Source: Chiridota heheva (lineage: Eukaryota; Echinodermata; Holothuroidea; Apodida; Chiridotidae). Taken from it: a DNA stretch of 64,000 nt. The notes under the pieces were generated by a model, which was given only the letters and a program-made list of their open reading frames with translations, ran no database searches and was not told the DNA's origin. Position 1 is the first letter of the stretch, and every line of letters begins with the position of its first letter. A program made the translations under genes and the position numbers. The stretch lies in the NCBI GenBank assembly GCA_020152595.1, contig JAIGNY010000196.1, positions 397,001-461,000 of the forward strand, written 5' to 3'. Positions 1 through 64,000 of the stretch are shown here, in pieces.

Positions 1-1131
1 CGTCAGATGCAAAATAAGTATATAATGTAACAAAACTTATTTGAAGTCTTCATATTAATCAAATAAATTATGTTAACATTTAAAAAATGTTGGTGGGTGC
101 TTATTAGAGCAGGGTGCTTATTATGTCAAATACAGTATGTCTAATATTCCCAGTAGTACATGTCCAACAATGTTTTTTTTTCTCTTTTTTTCTTCTTAAT
201 AATTTTCCAATTTTCTTTCCTTGTTTATTTACCTCATGATGTTATATTTATTTTATCTATATATATGATCATTTTATAGAGATTTTATTTGGAATTTGAA
301 CTATAAATTAAAAAAGAAGAATTTTTGTATGCTAACTGTCAACTCGAAGCTTCGTGTTTTAACATGTATGTGGTTGTTTAAAACCGTTTGTAATCTTATA
401 GATGTGAACCCTTACGTGTTGAAATAAAAAATTAACAAATTTGAAAATAAAACAAGACATTGTATGCATGTCTTTACTTATGTAGCAAACAAATGGATGA
501 AGTAGGCTACTGTTTGATACTGATAGAAATTGTTTAAGATTAAAATCCTAGTAAATAGTAACCTCAGATAAAAAATATGAAAAAAAATCTAAAAATAAAA
601 CTAGACATGGTTGGCATGTCTTTACTTTTGAACTGTTGAATAAAGTAGGCTATTATTCAATTCTGATGGAAAATTAGTTAAAATAGAATTGCCAGTAAAT
701 AGTAACCTTCTCAAGGTTGTTGGAAATTGATTTCATACATGAATCTTTTTGAGAGCGAGGACATAGTGTGTAGTTCATGTAAAAGAAGTAAGGATAAGTT
801 TTGATCGGAATGTTAAGTGCTTGTCAGAATTTTCTATAAAAAAATTTGAAAAAAAAAATATAAAAAGTACTGAAATCTAGCACTGCAAAGTTTTAAAAGT
901 GCTAAAAGATAGATTATGTAGATAAAAGTAAACATCAATCACATACAATAACAATAATAGCAATAATGTTCTGCCTGTTTTGTACTCGTGTGGCAGCCTG
1001 TAAGATCAGCCAGGCAACACTTGTCTTAAAACAGAAGGCAAATATAATTTACCAATTGGATTTGTTGGTAGTTTTGAAAGGATGGCTCACAGGAAACGAA
1101 ATATGATTATTTTTCTTCTGTTTTGCCGCAG
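1..1131. other. Intron sequence, nothing recognised
   Basis: AT-rich DNA upstream of the first recognised exon. It ends in a pyrimidine-rich stretch (ttttcttctgttttgccgcag) that serves as the splice acceptor of the next exon. No ORF with protein-like content and no clear repeat was found, so I read it as the 3' part of an intron whose 5' exon lies outside the window. Confidence 0.5.
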
Positions 1132-1232
1132 AGAAAAGAAATAGTAACGGTCCGGACAGGATATTTGTCGGAAAGGATCATCCTTTGTTTGAATTCATCA
1201 AAGAGCTCTATGATGGAGGATCATTAGATAAC
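1132..1232 (+). CDS. Host gene, exon A (unidentified protein)
   Basis: A 101-base internal exon, with acceptor gccgcAG and donor GTAAGT. It enters in phase 2 (two bases complete a codon) and leaves in phase 0. The open frame gives about 33 residues, including DRIFVGKDHPLFEFIKELYD, which has a soluble, ordinary protein composition. It is the first of eight exons in this window whose phases all match. I do not recognise the family. The start codon lies upstream of the window. The 71-residue frame beginning at 1271 lies in the following intron and runs into a repeat arm, so it was not used. Confidence 0.7.
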
Positions 1233-1389
1233 GTAAGTAGAATCTCCTCGCATCTATTTTCTTTATATATATGTATGGAGAAGCCAGAGCTGAAAAAAAT
1301 TTTTTTGCTGGTTATAGCTGGGAAAATCAGGAATTTGCATGTAATTGTGCAATGAAAAGTACATTAATTGCCAAAAGAGGTAAGTATAT

Positions 1390-1500
1390 AAAATGTATTC
1401 CCTATATTAATATTATTTCTATCTTGATTTTTGGTGGGAAGATTTTTGACACGTTCAATCAGAACTGTGGGAAATTTTATAATTAATTTAAACTCCGGAA
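1390..1500 (+). repeat. Single arm of a palindromic repeat
   Basis: This stretch, around gatttttggtgggaagattt and tgtgggaaattttataatta, closely matches the right arm of the inverted-repeat element at 26835-26935, and its reverse complement matches the left arm at 26243-26345. Here only one arm is present, so it is a truncated or solo copy. It belongs to the intron after exon A. Confidence 0.6.
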
Positions 1501-1674
1501 GAAGCAATGCAAACACGTTACAGAGAGTATTTTTGTCCAACTTTTTGGTAGTATGGTAGGGATACTCATCTTACGTCAGCGGAAAAAGTGAGAGGCCAAA
1601 ACCCTAAAATATTTTTAGTTTTAGTCATTCTAATACTTTTGCTGGAAAGTAAATTGGATTGGACTGAAAAAGTT

Positions 1675-1745
1675 GGGGGGCCAAAGTCCCTTCCCCCCTC
1701 TTTACCCCTCCCTCCTCCTCCCCCCCTCCTCCTCCCCCTCCCCAC
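1675..1745. repeat. C/T-rich low-complexity tract
   Basis: A nearly pure run of C and T on the plus strand. It creates a misleading open frame rich in Pro, Leu and Ser on this strand and one rich in Gly and Arg on the other. There is no sign of coding selection. Confidence 0.7.
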
Positions 1746-1979
1746 TTCTGACACCACTGTCATACAGCAAATAGATGGGTATTTCAGAGAAAAAATCAGA
1801 CTTGAAACAGTAATCATGATTTATGGGATTACTCCAAAGTTCTGTGATGTATCAGTGGAGGCAAATTCAGGACACATCGATAAATTGTTACAAATTCTAA
1901 TGAATTCCATGAAAATAGCCAAATTTGGCCATCTCTTATTGCTTCTTTCTAAATCATTGGAAACTTATTTTTTGTTTCA

Positions 1980-2230
1980 TTAATAAGATGGGGTATAAAA
2001 TGCACTTTACAAGAATATGCAGCTTACAGTGTAAAGGACAGAAAAATAGATATTCATTATATAGAAATACATGTAGAATTATTTTGGATCTGCTATTATG
2101 ACATCACACTTTACACTGCAAGGTCACTTTCCATTATACTGGTGAATAAAGTGAAATAACCCCTGAGCGAATACCACCATGACTTTTACACCAAATTGTT
2201 TCTTTAATAGTCCTTTATTATATATACCAA
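1980..2230 (+). repeat. Fragment of palindromic MITE family (copies at 28.4 and 56.3 kb)
   Basis: The start (gatggggtataaaatgcact) matches 28699 onward and, more loosely, 56564 onward. The end (ttttacaccaaattgtttct, then ttaatagtcct) matches 56733-56762. The middle includes the same 'tttacac...aggtcactttcc' block. I infer a partial copy of the palindromic element described at 56310-56809. Its ends here are eroded and no target duplication is visible. Confidence 0.5.
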
Positions 2231-2419
2231 ACTTAAAAACAAATATATCAACATTCACAGGAATAAATTGGATCATAGGGTATGTCTTCAAAATGAAAAA
2301 ATGTGCATTATGTGTCTCATATCTACTTTAGTGCAGTGATTAGTAGGATCTATATATGACACAAAACAACTATTTGCTGATCAATCAATATTATTAATTA
2401 GTTTTGTTCTGTACTGCAG

Positions 2420-2508
2420 CCGGATCCAAGCATTCAGATCAATCCTGAGCTCACTAAGGGTGTGAGGGGAACGCTAGGGTTTGATGAGTTTGTGACGCCT
2501 GTTGGTGG
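2420..2508 (+). CDS. Host gene, exon B
   Basis: An 89-base exon, with acceptor ctgtactgcAG and donor GTAAGT. It enters in phase 0, exactly as exon A leaves, and leaves in phase 2. The frame encodes PDPSIQINPELTKGVRG followed by TLGFDEFVTPVGG. It has no stop, good splice signals and a phase match. The function is not recognised. Confidence 0.75.
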
Positions 2509-3129
2509 GTAAGTAACAAGGACTTGCAAGCTTTTTGATAATTACTTGGTAGGATTGTGACTTAATGTCATCAGACCTCAGCTGCTGGAGTGTAAACAAA
2601 GTGTAGCGTGATAGGCCCGAATGTTAACAAACCTGAGATTTTTTTCAAAATATTGACTAATCAATGTTCCAACTTAATCTCCAATCCTTTGAGACAATGT
2701 ATGATGATTGATTCAGAATATGTGGTGCTGCTTTGTTAAATTTTTGGTAAAAATATAACACTTTCAACATGCCTACATTAAAATACCCAGCAGGGTGTAC
2801 CAGTAACACGTACAAGTTGATCGTTTGTAAAAACTGATATAAACTTCAATTAATTGTTATACTTCACTGCACAATCAACTAACGAAGCATCTGATTAATG
2901 AAAATGGGAGTTAAATTAACAATTGTTAATAGTAAAAATATTGTCCAGCTTTGCATACCACATGCAGACACACACATACTTGCTGTTGGTGTAACGCACA
3001 AAGCTTTGTTTTACTCCAGCAAATGACGTCATCTTGCGTGACGTGGTACCAACCAAGTGAATAGCCTCTATGGAATGCCAAATGGCCAAAACATCATTGA
3101 GTTTAATTCCTAGTCTATATAAAAAAAAA

Positions 3130-3235
3130 ACAGATTTGCATTGGTGATGAAAAATAATTTGTATCAGTGATAAAAAAATAATTTGCATAGGTAATAAAAA
3201 ATAATTTGCATCAGTGATAAAAATAATTTGCATTT
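3130..3235. repeat. Short degenerate repeat at the edge of the 36-bp satellite
   Basis: Four or five imperfect copies of a roughly 24-base unit built around taataatttgcatcagtgat. The unit resembles part of the 36-bp satellite that follows, so this may be a diverged boundary of that array. Confidence 0.6.
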
Positions 3236-5128
3236 GTGATTAATGTTATTCGCATTGATGATCATGCATTTGTGATTAATGTTATTCGCATTGATGATTG
3301 TGCATTTATGATTAATGTTATTTGCATTGATGATCATGCATTTGTGATTAATGTTATTTGCATTGATGATCGTGCATTTGTGATTAATGTTATTCGCATT
3401 GATGATCATGCATTTGTAATTATGTTATTCACATTGATGATCGTGCATTTTTGATTAATGTTGTTCGCATTGATGATCGTGCATTTGTGATTAATGTTAT
3501 TCACATTGATGATCGTGCATTTGTGATTAATGTTATTCGCATTGATGATCGTGCATTTGTGATTAATGTTATTCACATTGATGATCGTGCATTTTTGATT
3601 AATGTTATTTGCATAAATGATCGTGCATTTGTGATTAATGTTATTCGCATTGATGATCGTGCATTTGTAATTAATGTTATTCGCATTGATGATCGTGCAT
3701 TTGTGATTAATGTTATTCACATTAATGATTGTGCATTTTTGATTAATGTTATTCGCATTGATGATCGTGTATTTGTGATTAATGTTATTCGCATTGATGA
3801 TCATGCATTTGTGATTAATGTTATTCACATTGATGATCATGCATTTGTGATTAATGTTATTCACATTTGTGATTAATGTTATTCACATTGATGATCATGC
3901 ATTTGTGATTAATGTTATTCATTGATGATCATGCATTTGATGATCATTTGTATTTGTAATTAATGTTATTCACATTTGTGATTTGATGATAGTGCATTTT
4001 TGATTAATGTTATTCACATTGATGATCATGCATTTGTGATTAATGTTATTCACATTGATGATCATGCATTTGTGATTAATGTTATTCACATTGATGATCG
4101 TGCATTTGTGATTAATGTTATTAGCATTATTGATCGTGTATTTGTAATTAATGTTATTCGCATTGATGATCGTGCATTTTTTATTAATGTTATTTGCATT
4201 GATAATCGTGCATTTGTGATTTAATGTTATTCATTAATGATTGTGCATTTTGATTAATGTTATGGCATTGATGATCATTTTGATTAATGTTATTCGCATT
4301 AATGATCATGCATTTTTGATTAATGTTATTCGCATTGATGATCGTGCATTTGTGATTAATGTTATTCGCATTGATGATCGTGCATTTGTGATTAATGTTA
4401 TTCACATTGATGATTGTGATTTTTGATTAATGTTATTGGCATTGATGTATTTGTGATTAATGTTATTCACATTGATGATAGTGCATTTTATTACTGTTAT
4501 TCGCATTGATGATCATGCATTTGTGATTAATGTTATTCACATTTGTGATTAATGTTATTCACATTGATGATCATGCATTTGTGATTAATGTTATTCACAT
4601 TAATGATCGTGCATTTTTGATTAATGTTATTGTGAATAATGTTATCGCATTGATGATCATGCATTTGTGATTAATGTTATTCACCATTGATGATCATCGT
4701 GATTAATGTTATTTTTGAAAAATGTTATGATAATGCATTTGTGATGATCATTGATGCATTTTGATTAATGTTATTTGCATTGATGATCATGTATTTGTAA
4801 TTAATATTATTCACATTGATGATCATGCATTTTATTAATTAATTGATGATTTATTTTGATTTCACATTGATGATCGTGCATTTTTTGTGATTAATGTTGA
4901 TTCGCATTTTTGATTAATCATTGATGATGTATTTGTGATTAATGTTATTCACATTGATGATCGTGCATTTGTAATTAATGTTATTCACATGATGATGATC
5001 ATTTTTTTAATTAATGTTATTCATTTGTGATTATTGATGATCGCATTGATGATTTATAATTAATGTTATTCGCATTGATGATCGTGCATTTGTGATTAAT
5101 GTTATTCACATTGATGATCGTGCATTTG
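3236..5128. repeat. 36-bp tandem satellite, about 50 copies
   Basis: The unit starts gtgattaatgttattcgcat and continues tgatgatcgtgcattt, 36 bases in all. Spacing is exactly 36 at the left (3236, 3272) and becomes irregular from about 3860, with deleted, shortened and fused units through to 5128. Because 36 is twelve codons, several frames on both strands stay open and give repetitive pseudo-proteins (INVIRIDDRAF on plus, INANNINHKCT on minus). These are artefacts of the period. The array lies in the intron between exons B and C. Confidence 0.95.
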
Positions 5129-5444
5129 AAATATGAAACAATGTCCTACTTGATAAGAAAACCTAACGTAAAATACTGGCCAAAGAAAATGCCTATGGCA
5201 ATTTTTTTTATCAGCCCTTAAAAAGCTTTTTACCACCAACAGCTACTTTTTTTTTAATCATTGATTGACATATAATACTTTTATCGACAATGAAAAAATT
5301 ATTATTATAGTATAATTATTTTCATTACCAAACCAGGTTTGCATAGTTTCCAATGTTTTCTAACCTTGCTGAGAGCGATATTGAACTTTCTATTAATAAT
5401 AAATTGTCAAGCGTTTCCATTGTGTTTGATAGTGGACAATAAAA

Positions 5445-5930
5445 GGAACAAATCGAGTAAGAAAGTATTCAGAATTTATATTTAAACTTTTACTAAAAAA
5501 GTTCACGTCTGAACTCGCATACTACCACTCTCCAAAAAATGTACTAGAGTTTTTACCGCTTTTGGGATCATTTTTTTAACGCGAAATATAAATTTAAAAT
5601 GATGTAAACTCAACAAATTGAGTAAGAAAGTATTCAGAATTTATATTTAAATTTCTATTAGAAAAGTTAACTTTTGAACTCGCACACTACAACTCACCTT
5701 AAAATATAACTCAGAAATATTACCGTTTTTGGGATCATTTTTTAACGCGGAATGTAAATTTAAAATGATATAAACTCAACAAGTTGTGTAAGAAGGTATT
5801 CAGAATTTATTTTTAAGCTTCTATAAGAAAAGTTTACTTTTGAACTCGCACATTACCATTCACCAAAAATGTAACTCAAAAGAGTTTTTACCGCTTTTAG
5901 GATCATTTTTTTAATGCGGAATATACGTCT
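5445..5930. repeat. 165-bp tandem repeat, three copies
   Basis: Three diverged units begin at about 5449, 5612 and 5778 with versions of gagtaagaaagtattcagaa. Each contains 'gaactcgca..ctac' and ends with a version of 'ttgggatcattttttaacgcg'. Divergence between units is far greater than in the neighbouring satellite, so this triplication is older. Confidence 0.8.
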
Positions 5931-6172
5931 ATTCAAAAAAGGTTTACTGAAAGAAAAAGACTCACAATTTAGAGGTTAGTGGACATACTTTACAAAAGTA
6001 AAAGACTATAATGTGTGGCAGGGGTGCAAAAGAGCAATGTTTTACAAGGGTCAAATGCAGAATTCCCATAAGATCCTTAGTTGTTCTATTTTGTGAGAGG
6101 GTTTATTTATGCATAATGTTTACGTGTTGAGGAGCATTTACAAACTTTCTTTACATTTTTGTTTGTTTGTAG

Positions 6173-6229
6173 ATCGAAAGAAAGCCCTATTGAAACACTG
6201 CCACCACTGGAGAATGTTCAAGTTCTCAG
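6173..6229 (+). CDS. Host gene, exon C
   Basis: A 57-base micro-exon, with acceptor gtttgtttgtAG and donor GTAAATAT. It enters in phase 2, matching exon B, and leaves in phase 2. In this frame it encodes SKESPIETLPPLENVQVL. The longer open frame that runs through this region (6109-6411) is a different reading frame and continues into a MITE, so it is not used. Confidence 0.65.
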
Positions 6230-6260
6230 GTAAATATACGCTCTTCTTGTTGCTTGTGTT

Positions 6261-7102
6261 TATAGACCATTTCAAAGCTGAATTAGAAATTTCCGGAAAA
6301 CTATTTAAAATAATGTCAAATGAAAATTCACACGTCCATAATGGATCAATCCTATGCTGGGAAATCTTATCAACCATTCAAATACTGGGGATTTCTTGGG
6401 TGTATGCATAATTAACATCTCCGAGTTACGAAATAAGCCACACCCACCATAGCAACGCGGTAACTAGATGGGGGCAAACAATCCTCAAATCCGCAATCGT
6501 GCATTACCAATGCATTGACATTTAGATGTTCGCGAGGTCTGCGGCAAGCTTTGATCCATTTATGGCTCTTTGGATCTTTGGAGTTTCTAGCAAAAGGGAT
6601 AAACAAAATTCAGTTTGCTAATTATTCTGGGTAACAGCAATCAGATTTACAAAGCGTGCAGCGACCCTGTAAGCACAATTTTTGGTCACCATTTTGCTTT
6701 TACTCAGTCTGTGTATGCAGAAGTTTGTTTTCTACAGTAAATTGCATTGACTACATGAGTGCACGCCGCTAGCTAGTTGCACTGTACCAATGTTTGCCCC
6801 ACTTAGTTATGCAGATTTTGTTGCCAGGCCAATTCATGGGGTGATTGGTTGAAAAAGCTGTCAATCATCTAAGTCAGACAGCTTAACTCACATAGGGTAT
6901 GGGGTCAAGCATATGAAAAAAATGCTTAATGATACGTGCATTATACATGAAGGTAATATGCATGCATTGGTGTTTATAACTTTAGGTACTGTAACTGCAG
7001 CTGATTGGTTGGGTAACAAAGGGAAAATTTCCCCAGCAGTTGTTTGGTCGACATGCCCTGAAGTAATCATAATTGGCTAACATAGGTTTGAAATGGACTA
7101 TA
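6261..7102. mobile_element. MITE with TATAG(A/T)CCATTTCAAA terminal inverted repeats
   Basis: The left end (tatagaccatttcaaa) and the right end (tttgaaatggactata) are inverted copies with one mismatch, 842 bases apart. The interior (for example tgcagctgattggttgggta) is shared with the 379-base element at 23515-23893. The shorter copy probably lacks part of the middle, or this copy has an insertion. There is no transposase frame, so it is non-autonomous. It inserted only about 30 bases downstream of exon C. Confidence 0.7.
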
Positions 7103-7417
7103 AGATTTAATTGGATTTTTATGATATACCCATTGGGGAACTGCCATGACATTGGTATTTTGTGGGAGTGTTCTGTTCTTCTTGTGTGAATATGTGTAGG
7201 AATTCGAGTGGGGGCTGAGGTGCATTTGTAAAACGCATGAGGAGCGAAACCTCAATGTTTATTAGTTTTGCTTGTTTATATATTCATATATCCTATTTTT
7301 ATTTAAATACTGAATATTCAAAGACCACATGATAAATATTTTGTTGATTTAATATTTGTGCTTAAAAGTGTTGATGCTGCACTTGAATGACATGTTTAAT
7401 CTATGCGAGAATTATCT

Positions 7418-8008
7418 GTTAAAGGAATTTTCCCATGGAATTTCATTTTGATGCATTAATAGAGAAAATTTAAGAAACAAATTGGTAAAAAAAGCCATGT
7501 TGACATCTCATTCCTAAAAGAAGTTATTGAGCTTTAAAGATTTTTACTTGCCCGTATAAAAATAACTTTTGTACTAAGTCTAAGTCATCATTATGATGTC
7601 ATCACAGCACTTCCTGTACTAATCTTTATGTATTTATGTAAAAATTGATTACCAATTTTTCATAATTCAAATGTAAGTTGCAAGAACAGATTGGAAAACA
7701 TTGTAAATTTGATTCTACACTATTCTTAATGATTTTTTTGAAAAAATTGTTCTCAATCATTTAGAAAATATGAAATTAATTTTCAATGAAATACCTTAAA
7801 GAATAGTACAGCTGTGATGACATCATAATGATGACTTAGACTCAGACCAACAATTTTTTTTATGCAGACAAGAAAAATCTTTAAATTTCAATAATATCTT
7901 GTAGGGAATAAGATATTAACTTGGCTTTTTCACCAACCTGTTTTTTAATTTTTTTATTGTCCTTATGAAATATATTCAAATGAAATTCCATGGGAATATT
8001 CCTTTAAA
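7418..8008. mobile_element. Foldback MITE with TTAA ends
   Basis: Two arms of about 190-200 bases face each other. The left arm is about 7418-7615, starting TTAAAGGAATTTTCCCATGG. The right arm is about 7809-8008, ending in CCATGGGAATATTCCTTTAA. The arms also share tgatgtcatcac/gtgatgacatca and the inner aagtcatcattatga block. Both ends carry TTAA, which could be a piggyBac-type target duplication. There is no coding capacity. Other elements with ATTCCTTTAA-like ends lie at 28.4, 56.3 and 58.3 kb. Confidence 0.75.
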
Positions 8009-8075
8009 TTAAATAAATGCCTAATTGAAATGATGAAAAATTGAAACATAATGTTTATTTCCCCCTCTCTTTTAG

Positions 8076-8144
8076 TACAACTTTCCGAGATCCTCAGTTC
8101 CCTAAGGGACATCTTTTTAAGTGTAATGTACTTCCAGGGGCCAA
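8076..8144 (+). CDS. Host gene, exon D
   Basis: A 69-base exon, with acceptor ccccctctcttttAG (strong pyrimidine tract) and donor GTAAGTAT. It enters and leaves in phase 2, matching exons C and E. It encodes TTFRDPQFPKGHLFKCNVLPGA. It begins 67 bases after the end of the foldback MITE, which therefore sits almost on the acceptor. Confidence 0.75.
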
Positions 8145-9069
8145 GTAAGTATATATGCATGAACTTTTTTATGCTACCATAGAATTTCAGTGTTGAATCA
8201 CCCATTGCACCCATATATACAAGCAGGAAGTATAGATTACAATAATGGATACTTTGTGTGCCACTTTCGGGCATTTGCGTTCATTGCATTTCTGCTCTGT
8301 ATACTCGTTTCTTAAGTGTCATTAGTAAGAGGTTAAATCTGAAGATGTTAGTAATGGAAAGAGTCTGATCTTTTTATGTTATGAGAAAGGCAAACAAATG
8401 GTTGAGAAATAGTGTGGAGATTCTTTATATTTTTTTGAGCATAGAAATGCTTTTTTGATTTATCAGGAAACCCAATCATAAAAGGTGATACCAATTGTCC
8501 AATACCAGTTACTTTATTATGGTGTAGGCAGCAACAGCCATGAAAAGTCTGAATAAAATGAATGATTTATAGTTTTGCTAGTCCTACTAGTGCATTTATA
8601 ACAAGTCTTTTGTTTTTGTAGAAATTATCATTCATGTTCTTAGTACCAGGTCCCCCCCCTCCCCCCTTCCCCCCCTGGTTTTTATAGAAATTATCATTCA
8701 TGTTCTGAGTACCAGCTTCCCCCTCCCCCCCCCCCTCTTCATCCTTATTTGTCCCCCTCTTCGTCCTTATTTGTCCAGATACTACACTTTGGAGGAATGA
8801 CAAAGAAATGTTTATTTTTGGGGCGGGTTGGGGGGAGGGGTTAAGTCCTTCATTATTCAGATGGTTTTTAGTTGGGTTCCAATCAATTTCACCTTGAAAT
8901 TATCAAATTTAAACAAAGTATTACTGGTGCCCTGTTTCTTATTTCTATATTTACATTCCTCCCATCCCATCCAGGGTTGGAAAAATACAAAAAAAGGCTA
9001 GTGGTTTAACCAACCCTGCTCCCATCCCCATCGCATTTCATGGGTTCCTCCAGACATCCAATCCCATTA
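8145..9069. other. Intron with a duplicated C-rich block
   Basis: Mostly featureless intron. At about 8617-8760 there is a roughly 65-base tandem duplication (gaaattatcattcatgttct twice), each copy followed by a long C-rich run. A G-rich run follows at 8817-8845. No gene was found. Confidence 0.6.
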
Positions 9070-10360
9070 CAGTACAGTCGGGAATAAGCGTACCGATATC
9101 GCAGTTAGCGCGGATTATTTACCGCGATTAATGCCCTTACCGCCGCCATTGTATTCGTGTCTTTCATGCACCGACGGCACTTGCCCCAACTCTGCGCTAA
9201 GCGCGTCCGATAATCCCATTTTAATCTGCTCCCTCAAAGAGGTTAGCGCGGTAATAGTATTACAGGAGTAAACGTCTCATTGCGCTAAGCTTGTTAGCGC
9301 ATACGTAACGTAACTGCACTGAGTGTGATCCCAATCTGTGTACATGCATCACTGCACTTAGCACGAGTGTTTTATAAATTTATTTAAGCGAAACTTGTTG
9401 TCTTCTTTTGCGAGATAAACAAAAAAATTCTGCCGTAAAACCTGTGTGTAGCGTAGATTTCTAACATACTTTGAGACTGTAATTTATTAGACAAGAGTCT
9501 AACGTTAATACGATTTCGCCAGACTTTTCTTTATTCCTTCGAAGTTTGAACGTACAGTATGTTAGGCTAGTTGCCATCTTATAGTAAAACTGGGTGAAAG
9601 GCCTAATGTTAGGCCTAACCGTGATAATTCATAGAGAGACAGCCCAGAGGTTAAATTTGATCGAAAATAGTTTTAAAAACGTTAATTGCTGTCATTGAGA
9701 TGTATCAATAAGATGAATCATTCATTTTAAGTAAATTTCAGCCCCTTTTGGAAATGCAAATGCAAGAATTTACTGGAAATTTTTGAGAGAAGTGAAGACT
9801 TAACTCACAATAAGAATAAAAAGTTAAGATAATCGTTAAAAAGCATTTAACTTGTCACTGCCATTTCCCCGACTGTTGGCTTTGGCCCGACTATGTACTT
9901 GTGAAAATGGAATATTGGTACATGGATGTCAGTTAATGGTTCCTTAAACCCTTATTGGCAACATTTATGGAGTGGCCCGCCATTATGTCACCCCGGACTT
10001 GGCCCAACCTATGTCCACTGTGGTGCTATGGTAGAAGGGAATAGAGAACCAACTCTACCCTTAAGGGTGCCATGATATTGCTAATGGGGTTTGTGGCAAT
10101 TGTGATGCAGTTATTTTCATTTTCCACTGATTTATAAACATCAAAACATGACGTCAGATCACGTCATTAATGACTTTTTTTCAATGCTGCTGACATGCCT
10201 GAACTATATTCTGCTCTGAATGAAAAGTTGATAGAAATTCCTTTTTTTTTTTTTTTTGAAGGGAGGGGGGTGATTTATTAAGAAAATCAGCTTCTTTAAA
10301 ATAAAAAAATTCTTTCAGGAGACCTTTTTCCTAGTCATAGAAAATCAAATTTTCTGTTTC

Positions 10361-10450
10361 CTTGGACCCCCACCAGGGGCCCTTAAGTGGGCCCCTGGCC
10401 CCCACGCCAAAAGTGTTTCGCGCATTGCGCTCGCCGCCTTCGGCGCCAGC
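10361..10450. repeat. GC-rich hairpin
   Basis: CCAGGGGCCC at about 10373 pairs with GGGCCCCTGG at about 10388 across a short loop, followed by a GC-rich run (gcgctcgccgccttcggcgc). It stands out in AT-rich DNA inside the 5-kb element. It may belong to a separate small repeat. Confidence 0.5.
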
Positions 10451-12269
10451 AATAAACTGCTTTCAATTTTTTCAACATTTATTTTTAATAAGCTACTTTC
10501 AGCTTTTTTTATCAAGTGTCTCTCACATGCCTGAGTACTGCTTGGGCCTTCATTTACAATTCCTTACTTCATCATTAAAGTACTGCAGGAAGGGATCCCC
10601 CCCTTCCTTGAGGGAATTTTATGGAAATAATGATTGTATTTCGTGGTGAGTCCCATTTGTTCTTAACGACTATTAGTTTATTTGTTCTTAACAACTTGCT
10701 TCCACAATCCCAATGTCAACCATACTGAGGGATGTGTATCATAACCACAGCTGTTAAAAATGGTCGTTTCTTTGAACTATACTCAATATGAGTTTCACCA
10801 TCGATTGCATTTAAAAGCAGAGGTATTTATAAGCTGGAATATATAGTTTGCTGATTAAAACATTACATAATGTTAAATGTTAGTCAATCTAAAGCAATAA
10901 TCATTCATATATAACCTCTTTTGGCACAAATGACTTCACTGTTAAAGGAGGCACAGTCTGACATAATTCTTTATTTCATATAATAGAATTGAAAATAACT
11001 AATTTTCTGACCAAGTTCCATAACTTCCGAAGCAATCTAACATTTTTTGTTTAATTGTTAAAAACTTTAATGCTACTACTTTATAGTACCATGGTAGCTG
11101 CCATTTTGATTGCAAAACATGCAGATTATGTCATCGGCCCAGCAGGATCTTGGAATGCTTTGTATTTCTTTAAAATGTACCTCAAGTTTTCTAGCTTATG
11201 AACAAGTGTTTTTATTTTGTAAGGGTGAAGGAAAATTTTGTGTATTCATGAAATTGAAAAATCAAAACATGCTGATATAACTTTGTGTCACATCATTTTG
11301 AAATAAAAGACTTTAATCACATATGTAAAGAATTACATTATAATCTTTATGTCCCTATTGGGGAATCTATGTCATCATGCACAATATTTCAATACAGAAT
11401 TGAACAAAATGGCAGCCCCCCCTGTGTCGATTTCAAACATGAATAACTTGAGATAGGAATTTGACTCTGATGTTTTTGGCAGTTGGTTAAGATCTTGTAT
11501 TCTCTATCATATGAAATAATGATTGTATCAGACTTTATGCCTCCTTTAATGTGTCGTTATGCCGAACAAGCATGCTAGTTAATAATGATAGAATATATCT
11601 GCCAAATTTTTAAGAAAATGTTAAGATGCTCAATTAGGCATGATGGAAATCTTCTTTTTGATTCCTGGAAATGTGAAGTCTTATGCGGCAGCAACACTTG
11701 TACCTGCTGAGGTAAACTCTGTTATAACCAGGTCTGTGACGGGATGTTGTACTGTATATTACCCGATGGCAGGGAAAATATTCGTTTAAATTTTCTCGTA
11801 CCACTTCACAAAGAAGCATCGATCGAAACATTTGAAATGAAGTGAAGTAAAACCAAGTCAGTTAGTCAAGAGTGGAGGTAAGTTCCGACAGAAAATAACT
11901 TTGCGGAATATAATTATTTTAAAAACAAGACATTGGGTAAAAAAAAAAAAAAAAAAAGTAAGCAGGTAAAATGATAATTATGAATTGGACCAGGCTTCAC
12001 CTTTTACCACCATCGGTCATCTGTGGAGAAAATCCTATCAAAAACCTAAGTCCTGTATCATATTTTAAAAATAGGATCTACATAAATATGATCAAACCAA
12101 TATTCAGGGCCCCTGACACAGGTTTCATATGGCAGGTGAGAGGAGGAGGGGGAAGGGGGGGAGATTAATGTTGTCAATTAATTTTGTTGTGGATAAATAA
12201 CACAAGACCAATTTGAAAACCATTGCTTTTATAATTAACACAAGACCAATTTGAAAACCATTGCTTTGA

Positions 12270-12482
12270 ACATTATTCGGGAAGGGGAAGATTATTCGGG
12301 AAGGGGGGAAGATTATTCGGGAAGGGGGAAACATTCGGGAAGGGAAACATTATTCGGGAAGGGAAACATTATTCGGGAAGGGGAAACATTATTCGGGAAG
12401 GGGAACATTATTCGGGAAGGGGAACATTATTCGGGAAGGGGAACATTATTCGGGAAGGGGGAACATTATTCGGGAAGGGGGC
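12270..12482. repeat. Minisatellite, 17-20 bp unit
   Basis: About eleven copies of attattcgggaaggggaac with small length variation. It lies inside the 5-kb element. Just to its left, a 35-base stretch (cacaagaccaatttgaaaac) is duplicated at 12201 and 12239. The open frames here on both strands are products of the repeat. Confidence 0.9.
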
Positions 12483-14122
12483 TATGCCCTTCCCCATGTC
12501 GGAGGCCCTGATATTCAATGCCTTCTACCACCCTGATATTGCAATTTTCATGGAATGAAGCAATGCAGGCTTACCTATTTTATGTGCAGTTTTGACAGCA
12601 CTAAATTTCACTTTTTTTTTTTTTTACCCAATTGAGCTTAGTTAATTTAGGCCTACACTTTTTTCTAATATCACTCACTCTGTTTTGTACATAAACTGGA
12701 ATATAAAAAAAAGTACTCTACACAAGTGGAAGAAAAAAGCAGTAACAGCATTTCATTACGCCCAACATTACTTGACACATGCACAGGAATTTTTTTATTT
12801 ACTGTATCAAGTAGGCCTAATAGTAAGAAAGAAAGGTTCAACGCGACACGAGTTTATAGACCCTCTTGACTTCTGCCTCTTTTTTCACGGCCAAATGCTG
12901 TAGCTGTTTTTCTTCATACTGGCTGAAGCCGGATGTCCTTGATATTGGATTGCTGACAGAATGGCGTAGAAACGTTACTATAAAAATAATTATTCATGCA
13001 AAAGGAAAAAAAAAAAAAGCTCTTTAAAGTTTTTTTGTAAATTCTTGTTGACTTAGACTGACAAAGCAATTAATAAGCATCCATACTGGCCCAGGGATTT
13101 TTCAATGTATCTTGTCTAATCTGCAAAACTGACAAAGGCTCAGAAGTTCGGAAGCTGTGGAAAAAATATAAGACAAACATGTCAACATCAGTTTAAAATT
13201 ATTCATTTCCCATCCTCAACATTTGGCCTAACAGTAGATCTATAATCGTGAAAAATATCAAACGAAATATTTAGTCATTAATATTTAACAGAACCCTCCT
13301 ACCAATATCAGCAAAGCTTAGAAATATTAGCTCTTATGTCCTAATTCTAATTGTATAACAAAAGCAGAACACCATTACACATCGATTAAACCATGTAGCC
13401 TAACGCTAGGCTTTTTAATGTGACTGTGTGATAGGATAGCTAAATTCAATCAAAAAACATCGCCAGAATCAGTTTTTGTTTGCCCAAAATTCATTTTGTT
13501 TGTCCAAAAACTGTAAAAAAATTAAATTTAATCGAAGGATTGATTCAATTTTCACATCAATTTTTTTTCCCTAATGGATTTAATAAGTATTTTTATTGAA
13601 AATTCCGTCCGAAAAAATGCAATGCAAATGAAGACATTGCCTCATTTCGTAAGCGAATATTGCAAGTAGGGCCTATGTACTGTGTACTGTGATTCTGAAC
13701 GTTGCGATGCTGACTGAATTAAAAACATATTTATATCCCAGAGTTCAACGTGAAACTGAATGAAAACAAAATAATATTTTACGAAAGTTTTTAATTCCTC
13801 TAGGCCTCGCGTTAAAACATTTTGCTAAAGAAAAAGTCTGCCAGGCCTAATCCGATAAGCAGATTATTATAACTGTGCAACGTTAGGAGTCCCTTTACAA
13901 AGCACAGGCACTTCGATCTTGATTGACATAATGCATACAGTGTGTATCGATTTTTAGCGCGTTAAGTCACAGGTGAATAGAAGCTGCAGGGCTGCAAGCT
14001 CGGTGATGTTAGCGCGGTAACCCACGTTTAGCGCGATTTTGCGCTTGGGCAGCTCCATTCATCATGGTGGTAAGTGCACTAACGCCCGCACTTAGCGTGT
14101 ACGGTTATTCCCGACTGTACTG

Positions 14123-17100
14123 TACCACTTATTTTGATGAAAATTTCCTTTATTTTCATGGTTTTTGATAGATTTCTAAAACAATGAAGGTAATATTGCA
14201 TCTATACATCCATAAGCTATTAAGTACAATAGGTGTCAGCAAAATAGTTGTACCTATCAAATATGTTTGCATTCAGTAGATAACAAAGAAATAAAATGAG
14301 AATTTGATTTTACATGTAAGGCTTATATTTATTCATTGTTTTTGTCAATTTTCTATCAATTTTTAATCACATAAAGAAAATATATTTTGAAACAAACAAA
14401 AAAACATTAATCTAGGAATAATTGATTACATTGTCAGATGTATTGGCCCCAGGGCATTTCAAACCCTTCAGTGCATGTTAACAAAATAGTTCTACCTTTC
14501 AAATATGTTTACATTCTTAGGCAGCAGTATAAGATTGGACAGTTTAATTTTCCTTAGGGAGTAATTTTCTTACTTCAATCAAATTTTATATGGTGCATCT
14601 GTTGTCAATTTTCTCAATTTTTTTTTTTTTTTTTCAAACACAATTTTTTTTTTTTTTTGGAATATATGGAAATGTGAAATTGTATCTTAGCTTACGCCTA
14701 AAAAAGTTGTTTGTTTGCCCTCCTCCGCCGCCCCTAAATCATCGGAAAATAGATGCGGCATTTAGAAAAATTGTTTGGGTTTTTTAATTTTCAAAATTCC
14801 GAACAAAATGGTGTGGCAACAACTTTTTCCTGTTGAATGTTACTGTTACTGCTGAGAAAATGAAGCCCACTGCCCCACAAGAACTTAAGAAAACAAAGTT
14901 GGCCTCCCTGTTTGTAACGAGTGTGTCATTAAAGGGACAGAAAATCTCAAATTACACAAAAAGCATGAGTGAGATATAAAAACTGAGCAAAACAAAAGCA
15001 ACCAACAATCTGAAAAAGAAGTGAAGTGTTTTCTGTTTTATAAATGTTCTTGAAACTTAATCCTGAGGGAGCCAAAGAAGAAAAAAAAAAACTTTTTTTC
15101 CGCCAGCCCCTCCCTTACAATTTCCCACAAGAAAGGGCAAGCAAACATTTTTGTTAGGCCTAATTAAAGGTCGTCAGTGTCAAGTGTTTTAACCACTGGC
15201 ATTATTACAGGAATAATTACATTGTGAAATGTTTTGACCTCTGGCATTTCAAACCCCTTCAGCTTTATTTTGTGTATTTCTTGCATCTTTGTTTCATAGA
15301 TCATTCTACGTATGTCCTTGGTGATATAATCTGATGTTATAATCATTTCCTGTCTTCAAATTTTGTAACAACTTGATGTTTTATTCCTGGTGTATTCCTT
15401 GTTGAAGAAAACCACGAAAAAAATTTCAAGGCACTTTTGATTGAGGAAATCTGTTTGCTCATTAATATTCTAAATGATTAGATTGTGTTGCTATTTGAAG
15501 AAAAGATTTTCCAATCTGTTAATAAAAGATATTGAAAAAGCAAAGATACAACATATAGACATGACTTAATTTGTTTAATAATAAGAAAGCGTACTTTAAG
15601 ATCTATAAACAGGTAACTACAACTTGAGCTTACTTGGACAAAAAATGCTACAAACCATGAAAATAGCAAAAGATTTCACCAAAACCAGTTAAAAATCCAC
15701 TACTTTACTGCATTTTGAATTTTAAGGCATTATTATTATAAGTTCAATTTTCATTTAAATTTTGTGACATCACAAAGAGAAAACCTATGAATTTCTTTAT
15801 GTTAGCTTATTGTTTTTCAACCCTTCACCAAAGTTTTTTGAATGGAAACAATTAGATAAAGTTTAAATGTACATTATACTCTGAATCAGAATTTAGTAGA
15901 AGAACACACTCTGATGATTGTCAGTTCCTGAAATTTAGGACAAGTAAAAGAAAGATTTTCTGTTTCATACATCACAACTTTTGCTTGCAGTAAAAATTCT
16001 TCTAGCTTGGATTAACCATAACTCTGATGCTGCAGATGCTTTTGATATGATTTACAGAGTATTGTGTTCCAAATTTAAAGTTCTTTCTGGTGAATATCTC
16101 TACATGATCTTATTAACTTTAAGAACAAGCTTTCTAGTTTTGCATGAAAGATGCGATGCTTTATGCATCTCTCATGTAAGAGGTAAATTTGGTATGTGGC
16201 TTGTATTTCATCCCATTGTCTGCCTCAGCTTTAATTAATTCTGCCCCGGTCATTCTATATATCAATCTCCAATTCAAAGGTGACGAGTTATAGGTCAATT
16301 AGTGAGATAAACACCTCACTCAGTAGGCACTACTTGCAAGGCAATACTTGCATGCTGAGTGAGACAACGCACTGTACACTCGTAAAACCACTCAGACAAC
16401 AACAAATAACATGAAATAAAAACCTTTCTCGAAACTGACAAAAGTACTTACGAGCTATGATTTTGATTTCATTAGCGTCTTGAAACTTTAAAGTATCTTT
16501 CAAACTAAGTTACAAATGAAATGATGAACACTTTGTAGGTAAAATACATCAGAATTACGGAAGAAATGACATTCCGACCACTTTGAACTTCCCTCACTTT
16601 AGGAAAGGCGTACACAATTAGTGCGCGTATCACCTGAGAGCGCTGACACTGTTATTTTGAAAATGTTTTTCAGTAAATGCACGCAGTGTTCGGTTTAATG
16701 CTATACACACTTTGACTTCACCAACGCCCTATTGTTTGACAAATTTTCAACTAAGTAGATAAATCCACCCGAGGCGCTCTTCCAAAAATAAGGCGCTGTT
16801 TCAAAAATAAGTCAGTAGCGAAAGCTCTCGCACAAAACGCAACTTCAATTTTCTGCATTATACCCACACCCAAAACGTGAGTGAACAGCTCAATATAGTA
16901 TTAATGAATATATATATTTATTTAGTATTACATAAAAGAGTTCCATGACGATGAAAGGCATTGTCAGAATTTGACCTAAGATCATTGTGGAAAGGCCTAG
17001 TTATTCTAGCGCGTAGTCATAATTCATCTACGCTTCTATAATAAGCCAATGCAGCAGTTTCAACATTATAAAGTATTAAGCGTTTTCTGACTGTATAGCA

Positions 17101-17750
17101 GCAATTTTAAGTCTATTGAACAATCATGAAAATAGCTCAAAATGACCTGAATATGAATTGTCTGTTTTTTAACCCTAAGTCCACAACTGGTCATCGCACG
17201 ACAGATTGGACAAGCACTTTTCCAAAAAATTATTTTGTGTTGTCAAATAGGCCCACAGCCGCAGTGATCCTGGTATCATTTAAAAGAGCTTGAATAGTTC
17301 TTTTAAAAAATTAACATTTTTGATGAGGGTTATATTGAGAATTTTTGAATAAACTTGCTTGAAAATGGGTAAAAAGTCAAATTTCGTCAAATTTCATTTT
17401 TATTTTCACAAAACCTTACTTGCCATACTTCCAGATCTTGCTTTTGTCTGAAAACCTATGATAAACTGCAAAGACATCAATGCATCCCATTCTGGTCGAA
17501 TTTTGACTGCCCCTATCATCAATATGATTTTTTGGCAAATTTGTTCAAATTTTTAAGATTTTTAGCCTTTTTGAGACAAATTTGTGATGAAAATCATAGT
17601 TCCTGATTGCAATACAAGTGCCCTATGCAAAATATATTGTTGGAATCTGAGTTCCCCACACTTTCAATTGAAATTAAAAAGAGCAACTATCTTCTCTTTG
17701 TTCACACCAAAATACAAGTTTAAAAACAAACACACACTCTACTCATAGGC
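14123..17750. other. Intron sequence, no gene recognised
   Basis: Between the 5-kb element and the SINE-like sequence at 17.75 kb I see no protein-like exon and no clear repeat structure. There are only T runs at 14616-14660 and a short imperfect inverted repeat near 16316-16368 (tcactcagtaggca / tgctgagtgaga). Frames in this stretch have no recognisable motif. Confidence 0.5.
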
Positions 17751-17830
17751 AGCGTGGTGTAGCGGTAAGCGTGCAGGACTTTATGTGAGCGGCAGGTTAA
17801 AGAACAGAACCGGATACGCAGCTTTGTTTT
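17750..17830 (+). mobile_element. tRNA-like SINE head, degenerate
   Basis: GTGGTGTAGCGGTAAGCG at about 17755 fits a pol III A box of a tRNA-derived SINE. The following ggcaggttaaagaacagaac is where a B box would sit but does not fit well. It resembles the head of the minus-strand SINE at 55960-56283 (TGTGGTGTAGCGGTTA). No tail or target duplication could be defined. Confidence 0.45.
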
Positions 17831-18389
17831 TCTTGAGTATTTATGGGTCATTATTTTTGTTTAATTTCATTGTTTTTGTATGTTTTGTTTAAAAAAGAAA
17901 AACAAAATTTAGACTGGTATCAAAAGGAATTTTCACAAATAATCTAAATATGTCAAAAAATCCTCTATTTTCATTATTTAAAAGAAATAATACAAGCCCC
18001 AAAATATTAAGCAATTTCTGACCTAATCTTGCCTACAAATTGCAAATTTGCATATTTATGTAGATATTTTCTTTATTTTGAATTTTGTATTGAAAAGTTT
18101 ATTGTCGTAGCATTCATATTAACCAAATTTGTAGTGATAGAAAATGAAGGGAAAGTTGTGAAAATTATTTTTGATAAATAAGTTCCGAAAAATTGCAGTC
18201 ACATCATGGATCCACTGGGTATTTAAAGGTTAAAGTTTTGTACAAATTATTTGCAGCTGATAAAAAAAATGTTGGTATATTAATTTTTTGAATTTCCTTC
18301 CCAAACTTAAGTAATTGAAACATTTACTCCCCTAGAATCAGGTGTGATTGTATTCGTACTAGAATTTGATTTGTGATATTGTCACCCTC

Positions 18390-18680
18390 AAAATGTGGGG
18401 TCAGAATTTGTTGTACCACTTTAAAGAATTATGAAAGAAACTTGAAAAACAAAGAATTTCAAGAAGAAAATACCAGGGTGGCCCTGTCATACATCACAAA
18501 AAGTATGCAAATTGATTCCGGAGATTGAAAAAAAAAGCTGTAAACTCAGGATTTAACTGATTTTGATGAACTGTTTTTGCTGTTATGATGGCTTTTAGTG
18601 CATTCTAAAGCAATTCAGCTAAAGTTGCCGTTACAGGTCCATACACCATTTGTATGTATGAAAATTCAAATTTCGATATA
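18390..18680 (+). repeat. Dispersed repeat 'X', fullest copy
   Basis: The left part (gttgtaccactttaaagaat ... ggtggccctgtcatacatca) matches 44120-44210, and part of it matches 38745-38795 and 63850-63895. The right part (aactgattttgatgaactgt ... gttatgatggcttttagtgc) matches 54665-54760. Only here are both halves together, so it defines the family. It has no coding capacity and its ends are not defined. Confidence 0.55.
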
Positions 18681-18929
18681 TTTAAAAAAAAAGTTTAGCT
18701 TATGCTGCTTATTTATATATAGCTTAGAGAGATTTATATCTACAAAGCTATAAGCTTTATTTTTCATAATTTCACTAAGATGCATCTATTTCCAAATACG
18801 TTAAAAGCACATTTAGTTAATGTAGCTGTAGTTTGAAGCTTGTTATGTGAAAATTGCTGTTTTGCTATAATTCTTGTGAAAAATGCGCAGAAAAATGATT
18901 TTGTTATCATGAATGTTGCACTCTTTTCC

Positions 18930-20170
18930 TTTTCTTCTGTGTAGCCCAGATGGTTACCCATTTTTCTCTCCTTGTCTCTTGACCATGCCACCTCAGTTCT
19001 GCTTCTCTTCCATGCCTTCTGTCCATCCGAGGTACTAGGTTAAAAGCTTCACAAGTTTGCTTGACCAATGTGTCGGGCATTTCCATCTTTAATTATTCTT
19101 GCTTTGAATTGCCTGTTTTAATTTTGTGATATTTGTGTCATTGATTCCCCTCATTGTATTTTCTGTTTTGTTGTATAATTGTTTTAAATATTTCCTTTTT
19201 GCTGTTCTCCTTTAGGTGTCGTGTTCCTCAATCCTTACCTTCCCTTTCAGAGATATTTCATCCAGTTCACCCTTTTTCTATTGCCTTTTCTCCCATTCTC
19301 TAGCATTACATTGCATTATTTGATTTCTTGTTTGTGAAGTACTCCGTGTTGCACCAATCATTAAGCTTTTTTGAATAGTATTATCTGTACCCTGCTCATC
19401 ACTTTCTTTCAAACCATATTTCATCTAATGCACCATCTTTCTCTTGCCTTTTTTTCCATCCTCTGGTATTACAATTATGCATTATTTAATTTCCCATTTG
19501 TGAAGTACTCCTTGTTGCCCCTGATCATTAAGTTTTCTTTCCGTGTATCCTGCTCATCACTCACCCTCCATATTGTTTGTTTGTTTCTCAACTCTTTCCT
19601 TTGGTCACTTCCATTTCTACACCTTTGATGTGTTTGCCATTGTATTGTGTCTTGTGTATTTTGCCCAATTGTTTGTTTGATGTCAGTCTTCATAGCATTT
19701 CCTATTTGATCATGTAGTTACATTTTGTATGGATTGGATTGAACCATGTTTTGTTCTTACCCTATTCCTATGTTTGTCTATCATTTCCCCTCTTGATTGT
19801 GTGTGTTATATGTTTGACATCATTCCCCTGCTTCTCTGTGTTGCTCAGCACCCCCTCACACCTTCTCTGTTGTTCATCATCCCCCCCTCTTTCCCCTTGA
19901 TTTTGTAACCCAGTATATGTCTTCAATCCACTGTCACATTCTCTTTACTTCTCCCCTTTTCACTTTCTTTATTTCTCCCCCTTTGATTTCTACTGTTTCA
20001 TGTAGTTTTTTTATGTTTAAAATAAGTTCACCTTTTGTTGGTTTTTGGTGCTATATTGTAAACCTGTTTTGCATGATTTGCCTGCTTCCTTTTGTTTTTT
20101 CAAAGTTTTTTAGAAGTTGAGTTGTTATTAAACTTTCATTTTTGTTTTCCTTCTGTAGTTACAATTCATC
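18930..20170. repeat. T/C-rich repeat with a 160-bp tandem duplication
   Basis: A pyrimidine-rich block. Units at about 19244-19400 and 19404-19565 repeat the order 'ttcatc...ttgcctttt..cccat.ctct..tattaca..gcattattt', then tttgtgaagtactcc, then 'atcattaag'. The skewed composition resembles a LINE 3' untranslated region, but I see no reverse-transcriptase motif. The frames inside it are low-complexity. Confidence 0.5.
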
Positions 20171-20714
20171 ATACAGTAATCTTCACAACAGGGAAATCAT
20201 TTCCTACATTGTGCAATTGCTGCCATCATCTTTTGCAATAGCGCTCTCCTTTTCACACATCGAACAACTCCATCCCTTTCATTACCGAACTCTACCGCAA
20301 TAACTCACCTCAAAAAACCCTCTCCTCCCTGCATGACATCAACCACTACATTACCAACATCTGAACCTGTTTTTTCCCTACCTTGCAAAGGGGCACTAGA
20401 CCAAGTAGTGAAAAAGCAACTTTTTAGAGACTCAGAAATATTAAGCAAAGCATTTTGTGCTTGTGGAGAGATTCAGAGCTTCTCTAATACCAATATGCAT
20501 ACCAAGTAGTTAAGATAAATAACATTTGATCACTTTAGGAGGCCAAACATGCCAATGAATATTTGAAAATTCACTAAAAAGATTTATTGCTTATAGTCCA
20601 CCTTTAGCCCCTGCTCACCTCACTATCTCCTCGCATCCTTTTTTGTTTCACCTCTGACATAATCTAATCTCTCTGGCACAACTTTGTTCAATGTTGATGT
20701 TGATATTTAACATC

Positions 20715-20945
20715 ACCAACCAATTATTTGTATCTCTTTGTAGATGTTGTAATCATTGCAGCATTAACACCCTATTTGTATCCCTTTGTAGATGTTGTTG
20801 TAATCATTGCAGCATTTACACCCTATTTTGGTCCATGCCAGAATTTAGAGCTTTCTCGTATCAACAGCTTTTTAGGGAAACTCTATTTTGGTCCACGCAA
20901 GATTTTAAAGCTTTTTGGGGAACAACCATTGATAATTGGATGCGA
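20715..20945. repeat. Two short tandem duplications side by side
   Basis: The block atttgtatctctttgtagatg ... cattgcagcat occurs twice (20727, 20779). Next, 'ctattttggtccatgc' plus 'tttagagctttt' occurs twice (20823, 20883). This gives two overlapping frames of about 80 residues, which I do not take as genes. Confidence 0.6.
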
Positions 20946-22080
20946 AGACCATGACTGAATGATTTATGTAAAGGTCATTTATGTTCACCTCTCTACATCA
21001 CAGATTTGACAAATATCAAGAAAGCTTGTAATCAGTCCTAATTTCAAAACCAAATCAGATTTTCACAAGTGAAGATTGAAGAGATGTCTTCACTGTGGTT
21101 TTGAAACTCTTTATTATGAATGATGAGACAAACGAGATGGCACTTATCCTTGAGTCTTTATTATCATCGCAAGATGTATTTGGAATTTATTTATGATGAT
21201 AATAATAAAGATGATATAATGTTATTTATATAGCGGAATTTCAAAAAACAAGAACCAAAATGCACCTCACACTATATACAGATGCAAAAAATATAATCTA
21301 AAATATTAAATACAGAAAAAAATAAGAATAATAAAAAACATGAGTATCAATGGATCAAAACAAATCAAATGAACAAATTAAAAGGTGAAGTTAAAAATGT
21401 TTAATTATACACAAGCCAAACAAAACATTATACAATAATCAAAAGGTAAAGATCTGTTAAAAAAGAAAAAATAGCAACTAAACAAGATAAAAACTATATT
21501 TCTGGTTTTATGATGATTATTCATTTTCTTAATTATCCTTTTATGTTATATTCTGTCCATGTGAGTTTTTTTCCCAGTATTTACCATCCACTCACCATAT
21601 CTCTACTAACTCCCACAAAACTCTCTTAATGATAACTTTACCTATAAATCCATGTTTATCCTTTTTATTCTCAAAATGATTTTTGTTTTTGCCAACTGTT
21701 GTCAGTGATTGTGACTTGTTCCCCCTTTTTTGTACTGTCACCCTCTATTGATAATCATTTTTAAACTTTCAGGTAAGTGACAGCATTTAAAGAAGCATTA
21801 TTTGTTGTTTTAAATTTTTCCTGTCATTTTTTTATGTGAATTATATCTATTCTGAGATGGTATGTATGACTGTCAGAGGAAAAACAACTTATCCATTGAA
21901 GTGTGTAGGCATTGGATATATGACCAACTCATCGTGATTCAAGTTATTTGGATGTGCAGAAAAATTACTGCCTAAGAATAGATGAAACTTTACATTTTGA
22001 AATGAAAATTCCGACAAAATCAGTTGATACATTTTTTGACTGGGCATCTTTAAGCAGTTTAAACTTGCGACAATATAAAA
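20946..22080. other. Intron sequence, nothing recognised
   Basis: AT-rich DNA with simple A-rich stretches (21240-21490). No exon, repeat pair or motif could be supported. Confidence 0.4.
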
Positions 22081-22084
22081 GTCA

Positions 22085-22440
22085 ATATAAAGTAAATGAT
22101 TTTTAAGGAGTAGCTTGCTTCCATGTTTTATCTGTTTCTTTTGTATGTTAAACAATTTAAACTCATTAATCAAAAGAGGCATTTTTTTATAGATTTACAA
22201 AAAAATATAAAAGCGGAGAATACAGTTCTAGACACGTTAGTTGCATAAATTGGAATTTTTTTTCCTTTTCTTTTAAGAACTAAAGTAAGGATTTTTAAGG
22301 AGTAGCTTGCTTCCATAATTTTAGGTTTCTTTCGTATGTTAAACAATTTAACCTCATTGCTCGAAAGAGGCAGAGTCTAAAAAAAATTAAAAGCGGAGAA
22401 CACATTAGTTGCATAAATTGGATGTATTTTTTTTTTTTTT
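22085..22440. repeat. 200-bp tandem duplication
   Basis: Units start at 22097 and 22295 with tttttaaggagtagcttgct. They share 'cgtatgttaaacaattta', 'aaagcggagaa' and ttagttgcataaattgga. A looser related block seems to recur around 22560-22660 and 23060-23115, and 22826-22860 resembles 23930-23965, so an older and larger repetition is likely. Confidence 0.7.
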
Positions 22441-23203
22441 TTTTAACAACGATGGTAAAATTTCTCACTCCTACAATTGATGATCTTCAGATAGTCAGTA
22501 TACAAACCAAATTTAAAAAGATTTGCACAATTTTAAATTGAATCAATTATTTAAATCTAATGTTTTATACAAAGATTTTCAATTAGTCAATTAAAAGTGC
22601 TGGGACCATCAGTACATAGTATCAGTAGTAATCTGTACTTCTTATTTTTGTAGAAGGAATTTCTTTTCATTTAACAAAACTTAATTTATGGAAGTTTTTT
22701 AGCCTTGAGAATTATTTAGATTTTAATAGGCAGAACAGAGTTGGAACTGATTATAAAACCGTTGATTTTTCAAGCTCCGAGGCAGAAGAAACAAAGAGAA
22801 TAGAAATACAAAGATTGACAGTTTAGATATGAAAGCATTCTCTGATATCATGATTATTATTCCACTTTATAAAAAGTTCTACAAAAGCTCTCTTGTATGA
22901 ATGCAAAGGCACTAATTGCCTAACTTGGACATATTTTCCTTTCTCTTGATAATAACCAATTTTTTTTGTCCCTGCAATAGATGATATTCAGACTTATCAA
23001 AGTATAAAATGATTTGGACAATTTTAATTTAATACAAAGAAATTGAGGAAATAATATTTTCTTTCGGTCAAAAAAGTGGTGTGGGACCTTCATTAAATTG
23101 TATCAATAGTAACCTGTACTTAGTGATTACTGAATTAGGATTTCTTTTTTATGTGGAATAAACAAAATTTGAAAAGTTCAACCTGCTTATGTTCCATGAA
23201 AGA

Positions 23204-23485
23204 GGTGCTGTGGCTCAGTGTTTAAGGAGTCATGCTTGTATTCGGGAGGTACCAAGTTTGATTCCCGACGTGAGCGCTGCATTGTGTCCTTGAGCAAGAC
23301 ACTTTACTTTATTTGCTTTAGTCCACTCAGCTGTAAAATAAGTACCAGCACTGCTGGGGAGTTAATCTGCGATGGACTGGCATCCTGTCCAGGGGAAGTC
23401 ATATACTCTCATCTGCTTGCACCATGGAAATTGGGGATAAGCACGTGGCATTGAGCCTAATGATGATTTAGCTTTGTTTTTTTTA
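23204..23485 (+). mobile_element. tRNA-derived SINE with perfect 12-bp target duplication
   Basis: The head GGTGCTGTGGCTCAGTG...AAGG matches a pol III A box, and AGTTTGATTCCCG matches a B box. The body carries ctgctggggagttaatctgc and gatggactggcatcctgtcc, and the tail is T-rich. The insertion is bounded by TTCCATGAAAGA at 23192-23203 and again at 23486-23497. A second copy lies at 63292-63557. SINEs are non-coding and are copied by a LINE partner. The 78-residue frame inside (23218-23454) is not a gene. The intact target duplication points to a fairly recent insertion. Confidence 0.92.
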
Positions 23486-23514
23486 TTCCATGAAAGATTT
23501 TATGCAGATTTCAA

Positions 23515-23893
23515 TAGACCTTTTCAAATCTGAATCAGCAATTACCGGATAACTAATTTAATTAATGTCACATGGCCGAGATTCAAGTGTCCACAATGGA
23601 CCAATCGTATACTGGAGAAATCTTATTGACCAATAGAATACTGGAGGAATCTTGGCCGTCTGCACAATTCACGCACGGTATGGGACCAAGCATATGAAAA
23701 AATGTTTTCAAGTGCACGTAGCATACGTGCGTTATACATAAAGGAAATATGCGCACGTATTGCTGCTTACATTTTTTTCCTCAAACCTGCAGCTGATTGG
23801 TTGGGAAACAAAGTGAAAGTTCCCCCAGCATTTGATTGGTCGAGGCACTGAAGAAATCACATTTGGCTAAACTCTGTTTGAAAAGGTCTTTAG
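23515..23893. mobile_element. MITE, AGACCTTTTCAAA terminal inverted repeats
   Basis: The left end (tagaccttttcaaa) and right end (tttgaaaaggtcttta) are inverted copies. The interior is shared with 6261-7102, for example accaagcatatgaaaaa-type and gcagctgattggttggg blocks. It sits 17 bases downstream of the SINE target duplication. There is no transposase. Confidence 0.75.
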
Positions 23894-24215
23894 GCAGATA
23901 AAATTAATTCTAATAGTTTAGTTGATGAACATGAAAGCATTTCTGATGTCATGATTATTACACTGGATCGAGGCTAATATAAAAAGTTTGCTTTATTGTA
24001 ATTCTATAGACTACAGATCTACAGACAGTAAACGTAGCAAAACTTACTCAAGTTATGATATTCTATCAGATTTTATTTTATTCTAATAGACAAGAAACTT
24101 TTTTAGGCAATTCTGTGTTTATTGATAATGAAAAAAACTATCTGCTTAATGTATAGATTGTACAAACTTCTCTTAGAATGTCATGCATTAAATTGATACT
24201 TTTGTTTGTGTGCAG

Positions 24216-24311
24216 GAATCTGATGGGCTCATGGTGCTGTGCCCCCACCCGCCTCTTTAATGGAACTCGGGGAGGTGGAGGAGGAGGATATGGAGCGCAG
24301 CCCCATATCGG
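24216..24311 (+). CDS. Host gene, exon E (Gly-rich stretch)
   Basis: A 96-base exon, with acceptor tttgtgtgcAG and donor GTAAGTCA. Phase 2 in and out match exons D and F. It encodes NLMGSWCCAPTRLFNGTR followed by six glycines and YGAQPHI. The Gly run is made of GGA/GGT codons. The first intron on its left is 16 kb and holds the pogo-like element. A minus-strand frame with a Pro run is its mirror image and is rejected. Confidence 0.72.
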
Positions 24312-26242
24312 GTAAGTCATGTTTCATTTTCATTTCTTGTCAATATTTATTTTAAAATGCTCCTTTACTCAAGTAAACAACCTCACGTGTGGGTATTTGT
24401 TTAGTCCACCAGCTTATAGACCCAAATACATGTTGCATGTGAATAATTTGCAAGATTATGTTTAAGCCTGTGTAACATGAAAGAGTGTGTAGGGTGACAC
24501 AATGGTTCAGCAAGGATGTGTAGGGCGGAACAATGTATTGCCTGAATCAACATGTAGCATTCAATACATCGTGAATCAACGTATTACCTGAAGAAAATGT
24601 TTATCTTGAAAAGATGTGAAATATGTGTGTGTACAGAAAAAACCCTCTGAAACCAACCATCTGCATACTTAACGGAAACATGGAAATATCATTATTGCAT
24701 GGAAATTAATTAAGACTATTGCATTCTCTTCTCCTTACAAGTGATGACTCCCCAATCCCCCACTCCCTTCCACTGCCACCACATGCACTGTGTGTTCCTT
24801 TTGTTCTAGATTACTTTGGTGTGACATCATAAGAGTGTATGATTTTGTTCAGTAAAAACAACAAGTTTGTCGATCAAAACAACCGCTTTGTTTGTGAAAA
24901 CAAACCGTTTTAGCACTAGAGAGAGTGTCAAATCTGTCAACTTTAAGAGGCCAAAATCTCTACCCTCGCTTGAGCTTTGATGCAAGAAATCTGTCAACTT
25001 TTAAGAGGCCAAAATCTCTACCCCTCACTTAAGCTTTGATGCAGGAAATTGTTGCAATTTAGGTGGAAATATCAGAGAAATCTTTGAAAGTTTTAAAGAA
25101 ATGATGAACTGGATATGAAAGAATTCACCAGCAAAAATTCTGAAATCTGCGGGCCTAATTGATGACTTGGTTACATATGACCGTGCCTGAATAAAGTTAT
25201 TGCCAATGTCAGTATAGATCATTATTGATATAAAATAATTTCTCTGACTTAAATTTGACCCTTGTTGATGACGTGTCATCAAATAGCAATCAATCACTAA
25301 GACATATCTTGGGGTTTTTTCTCTCCCAGAATAATCCTTATCATCAACCTTTTTCTTTTTCTGCTGTTTTTGTTTCAATAAAGCTATAACACATTTATAA
25401 TTTATAACCTATAGTTTAGGGAAACGTGTACAGCTTGAGATAGGAGTAAAAGAATTGTCTCTTTTGTATTTATTTCTTATTTTATACATGCAAGCCAAAT
25501 TGACCACATGTATTTAACATCTTCCTGCCAATTGAAAAAGATTGATAAAGCCAACTAGGTAGTTGTTTCACTTTGATAAAAGTTTCACTTTGAGTAAAGG
25601 TTTGATAAAGTGCTACATTTTGATTAGTTTCAAGTAATGTTAGAGCTCTCGATTGTACTTGAAGTAGATTCCGGTTTTTGTTCAAAATAAAGAGATAAAC
25701 TTTTGATTTATGGCTTGTGTAAACTTGTTTGGAAATCAACAGGTTTTAAAGCTTCTCATATGAAATTGAGTCTCGGCATAATGAGGGAGGATTTGAGTTA
25801 TTTTTATCTTTCTTTACAAACTTGAGGTTTGGTTCAAAGTAGCGTTGTGAACTTTCAAATGTTCACTGTGCAGTTGCATTTTCTATGGATCAATGGTTAT
25901 CAATACTGACTTTTATTTATATGTTACGATATCAGAATTTGACTGATGGCATATCCCTTCACACCATTAAAAGCACATTTAAGTTACATGTATTTGTCAG
26001 AATATGTACACGCCCAAAATACCGCCGCTTTTGTCTGTACTTTATACCATAAAAAAGATGCTAGAATTACTCCAGTTTAATACCTGCTTCGATGGAGGTT
26101 GTATGGACGGTAATTTACTTGGGCATCAAATTTGGTATAATGATATATTTTGGCAGGGTCAGAGCAGCATGTTGTTGTCAGAAACTTCTCATATTGATGA
26201 ACCTTAACTTCAAGTAGGAACATTTATTAAGCTGTGTAAAGA
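24312..26242. other. Intron with a 61-bp tandem duplication
   Basis: The only clear structure is a duplicated block. Ctgtcaactttaagaggcc ... aagctttgatgca (with small differences) occurs at about 24933 and 24991, and a looser version of its start lies at 26400. Otherwise no gene or repeat was recognised. Confidence 0.5.
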
Positions 26243-26935
26243 CGGAGTTAGAATTATAAAATTTCCCACGGTTCTGAATAAAGGTGTCAAAAATGTTCCC
26301 ACGAAAAATCGCGACAGAAATGATATTAATGTAGTAAAAAACATCTTTATATGATGCTCTCTTTCACAATTTAATGTACTATTTATTGCACAATTACACA
26401 TTTAGAGGCCTAAATTTCTACATTCACTTTGGTAATTTTGCAGGAAATTGTTGCAAATGTTGAAGAAATATTGTAAAAAAGAGCATTTTAGAAGATTGAA
26501 TTAAATGTATTGTGCGTATGTAGAATAAAGCATGGTGTTCAGTTGTGCACAAAACGTAGCACGGCGACAAAGAGTCCTGTATGTCCAAAATGCATGGATG
26601 ACTGAGTACTTGAATTGATGACATCACAAATTTGCAGACAGTGAAAATATCTATGTTCCAGCGGTTATATACGGGAATTCGCGGGAGCAATTTTTTTCTT
26701 TTCATTTTTGTTTTTCTTGAGTATAAGCGACAGTCAGACAGTATATATGTGGTAAATTTGTGCTGTAAAAACATCCCCAATGTAATTGTGCGACGAATGA
26801 AATGCAGCAAGAGGGAAGTGTATAAGGCTGTACTAGTATTTATTACATTGATATTACTTCTGTTACGATTTTTGGTGGGAAGGATTTTCGACACCTTTAT
26901 TCAGAATCGTGGGAAATTCTATAATTAATTCCAAC
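26243..26935. mobile_element. Long inverted-repeat (foldback) element
   Basis: The left arm at 26243-26345 reads the reverse complement of the right arm at 26835-26935 with scattered mismatches. The shared core is tttttggtgggaag on plus at the right and cttcccacc-like on the left, plus 'gggaaattctataattaatt'. A solo arm exists at 1390-1500. The spacer of about 490 bases contains no transposase. The frames on both strands here arise from the arms and are not genes. Confidence 0.65.
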
Positions 26936-27337
26936 TCTGCAAACTTATATATTTTCCTTAGCAAGATCTTGATAGGTCTGAAAATTGAAAAAAAAAAAGA
27001 AACTGCAAAGTATTCAACAGTAAACAAATTTGGGAGTTTGTTTTATGATTTAAATGTTTTTTTTTTTTAACAATTTAGTCATTGTTACCCCTTATCATAC
27101 TATTTACTATTTATTGCAATATTTACTTTGTTGAGCAGAAACTAAATTGTATTCATGTTAGATAAAATAAGGAAAAAATGGCATTTTACCATTTTCTCTT
27201 ACATTATTGTAACCTGTTATTTTATTTTACCCAATGTGATAAGCTTAAATGTTTCACTGTGGCAGCATATCTCATTTATTGGAATAAGATATTGTGGAGC
27301 ATGGCATCTAGAACGACCTTTATGACCTAGAGATCAT

Positions 27338-27953
27338 TAATGCTGTCACGAAATGGCTCTATTACGTGTGTCGATTATCGTGGAGAAAATATCGCGATAT
27401 ATCGTAGTATCACAATACTTTTCAAGAAAACTGACTCACGACACAAATTGTTAATATCACTTATGTTATATGATCATGGAGTTACAATTTACTCCATGAT
27501 ATGATGAATGCAAAAACATGATTTGCAGATCTAGCAGACGACATGATCGCGTGACTATTACATTCATTACGCATCACAAACGTGTTTGGTAATTCAGCCA
27601 ACGTGACCATGAAGCATCGAAGTGAGAGCCTTAGTGGCACATTCTGGACCAATTTTTTGTTCTGTTTGCCAACTTACATCGGTGCGTGCCAGTGTGTGGT
27701 GACGGAGCACGATTTTTAATTAGTTGTTTTTATGTTTTACGATTATTTTGCATGTTTTTAATGGCCTAAACTTTTAGATTTAGTACTGTAATGTTAGAAT
27801 TGTAACGTACTAAGTAGCCTAGCCTAGTTGCGCGAAAATTTCTTAGTTGAGTATTAGTTTTTGGTATCGCGGTATGTTGCGAGAGGCATATTTCATGTTG
27901 TGGGCAAATAGATGTGGCGATATTGCGATAATCGATACGTCATTACAGCACTA
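27338..27953. mobile_element. hAT-type MITE with perfect 8-bp target duplication
   Basis: GAGATCAT flanks the element on both sides (27330-27337 and 27954-27961). The left end begins TAATGCTGT and the right end, read inward, TAGTGCTGTAATGACGTATC. The subterminal cgattatcg...gcgatat motifs are also inverted. Eight-base duplications with T/CA-type ends and subterminal repeats are the hallmark of hAT elements. At 616 bases with no long frame it is non-autonomous. The flanks joined across the insertion resemble a tRNA-type SINE (ggttctgtccccggtggg), so it probably landed in an older SINE. Confidence 0.85.
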
Positions 27954-27961
27954 GAGATCAT

Positions 27962-28015
27962 AGCATCAGCTTGGCAAGCTAGAGGTCACAGGTTCTGTCC
28001 CCGGTGGGTCTTCAT
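27962..28015 (+). repeat. SINE-like B box remnant
   Basis: Gaggtcacaggttctgtccc followed by cggtggg resembles the B-box half of a tRNA-derived SINE. Its A-box half could be the 'atggcatctagaacgacc' sequence at 27301-27318, now separated by the hAT-type MITE. Confidence 0.4.
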
Positions 28016-28429
28016 TCACCAATGCTTCACAATTGGTTTATTAAACGGCCGTGGACATGTCAGTATAACCTTAAACTGTTGAGAAACGGATGTAAAATGC
28101 TGTATTGTTGCAAATGTGGAGGGAAATAAAGAAGAGGGTAATAATTCCAAGTATTTGACCATCCAGGCACTTTGAACATCCGGGACTCTTGAACATCCGG
28201 GACTCTTGAACATCCAGAACTCTTTGTAGGTGAAAACATGTAACGATATGTGTACAAGTGAGCATTACCATGCTTTATTCTACGTACGCATGCACAATAC
28301 ATATATTTCAAACTTCTAAAATGATCTTTTGTACGATATTTCTTTTACATTTGCAACAAATTCCTGCAAAATTTGATATTTTCAGAATATCTCCCTCTAT
28401 AATGTGTTCCTTCTGTCTTCAGAGAATTT

Positions 28430-28877
28430 AAATTCATCTGACTGTCGTGTTTTAAAGAAATATTCCTATGAAATTGCATATATATGATCAATGACTATTT
28501 AAGAAACAATTTGGTATTAAATAATATTTTTCCATTCATGAGTTATTGCATTTCAAAGATTGTGCAAGTGGGTCTAAAAGTAACCTCACAGTGTACAGTT
28601 TGATGTCATAAAGGCAAATCCAAGACAATTTTTGTGTATTTGAAAATAAATTGCCTGTTCATAAATTACTGGTAGCAGTTTTTATCTATTTGTTGAGATG
28701 GGGTATAACATACACTTTATAAGAACGTGTTCTGCCCATCTGCTCATGAACCTTAAACTCTTTAAGTAAAAGATTTTTTATTATTTTCATTTTATAAAAA
28801 TACAGTACATAAGATTTTTCTTAAATATGCCTTTAGAAAATCACATTTTACTCTACGAGGTCACTTTTCAATGCACT

Positions 28878-28878
<1 letters not shown>
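28430..28878. mobile_element. Copy of palindromic TTTAA..ATTCC MITE family
   Basis: It shares with 56310-56809 the series gagttattgcattt, 'aaaagtaacctcacagtgtacag', 'gacaattttngt', 'aattgcct' and 'gagatn.ggtataacatacactttataagaa'. The left end ttttaaagaaatattcct agrees with the other family ends. It has no coding capacity. Confidence 0.6.
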
Positions 28879-28942
<64 letters not shown>

Positions 28943-28960
28943 TGTATGTATATATATAAT
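28879..28960. repeat. (TA)n then (GTAT)n microsatellite
   Basis: About 17 TA units pass into about 9 tatg/gtat units and then back into TA. It is adjacent to the right part of the MITE copy. Confidence 0.97.
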
Positions 28961-29439
28961 CGGTGTGCTTTGTAGAGTAATACCATTGTTTGGTCATTCA
29001 GTGTGGGATAGATATGTGTGCTTAAATAATCTGGATTGATATCTTAGTCTCTTTTTGAAAACATTATCATTTCTTTTCTTACCAACTCTTTTCTTTTTGG
29101 GAAATAAAATAATGACATCATTCGTAGAGGAGATGTGTTTTGTTTGTCACTATTATGTCTAAGAGTCTATGAACTTGCAGCTATTTCTACATTGGTTGCA
29201 GAGGCAGGGGCAGGATAAGGGGGCCAAGCCAAACCAAACCACTGAAGAGGGATGATGTGATAATGTGTTTCATGAGCTATTTCTTCATGATTAATGGAAC
29301 ATATTGGGAAAAGAGTGCAATCTTATAACAGTATAAGTGGGGAGTAAAGAGAAAGGTACTTTCTGAAAGGATTTCACCTTCCCTATCAGCCTATGTTACA
29401 TTCTATTGGTTACATTCTATTGGGAAATTAATAGCAATG

Positions 29440-29870
29440 ATTGAAGGAAAATGTGGTGAAATCATTGGAAATGTTGGTACAATTTGGCAACATTCCCCAA
29501 TAATTGACTGAAAATCGAAGGTAAATTGCCCCCCAAAATAAAGGAAATTTTCTGAAAATTGAAGATAAATGCACGAGAATTATGGGAATTGCCCAAAATT
29601 AAAAGAAATTTCCTTAAACATTAGTGAAAACTTACTGAAAATTGAAGAAAAATTGCCTCAAAATAAAATAAATTTTTCGAAAATTGAAGTCGATGAAATT
29701 TCCTAACAATTTTCCGTAAATTTAAGAGAAATTGCCTCAAAATGAAGGAAATTTTTCAAAAATTACACAAGAATGAAGGAAATTTCTAAAGATTTAAAGA
29801 AATTTTTCAAACATTGGAAGAAATTTTCCCAGAATTGAAGAAAATTTACATAAACAGTGACTAAGAATTA
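29440..29870. repeat. Degenerate A-rich repeat
   Basis: About ten loose copies of gaaaattgaag...aaattgcc...aaaataaaggaaatttt, with spacing varying between 30 and 60 bases. It is purine-rich on plus and too irregular to define a unit. No coding signal. Confidence 0.55.
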
Positions 29871-30634
29871 TCTTAAGGTAATTAAGCCCCCTCTGAATCT
29901 GCCCCTGATTGGTTGAAAGGTATTCAGATCTGAGACATTTTGAAAAAAAAACACTTACTTTTATCTCTCAATTCTCTGAAGTAAATCAATTGTTTTTTTA
30001 ACAATTCTTTAAAGGAAAGCCATTGATTCTGACAGCATCTATCTGAAACATTCCCAAATTGACAATACAAATTTTGCATATTTTGAAAAATGCTCATGGT
30101 TTGATTGGTCGTAACTTGAAAACTAAGTATGATATTCCAAACTTGAAAAAGAGTTGTGCATTCAGGTTATGCTCTCTGTGATAGGTGAATAACAACATTT
30201 TAATTAAGAAAAAAAAAAACATTTTGATGAAGAAATTTGATCAGTTTTTTTACTCTGTCCCTTTTTACCACAAGCTTATGAAGTTGCTGCACGGAAGTAT
30301 TTTGGAAACCAGTGTCTATTATTTACAATAATTTGTCTGTAGTATTGCCAGTGGTACCCTCCACTCAGTGAATACTTTGTATTTTATCAATGCCTTTAGG
30401 ATGATGGTAGTATAAACCATAACTCCGTAGAAACTTGTTTGTAAATTACATCTAAACAGTTATAACTTTTGAAATCTAAATGAATATTTGATGCTGGTTA
30501 TCCAGTTTATACTGGTCATGTTTTCCTGTATGTAAAACAAGAAGTGTATCTGCTACACAGACATAAATAACGATGACTGTTTGAAAAACAGGGGGAATGT
30601 TTGAAAATAAAGGTAATTCTTGTTATTTATAGAG

Positions 30635-31235
30635 GGACTTCATCACATGACTCTTAACTCATCTGGAAGCCTTTTTGCAGGGCAAGCGTCATTGCATTTC
30701 ATGCGTCTTCACACAGCTCAGTCAGATCACACATACAACAAACATACTGCATGCTAACCTACCTACCACTTCAGCGAATTTCACTGATTGTACTTTTTGT
30801 TCGCTTCCGATTTTACTTGATATGTTCCTTACATTTTATATATTCACTTCACTGAGTATACGAAGTTTAACTTTTTACGTGAACGCCATCTGATTGTTTG
30901 CTATATGCAGACAAAGCCTACATACCTGATATAAAGTGCTCGCTGCAAATCCTAGTGTGAACCGTAGGTTGAATGCTGTTGCATCGTACAGCAGAAACCT
31001 ATTTTGAACGTCGATCAGGATCAGATGGAAATCGAGAAAACGTCTTTTTATTCGCCGGCACGTGTCTATTAGTGCAACCGATGGCACAGTAAGGTTTCGG
31101 CATAATTATCTTACAAAATAATCGTATATAACAACATGCAAATGTTTGTAAGTCTAATTAAGTGTATAGGAGACGACTGTTCTTGTCCTAAAAATGGCGA
31201 TGTAAACAAAGTCATGTGACCTCATGACATTTGCT
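30635..31235 (-). repeat. THAP-exon repeat, copy 1
   Basis: About 600 bases here match 39322-39945. The shared landmarks are actcatctggaagcc, caacaaacatactgcatgct, 'ttcgcttccgatt', 'aatcctagtgtgaaccgtagg' and aatggcgatgtaaacaa near the right end. The edges carry loosely inverted sequence (tcacatgac at left, gtcatgtga at right), so it may be a mobile unit, perhaps derived from a P-element-like transposon. A plain duplication of a host exon is the alternative. Confidence 0.7.
30926..31103 (-). pseudogene. THAP zinc-finger exon, copy 1 (one internal stop)
   Basis: On minus, an ATG at 31103 opens a THAP-type C2CH finger. The first pair is CAIGC, followed by TNRHVP and FSRFPSDPDRRSK, then a stop, then in the same frame 'TRICSEHFIS', whose C-x2-H closes the finger. 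The exon ends in CAG|GTATGT, a good splice donor at 30925-30924. THAP domains are sequence-specific DNA-binding modules found in P-type transposases and host regulators. All four zinc ligands survive, but the stop after RSK makes this copy non-functional unless it is read through. No downstream exon was identified. Confidence 0.8.
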
Positions 31236-31275
31236 TATGTAAAAGTAAGGGTTAGTTAAAGTGGTGTTGAAGCAG

Positions 31276-31830
31276 AAAGTTATGTCACACATTTACAAAG
31301 TACTCATTTTAAAGTTATGTCACACATTTACAAAGTACTCATTTTAAAGTTATGTCACACATTTACAAAGTACTCATTTTAAAGTTATGTCACACATTTA
31401 CAAAGTACTCATTTTAAAGTTATGTCACACATTTACAAAGTACTCATTTTAAAGTTATGTCACTTATTTAAAAAGTACTCATTTGAAAGTTATGTCACAC
31501 ATTTACAAAGTACTCATTTTAAAGTTATGTTACACATTTACAAAGTACTCATTTTAGAGTTATGTCACACATTTACAAAGTACTCATTTTAAAGTTATGT
31601 CACACATTTACAAAGTACTCATTTTAAAGTTATGTCACATACAAAGTACTCATTTTAAAGTTATGTCACACATTTACAAAGTACTCATTTTAAAGTTATG
31701 TCACACATTTCAAAGTAATTTATTTTAAAGTTATGTCACACATTTATAAAGTACTCATTTTAAAGTTATGTCACACATTTACAAAGTATTCATTTTAAAG
31801 TTATGTCACTTATTTACAAAGAACTTTCTT
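31276..31830. repeat. 35-bp satellite, left block
   Basis: The unit aaagttatgtcacacattta + caaagtactcatttt is 35 bases, with about 16 copies, most identical. It ends with the variant 'aaagtattcattttaaagttatgtcacttatttacaaagaact'. The same unit and the same end variant appear in the block at 33325-33800. Confidence 0.96.
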
Positions 31831-32394
31831 CTTTCCTATCCTGTATTGTGTTGATTGTGTATCTGTGGAAGTGATCACAATCTGCAAGTAAAGTTACTGT
31901 ACTGTAAAAGAAGTAGGCCTGTTTGAGATCTGATAGTATATTATCTTTGACAGTTGGTAAAGTTCACTAAAACCTCATGAGAGTTTGGATAGAGGATAAA
32001 TAAGTATTTTCTACTTTATTTGGGATTGTTAACTCAAATTTCATTTACTCAATAATCAACATTATGCAAGGATTGGGTATGAAACTTTTCGTAATATTTT
32101 TTATGATAATAATAGTCCGATTTTGTAATGTTTTTGGTATTTTAAGCGCAATTTTTATTTTGCTTTAGTGAGGCAGGCCTACACAAGTGTGTTGTGTTAA
32201 CAATTACTTGCATGCTCGCTAGCGCACAATGCCCTGTACATTACGCAATGCCCTGTACATACGACGGCAAATTTACAAAATACGCCAAACTTCAAAGGGC
32301 TTGTCGTAAACAAATACGCCAGGCAAAAAATTATAACGCAACCTCCGATGCATCCGTAAAGTTGAACACATGAAGTTTCTGTGTTTAATTTAGA
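31831..32394. other. Unique-looking spacer between satellite and LINE fragment
   Basis: No gene or repeat recognised. Two small direct repeats, 'cgcacaatgccctgtacatt'/'cgcaatgccctgtacata', lie at 32222 and 32244. Confidence 0.4.
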
Positions 32395-33322
32395 CCCCAA
32401 GCTCTCCACCACAAGCAACACATCACCAACCTGAAACTAAAATGAACAGCCCTCAACATTCTCCACCTCCTCTCCAACACCACTTGGGGTGCGAACCGCT
32501 ATGCTCTCCTCAAAATCTTCAGGCTCACCATTCTTGCCAAGCTTGACTACGGCAATATTGTCTACTATGTCGCTCACAACTCATACCTCAACCACATCAA
32601 CACCATCCAAAATGTAGCCCTCAGGCTTTTGTCTAGGTGCCTACAGGACCTCCCCCAATCACCAGCTTTCATGTTGAAGCCAAGTTAGATGTAGAAAGCT
32701 AAGCCTCTCCTATGCTTTTAGAGTCCTCCCAACACCCAGAACCCTGTTTACAACATCACTCGGTACCCCAATTTCTCCACCCTCTTTAACAGGACTAAAA
32801 CCCTATCCCCTCCCTTAGCTTACGCATTAAATCAGACCTCTTCCATCTCGACATCAACCCCGCCCACTCATGGCACCTTCTCCTGGCCCACTATTCCTCA
32901 TTGGTTTACCTCTCGCTTCTAATCCATCCTGGGCCTCCACTCATCACAAAACCCAAACCTACCCTAACCTCTTCATCAATCTACAACCAAATCAAAAACC
33001 AACTCTCAAATTACACCTCCATCTATATGGATGGCTCCAATGAAGGCAACAAGACTTTCCGACTACTTTGTCCATCTTTCAGCTGAGATAAAGGCCATTC
33101 TCCTCACCCTCAACTTTATTGAGTACTCTCCGCTCAGCCACTTTGCCATTTTCTCCAACTCAAAGGCTGTTCTTCTTCTTTACTCAACCCTTAAATAGGA
33201 TAACTTCACATCCCACCTCCTCCGAAACTCCTTTCACCCACCCTCTGCAGGAAAAGTGTACTTTTCTTCTGGATACCCAGCCATGTTGGCATCCCTGGCA
33301 ATGACGGCTGATGCAGCCGCTT
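32395..33322 (+). pseudogene. I/Jockey-like LINE fragment: RT C-terminus and RNase H
   Basis: The first part (about 32395-32640) reads, with a broken frame, the tail of a non-LTR reverse transcriptase (LAKLDYGNIVYY motif). From 33000 it continues into an RNase H domain: YMDGSN at 33024-33041 holds the first catalytic Asp, a 'TAE/SAEIKAILLTL' helix follows, and then WIPSHVGIPGN. RT followed by RNase H is typical of I-clade LINEs. Frameshifts and stops interrupt it, for example just after GIPGN. The 5' portion is absent and the right edge runs straight into the satellite at 33325. Confidence 0.8.
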
Positions 33323-33324
33323 AA

Positions 33325-33800
33325 GACATTTACAAAGTACTCATTTTAAAGTTATGTCACACATTTACAAAGTACTCATTTTAAAGTTATGTCACACATT
33401 TACAAGTACTCATTTTAAAGTTATGTCACACATTTACAAAGTACTCATTTTAAAGTTATGTCACATTTACAAAGTACTCAAAGTACTCATTTACAAAGTT
33501 ATGTTTGAAACACATTTACAAAGTACTCATTTTAAAGTTATGTTACACATTTACAAAGTACTCATTTTAGAGTTATGTCACACATTTACAAAGTACTCAT
33601 TTTAAAGTTATGTCACATTTACAAAGTACTCATTTTAAAGTTATGTCACATACAAAGTACTCATTTTAAAGTTATGTCACACATTTACAAAGTACTCATT
33701 TTAAAGTTATGTCACACATTTATAAAGTACTCATTTTAAAGTTATGTCACACATTTATAAAGTATTCATTTTAAAGTTATGTCACTTATTTACAAAGAAC
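33325..33800. repeat. 35-bp satellite, right block
   Basis: Same unit as the left block, about 13 copies with more truncated ones. The order of variants near its end repeats that of the left block: 'tgttacac', 'ttttagag', the shortened 'tcacatacaaag', and the final 'cttatttacaaagaact'. The block therefore looks like a duplicate of the left one rather than independent growth. Confidence 0.95.
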
Positions 33801-34430
33801 TGAAAGTTTAGGCTAAAAATAGGTCAGTAAAATAAGACTTCAGGTCAACTGAATTTTAATAATTTTCAAATTAAAATCATCTTTTGAATCATTTTTTCTT
33901 GACTGGAAATTTTGTTAAAACAATGAAAATTGTGTAAATGTTTTATTGGGTTATTGTTTAAAGTGGCAACTTGAAAGAATAAAATGTCAGGGACATGTCA
34001 TTACCAAGTTTTAATAAGAGTAAAAAAAGTTGACAGTTTTGGCAATATGGAGAATAAAGGAAAGTGTGTGGATGGAAATTGTTTTTTCCTTAATGCTTTT
34101 TTTCTTCTTCAATATATGAGATGTTTTTAAATTATTCAACCCAGGCAATAGACTGTTTTGATTGCGGTGGTGTAAGATATAAGATCCACTGACAGCCAGT
34201 CTTCAATTTGTCTTGTTTTGATGAAAGCAGTCAAATTTTGCATTTGCTTAACTTGTGTTTGAAATTTTCTTACGATTATGAATGAAGTCGAGGGTTACAA
34301 ATATAATAATATTTACCAAATTATCTCAAGTTTTATAATGGTAAAAATTTTCTTTCATGTAGGTCTTTTTCTAAATCAATTGTTTTTGGTACCGATGTGA
34401 TAGCATCAGGAACTTATGCGATCATGATGG
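33801..34430. other. Intron sequence, nothing recognised
   Basis: AT-rich with no repeat structure or protein-like frame. Confidence 0.4.
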
Positions 34431-34439
34431 CGTGTGTGT

Positions 34440-35330
34440 GTGTGTATGAAAACAGCCTGCTCGTAAACGCGATATCTCAAGAACGATACAATAGATTCCT
34501 GTCATATGTGGTACACAAATAGCACATCGTCTGTAGATGTATCCTATTGTTTTTGATGGTGATATCATGCATATTAATGAGTAGGCAGAGCTTAATGTAA
34601 ATATCGTGAAATGTACATATTTTAACAACTGCATGTCTCTTTTGTTTCATATTTGGGATAATTATGATGTCAGCTGGTGTATGCATATTCATGATGTAAA
34701 AATGTTGAATTTCATTCATATGCATAGTGGACAGGTCTTAATATGATTTTGCTGAAGAAAGTTTGTAAACTCTTTATCTCAAGAATGGTAAACTGAATTC
34801 ATGTCATATTTGGTACACCGATAGCCCATGCATGTAGATGTGCCCTATTGCTTTTGGTGGTGATATCATGCATATTAATAAATGGGAGGGGCTTAAAGTG
34901 AATTTTTTGAAAAAGTGATATATGAGCAACTGTATGTCCATTTTGCATAATATTGGGCATGATAATTTTGTTGGTTATTGTGTACATGCTTACCAGCAGA
35001 TGTCATTATTATGCATGGTGGGCATGGCTTAATGTAAAAGTGCTAAATGATGTAAACACCATACTGTTTACCATGAACGGTATATCAGTTACATGCTAGA
35101 TCAGGTACACAGATGGGTCATGTTCTGTACATATGTTCTAATGTTGTGGTAGTGAAAATAAATGAGTAGGCAGGGCTTACTGACAAATTCTTAAATTAGG
35201 ATAAATGAGCAACCGTTTTTGCATCACACTTGCTATAATAATGTTGTTAATTATTGTGCAAATGTTATCAACATTGTTTATTGATATGTATGTTGGGTGT
35301 GGTTTATGAATAAATATCCTGACACAAATA
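34440..35330. repeat. Three diverged ~295-bp tandem units
   Basis: The series 'tatctcaagaa.ggta', gtcatatttggtacac, 'tgtagatgt.ccctattg', tgatatcatgcatattaat, 'gggcttaa' and 'gcaactg.atgtc' recurs at about 34480, 34780 and 35080. The third unit is the most diverged. Minus-strand frames of about 60-80 residues in each unit are parallel by-products. Confidence 0.8.
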
Positions 35331-35722
35331 TTTCATGATATTCAATGACATGGCAGTAAGTTCAAATTTTTGCAAGTCAATCAGCTTATAAAAAAGAAGT
35401 ATCAGAACCACAAAACCTTTTGGTTCTGTTTAACAAATTAAAGTTGTACCAATCTGATCCCAGATTTACAAACTATTCTCAATTTCTTTCACTGCAAGTC
35501 ACTGCAAGTTTAGAAAATGGACAGGGGTACTTAAGCCTGTGGATGTTAGTAACTTTTTTGGATCTCAATCTTTTGTTTAATCTCTGTGTGGGATATACTG
35601 TACATAACTAAAGTAGGGAACTGTGAAACTAAGTGTACTAGTTGCCAATACATATCAAAACAAGTTGCTACCAATGTTTTAATGCTTTTGTGTAAACCTC
35701 CATTGTTATGGTAAATTGACAG

Positions 35723-35800
35723 GTTTTATGAATCAAAAGTTGAAAGCGAGAAGAATTTGAAACATTCGTGGGATGGAAGGTTACCCCATCGATCAAGAGA
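35723..35800 (+). CDS. Host gene, exon F
   Basis: A 78-base exon, with acceptor taaattgacAG and donor GTAAGCAA. It enters in phase 2, completing the glycine codon left by exon E, and leaves in phase 2. It encodes FYESKVESEKNLKHSWDG and then RLPHRSR, a polar, charged segment. The pyrimidine tract is weak, so this exon rests mainly on the phase match, the open frame and the donor. Confidence 0.6.
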
Positions 35801-38790
35801 GTAAGCAAACTGAATCTTTATAACATGTAAACACTCTTGTGGGCATTTTGAGCTGTAATACAGCAAGGAATCTCTTCCGATATACACAAGCAGACTAAAC
35901 AAAGCTTTTGTTCGCCCGGTACTGAAACTGTACTTGTGTAATCAGAGGCTTTTAGTTAGAGACCAGTGTTTGACAAACATCCAGTGTTTGTCCAGTGATA
36001 GTTTGCCAAAAAACAATAGGCTATTGTTGTAGGACAATAGATGTAAGGTAGCATTTGTTGATTTATTGTTTGTTTTGAGTTGATACAGGAGGTCGCTTGT
36101 ACTCTGGGGTTTGCGTTTGGGATTTGCGCCTGTCTTGGAATCATTAACTCTGCAGGGGAAGTAAAGTTTGGGGGTTGTTATCTTAGCAACATCTTTCTTC
36201 TTTTTTTTCTCTCTCTCTTTTGAGGTGAAGTGTACTTTTGTGACAAGTCCATGTCAAAATGGTTTTAGCTGAATCACTTCATGATCAGAATTAAACTAGT
36301 TAAAACTGTCTGTCATTGGTGTATTGGGGATTTTTTTTGTGCCACTTTTTTTCACCTATTTTTTTCATCTAATTTTTCCATCGATTTTTTCAACTATTTT
36401 TTTATGTTTTTTAATCTTTTGTTTTCTATTTCATCTGTTTGTGATGTTTTTATCTTATGTGAGTACAGTAATGGAAACAAACTTACGATGAAAGTATTAT
36501 TCTAAAATATCATGCCCTTAAAAAGAAAGTCATGTTCAAAAGTCTTACAAATTTGTGTGGAATTGCTGGGATAGAACTAGATATGACATAAAAGTCTTGA
36601 ATCAGAGGTTCTTAAGTTGTGCTCTACTGCTAAATATGGGTCAAGGTTATAATAATATCTAATTTCCTGTTCACTATATCCAGCTTTTCCTGTTAAACGA
36701 TTTGAGGGTAGGACCCAAAAAACCAATAACTTCTCTTCTATTTGTCTCATGTTTAGGTTACAAAATATTGTGCAATTTATGGTAATTTAAGGTGGAAATT
36801 TGTGTGGAAATAGCTGGAATCAGACTAGATATGACATTGTGGCTCCTATTTTTAATTAAAAACTCTATAAAGTATTCTATTGAAATAATTTTTTAATGTT
36901 GGTTTTGTAAAACCACGGCAAGTGAAGTTCACTAATAAAAACACTGCCTGATGCAGATTTGAAAATGTTAAAAGTAGTTGACTGGGAACACTGTAAAAGT
37001 TACTTGCTTACAACTGCTGCTATAGGCAAAGTATTAGTGTTGTCAAGCCCTTTAAACACTTAACAATTTCTATGTTAGTAAATGCCCAAAAGAGCTTTAG
37101 AAATTGGTCAGTAAATGTCTGGAATTCCCTGCAATTAAATGATAAAACATTTAGATTCACTTAAAATTATACCTTACCTTCTGTGCTATTAAAATATACA
37201 ATCTGGTCCCTCAGTCCTGATTCACCGTTAAATACCACCTAAATTAAAAACACAGTTACTCTAATTGACACCCAGGACACGGCGCTAGTGCCGTATACAC
37301 TCACTTCTTTTCAGCGCCTGTATCTGAGGAGGTCAATCGCTGTTGCTGGTCATCTTATCCTTGGGAAAAAAAATTTCTTCTGGCCTTTTTTCACCATTTC
37401 TCTTATCGTGCGTGCAGGTAGCGTAATATAAGTTTTGCTTGTCGTAAGAAGGAGAAAGTCTTTCCTGAGCGTAAGCTGAGTAATTTTCATTAGTTTTTCA
37501 TCACAATGTTTCTCGTTACATTCATGTACATGAGGAATTGTAAACCACCTACGGAGCCTTACTATCTCTTATGTATTTATACTCATCTGTCAGGAGTGTT
37601 TTTCACTGCGGTGCTCTTTACTAATCTGGTTTTACAGGGTTTAGCACGTCCATTTTCATCTCTTCCTTTCGTCCAGCTCTCCCGCCTTAAGGCTTCTGAA
37701 CCTAGTGTTACCATACTGTAAAGGTACCCTCTTCGTTAGGCTAGCATCAGCATAGTATCCAGTATGCCGGAGGCTTTAGTCTTGTGTGGTGTCTACACAT
37801 GCGCATTGGTCTTAGGTTCTTGTATATGCATCTTGGCATCGGCTTCACTTGCTGACACGGCTGTGTGGTGAGCTTAAAGCGGTACTATCACGTTGCTTTG
37901 CGTTATGTGTATTTACATATATGTTAATTTTTTCAGCTCGTAGCAGAAGTTCAACTCTCATAATTACCCCCGCTACACCAAGTAAGGTAGTTCTATATCC
38001 AGTTCAAAGAATTATATTATGAAGTACTTCCTAAGTACATATTAACTTGTTCTTTTTCTTATTCCTTTCTAGGGTTGTACTACTTGGGAGGGCTTGGGAT
38101 GAATCTAATTAAATTAAATTCTATACATTAATATAATTTGTACTTAATTGAATTAGTAGATGTGTTTAAGGGAAACAGAAGGAGAGTATGGGGGTGGTTA
38201 GTAACTGTATTAAGTAAGTATAGTAAGTACCAAATATATGCTGTTTACTTCCTCTATAGCCAGAGGAGTGATTACCATGTTAAGCTCATGATAGTTTTTG
38301 CAATCACTCCCTATCCCAACTTAGATAGATCAGTCACTTATTATATTAATTGTCATTGATTAGCATTTTCATTGTAAATATTTCTTTTTGAGAACTTTTG
38401 ATATAATTTATTATATTATGACTATTAATTCATCTTTACTTTTCTGCAAATTCTTTATTATAAATTATTTTGTAATTTTCCTTAGTAGTTATTTTCTGTT
38501 ATCCAATGTCAAGTTGTGGATGGAACAAATAAATGAAATGACAGAGAGTCTTAAAATCTAAATAGATGACTTTGGAGATACCACTTTCAGCTTGTGAATC
38601 AATTTTTAGTACATGCTAACTTTGTAATGGGCAGACCGCTCAGAAGCTTTACATTATATTGTTTTTGTAAATCTTAGTGGCCGAAAATTATGGAAAAGTT
38701 TTTTCCTGCCAGATTTTGACTCTGGTATGGTAAAGACGATTGGTCAGAAGTTGCTGCACTGTTTAAAAGAATTATTATAGACAATTAAAA
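35801..38790. other. Intron sequence with one short duplication
   Basis: A loose direct repeat (tgtggaa.t.gctgg.at.agactagatatgacat) occurs at 36556 and 36798. A T-rich low-complexity run lies at 36335-36430. I see nothing else in this stretch. Confidence 0.45.
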
Positions 38791-38796
38791 AACATT
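38676..38796 (+). repeat. Fragment of dispersed repeat 'X'
   Basis: Gaaaattatggaaaagt ... tcagaagttgctgcactgtt ... agaattattatagac matches 44046-44165. It is truncated on the right by the LINE tail at 38797. Confidence 0.55.
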
Positions 38797-39170
38797 GATC
38801 TCTCCATCAAGCATATCTTCGTAAACCTGTCCCCTATACCAGAACTCCAGATTTCTTCTCTCCTCACTATCCTCAATCTGGGACCTTTTTGAAAACTATT
38901 CTTCCACAAAAATCATCAACTTCCTTTGCAACAACAACCTCTTCCACTACATTTAACTCCCCCCTCCCCTCCCTTTCTACACCTAACCTTACATACCCCT
39001 TTCTTTTCACCAAAAGTTGTTTTCTTTTTTTCCCCACATTCTGCTTTCCCCCCTTATCTCCCTTACAAACCTTCCATTTCCTCTCTATCCTAACTCTTAC
39101 ACCATAATTTATTAACACCCTCTTGGCACATTATACTCTGCCATTAAAGATCAACAAACCAAACCATTGA
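38797..39170 (+). mobile_element. I-like LINE 3' tail fragment
   Basis: It matches 57295-57600: 'cctgtcccctataccagaactccag' against 'gctgtcccctgtgcctaaactccag', then a C/T-rich stretch, 'aactcttacacc.taattt', 'ccctcttgg.acat' and the tail atcaacaaaccaaacca. It is a 3' end of the same LINE family. The two mirror frames of about 70-80 residues are low-complexity. Confidence 0.65.
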
Positions 39171-39321
39171 GAAACAATGGATTCACAAAAGAAAATAAGG
39201 TCACCATCACAAATTCACTTATAGATGTCTGAAAATTCAAAATGTTGTAAAATTGTGACATTTTTTTAACCAATATTGATACATTTTTGGCTACTTTCAA
39301 GGGTTTTAAGAAATTTTAAAT

Positions 39322-39945
39322 CAATGGAGGAATTTCATCATGTGACTCTAACTCATCTGGAAGCCATTTTGCATTTCACTCATCTTTACACAGCTCAGTC
39401 ACATCACACGTACAACAAACATACTGCATGCTAATCTACCTACCAGTTCAGCAAAATTTACTAATCGCAATATTTTGTTCGCTTCCGATTTGACTTCATG
39501 TTTTCCTTACGTTTTATATATTCACCGGGTATACGACATGTACGAACAGTATATTTTACGTGAACGCCATCTGATTGTTTTGTTATACGGAGACAAAGCC
39601 TACATATCTGATATAAAGTGCTTGTTGCAAATCCTAGTGTGAACCGTAGGTTGAAATTCGTTGCATCGTACAACAGAAACCAACTTCGAATGTTGATCAT
39701 GATCAGATGAAAATCGAGAAAACATCTTTTGATTCCCCGGTACATGTCTATTAGTGCAACCAACGGCATAGTAAGATTCCGGCATAATTATCTTACAAAA
39801 ATAATCTTTTATTAGTTATATAAGATCATTTTATATTATAACAACATGCAAACATTTGTAAGTCTAATTAAGTGTACAGCAGACGGCAGTGTTCTTGCCT
39901 GACAAAATGGCGATGTAAACAAGTCACTTGACCTCGTGACATCAG
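39322..39945 (-). repeat. THAP-exon repeat, copy 2
   Basis: Second copy of the unit at 30635-31235, with the same order of landmarks from actcatctggaagcc to aatggcgatgtaaacaa. The insertion tctttattagttatataagatc at about 39807 is absent from copy 1. Confidence 0.7.
39611..39785 (-). pseudogene. THAP zinc-finger exon, copy 2 (open frame, lost ligand and donor)
   Basis: The minus-strand frame from ATG at 39785 is open for 61 codons. It carries the THAP landmarks VGCTNRHVPGNQ, MFSRFSSDHDQHSK and TRICNKHFIS. Two defects are visible. The first zinc-ligand cysteine is Tyr (YYAVGC where copy 1 has YCAIGC), and the splice donor GTATGT of copy 1 is ATATGT here, so the frame runs into a stop two codons later. 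Copy 1 has ligand and donor but a stop. The two copies decayed independently. Confidence 0.8.
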
Positions 39946-41133
39946 CTGAAACACCATTATTAAGCTAATGTTGTCTCTACATATACCTTTGGGTCTTTGA
40001 CTGTTGTAAACAATTAAAACAGTACGTGACAGTAGAGGCATGGGGAGCCATTGGGGAAACTACTGTCACAAATTTACTTAAAGGTAAAAGTACTAATGTT
40101 ATGAATGAAAGGCAATGGATAATTTAGTTCAACTTGATATTGAATATCTGAGTAGGGAGCAGCCATTTTAGAATGAAAATTTTGTGGACAGAAAGACTGT
40201 CAGTATTATTTTCTACTGTAGAATTATGTAATTATTCAGGTGACCTCAGAATTAAACTTCTTAAAGTGCTCCTTTAAGAACCACTTCTTCCAGAAAGTAG
40301 GAACAAAAATCACTGCTTCTGCAGTTATTTTGATTATTCCTCCAAAAAAAAAATGGATGCTCAGGCTATTTAGATACCCCTGATAGCTTATGAAGGACTT
40401 TTTATTTGTATTTATGTGTAATGAAGAAATCTTAGAAGTAGTCTTAATCTGAATTGTTTTATAATTATTCTACTCCAATCTTCTAAGTCCATTAAAGACA
40501 GATGCATACCTGGGTCTTCTGTCATAAAGTACAGGTACTTAAGTTCATTAGACTTTTTTCCTTAAAACCAATAGATCAATTCTTACAGGTGCTCACAGAT
40601 CATAATCTTTCCTCCTCATGCATTGACTTCAAAGCACCTGAGGAAGTATTGCATAATGCCCTCTTACTCCCACAATCCTAATGTGAAGATTAACTGTGTC
40701 ACTTTTTATCCAATATTTGTTTTTTCCTTTCTGACCGCTTCCTATTTATCCCCTGTCAAACTCTTTCCCGTCTTTTCTCTTCAAAACAGAAAGAAAGGAT
40801 GTTCTTTCAAACCTAATACAATCCTTTAGACAGATGTCAAAGTTTACCTTCTACTTGATGAATACTGGCTTGGTATCTTTACCCGATCATCTTAGATCTG
40901 TTGGCCTTCCACCTGAAGCATTTGTTTGTTTTATTCCATGGCCATTGAATCCCTCTTGAGCCTTCTTAGACCCTCTTCACTCATTCACTCCTTTCATCAG
41001 AGTGTAGAGCACAGGTGTGAAGCCACATTGTTTCCAGGCCTTCTCCATGTCCTTCAATCTTTTATCTCTGACACTCTGCCAACCTCTCCCTCCCTCTTGG
41101 ATATCCAAACAGCATCTTATGTGGTCCTTACAG
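39946..41133. other. Intron sequence, nothing recognised
   Basis: No repeat pair or coding motif. The final 70 bases are pyrimidine-rich and lead to the acceptor of exon G. Confidence 0.45.
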
Positions 41134-41186
41134 CCAGTTACAGACAAGAGCACTTGAGCTGGCCGAGGAGAGAAAAGTGAATTCAA
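41134..41186 (+). CDS. Host gene, exon G
   Basis: A 53-base micro-exon. The acceptor ggtccttacAG follows a good pyrimidine tract, and the donor is GTAAAA. It enters in phase 2, completing the codon left by exon F, and leaves in phase 1, which is what exon H needs. It encodes QLQTRALELAEERKVNS, a charged stretch with helix-forming, coiled-coil-like composition. The non-canonical base in the donor and the small size lower the confidence. Confidence 0.55.
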
Positions 41187-42240
41187 GTAAAAAGGAAGAA
41201 AGAGAAGACTTAAGAAATCAAGTTTTGGGACAAGACTTGTTGAAACTAATGAGGAGCAAGTGTGAAGTTAATTTTTTGCAGTATGCTTGATCGTAATTGA
41301 ATCATACTGTGGTAGATGTAATCAGTTAATTGGACTTCTGATGATGGAGGGTTTACCTTCATGATTGAAGCAGCACAGATTCCAACTACTTATAAGATAA
41401 CAAGAAGTAATACTGGAGAGTCCTATACCTACTGTATGCCTACATCTCCACTTACTGGAATGTACACAAAATCTTCATTGTACTATATTAACAGTACAAG
41501 TCTTTATGATGTAGGTTTTCTTTACACATAGATGAAAGAAATGAAAGTGTGCATATCCCTCATTGGTTGCGGGTTTATTCTTCAAGGTGTAGTTCCATCA
41601 TCAGTTTGATTGTTTTAGGATTGTCATGAATGTGCATGTGTATCTACATTGCTATCTAATTCGGTTACAAATTAAGCAGTTTTAAGTTTTTATTAATTTT
41701 CAAAATTGGTCAAATTCAGGATTGAGAAAATCTCATTATGCGAGCCTATGTAATGGTGATTACGTCCGGCTGTCCGGCCGTCCACAAATTTGTCCTGAGA
41801 TTTCCTCAGAAATGTTAGAAATTTTTAAGAATTCCTCAGAAAATAATAAAGTTTTTTCAGACTTCTTTAAAAAAAGTTAAAGTTTCTTCAGATATCCTTA
41901 TGGAAGGTTAGAATTCCTTATAAAATGTTAAAGTTTTTCAGAGATACTTAAGATAGGATTGAAGACTAGTTTCCTTAAAAAGTCTCTCATACATTTGATA
42001 TTTTCTTAGAAGATATAATTTCAATATTCTTCAGAGATCTGAAAGTCTCTCTTGTAGTACTTGGGATTTATAATCCTTATAATTCTTCAAAATATTTGGG
42101 CACCAACAGTTGTATAAGGCATGATTTTTAAACTCCACCTTTATTATTGTGCTCATTTGCATAAAGTTGCTACAGTATTATGTCCTGACCAGACTTTTTT
42201 ATCTAATATGCTTAGTCAAGGAGTGTGACAGGATGTGATT
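41187..42240. other. Intron sequence with weak 35-base periodicity
   Basis: Between about 41795 and 42060 a loose pattern of 'ttcctcagaaa..ttagaa.tttt' and 'ttaaagtttttcaga' recurs at 30-40 base spacing. No gene recognised. Confidence 0.4.
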
Positions 42241-42244
42241 GCAT

Positions 42245-43715
42245 ATAAACATAGGGAGGGATGCCATGTGGGACATGGATGGGGCCATAAAGGACATATG
42301 ATTTAATATTTACCATGTTGTATACACCAAGGGCTAAATCAGGCATAATTATCTGACTCCACCTTTTTTTCTTATTCAACAACTCATTTGCATATAAGTT
42401 AATATATGAACTGACACTTTAATACATAGTATGCTCAATCGTGGAATGTGATAGCTAGGATGAGACTTCTTATGGAGCTTATGGGATGTCATGTAAGACA
42501 GGGTGGGATGCCATGTGGGACATGGGGTGGGATGCCATGTGGGACATGGGTTGGGATGCCATGTGGAACAGGGTGGAATGCCACGTAGGATATGTGGTGG
42601 AATGCCACGCAGGGCGTAGGGTGGATAACCATGATGGAATGTCATGTGGGACATGGGATGTCATGTGGGACATGGCCCCACCCCATTTCAACAAGTCATT
42701 TGCATATAAGTTATTATATGAACTGACACTTTCATACATAGTATGCTCAATCAGGGATTGTGATAGCTAGGATGAGACTTCTTATGGAGCCTATGGGATG
42801 TCATGTGGGACATGGAGTGGGATGCCCTGTGGGACATGGAATGGGATGTCATGTGGGATATGGGGTTGGATGCCATGTGGAACAGGGTAGAATGCCATGT
42901 GGGACATGGTGAGATGCCACGAGTAACACAGAGTGTGACATAGGTTGGGATGCCATGTGTGACATGAGGTAGGATGCCATGTGTGACATAAGGTAGAATA
43001 CCATGTGTTTCATAGGGTAGAAGGCTATGTGGGACATAGGGTAGGAGGCCATGGGGATGTGGGACATGGGATGTAATGCCATGTGGGACAAAGTAGGATG
43101 TCATTAGGACATTAGAAGGGATACCATGTGCAACATATGGTGGGATGCTATGTTTAACATCAGGTGGGAAGCCACTGATGCGGGACACAAGGAGGAATGC
43201 CATGTGGGACATAGGGAGGGATGTCATGTGGTACATATGGTTGGATTAATGTGGGACATACATGTGGGATGGGATCCATATGGGTCATAGCGTGGGATGC
43301 CATGTGGGACAGATGGTGGAATGCCATGTGGGACATATGGTGGAATGCCATGTGAGACACTGTATGGTGGTTTGCCATGTGGGAGATATGGTGGAATGCC
43401 ATGTGGGGCAAGGCATGGGATGTCATGTGGGACATGAGGTTAGATGTCATTTGGTACATGGGATGTGGGACATAGGGTGGAACGCCATGTGGTTCATAGG
43501 ATGGGATGCCCTGTGGGACATATGATGGAATGCCACGTGGGACATGGGATGTCATGTGGGACATGGGGTAGGATGCCATGTGGAAGATACGGTGGAATGC
43601 CATGTGGGACATGGGATGGAATGCCATGTGGGATGCCATGTGGGACATGGGGTGAGATACCATGTGGTACATGGGATGCCATGTGGGACTTAGTGTGAGA
43701 TGCCATTTTCATAAT
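42245..43715. repeat. 24-bp satellite with higher-order units
   Basis: The basic unit is gggtgggatgccatgtggga + catg, 24 bases, with many variants. Inside the array, a non-satellite block of about 105 bases (catttgcatataagtta ... gatagctaggatgagacttc) occurs at about 42384 and again at 42708, and a weaker version of its first part at 42150. The array therefore grew in larger units of about 320 bases as well. Long His/Met/Pro-rich frames on minus are artefacts of the 24-base (eight-codon) period. Confidence 0.95.
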
Positions 43716-44029
43716 TGGCCGGGTCATATAATATGGGTGTCAATTTGCATAGGCATGCGAATCATGACGGTATTTACCGTTCTAGTTGAAATCTTTAGTT
43801 GAACAGCATTTATTTAATAGCATAAATCATTTCCTTGTTGAAAAGATCTGGATCATGATGCTAGCAAATAAAGAATATTAAGGGTATCAAATTTTGTTTG
43901 ATTGAGCATTAATTGAGCATTTTTAACCATTTTAAAATGCCAGTCAAATGTCTAAAGACGAAAAGCTGAATTGCAAAATTTGTGATGTATGACTGGGCAG
44001 ACAGCGATTAAAATCTTGATGTTATTTTT
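43716..44029. other. Spacer between repeats
   Basis: No gene or repeat recognised. Confidence 0.4.
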
Positions 44030-44250
44030 TCCTAAATCTTAGTCACTGAAAATTATGGGAAAGTCTAGTCCTGCTAAAATTTTATTGGGGGCATGGCATC
44101 AATATAAAAACTTCTGGTCGGAACTTGCTGCACCACTTTAAATAATTATGATAGACTTTTAAAAACAAAGGAATTACAACAGAAAATATCAAGGTCGCCC
44201 TGTAAAACATAATATTTGCATAAAATATCCAAACTGTAGTAGTATAAGGC
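44030..44250 (+). repeat. Left half of dispersed repeat 'X'
   Basis: Ctgaaaattatgggaaagt ... cttgctgcaccactttaaat ... aaggtcgccctgtaaaacat corresponds to the left half of the copy at 18390-18680. It stops where the inverted-repeat sequence ccccaaactatgat begins. The matching right half is found at 54625-54780. Confidence 0.55.
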
Positions 44251-44345
44251 CCCCAAACTATGATTGGTGCACAAACTATGTTCATGTGCATTGGGGTGAA
44301 GGTCCGGAAGGTGGTCTCACCCCAATGTACATGAACATAGTATGT
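44250..44345. mobile_element. Small inverted-repeat element, parent-like unit of the 27-bp satellite
   Basis: On the left, 'cccccaaactatgattggtgcacaaactatgttcatg', then catt-gggg. On the right, the inverse caccccaatgtacatgaaca, then 'tagt'. The two halves form a hairpin around 'tgaaggtccggaaggtggtc'. The same sequence borders and makes up the 27-bp satellite at 53187-54620. Confidence 0.65.
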
Positions 44346-44763
44346 GTACCAAGCAATTACAATTGCTTTCTCTTTTGTTTTGTCTCTTTGCCATTTGTCA
44401 GTAAGGTTTTCATTTAATGCTGCCAAATGTCAGCGAGATTTTTGTGAGTTGATTTTGAAGTCTGTAATTCTATGAAGCCGAATTTGACTTGGATGCTTTT
44501 TTGAAGTAAGATTATTTTTAGCAAGTTTGATTTCTGAAGCAGAATATTTTTTACCGAGTCATTTTTGGAAACAGTTTAATTTTGCAATGGCTCATTGATT
44601 TGTGGATTTAAGTGGAGGAAGAACCAGTTTCAAAATTTAAACCTGTTGAATACAGTGACAGTGATGCTATTTAGCATTTTAATGACAAGGTAACCTCGTA
44701 CCAATTTTTACAATGATTATCAAAATCATTCACAAGATGGGTAGGGGTATCACACAAGTTTTT

Positions 44764-46210
44764 TTACCAGTCCCCAGTAAATACCTAAGACCAGTCCCCA
44801 GTAAATACCTAAGACCAGTCCCCAGTAAATACCTAAGACCAGTCCCCAGTAAATACCTAAGACCAGTCCCCAGTAAATATTTAAGACCAGTCCCCAGTAA
44901 ATACTTAAGACCAGTCCCCAGTAAAAACTTAAGACCAGTCCCCAGTAAATACCCAAGACAAGTCTTCAGTAAATACATAAGACCAGTCCCCAGTAAATAC
45001 TTAAGACCAGTCTTCAGTAAATACCTAAGACCAGTCCTCTGTAAATACTTAAGACCAGTCCCCAGTAAACACTTGAGACCAGTCCCCAGTAAATACCCAG
45101 GACCAGTCTCCAGTAAATACCTAAGACCAGTCCCCAGTTAATACCTAAGCCCAGTCCCCAGTAAATACCTAAGACCTGTCCCCAGTAAATACCTAAGACC
45201 AGTCCCCAGTAAATACCTAAGACTAGTCCCCAATAACTAAATACCTAAGACCAGTCCCTAGTAAATACCTAAGACCAGTCCCCAGTAAATACCTAAGACC
45301 AGCCCCCAGTAAATAACTAAGACCAGGCCCCAGTAAATACATAAGACCAGTCCCTAGTAAATACCTAAGACCAGTCCCCAGTAAATACCCAAGACCAGTC
45401 CCCAGTAAATACCCAAGACCAGTCCCCAGTAAATACATAAGACCAGTCCCTAGTAAATACCTAAGACCAGTCCCCAGTAATACCTAAGACCAGCCCCCAG
45501 TAAATACCTAAGACCAGGCCCCAGTAAATACATAAGACCAGTCCCCAGTAAATACCTAAGACCAGTCCCCAGTAAATACTTAAGACCAGTCCCCAGTAAA
45601 TACTTAAGACCAGTCCCCAGTAAATACCTAAGACCAGTCCCCAGTTAATACCTAAGACCAGCCCCCAGTAAATATCAAGACCGGTCCCCAGTAAATACAT
45701 AAGACCAGTCCCCAGTAAATACCTAAGACCAGCCCCCAGTAAATACCTAAGACCGGGCCCCAGAAAATACATAAGACCAGTCCCTAGTAAATACCCAAGA
45801 CCAGTCCCCAGTAAATACCTAAGACCAGCCCCCAGTAAATACCTAAGACTAGTCCCCAGTAAATACCTTAGACCAGTCCCCAGTAAATACCTAAGACTAG
45901 TCTCCAGTATATACTTAGACCAGTCCCCAGTAAATACCTAAGACCAGTCCCCAGTAAATACTTAAGACCAGTCCCCAGTAAATACCTAAGACCAGTCCCC
46001 AGTAAATACTTAAGACCAGCCCCCAGTAAATACCTAAGACCAGTCCCCAGTAAATACCTAAGACCAGTCCCCAGTAAATACCTAAGACCAGTCCCCAGTA
46101 AATACCTAAGACCAGTCCCCAGTAAATACCTAAGACCAGTCCCTAGTAAATACCTAAGACCAGCCCCCAGTGAGTACCTAAGACCAGTCCCCAGTAAATC
46201 CCTAAAACAA
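44764..46210. repeat. 24-bp satellite, about 60 copies
   Basis: The unit is ccagtccccagtaaatacct + aaga, 24 bases, very regular, with point variants such as cccccag and ttaag and occasional short deletions. Frames RPVPSKYL on plus and LGTGLRYL / GIYWGLV on minus arise from the period. It ends about 250 bases left of the Polinton-like genes. Confidence 0.97.
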
Positions 46211-46361
46211 GTCCCTCGGAAATACCAGATTGCGCAGTGTACATACTCAGTACGCCAATAGCGACATAGATAGGAAAACCTAAGGAATATATTTTTAAAG
46301 AATATAGCACAAAGCCGTAGGTATCTGGTTGAAAAAAATTAGTAAACAAGAAACGATTTTT

Positions 46362-46460
46362 GTACATCAATATTTTTTATTTTGATACAATCATACAAAC
46401 ATATTATTATTATGTACACTAATATTTTTTATTTTGATACAATTATGCAATCATATTGTT
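46362..46460. repeat. About 60-bp direct duplication at the left edge of the viral block
   Basis: 'aatattttttattttgatac' followed by 'aatcatacaaacatatt' occurs at 46369 and again at 46422 with two or three changes. Confidence 0.7.
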
Positions 46461-47265
46461 ATTCTTTCTTCCATTAGCAGAAATGTGTGTTGTTGCCCCC
46501 ATTATTGTCATTGTCGGCCTGGTTCATGCGCTGTCTGTCTTGGTTGATGCCCATGTTTTATCTGTAAAAAGTAAGAATAAAAGTACAATGTATGCAAAGA
46601 TGAATTTAGTTGATCAATTAGTACTGAGCAATATGGAGTTTATAGATGCACGATTACAAGCACCTTTTACATGGATAGTTGCTGGCTCTACCGGCAGCGG
46701 TAAAACAGTTCATGTAATAAAAGCACTAAGTAAAGATTTCATAAATCCAACAGTGTCCAAAGTGTATTGGTTCGATGGGATTTGGCAGAAAAAATACAAT
46801 ACAGTGCCAAGCAATTATGAATTTGTGGAAGGTTAACCTCCTTCAGATTTTTTGGAAAGGATTGACACATCACAACATAATGTGATTGTCATTGATGATT
46901 TGATGTTGGCAATGGGTCAGAAAGGGGGGTGAAGTAGTCACCAAATTATTTACACGGTGCAGTCATCATGCAAATGTATCGGTGATTTTAATTCTTCAAA
47001 ATTTATTTTTCAAAGGAGGGAGAGAGTTACATTACGTGTCTGTTTTTTCATTTTTAAACACAGATATGAGTGTAATCAATACAATGGCTATTAAAAACAA
47101 ATGTACCCCGGCAAGAAAAACGGAGAAAGTTTCCTAAAGGTGTACGAAGAGGCAACGTTTAAAACGTTTGGTTATTTGTTTTTTACATTAAAGCCCGGTA
47201 CGTCTGATAAGCTACCATTGCGCACGGATGTGTTTGAAAATGTGCAAACAAGTTTTGAAATTTGA
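46456..47265 (+). pseudogene. Polinton/adintovirus-type packaging ATPase, broken
   Basis: This is a decayed gene for the FtsK/HerA-type ATPase that pumps DNA into the capsid in Polinton/Maverick and adintovirus elements. What is seen: PFTWIVAGSTGSGKT with Walker A at 46684-46707, then VYWFDGIWQ. An in-frame stop follows at 46834. VIVIDDL (Walker B, 46882-46899) comes after it, then a stop near 46930. A +1 shift gives LFTRCSHHANVSVILILQN from about 46943. Frame changes after 47080 lead to a C-terminus ending at TGA 47263. At least one in-frame stop and two or three shifts make it non-functional. The true start is probably the Met at 46588 rather than 46456, since the first 44 residues look hydrophobic and unrelated. 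Confidence 0.85.
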
Positions 47266-47364
47266 AAATGTATATAAAGTAAGGGGTGAATGTATTTGTA
47301 ATCAGTTGTGTTTATGATTGAGGGTTCACATAATTTTGATAATATAAAAAGGCATAAAGGTGAA

Positions 47365-47715
47365 GAGTAAAGATTGTTGTGAAATTTGTACAAATGTATC
47401 ACCAGCTTTTTATCAAATACTTGGCGAGATCGCCTTGAACATTAATAAAGGAATAGTACCTTGGACTGAAGAGCAAAAAGTGTGTATGCGTCCTTATTCT
47501 AATATTTTGTAAGTGTTGGCTCATAAATCTATCCCGCATTAGTAAAGAAGGAAGCTTTTGTAAAAGTTATGGTAAAGGGGCGAAATAAAAGAGGGGGTGG
47601 TAACTTTTATCAGCGTGTGATTAAACCGGTGTTGCAAACAATAGCCCCGTTTGCTGGTATACCAGCATTTCTGTTTGAAAAAGAGGCTTATACTAATCCA
47701 AAAAAACGAATATGA
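47365..47715 (+). pseudogene. Small basic virion-protein-like gene, broken
   Basis: Downstream of the ATPase. The first half holds NINKGIVPWTEEQK, a 'K/RG.VP.T..QK' pattern that I associate with a small protein encoded next to the capsid gene in animal Polintons. After a stop and a frame change, an intact frame of 48 codons runs from ATG 47569 to TGA 47713 with a basic, Gly-rich start (KGRNKRGGGNFYQR) and a hydrophobic segment (VLQTIAPFAGIPAFLF). Core or membrane-active virion proteins of adenovirus type have this composition. The assignment is by position and composition, not by a diagnostic motif. Confidence 0.45.
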
Positions 47716-48356
47716 AGTGATCTATAGTTATTCCTTATGCTGAATATATGGCAACAAAAAGAAATTATGAACAGCCCCTCCCTGAAAACAAATTGGTGTT
47801 TAATCTTGAAGAAGAAATTAAAAAGATATGGAAGACAGTACTTTGCAGGATGATGAAAAAATTGATCAATTTAGTAATGTTTTAAAAAACATAAAAAGAT
47901 TCAATCCCATTGCTGTTTAATGTGCAAACATCCCCTTTCATCCCACACCGACTATTGTCACCAATAGACTTGTTACTTTATAAGTCACCGGGTGCCGAGG
48001 AGTTGGAGATTCCCAAAGCCTTGTCAGTATCGATAATGGAAAAAGAGCAAGGAAAAGTAAAAAGTTTTTAAACACAATCTGGAATGTAATGGGGGGATAG
48101 GTTTAATGTAAAAGGAGCTTTAGTCTATGGTGGCAAAGAAATTAAAGGATCAAGTTTGACTGATTTACTAGCTCAAAGTGCATGACCATTGAGACGTTTG
48201 ATGGCACCAGGAATGAACTCATTTATGGCCGCTTTAGCGGACACTAATGTTCCACTTTCATTTATCCCAAATCGTGAATTGAGAGAATTGGTGAGAGAGA
48301 TGCGTGTCAGTCCAATCCCATATAAGGACGATGATGATGAACTCGATATTATCTAG
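47712..48356 (+). pseudogene. Second structural-region protein, broken, acidic C-terminus
   Basis: An ATG at 47712 overlaps the TGA of the preceding frame (ATGA), as in compact viral gene blocks, but a stop follows at once and the frame shifts. Visible pieces are IPYAEYMATKRNYEQPLP near 47735, SLTDLLAQSA near 48153, MAPGMNSFMAALADTNVPLS near 48200 and an acidic end (DDDDELDI) before TAG 48354. The stop at 48183 and at least two shifts break it. I recall 'GS.L.DL......P.G...F...L...NVP' as typical of a protein lying between ATPase and capsid genes in Polintons of marine animals. The exact function is unknown. Confidence 0.5.
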
Positions 48357-48399
48357 GAGGATGAACTTACCGAAGAAGATATAAAAACAGCAACGACAG

Positions 48400-48637
48400 T
48401 ATCAATCTTACCCCTGATTTGTGGAAGGGAAGGCATACAGTGTTTGGTTTTGATTTAACTGTGGACAAATCGGCAGGAAAATCATTCGATATGAAAAAAG
48501 AAGGTATACTGAAATTGTCCATGAAGCTCGCAGAAAGTCTCCTTAAAGCAGTCACAGTTATGGCATATTGTGAATATGATGAAATTCTGAAGATCAATCA
48601 GAACAGGACTGTCATTTACAAACCTATAAATACATAG
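48400..48637 (+). pseudogene. Extra copy of capsid-protein C-terminal module
   Basis: The frame carries NLTPDLWKGRHTVFGFDLT, then charged and hydrophobic strands (LKLSMKLAESLLKAVTVMAY), and EILKINQNRTV, ending in TAG at 48635. The FDLT.D signature followed by 'L.L...LA..L...V.V.AY.EYDEIL.I..NR.V' is what I expect at the C-terminus of the F54H12.2-like (hexon-type) capsid family. A second FDLTPD motif occurs at about 49985 in the main capsid gene. The fragment lies directly before the N-terminus of that gene and has no capsid N-terminal part of its own. It may be a remnant of a tandem paralogue or of a rearrangement. Confidence 0.65.
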
Positions 48638-48727
48638 ACAACAGTTCAAATTAACCATGAACATTTTTTGAAACCAACCATCAATAACATCTTTGAAACC
48701 GATTTTGTATAATTATGAAAAACGATT

Positions 48728-50060
48728 TTGATGAGCCTCTTAAACCTATGTTCAAGAAACGTAAGAAGTCTTGAGGGTTTGAATCTGATATCAGACAATC
48801 ATGCGCTAGATTATTTTACCTCGCCACCACCTGAGCAGACAGCAATTGTGCAAACAGAAGAGGAAATCTTTCTACCTCATGAGGGGGTCACAACCCCGGG
48901 GGTCTTTTGATTTGTGATACCCGCACAACCCCCCGGTGTGTACCTAGGCTTGTACAATACACGATTACTGCTGGGTCTGAAGAAAGTAAAAGGGGAAAGT
49001 TCCAAACAAACTGCTTCTGATAGGGTTGTACCAATCAATGCTATCTTTCATATGTTATGGTCATCTGTGGAAGTGTAGTTCAATAGGGTAAAAGTTCATA
49101 ACCCAATGCAAATAAACCCGTACAAAGCCTATTTGGGATCGTTGCTGTCCTACGACAGCAACTGGAAGAAAACCACGGGAAAAAGGGTGGGGTGGTATCA
49201 GACAGACTTGGGCAATTCAGAACCTAGTGTTTATGTGCCAACCACTGCATCAACGCACCGCGAAGGGATGTGGACAAAGGAAGGGGACGCAAAGGGGACA
49301 CATGCCGCAAACAAGTTTATCTTAGCAGAAATGGAAGCTCTCCATGAAGCCACAAAAGAGGAAAGAGTTTACGAATATATGGGACCATTAAAACTGGACA
49401 TTTTCAAGGCTGCTTAAATCATTTCCGATGGGGTACAAATAGAAAGCATTCTTAAACCCACTCGTGCAAAGTTTAATATTATGGCTGGAACAGCGGCGGT
49501 AGAAGACAACAATTATCATATAGAGGTGTGGAAAGCAAAACTTTATGTGCTGAAAGTAACCATCAGCCAGGAAGCCCAGGCCCATATCGATAGGTTATGG
49601 GTCCAAAGGCCTATAACAATACCGTTCCAAAGAATAAAGATTCAGACATACACAGCAGTGGTGGTGTAAAAATTGTACCTTTCAGGGCCAATTTGTTTTC
49701 TGAAATTCCAAAGCGTATATTTATTGCACACATGGATGATACATATATGTATATAAGAAAAGCTTATAAGAAAAGCCCCTTTTTCTTCATGGAGGCAGCT
49801 TTGGAAAGTTTACAGATCACTGCAAGAGCAACTCGGTTTCCTAGAGAAAAATGGATTATGAACTTTACAACGAGGGCTGGAAAGCACGAGGCCTATAAAC
49901 GTTTTAAGATATGTGTAAGGTTTGAAAGATGGTGCCGAAGGTATAGGGCTAGAATCCCCCGGAGGGGGCAATAATATTTATGCCTTTGACCTAACCCCAG
50001 ATCAAAGTCATTGGCAAGGTCATTATAATAAAACTTGGGAAGGCAGCATTTTGTGAACTG
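48728..50060 (+). pseudogene. Major capsid protein (double jelly-roll, Polinton/adintovirus type), broken
   Basis: The N-terminal part (48728-48907) reaches EIFLPHEGVTTPGVF before a stop, and the gene then continues in another frame. From 49106, NPYKAYLGSLLSY is a hallmark of this capsid family, in which it follows the predicted first barrel strands. A stop at 49415 interrupts. From about 49440 the second barrel region follows (AKFNIMAGTAAVEDNNYHIE, then 'LYVLKVTIS'). A shift near 49640 leads to FRANLFSEIPKRIFIAHMDD and KAYKKSPFFF. The last part has YAFDLTPDQSHWQGHY near 49980 after another shift. At least four breaks are visible. The protein would form the hexon-like trimers of the virion. 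Family assignment rests on these ordered motifs, from memory of F54H12.2-like proteins. Confidence 0.82.
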
Positions 50061-50084
50061 TTGTAAACTTTTGTGATTTAACTT

Positions 50085-50523
50085 ATGAAAATGGCTCTTG
50101 TAATGAATACCAAAAATGTGCCTTCAGGCAGCGGAGATGGGAAGCGCCAGGTGAAATTGGTGACCCCTACTACTTTACTGGCGGTGATGGAATCGGATAG
50201 TGATATAGAGTTTGTGGCAACCATGATGAGAGGCAAGAGTTACACCCCGTCTGATTTTCTATCGGAAAAAATCGGTCAAGAAACGGCTATGACCTACTCC
50301 ATTGGTAAAGATAGAAGAGCATGCAGATGATTCAGCTTCTGATGATACCGATGAGGAATCAGACACAGAAAAGGAAGAGGATGGACAGGTTGTTTCACAA
50401 GCAGAGGAAGCTGTATCCACCCCTGTAACACCCCTGGCAACAAAGAAATTATCATCATCAAAGAAATTAGCAAGGAGGCAGGAGAAGGCGAAAGAAGCAG
50501 AAGAGAGGCAGAAGCTGATTTAA
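50085..50523 (+). pseudogene. Acidic/lysine-rich protein of the viral block, one frameshift
   Basis: Two overlapping frames form one apparent gene. Frame one runs from ATG 50085 to about 50320 (NVPSGSGDGKRQVKLVTPT, then SDIEFVATMM). A +1 shift leads to frame two (50302-50523), which begins acidic (DDSASDDTDEESDTEKEED) and ends in a Lys/Arg/Glu helix (SSKKLARRQEKAKEAEERQK). I do not recognise it. A charged, disordered, possibly scaffold or core role is only a guess from composition. It sits just after the capsid gene on the same strand, so it was likely part of the late structural block. Confidence 0.5.
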
Positions 50524-50540
50524 AAACTATGTGAGCAATG

Positions 50541-52245
50541 TCTGTTTCAATATGGTAGTTCCTTGTTTACAGCATATCATATCAGTTATGCCGTTTTTGC
50601 TAGGGTACATGAGGGCATTCTGCTTATTATGCAAATCCCCCATTACCTTGTAGGTCAGATTGCAGCTATGATTAATGCTAAAACATTCAGAGTAGGCAAA
50701 GTGAAACCAGTAAAGTTAAAAGATACCAAACCAAAGTGCCAGCATATATGCTGGCATTAATGAAAGACTTGAGGGGTTAGAGCCGGAAGATGAATCATTA
50801 TTTACACTATTATTTATTAAATGCTTGTATTACCATGGGTTTGTGGGGGCTGCCAAAGACTGTGTTAGAGTAGAGGACATGGTTAGTTTCCCTATGGTGT
50901 CGGTCAGAAAGTTGGAAGGGGTGGTTAAACTATTTTCATTTTTGGAAGGCATGTGGACAGAGAAATTGACCAAAATGGCAATAAAAACGTCTAAGAGAGC
51001 TGCCAATGAAGATTGGTTTACCCTCTTGCAATATTTTGAGGTCTCTTAGCCCATCAACAAGATTGTGTTGATAGCCTGACCAGTATTGTGGAAGGGCTCA
51101 CACCAACAAGGGGGCACAAATACCAGTAAAACGCTTGGGGTGACTAAAATTTGGATCATCAAGCACATTTAAAAATGTTGGAAAAAATTGCGTTGATAGC
51201 GGAATATACGCAGGGTTGGACTAAATTTTGTTTTGAAAAAATGAAATTTTTAATGAATATGAGCATTATGCAGAATGGTCAAAAGAGGTTGCAAAGAAAC
51301 AAACAATTGACATAATGTTAGACATAGAGTGTGATATGGTAGTGACTCATGCTAAGCTTTGTTATATCACAACAACACTGAATTCAGTTGCGAGAGAATT
51401 GGATATTAATTATTTGTCTATTTCAAATTTGCGAATAAGGAGGGTCCTGAGGGAAAGATTCTTAAGTGGGCGGATATGGCCTCCCCTTTTCGACCAGATC
51501 ACATGTACCTCACCCGAAATGAATAAGGTAAGGCCTACAAGTCTAAGGCAAAATTGGTGGAGAACGAAGGCAATGTGTTTGGTAAGAGAGATGTTTTTTG
51601 TTAAAAGGTAATTGAAGACTTTTTTCTTCTTCACAGTCAACAAAGAAGTTTCAAAAGTGGTTAGTTCAGAATATGCAAAAGATATGGAGGAAATTATTGA
51701 GGGGGTAGCACATGACAATGAAGTGTATCTTTGGTTTTACTGGGTGCCCTGTATATACATTTGTTCTATTGTCGCCATGATCAGTATCACCCGACAGCAA
51801 AATTGGTAACTATAATGACTGGGATTTCTATGTGGGTATCTAAGGAGGTCAATGGGGCTATGATAGAGGGAGAATTTACATTTGCTAGCACGGTGGGGGG
51901 TAATTTGCGTATTTAACAGCACCAGAGCAGCCGTTAATTGATTTTAGAGAATTAACGGCTAAAATTATAGCTTGTCGAATACAATTGAAACTGCAAAGGG
52001 AATATACCGATACACCTCTAGCATGGAAGGCATACACTATGCAGGAAAGGTTGGATGTTGTTCTCCTATCGGTAAAATGTATAAGAAATGTGCAAGACAG
52101 TTTGGGAAAGTTTGATTGGTTTGAGGGGGTAAATGTTTGTGGGGTAATACACAATATTTGGATCAAGCACGTTGTAGATTGTATTTTTATAGTGATTATT
52201 TTAGATGACACATTTTTGGCGGGAAATGTTTTGGCGGGAAAATAA
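50541..52245 (+). pseudogene. Large unknown coding block of the viral remnant, heavily broken
   Basis: A string of plus-strand frames in shifting phases has codon-like composition: 50563-50760, 50825-51049 (KDCVRVEDMVSFPMVS, then LEGMWTEKLTKMAI), 51315-51611 (DIECDMVVTHAKLCY), 51612-51809, 51731-51916 and 51985-52245 (RQ-type helix, then QERLDVVLLSVKCI). They overlap end to end as expected for one or two long genes with many indels and stops. No motif lets me name them. They contain no visible DNA-polymerase B, integrase or cysteine-protease signature. They may encode minor capsid or host-interaction proteins. Confidence 0.5.
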
Positions 52246-52269
52246 AATTGGCGGGAGTATTGACGGGAA
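52216..52269. promoter_or_regulatory. Cluster of four E2F-like boxes
   Basis: TTGGCGGGAAA occurs at 52216-52226 and 52231-52241, TTGGCGGGA at 52248-52256, and TTGACGGGAA at 52260-52269. All are in the same orientation and 12-17 bases apart. TTGGCGGGAA matches the E2F/DP binding consensus. The cluster lies at the right edge of the viral coding block. Whether it is a promoter, an origin element or a short repeat cannot be told from sequence alone. Confidence 0.55.
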
Positions 52270-53182
52270 GGTTGGGAGGTAATAATTGAACGGAATGATA
52301 ATGATTTAACTTACAGATATATGATGGTGGTATCAAGCGTTGATGATATAGCCATTGATTTCTTGAAGATATCGCAGATAATCAGTTTGAAAAACTTATA
52401 AAATAGTATCTCTTGTACAAATATTGCATGGTAAATCAGTATATGTGTAGTAAATAGCTGTGGCACACCAAGAAGCAACTCTTCAGACTTGAGGCAAGCA
52501 GACGGGTGGTATTTAAAAGGACAAATATTCACAAAATACTGTTGCAAACTGGTGGACTATTATTGGTTAGGTTAGATCACCTGTATGGGACGTATTTCTT
52601 GTAACTAGGGAAGAGTGGCAGGATTTCTGAAGTCATAGAATGACCTTGCGTGTCTTTTTGGCATGATTCTGAGGTCATTGAATGACCTGCATTATTTTAT
52701 TTCACAATCCTTGTAGCTGTTCATGAAAGGTTATGGGAAATTTTCAATTAATGTAGTTGATTAAATTATTGTATGTAATGTAAGCACCCGCATATATGTA
52801 TTATTACTATTTTGATAATAGACTGAGTTACTTTATTAATTGCAGTGGGTACTTGGCTAGATTTGTTTATGCTTTTCTTCATGTTGTACAGATGAAATTA
52901 CTTTCGATTAGGGTTTAGTTCTGTGTTTGTCACATTCTTCTTAGAATTGTCCAGGTACTTGCATAATTTTTTTTATCTCACAATTTTTCATCTATTCTTA
53001 CAATATTACTTAAAGGTGTATAATGGCTGTAGATTTAGAACTATACAAATTGTATAATCTGAAGACTTTTACAAAATCTTATCTCGATGTTGATTTGTAA
53101 AAGTTTTACCGGCAAGCACAAATAATATCTCAATGGAATTTGTGTTGGTTGGAACATCTGGCTGAATTAAACAAAAAAACCT
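52270..53182. other. Spacer right of the viral block
   Basis: AT-rich, no gene recognised. One short duplicated phrase (tgaccttgcgtgt.../ggcatgattctgaggtcattgaatgacc against gaagtcatagaatgacc) lies at 52630-52690. I looked for a Polinton-type terminal repeat pairing with 46210-46460 and found none. Confidence 0.45.
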
Positions 53183-53186
53183 AATG

Positions 53187-54620
53187 CCCCCAAACTATGA
53201 TTTGGTGCACAAACTATGTTCATGTACATTGGTGTGTGAACTATGTTCATGTACATTGGTGCGTGAAGTATGTTCATGTACATTGGTGCATGAATTATGT
53301 TCATGTACATTGGTGCGTGAACTATGTTCATGTACATTGGTGCATGAATTATGTTCATGTACATTGGTGCGTGAACTATGTTCATGTACATTGGTGCGTG
53401 AACTATGTTCATGTACATCGGTTCCTGAATTATGTTCATGTACATTGGTGCCTGAACTAGGTGCATGTACATTGGGGCCTGAACTATGTTTATGTACATT
53501 GGTGCGTGAACTATGTTCATGTACATTGGTGCATGAATTATGTTCATGTACATTGGTGCGTGAACTATGTCCATGTACATTGGTGCGTGAACTATGTTCA
53601 TGTACATTGGTGCATGGACTATGTTCATGTACATTGGTGCGTGAACTATGTTCATGTACATTGGTGCACAAACTATGTTCATGTACATTGGTGCACAAAC
53701 TATGTTCATGTACATTGGTGCACAAACTATGTTCGTGTACATTGGTGCACAAACTATGTTCATGTACATTGGTGCACAAACTATGTTCATGTACATTGGT
53801 GCACAAACTATGTTCATGTACATTGGTGCACAAACTATGTTCGTGTACATTGGTGCACAAACTATGTTCATGTACATTGGTGCACAAACTATGTTCATGA
53901 ACATCGGTGCAGTTCATGTACATCGGTGCGTGAACTATGTTCGTGTACATCGGTGCGTGAACTATGTTCGTGTACATTGGTACACAAACTATGATCATGT
54001 ACATCGGTGCGTGAACTATGTTCATGTACATCGGTTCGTGAACTATGTTCATGTACATCGGTGCCTGAACTATGTTCATGTACATTGGTGCCTGAACTAG
54101 GTGCATGTACATTGGGGCCTGAACTATGTTTATGTACATTGGTGCGTGAACTATGTTCGTGTACATTGGTGCGTGAAGTATGTTCATGTACATTGGTGCG
54201 TGAACTATGTTCATGTACATTGGTGCGTTAATTATGTTCGTGTACATTGGTGCGTGAACTATGTTCGTGTACATTGGTGCGTGAACTATGTTCATGTACA
54301 TTGGTGCATGAAGTATGTTCATGTGCATTGGTGCATAAACTATGATGATGAACTATGTAACCGGAGGTCGAAATAGTTAGTGCCAATGCGTGAACAATGT
54401 TCAATGTACATTGGTGAACATAGTTGAACTATGTTCGTGTACATTGGTGCATAAACTATGATTCACGCTGCAATGTAGTAACACGAACATAGTTCACACA
54501 CCAACCAGGTCCGAACATAGTTCATGCACCAATAGTTCACACACCAACCAATGTACACGAACATAGTTCACACACCAATGTACATGAGCATAGTTTGAGC
54601 ACCAATCATAGTTTGAGGGC
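53187..54620. repeat. 27-bp satellite inside an inverted-repeat element
   Basis: The unit gtgaactatgttcatgtaca + ttggtgc is 27 bases, with roughly 45 copies. The left edge (cccccaaactatgat.tggtgcacaaac) is the inverse of the right edge (54576-54620, ...accaatcatagtttgaggg). From about 54480 the units run in reverse orientation. A rare variant pair (ctaggtgcatgtacattggg, then 'tatgtttatg') recurs 640 bases apart (53461, 54101), showing block duplication. The frames of 238, 245 and 377 residues are products of the nine-codon period. Confidence 0.95.
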
Positions 54621-54624
54621 TTTA

Positions 54625-54785
54625 TGCTTCTAACTGTACCTGATATTTTGAAATGGTTAATGTTTTGCGATTTTGATGAAATATTTTGCAACTATGATGG
54701 TTTTTAATAGATTTTAAAGCATTTTAGCTAATGTTGCCTTTGCTTGTCCATATACATTCAGAAATTAACTGATGTAGTTTCAGTA
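54625..54785 (+). repeat. Right half of dispersed repeat 'X'
   Basis: 'gattttgatgaaatattttgcaactatgatggtttttaatag' and agcattttagctaatgttgc match the right half of the copy at 18390-18680. It begins at the end of the inverted-repeat element, just as the left half at 44030-44250 ends at the start of the small version of that element. Confidence 0.5.
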
Positions 54786-55955
54786 GAATGCACCAAAACA
54801 AGAATACTTTTCAAAAAGTCACCAAGAGAATACTTTTTAAAAAGTCACAAAGTTTACAAACTTTTTTTGTAAATTAGCTATGATTTTAATCAGTTTTAAT
54901 GCAATTAAATCAAGCTGACACAGGAGGAGAGACCGTTAACAAGCTATTTTGTATTTGTTTCACTTGTTATAAATGAAAACCAACAAGTGTCTGTAAGGAA
55001 AATAAAGAAAGCTATCATGCTATCAACGTGTGTAGAACATGTGAATTTTGTAACAGAAGGGAGATGAACATAAAAAGACTTTTGTTTCACGCACTGACCT
55101 TATTCAGATTTTAGCAGGTGTTTTTATTCATTTACATTTGACTGAGGCAGCATCTTAGATGCGAAGGAGCAGTTTTATGGCTTGAATATTGCTCCATTTT
55201 ATCCCCTCCAGATAGATGCTCATTTAGATTTCATTCTTTCATGTAGCCAGTATGCACAAAAAGATTCATTTCAAATCTCTTCATTAAGATATCACAAAGA
55301 TAACTGGTGGGTTTTTTGTGTTTGAAAATATTTTTGCTACATTTCCAGGGTAGTTCTAGGTGTATCTTTATAACAGGGACATCTAGTTCATCAGCGTATT
55401 TATTCAGGATATTCTGAATTAAAAATGAATTGGAATTCATAGAAATGTGTTTTGAGAGGTGTCTCAAGGACTTTGTGTAAGAAGACTCTTTCGCGAACAT
55501 TGAAGAGAACGTCCTGTGTCTTTGGAAGTGGTACAGCAGAAAAATATCAACTTTGTGGACTTCTTAAAGCATTGTGGATGATGGGCAGCTGACAAAATCA
55601 TTCAGTTTAAAACATTGGATTTTCTTTCTTCTCATATTCACACAATAGTGGAGATCTAAAGATGACTAATTATTTCTGCTTTCTCAAGAATTTTAGAATG
55701 ATATAAATTTCATTAACAACTTTTCTATGTTAAATTTTCTATTGAAAAAAGTGTTTTAAGTTGTAATTTTTGTTCCTAAATTTTAAAAGCAGTATATTTA
55801 GTTTTCAAATAAAAAGGATCCAAGTTTGAGGTTTTTTAATAAATGCAAAATTTGTAATGCGAAGAATCTTTGTTATTTTTCAATTCCGTTCTTTAATTTC
55901 AAGCATTAAAAATAATGAAAATTAAGCAAAAAGAGTCAAAAACTCTGTCAGAATC
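54786..55955. other. Intron sequence, nothing recognised
   Basis: AT-rich. A minus-strand frame of 89 residues (55231-55500) has no recognisable motif and no splice context that I can support. Confidence 0.4.
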
Positions 55956-55959
55956 ATCC

Positions 55960-56283
55960 ACTCTCTCTTCTTCAAGAAAGCTTGACAGGTTAAAAGATAA
56001 GAGTTTAATCGGTAGAACGACGATGAGTGAACACACAATTACAATGACGGGGTCGTCACCTGCGTAATCGGTTATGATAGTAACAACGCTATCACGAAAC
56101 GCTTAATACGACCCGCATGAGAACACAGGTACGACGTACGGACAGACATAAGATCGACAACCAAGTCAATGTCCACGGCTTTTGATAAATAGTTGTGGTG
56201 CACTGGAGTGTCTACCCAACCCAGGCTTGAACCCAGGACCTCGTGTTCTGTAGACATGTATTATAACCGCTACACCACAGTAG
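55960..56283 (-). mobile_element. tRNA-derived SINE, minus strand
   Basis: Read on minus from about 56283, TGTGGTGTAGCGGTTA is an A box and CTGGGTTCAAGCCTGGGTT a B box (GGTTCAAGCC). The body is relatively GC-rich and rich in CpG-containing words (tacgacgtacggacag on plus). The head resembles 17750-17830 and differs from the SINE at 23.2 and 63.3 kb. The 3' end is not sharply defined. Confidence 0.7.
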
Positions 56284-56309
56284 GTAGAAACAAAGTGGCA
56301 TCTTCTTTA

Positions 56310-56809
56310 ATAGAAATTTCATTTTCATATAATCATGATAGAGAAGTCTATGAAAAAACACTTTGATGTTAAAATCATGTTGATATCTTTTTTCCGTTTA
56401 GGAGTTATTGCATTTTTTAATTATTGCACGAGTGTGTTAAAAAGTAACCTCACAGTGTACAGTGTGATATCATTAAAGGCAAATTCAAGACAATTTTAGT
56501 ATGTTTCTTTGAAAATTAATTGCCTCTTCCTGGCTTACTGGAAGCATTTTTGTTTATTTATTGAGATCCGGCATAACATACACTTTATAAGAGTGTGCCT
56601 TGCTCATCTGAGAAATACATAAGAATTGGATCTGCCTTTATGACATCACATTTTACACAAAGAGGTCACTTTTCAACATTCGCGCAATCTTTGAAATGCA
56701 ATAACTCCTAAACAGAAAGATATCAAGATAATTTTACACCAAATTGTTTCTTTAATAGTCCTCTAGCTGGTACATGTATGTGAAAAGTCATTGGAATATT
56801 CCTTAAATC
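56310..56809. mobile_element. Palindromic MITE, TTAA/ATTCC family
   Basis: The left arm contains 'ttgatatcttttttccgtttaggagttattgcatt' and the right arm its inverse, 'aatgcaataactcctaaacagaaagatatcaag'. The outer right end is ggaatattccttaaat. The middle matches 28550-28740. The right end was later used as the target of the RTE insertion at 56810. Confidence 0.75.
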
Positions 56810-57133
56810 TTCTTCTCCTGGCTTGAGTCCCACATCAGGTGGGGTCGCCGGTGTGGATCAGCCTCCATCTCCCTCTATCTTTGGCATCAACTTCTTTCAC
56901 CCCGACAACTCCCATATCCTCCTTCACACAATCCCTCCATCTCTCTTTGGTCTACCTTTCCTCCTCTTCCCAACAGTCATCTGCTGGACCCTCTTGCCAA
57001 CATACTCCTCTTCCCTTCTGAACACATGTCCTTTTCACTGCAGCCTTCGCTCACGAACCTTGCCATTAAACTCACCCACTTGCAGCTTTTCTCTCACCAC
57101 CTTGTTTCTTACCTGGTCATTTTGGTCACATAA
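56810..57133 (-). mobile_element. RTE-type LINE 3' fragment with perfect 16-bp target duplication
   Basis: GGAATATTCCTTAAAT lies at 56794-56809 and again at 57134-57149, a clean target-site duplication. On minus, the insert reads the C-terminal tail of an RTE-clade reverse-transcriptase protein: 'REEEYVGKRVQQMTV', then GKRRKGRPKRD, then a 'W..L..TP' type end, with stops. It is 5'-truncated (324 bases), as usual for LINE copies. The plus-strand frame of 117 residues is its mirror and is rejected. The RTE label rests on the conserved 'GRRKRGRPK' type tail. Confidence 0.85.
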
Positions 57134-57178
57134 GGAATATTCCTTAAATGACATCCAAAATCTAATTCTAATCTAAAA

Positions 57179-57600
57179 TAGTGTCACTCGCATCCGCCTC
57201 GGTCACTCCTCTCACACACTCCCATCTTTCCGGCTTCTCTGCCCTCTCTGCCCCACCTGCAACACCAACCTCTCCATCATACATATTCTTTTAAGCTGTC
57301 CCCTGTGCCTAAACTCCAGGTCTCTTCTCTCCTCACCCACCTCAATTTTGGATCTCTTCAAAGAAAATCCTTCCAACCTTTTCCACCATATCTAATCTAC
57401 CTTTCTCCTCCCTTCTACACCTTACCTTACACACCCCTTTCTTTCCACCTTATTTTTTCTCCTAAATTCACCCTATTCTTCCTCTCAATCCTTCATCTCC
57501 TCTCTGTCTAACTCTTACACCTTAATTTTGTATTACCCTCTTGGTACATTTGACTCTGACTGTTGCGGTGCTGTTAAACATCAACAAACCAAACCAAAAT
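57179..57600 (+). mobile_element. I-like LINE 3' end with CCHC-type tail
   Basis: The plus frame gives VTRIRLGHSSHTLPSF followed by a C-x2-C-x7-H-x4-C cluster (codons at 57249, 57258, 57282 and 57297). This arrangement is common at the C-terminus of I/Jockey-group LINE proteins. A C/T-rich 3' region and the tail catcaacaaaccaaaccaaa follow. The 3' part matches 38797-39170. It is truncated at the 5' side. Confidence 0.75.
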
Positions 57601-58316
57601 TTAAATAAAAGTAACATATTAAGATGTGAAAAATGATCAAAATTATTAAGTGGTAAATTTTCAAATGGCTTTGACAAAGTTTTTTTTATTTTTTAATTTT
57701 TCAATTTGATATATATAAATTATAAGACAACTCAGTAAATATTGTGCCTAGATGCCCATAGTTGGTGATTGTGATATTGATGAGTACAAATCGGGTACAG
57801 AAAAATGAAATAACAAGGCTGATATCAAAATTATAATCAGTTATCCATAATGCAAGAAATTGTTGAAAGAAAAAATGAAAATTGTTTTTTATACATCTAT
57901 TTAATTTTTTTTTTTTCACTTTTATTTAGTTGAAAAAATGATATTTAGTGAGGATATAAAGATCTATGGGCAGGCAGTAACAAGTTGAGCATTAAGATAT
58001 AGATATAAAATGTGCTATAAAACTTGAGAATAACAACAACAAAACATCAAAATTGTTTAAAATTTAAGCATTTTACACCTTTTTAAATTTGTAGCCTATA
58101 ATATAATAAATGGTGCAAATTTTATTGAAATTTTGTGACATCACCAGAAGAACACCCATTCATTTCCTGATGTTGATATTGTTTTTTATTCATGCATCAA
58201 AAGTTTTCTTGAATGTAAGTAATTTAATATGGCCAAGAGGTTTTAATCTCCTCATTTAAATTTAGCAGGAGAAAAGTCTGGTGATTCATAGTGACTGAAA
58301 TTATAGGCAAGAAATT

Positions 58317-58912
58317 TAAAGGATTAGTTGAGTGGTCAAGTACGTTCATCTTATGTGAAAGAGGACTTCAAAAGAAACAAAATAGTGAAAAAAGCATTCA
58401 AAATTTGTATTCCATTAAGGAGATATGCAAGTTTGAAGTTTGGTATCATTTCTGTAAAAACAACTGAAATCAGACTAGTTGTGACAGCCTCAGATTGCTC
58501 CAAGTCTTTATGTATTTTAAAGTAAATTTGTTTAATTTTTTCACTATGTAAATTATTTTTTATCAAACTTGCTTCAGGTGGTATATTATAAACACCCTTT
58601 ATAGATTCAATTTTACTACTTTTTTGACATATTACATGGTTTTTAAGCCACAAAATCACAGGACAAAATATGATAAAATACATAAAGACTTTGAGGAATC
58701 TGAGGCTATGACATCACAACTAGTATGATTTCAGTCGTTTCTATACAAATGATACCAAACTTTAAACTTAGATATTTCCTTATCAGAATAAAACTTTTGA
58801 GTGCTTTCTGCACTATATATTCAAGTTTAAAGCTGTCTTTATTTGTGTAAAATTGACTGGTGTAATATATCTACTATGGTTTCTTCACTTGACCCCTGCA
58901 CTTATCCTTTAC
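58317..58912. mobile_element. Foldback MITE, 600 bp
   Basis: The arms face each other. Left 58385-58525 (tttggtatcatttctgtaaa ... ctcagattgctccaagtctt) is the inverse of right 58675-58830 (aaagactttgaggaatctga ... caaatgataccaaac). The outer ends also pair loosely (ttaaaggattag..gtcaagt with acttgacccctgcacttatccttt). The frames at 58328-58525 (plus) and 58351-58683 (minus) come from the arms. Confidence 0.7.
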
Positions 58913-60277
58913 AAACTATTCTATTCTGAATTTAGAGCTCTTTCTGGTGGCTATAACATTAAAGTTATGATGTAATAGATCTAAATTCAAAGCATCAAAC
59001 TCATTGTAACATAGTCACTGATTTTCTTGGACAATATGAAGTTCATATTAGGACCAGAGAATATATGCTCTGCACTAAGTATATGGGGTGTAGACCTTTA
59101 TGCACTAAGTTAGTATTGATCTATTTTAAAGCTCCCTCATAAACTGACAATATCCATAATCTCTTCCCCCTCTGTCACTCACCTTGATGGACACAGTGGT
59201 CTATTTACCCGATGTTTAAGCCCTTTCTCTACCCACCATTAGGACTCTCCACTCTTGTTTAGAAACACCTCCCATTACTAATTAGTCTGCATTGTCTACA
59301 TGCTTACTACGAAGTGCCACCTCATTGTTAACCAACTTGTTTGTAAATTTACAAAGCAAGTGTATGGGATAATATATACTACAGGCCAGAGTATTTCATG
59401 GCTTCCAGCTTCTGTTTGGTAAGCTTAGGTAGTTTTGTATAGAAATGTTTTATTTGAACAACTGGGCAAAATAGAGATTCTTTTGGGTGGATTTTGAGGT
59501 TTTGGATGACAGACTGGTAGGGGGCTGATACAACAGTGTATTTCATGGTGGCAGTTGCTTAATACAAGTAATTGTAAACAGCCTGAGACCAAGATAGCTT
59601 ACATGATTCACATATGTTTACTGTTAATAAGTGGCATTACACTCTTTGAGCAAGATGTTATATTTGTGTTAAAAAGAGAACTTGGGTTAAATTAAAAAAA
59701 CGGAAAGATATGATATATGAGTCAAATGGTAGGAATTTATTATTAAAGCTTTTGCTACCTACAACTAATTGTTTACTAAATTGTTTTTTTATTTCATATG
59801 TCTTGAGAATGTTTGTATGCCAGAAAGCACAAACATTGATTTACACTTATGCACATCTTTTATATTTGAAATTAAGGAAAAAAAAACAACTAGATGCAAT
59901 TTTTTTCTTTTAAAAGTTTTGAAATATAAAACAGAATTAAACACCGAAATTAAGTGAGAGAAGTGACTTCACTGTGAAAAAGTAGTTCTAGCAACCCTCT
60001 ATATGTTTCAATTTGACAACTTCTGTTTGTCACAGGATAATGTACATTGCAAATGGGGATGTGTCCCATCTCCTCCAATCACATTGCAGAAAACAACTTG
60101 AATGGATGTGCATTAAAATAGGATAACAACTGTCCTCCTATTCACACATCACACTAACATTTATCATAAAGACTTTTACTTTGATAAGCTCAAATTCAGC
60201 CTTCATTCCAGGAACTGTATAATATACTTTCATCATTTTAAAACTTTTTTACTCAAAGTTTCCTGCTTCTTTTTAAG
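58913..60277. other. Intron sequence before exon H
   Basis: No repeat pair or gene recognised. It ends with tcctgcttctttttaag, a fair pyrimidine tract and acceptor. Confidence 0.45.
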
Positions 60278-60327
60278 AGGAAATCCGTGAATTTAATGAT
60301 GACCCTCAGATCTCACTTAATCTGCAA
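60278..60327 (+). CDS. Host gene, exon H
   Basis: A 50-base micro-exon, with acceptor tgcttctttttaAG and donor GTAAAA. It enters in phase 1, matching exon G, and leaves in phase 0. It encodes EIREFNDDPQISLNLQ, polar and protein-like. Acceptance one AG further (60280) would fit exon F directly but gives a less protein-like frame. The G-to-H phase match favours 60278. No further exon could be supported before the end of the window. Confidence 0.55.
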
Positions 60328-60399
60328 GTAAAAATTAAAATCTCTCTCTTTTTGAATTTTTTAAATGAATTTTGCTTTGAATTATGAGTGGATCATGTC

Positions 60400-60825
60400 C
60401 ATTCCTTAAAAATTTCCACCTCCTTATTGCCCCCACTCCTCTGCAACAATTACCATTGCACCCTCATAGTCCACCACATCCTCCTTGCCTGCCCCCTGTA
60501 CAACCTTCTCAGAGCTTCCCTCTCCTCCACAACTCAATAGCCGAGCTCTTCAGAAAAACTCTTTGGATAAAATTATCTCCTTCCTTTATCATGCTTCCCT
60601 CTACATCCATATTTAGTCCTCTCCCACCCCCTCTCTCTACTTTTGCCCCTTTTTTTTGCACCCATGCACTTCCTCTCTTAATCCAGCCTCCTGGCTTTTA
60701 GTCCCATGTTTCTCTCAGTCAACCCTCCCCATTTTCTTTTCTTTCTACCTCTGGAATGATCCAACCTCTCATGCACAATGTGACCCTCGCTGCCGTGGTG
60801 CCATTAAGCCCTCATCAAACAAACA
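60400..60825 (+). mobile_element. I-like LINE 3' tail fragment
   Basis: A C/T-rich region with the same end layout as 57179-57600: ctgccgtggtgccattaagc, then a catcaaacaaacaaacaa tail. The preceding plus-strand text loosely reads a decayed 'H.LLACPL' end. It is truncated and has many stops. Confidence 0.55.
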
Positions 60826-62405
60826 AACAATCATTAGAAAATTGCCATTTCTATTTTCTTCCTTTTTTGTGAAAAGGATGGTACCAAATCTGCAAAGAAA
60901 ATTCAATTGTCTCTTTTCCAAAAATCCACCCTGGTAAATTTTTGGTTCGCATAGATCCTGTCCATTCATTAGAAATGTGTCATCTTTATTTTCATCCTTT
61001 TTGTTAGAAATGATGGTATCAAATCTGCAAACTAAATTAGAATCTCTATTTTTCGAACATCCACACTTGTAGATTTTTGGTTTGCATAGATTCTGTCTAT
61101 TCATTAGATATGTGTCATCTTTACTTTCATCCTTTTTGTTAGAAATGATGGTATCAAATCTGCGAACTAAATTAGAATCTCTATTGTTCGAACATCCACA
61201 CTTGTAAATTTTTGGTTTGCATAGATTCTGTCCATTCATTAGAAATGTGTCATCTTTATTTTCATCCTTTTTGTTAGAAATGATGGTATCAAATCTGCAA
61301 ACTAAATTAGAATCTCTATTTTTCGAACATCCACACTTGTAGATTTTTGGTTTGCATAGATTCTGTCCATTCATTAGAAATGTGTCATCTTTACTTTCAT
61401 CCTTTTTGTTAGAAATGATGGTATCAAATCTGCAAACTAAATTAGAATCTCTATTTTTGAACATCCACACTTGTAGATTTTGGTTTGCATAGATTCTGTC
61501 CATTCATTAGAAATGTGTCATCTTTATTTTCATCCTTTTTGTTAGAAATGATGGTATCAAATCTGCAAACTAAATTAGAATCTCTATTTTTGAACATCCA
61601 CACTTGTAGATTTTTGGTTTGCATAGATCCTGTCCATTCATTAGAAATGTGTCATCTTTATTTTCATCCTTTTTGTTAGAAATGATGGTATCAAATCTGC
61701 AAACTAAATTAGAATCTCTATTTTTCGAACATCCACACTTGTAAATTTTTGGTTTGCATAGATTCTGTCCATTCATTAGAAATGTGTCATCTTTATTTTC
61801 ATCCTTTTTGTTAGAAATGATGGTACTAAATCTGCAAACTAACTTTAAATCTTTTTTTTCGAAATCCCACACTTGTATATTCTGCTTTCTATTTTGTGTT
61901 TTGAGTAGAGCTTGTTCATTCATTAGAAATGTGTCATCTTTATTTTCATCCTTTTTGTTAGAAATGATGGTATCAAATCTGCAAACTAAATTAGAATCTC
62001 TATTTTTCGAACATCCACACTTGTAAATTTTTGGTTTGCATAGATCCTGTCCATTCATTAGAAATGTGTCACATCTTTACTTTCATCCTTTTTGTTAGAA
62101 ATGATGGTACTAAATCTGCAAACTAACTTTAAATCTTTTTTTTCGAAATCCCACACTTGTATATTTTGCTTTCTATTTTGTGTTTTGAGTAGAGCTTGTT
62201 CATTCATTAGAAAATGGTCTATTGTTTACTTTCTTTCTTTTTGTGAAAATGATGGTACCAAATCTGCAAGCAAATTTAAAATCTCTTTTAAAAAAATCAC
62301 ACTATCAAAAAGTTACTGTGTTTTAAGTAGATCCTGTTCATTCTTTAGAAAATTGTCCGTTGTTTATTTTCTTCCTTTCTGTGAGAAATGATGGTACCAT
62401 TATGT
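60826..62405. repeat. 135-bp satellite with a conserved 45-codon minus frame
   Basis: Units of 133-135 bases (two of 147-149) recur, for example tcattag at 60966, 61101, 61236, 61371, 61504, 61638, 61773, 61920, 62055 and 62204. The core is gtgtcatctttattttcatc, 'ctttttgttagaaatgatgg', 'atcaaatctgcaaactaaat' and 'cgaacatccacacttgta'. Inner units are nearly identical and outer ones are diverged. The minus frame reads KIYKCGCSKNRDSNLVCRFD repeatedly, open for 244 codons (61503-60769) and 162 codons (62058-61570), because 135 is 45 codons. I treat it as a satellite, not a gene. Confidence 0.93.
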
Positions 62406-63290
62406 TTTTTTCTATTGTAAAGAATTGTTTGGGGTATGCAGAAACGTTTGTTTATTGGGAGCAATATTTGAAAGTGAAAGTAAAGTAAAGTTGTTGTTAA
62501 AAAGCTTTCTTAAAGATGCAGGCCCCCTTTATGAATTTTTACAAACATTTTGAAAACATGCAGCAGTAGAATTGAGTGAAGCTGAGATCCATGGAGTGGT
62601 ATTTTGTATTGTTATGCAGATGTTTTCTTAAAGGTGCTGGCAGCAGGAAAATGAGGGCAGAATATTAGTAAACAAACTTTTTGTGCTATACTTAAAACCT
62701 TCAATGCAAATGGTCAAATCAATCAGTTATTTCTTATGAATAATTAAGCAATTTTTCAATGACACGAGTATAACAAAATTAAATGTGTGTTATTTTCAAA
62801 TTCCCTTGACTTGGCAAAAAATGGGAGCCTTCACTTTTTGACAAAGTACTATATATCTTTAAAACAATTTAAAAAAAATTATTTATTGTTTTTTATACTT
62901 TTTATTTGAAAAGGAATCAACTCTTGTGTGATTGTAATGGTAACCTCACCAACCAACCCAGATTGTTTACTTTGTATGGACAGGTAGCAACAACATGGCC
63001 TAAAATGGCTTGAAATATACTATATATATAAAAATAGCCAAAAATCCCATCAAAAATCAGTTTAAAATTGACCAGTTTACAACATTTTTAAATGCAATTT
63101 TGATCATCTGTGGTGTTTAAAATCTAGGAAGAAAATATAAAGGATTACATTTAGGTTTTGGAGCTGTGTTTTTGTCCATATGTCATTACTTTTGTTTATT
63201 TTGTCATATAACCTAAAAGCTATAAAAGCTATTTAAATCATTTAAAGACTTATCTGCTTAAAATTGTATGCTTCTCCATCTGAATTTGAA
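62406..63290. other. Intron sequence, nothing recognised
   Basis: AT-rich with no clear repeat. A short open stretch near 62568 (VELSEAEIHGVVF) has an AG before it but does not fit phase 0 from exon H, so it is not called. Confidence 0.4.
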
Positions 63291-63291
63291 A

Positions 63292-63557
63292 GGTGCTGTG
63301 ACTCAGTGGTTAAGGAGTTATGCTCGTATTCGAGAGGTACCAAGTTCGATTATTGTCGTGAGCGCTGCATTGTGTCATTGAGCAAACACTTTACTTTCTT
63401 CAGTCCACTCATCAGTAAAATGAGTACCAGCACTGCTGGGGAGTTAATCTGTGATGTCCAGGGGGAGTCATATACTCACATCCGCTTGCACCATGGAAAC
63501 CGGGGATAAACACCAGCCCAATGAGCCTAATGGCTCAGATGGATGTAGCTTTTTTTT
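63292..63557 (+). mobile_element. tRNA-derived SINE, second copy
   Basis: It matches 23204-23485 along its whole length: GGTGCTGTGACTCAGTGGTT (A box), AAGTTCGATT (degenerate B box) and ctgctggggagttaatctg. It lacks the 'gatggactggcatcc' segment, which has a small deletion. The likely target duplication ATCTGAAT lies at 63278-63285 and 63558-63565. It is more diverged than the first copy. Confidence 0.85.
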
Positions 63558-63799
63558 ATCTGAATAAAAACTCTCTACTTGTCCAAACACCTTTAAAGGG
63601 CTATGGATGTACGTTAAGAGTTTCAAATTTTGAGTAGAACTGTCTTTGAATTTCAAGATCTTTGATCAAACAAAATCGAAGAATTTTTAATATATATGCT
63701 GAGTTTTCCATGTATGACAATCTCAAAATCTGTATTTAATTGTTTAGTTTTCTATTCTAAATCTCCATTACTGGAAATGATAAGATTTGTTTAATCCTG

Positions 63800-64000
63800 C
63801 TTGTTTCTGATTGAGGTATTGTAAAGACTGAATCACTATATATACAAAGTGAAGGATTTTCTTATGAAAATATCAGGGTTACCCCTGGAGTCATACATCA
63901 AACATTTGAATAAAATTTATTTTGCATTTGAAAAAGGTTGATCAGCTACAACTCAAAAAGTAATTCTGCTACTTGCAAATTTGAAGACTGTTTTATGACA
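63800..64000 (+). repeat. Fragment of dispersed repeat 'X'
   Basis: 'aaaatatcagggttacccctggagtcatacatca' resembles 18467-18495 and 44193-44212. The rest is eroded. Confidence 0.4.

Follow-up and report, generated by a model that had tools for sequence, protein, structure and literature searches.

A decayed Polinton copy in Chiridota heheva and its same-genome relatives with two major capsid genes

Extent and identity of the element

A cluster of broken reading frames, lying within a stretch of 64,000 nucleotides from the Chiridota heheva genome (the window), had originally been predicted to be the packaging and capsid block of a Polinton/adintovirus-like element. Does the locus derive from such an element, how far does it extend, and which genes has it retained? 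The segment from 44.4 to 53.2 kb is, with high confidence, a decayed copy of a Polinton (Maverick/adintovirus-type), in which the ATPase and capsid frames are broken and three internal stretches have likely been lost. It is a fossil Polinton, probably making no product today, and its novelty is that of a further member within a known group.

DNA comparison within the same genome reveals homology to other copies that begins near 44440 and reaches 53185 or beyond: the borders first proposed, 46456..52245, were therefore too narrow. On the left, homology starts at 44438 (locus L025) or 44449 (L019), with differing outer flanks, while for the copy on contig C3691 it reaches further, to 44322. DNA relatives are present on at least 32 contigs, the window's own included, and two copies lie in tandem on C838. 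The gene order common to the relatives is: ATPase, small genes, rve integrase, penton/PW-like region, a first and a second major capsid gene (MCP1, MCP2), a likely adenain-like protease and two right-hand genes. The features of the window copy are reported in Table 1.

Table 1. Features of the window copy, with the evidence for each of them
Feature	Position	Strand	Evidence
Left non-coding part, with 24-bp tandem array at 44766-46226	44438..46490	+	Homology to other copies; array by TRF
A32/IVa2-like packaging ATPase, four pieces	46645..47247	+	Profile built from 29 homologues, matched over positions 2-197 of 204
Small conserved reading frame after ATPase, no assigned function	47348..47512	+	Recurs by eye in ORF lists of L017, L051
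Small basic protein	47527..47715	+	Seed basic62 matches other copies
Acidic-tailed protein, broken	47721..48385	+	Seed "acid" matches other copies; reading frame 47721-48356
Junction 1, where integrase, penton/PW-like region and most of MCP1 are presumed deleted	48385..48386	.	Spanned by none of 58 other matches
MCP1 C-terminus	48386..48634	+	E 1.9e-19, profile positions 354-434 of 437
MCP2, second capsid gene, nearly whole but broken	48715..50047	+	Capsid profile pieces; N-terminal part by DNA match to C3691 copy
Junction 2, inferred deletion of MCP2 end and protease	50047..50049	.	Protease-like gene after MCP2 in other copies; junction sequence
Right-hand gene 1, acidic/Lys-rich	50082..50523	+	Recurs in C3691; by eye after protease in C1206; DNA on further contigs
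Right-hand gene 2, broken, no assigned function	50720..52245	+	Recurs in C3691, C838B, C1206, others
Junction 3, inferred small deletion	52969..52970	.	About 0.2-0.3 kb more in C679, C1630, C1047, C2929, C3200, C3226, C1089, C1153
Further right-hand part, cut by later short-repeat insertion	52970..53185	+	Matches on many contigs up to query end

Packaging and capsid genes

Ready-made Pfam and PHROG models gave nothing significant on single window pieces, nor did sequence searches of solved structures, and IMG/VR returned no relative for two of the window pieces, for the capsid alignment A2 or for the ATPase P0123. Family-specific profiles were required to detect the ATPase and capsid pieces; with these, the matches are significant and of Polinton type, as the original prediction had anticipated for both motifs. 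Out of 1179 window ORFs of 30 aa or more, four match the ATPase profile at E<=0.01 (E 2.4e-17 to 9.1e-4); all of them fall within 46438-47262, consecutive along the profile. PF04665 and/or PF02456 are present in 18 of the 29 homologues. A packaging ATPase of the A32/FtsK type, by which Polintons/Mavericks are recognized, is accordingly confirmed here, and the small basic, acidic-tailed and acidic/Lys-rich frames noticed along with it recur in other copies.

Seven of the same ORFs are matched at E<=1 by a capsid profile built from 35 Polinton-type proteins. Six of these fall within 48365-50053, with E from 1.9e-19 to 0.011, and the remaining one is on the minus strand at 25028-25408 (E 0.38). 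A single hexon-type capsid gene had been predicted; the type is supported by the profile, but two genes are present, the C-terminus of MCP1 being followed by a very different MCP2, with pieces at profile positions 55-101, 104-188, 193-267, 284-343 and 359-397 of 437. ATPase and capsid being both in pieces, the reported disruption of the larger genes by stops and shifts is also verified.

MCP1 immediately precedes MCP2 in 14 of 16 copies, window counted. Identity between the two proteins is only 15-29% over the compared fragments, and trees give no clear pairing of them, two small trees disagreeing on their sister relation. Polinton-type capsid homologues number 1094, with Apostichopus, Antedon and Littorina among the named sources. 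The predicted fold of one relative, P0001, matches capsid proteins of PBCV-1, iridovirus, Sputnik and mavirus; together with the profile and homologue matches, this assigns the double-jelly-roll major capsid protein typical of Polintons/Mavericks to the family.

Genes seen in other copies

Seeds for integrase and protease find no match in window positions 44956-53745 (locus L020). In other copies, an rve integrase, the Polinton/Maverick type, is matched in two of five members (with E down to 3.6e-7; the only piece given in full scores below the curated cut-off), while no solved structure matches the integrase piece. A chromodomain-like stretch is indicated in one of three pieces (C838B, E 4.2e-4, 20.6 bits against a cut-off of 25.1), and absent from those of C3691 and C838A; at the C3106 locus, a classical Polinton of the same genome, the Chromo match is likewise below cut-off (E 9.1e-5). 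The seed "INTchromo" was rejected as a chromodomain: it stops at the point from which the C3106 frame is matched by Chromo. The rve integrase speaks against a Polinton-like virus with tyrosine recombinase or primase-helicase.

Two conserved frames, X1 and X2, occupy the position expected for the penton. After MCP2, a protease-like gene is found in 11 of the 16 copies with MCP2, and is absent there in the window. It resembles the C3106 locus (E 5e-8) and, in one of two pieces, Peptidase_C5 (E 0.013, below cut-off), with no significant solved structure; the assignment of this conserved gene as a likely adenain-like protease is weak. Copies carrying integrase and likely protease at the places where the window lacks them support the Polinton interpretation. 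Stops fall within aligned codons in all 16 MCP2 copies examined.

Junctions, decay and probable past selection

At junction 1 the relatives contain extra DNA, 4.3-4.5 kb in C838B and C3200 and 2.1 kb in C3691. The window copy has likely lost the region from integrase to MCP1 at junction 1, the MCP2 end with the protease at junction 2, and 0.2-0.3 kb at junction 3, loss being the presumed direction of these differences. Since the junctions show at most a few matching bases, end-joining is likely. The original view that only the morphogenesis half survives holds as to the missing integrase and protease; the right-hand genes past the capsid are retained, however, and the presumed losses are internal deletions, including most of MCP1. 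After insertion, the copy would have decayed by stops, shifts and deletions, and by the later insertion of a short repeat.

Between copies, dN/dS is 0.41-0.50 in the true frame of ATPase, integrase, MCP1, MCP2 and protease-like genes, and the other five frames give 0.56-1.24, all for codons gathered via protein seeds and hence biased toward conserved stretches. Such values suggest that purifying selection once acted on both capsid genes. The terminal branch of the window copy measures 0.057-0.060 substitutions per site; the copy closest to it is C3691, and in one of two regions C220 is just as close. At a neutral rate of 2-4e-9 per site and year, this would correspond, very roughly and as a scale only, to 14-30 million years.

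From the genes, we infer a life cycle for the ancestor. The rve integrase would insert linear DNA into a host chromosome; the A32-like ATPase would pump DNA into a shell of double-jelly-roll MCP1 and MCP2, probably two kinds of capsomer, with a putative role for MCP2; the adenain-like protease would mature the particle.

Ends of the element

The inverted-repeat search of 40000-47000 against 50001-60000 returned only a short dispersed repeat; among the pairs listed (25 of 139), no terminal inverted repeats pair both sides over the stretch followed, as originally noted. The inverted pair 44237-44298 / 54571-54632 was rejected as the element ends: further examples of this short repeat occur at other places, and 53186-54632 resembles a single repeat of this type that contains a 27-bp array. 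Position 52969, considered as a right end, was also rejected, as homology picks up again at 52970.

Alternative interpretations

Polymerase B (PolB), like integrase and protease, had been reported as not visible; Pfam scans (PolB, integrase) and seed searches (integrase, protease) agree. An ordinary autonomous Polinton, with its PolB outside the stretch followed and a second capsid gene arisen by simple duplication, is given an even chance: Polintons usually carry PolB (PMC8097293, PMC11071308). Homology is still continuing at 53185, where the short repeat interrupts, and the homology search past 54633 is dominated by a high-copy repeat. Against it, matches and seeds on C3200, from ATPase to right-hand block, leave no PolB-sized gap, about 1.5 kb being unread. 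Six-frame Pfam scans of window positions 40000-44765, 50047-53190 and 54633-59000 found no polymerase or integrase, and that of L018 4500-9400 no polymerase; this argument is weak, as Pfam also misses the element's own ATPase and capsid pieces and the candidate PolB frames of classical Polinton loci. PF03175 has at least 152 matches in the genome (83 of 1108 candidates scored), and among the matches listed none is on the 32 relative-bearing contigs. With the right end not reached, a polymerase-less family is only a possibility, and the fuller proposal, an animal Polinton lineage whose shell combines two major capsid proteins of long divergence and which, as a capsid-bearing satellite of other Polintons, is copied by PolB from the many polymerase-bearing elements of this genome, is considered improbable.

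That MCP1 and MCP2 belong to two elements, one inserted inside the other, might be suggested by their low identity, the lack of clear pairing in trees and the existence of a tandem pair on C838; the constant MCP1-MCP2 order, the protease-like gene following MCP2 and the lower true-frame dN/dS of both genes make it very unlikely. Less likely still is a domesticated, virus-derived cluster of host genes in current use: between-copy dN/dS is below 1, but stops occur in every MCP2 copy, the window copy lacks genes and is broken in frame, and constraint common to dispersed copies fits mobile ancestors. Equally slight is the chance of a giant virus or adomavirus fragment, whose capsids the predicted fold of the related protein resembles: by sequence, the matches fall among capsids and ATPases of Polinton type, and the integrase, MCP and protease-like neighbours match the classical Polinton on C3106. 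The decayed Polinton is the preferred reading.

Comparison with known elements

Vertebrate Mavericks, as described in PMC8097293, similarly feature the order integrase, minor capsid, PW, major capsid, protease, along with a packaging ATPase, and core genes under purifying selection with most copies degraded. In contrast to them, the family described here has a second capsid gene between MCP and protease, and its ATPase and integrase modules are on one strand, where two are usual. Adintoviruses, in the account of PMC11071296, share an rve integrase and the hexon-type capsid, and possibly a chromodomain-like stretch after the integrase; of the definition given there, PolB with an OTU-like domain and a BLAST-recognisable hexon, a hexon-type capsid is found here, while the stretches scanned gave no PolB.

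Duplicate hexon/MCP genes are already published for both adintoviruses and Polinton-like viruses: duplicate hexon ORFs are reported in two adintovirus genomes (PMC11071296), whereas the capsid pair here is common to 14 of the 16 copies examined, and in the cryptomonad Tyrannomonas regina MCP duplication, with synteny conserved, is seen in eight elements (PMC12747079). The latter are protist elements.

Within the same genome, all four classical Polintons (C3106, C1840, C222, C3695) feature the ATPase, and C3106 and C1840 also integrase and MCP; on C3106 a protease-like gene follows MCP, as in the present family. In the parts that were read, C3106 and C1840 each show one capsid gene, and C222 and C3695 show none. 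The identity of C-terminal capsid fragments from classical Polintons to MCP1/MCP2 is 21-35%.

The window copy is an ordinary fossil, illustrating how Polintons break down. Its relatives form, within one genome, a family with two major capsid genes selected long enough to be common to dispersed copies; such a family would make hetero-hexon shells in Polintons testable.

Identification of capsid and ATPase genes

Ready-made Pfam and PHROG models gave no significant match on the window pieces; uninterrupted frames of other copies in the same genome (1.10 Gb, 3744 contigs) were therefore used as queries. A 324-aa frame from the copy on contig C3691 matches four proteins of capsid type (376-473 aa; best E 2.4e-11), whose profile finds at least 1094 proteins at E <= 1e-5 among the best 7997 candidates scored; sea cucumber, feather star and periwinkle are the named sources of three of the 120 capsid relatives listed. 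The predicted model of one relative, P0001 (mean pLDDT 87.6), resembles in fold searches the capsid proteins of PBCV-1, grouper iridovirus, Sputnik and mavirus; in a viral library its top match is an unnamed bracovirus protein (32% identity), and the next include adomavirus, adintovirus and giant-virus proteins.

Tested against 1179 window ORFs, a 35-protein capsid profile matches six clustered pieces; one further match, elsewhere in the window (E 0.38), is at chance level. The ATPase has 29 relatives (best E 2e-47), and their profile matches four window pieces, in order, with no other window match at E <= 0.01. The matches to both profiles bear out the Polinton type proposed in the original prediction. 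Its decayed state holds as well: the window element is a decayed Polinton copy.

Features of the window element and its surroundings (window positions)
Feature	Position	Remarks
Tandem array	42482-43706	~24-bp units; gives spurious long ORFs on both strands
Short dispersed repeat	44237-44352	inverted ends
Left limit of homology	44438; 44449	with L025; with L019 (stretches from other contigs); C3691 matches to 44322
Tandem array	44766-46226	24-bp, ~61 units; also left of C838 and C3691 copies
Capsid pieces (six)	48365-50053	35-protein profile
MCP1 C-terminus	48365-48634	profile 354-434 of 437
Junction 1	48385/48386	inferred deletion
Junction 2	50047/50049	inferred deletion
Junction 3	52969/52970	probable deletion, small
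Right reach of homology	at least 53185	then interrupted by the next repeat
Short dispersed repeat, longer copy	53186-54632	inverted ends; inside grown into ~42-unit 27-bp tandem array
Dispersed repeat	56018-56288	271 bp; further copies in L019, in L032 (C2543; separating MCP1 pieces) and in L003/L012 (C222; separating ATPase pieces)
High-copy repeat	56808-57130	90-96% identity among copies listed; 21261 first-look candidates in genome search

Two capsid genes

In the window, the C-terminus of one capsid protein (MCP1) is followed by pieces of another (MCP2, profile positions 55-397). When all copies read are considered, most of the capsid profile is covered by MCP1 fragments and likewise by MCP2 fragments. 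In 14 of the 16 distinct copies with MCP2, window counted, MCP1 directly precedes it; in the other two, on C3417 and C220, its absence there is apparently due to deletion. Where fragments were compared, the two proteins are 15-29% identical; small trees, two in number, contradict each other on their sister status.

Since the codons were gathered with protein seeds, which favors conserved stretches, pooled dN/dS between copies (MCP1 0.50, MCP2 0.44) is read as suggesting past constraint on both capsid genes, rather than as an estimate of its strength. Similar values come from the ATPase (0.41), the integrase (0.45) and the protease-like gene (0.42). Each of these five genes has its lowest value in the true frame, against 0.56-1.24 for the five other frames. 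Every one of the 16 MCP2 copies has stops among its aligned codons.

Family members and gene order

Window DNA is matched by 32 contigs, its own included, a lower bound, as 40 of 258 candidates were scored; the 58 other matches show 68-89% identity to the window. The copies share the order ATPase, small frame, basic, acidic, integrase, X1/X2 (frames of the putative penton/PW-like region), preMCP1, MCP1, MCP2, protease-like gene and two right-hand genes. Vertebrate Mavericks (PMC8097293) have the same module order (integrase, minor capsid, PW, major capsid, protease), to which MCP2 is added here before the protease-like gene. In a classical Polinton of the same genome, on C3106, the protease-like gene adjoins a single MCP.

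On C838 (L009, L017) two copies lie head to tail; copy B begins a short distance past copy A's protease-like gene, and a simple repeat separates the two. Copies L036 (C3190) and L038 (C825), ~3% apart and one on a 19-kb contig, are possibly two haplotypes of one locus. The host is probably an animal, since a receptor of the rhodopsin type (PF00001, E 2.6e-16; L010) and an ion channel (PF07885, E 4e-5; L015) are encoded on other contigs.

Probable internal deletions, ends and polymerase

None of the 58 other matches crosses window 48386 or 50047. The gap at junction 1 is filled by an integrase-to-MCP1 stretch of 4.3-4.5 kb in C838B and C3200, and by only 2.1 kb in C3691. At junction 2, the right-hand block follows MCP2 directly, and the protease-like gene carried by 11 of 16 copies with MCP2 is missing. 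At most a few bases are shared at these two junctions. C2902 seems to have undergone internal deletion too, with a piece of MCP2 directly adjoining the right-hand block. No inverted repeat pairing the left and right sides was found.

Six-frame Pfam scans (window 40000-44765, 50047-53190 and 54633-59000; L018 4500-9400) revealed no polymerase, a weak negative, because candidate PolB frames at classical loci likewise escaped Pfam. PF03175 has at least 152 genome matches (83 of 1108 candidates scored), of which some lie in open frames longer than 1000 aa; Polintons or similar elements that carry a polymerase may therefore be young in this genome. As the PF03175 count covers only those 83 candidates and the genome matches to window DNA beyond 54633 are dominated by a high-copy repeat, a PolB-less family is only a possibility.

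Significance of the capsid pair

Twin capsid genes as such are already known, since duplicate hexon ORFs are reported in two adintovirus genomes (PMC11071296) and duplicated MCP genes in eight Polinton-like viruses from a cryptomonad (PMC12747079). The present family adds an old capsid pair, common to most copies examined within one genome, and the interest rests with this twin-capsid family.
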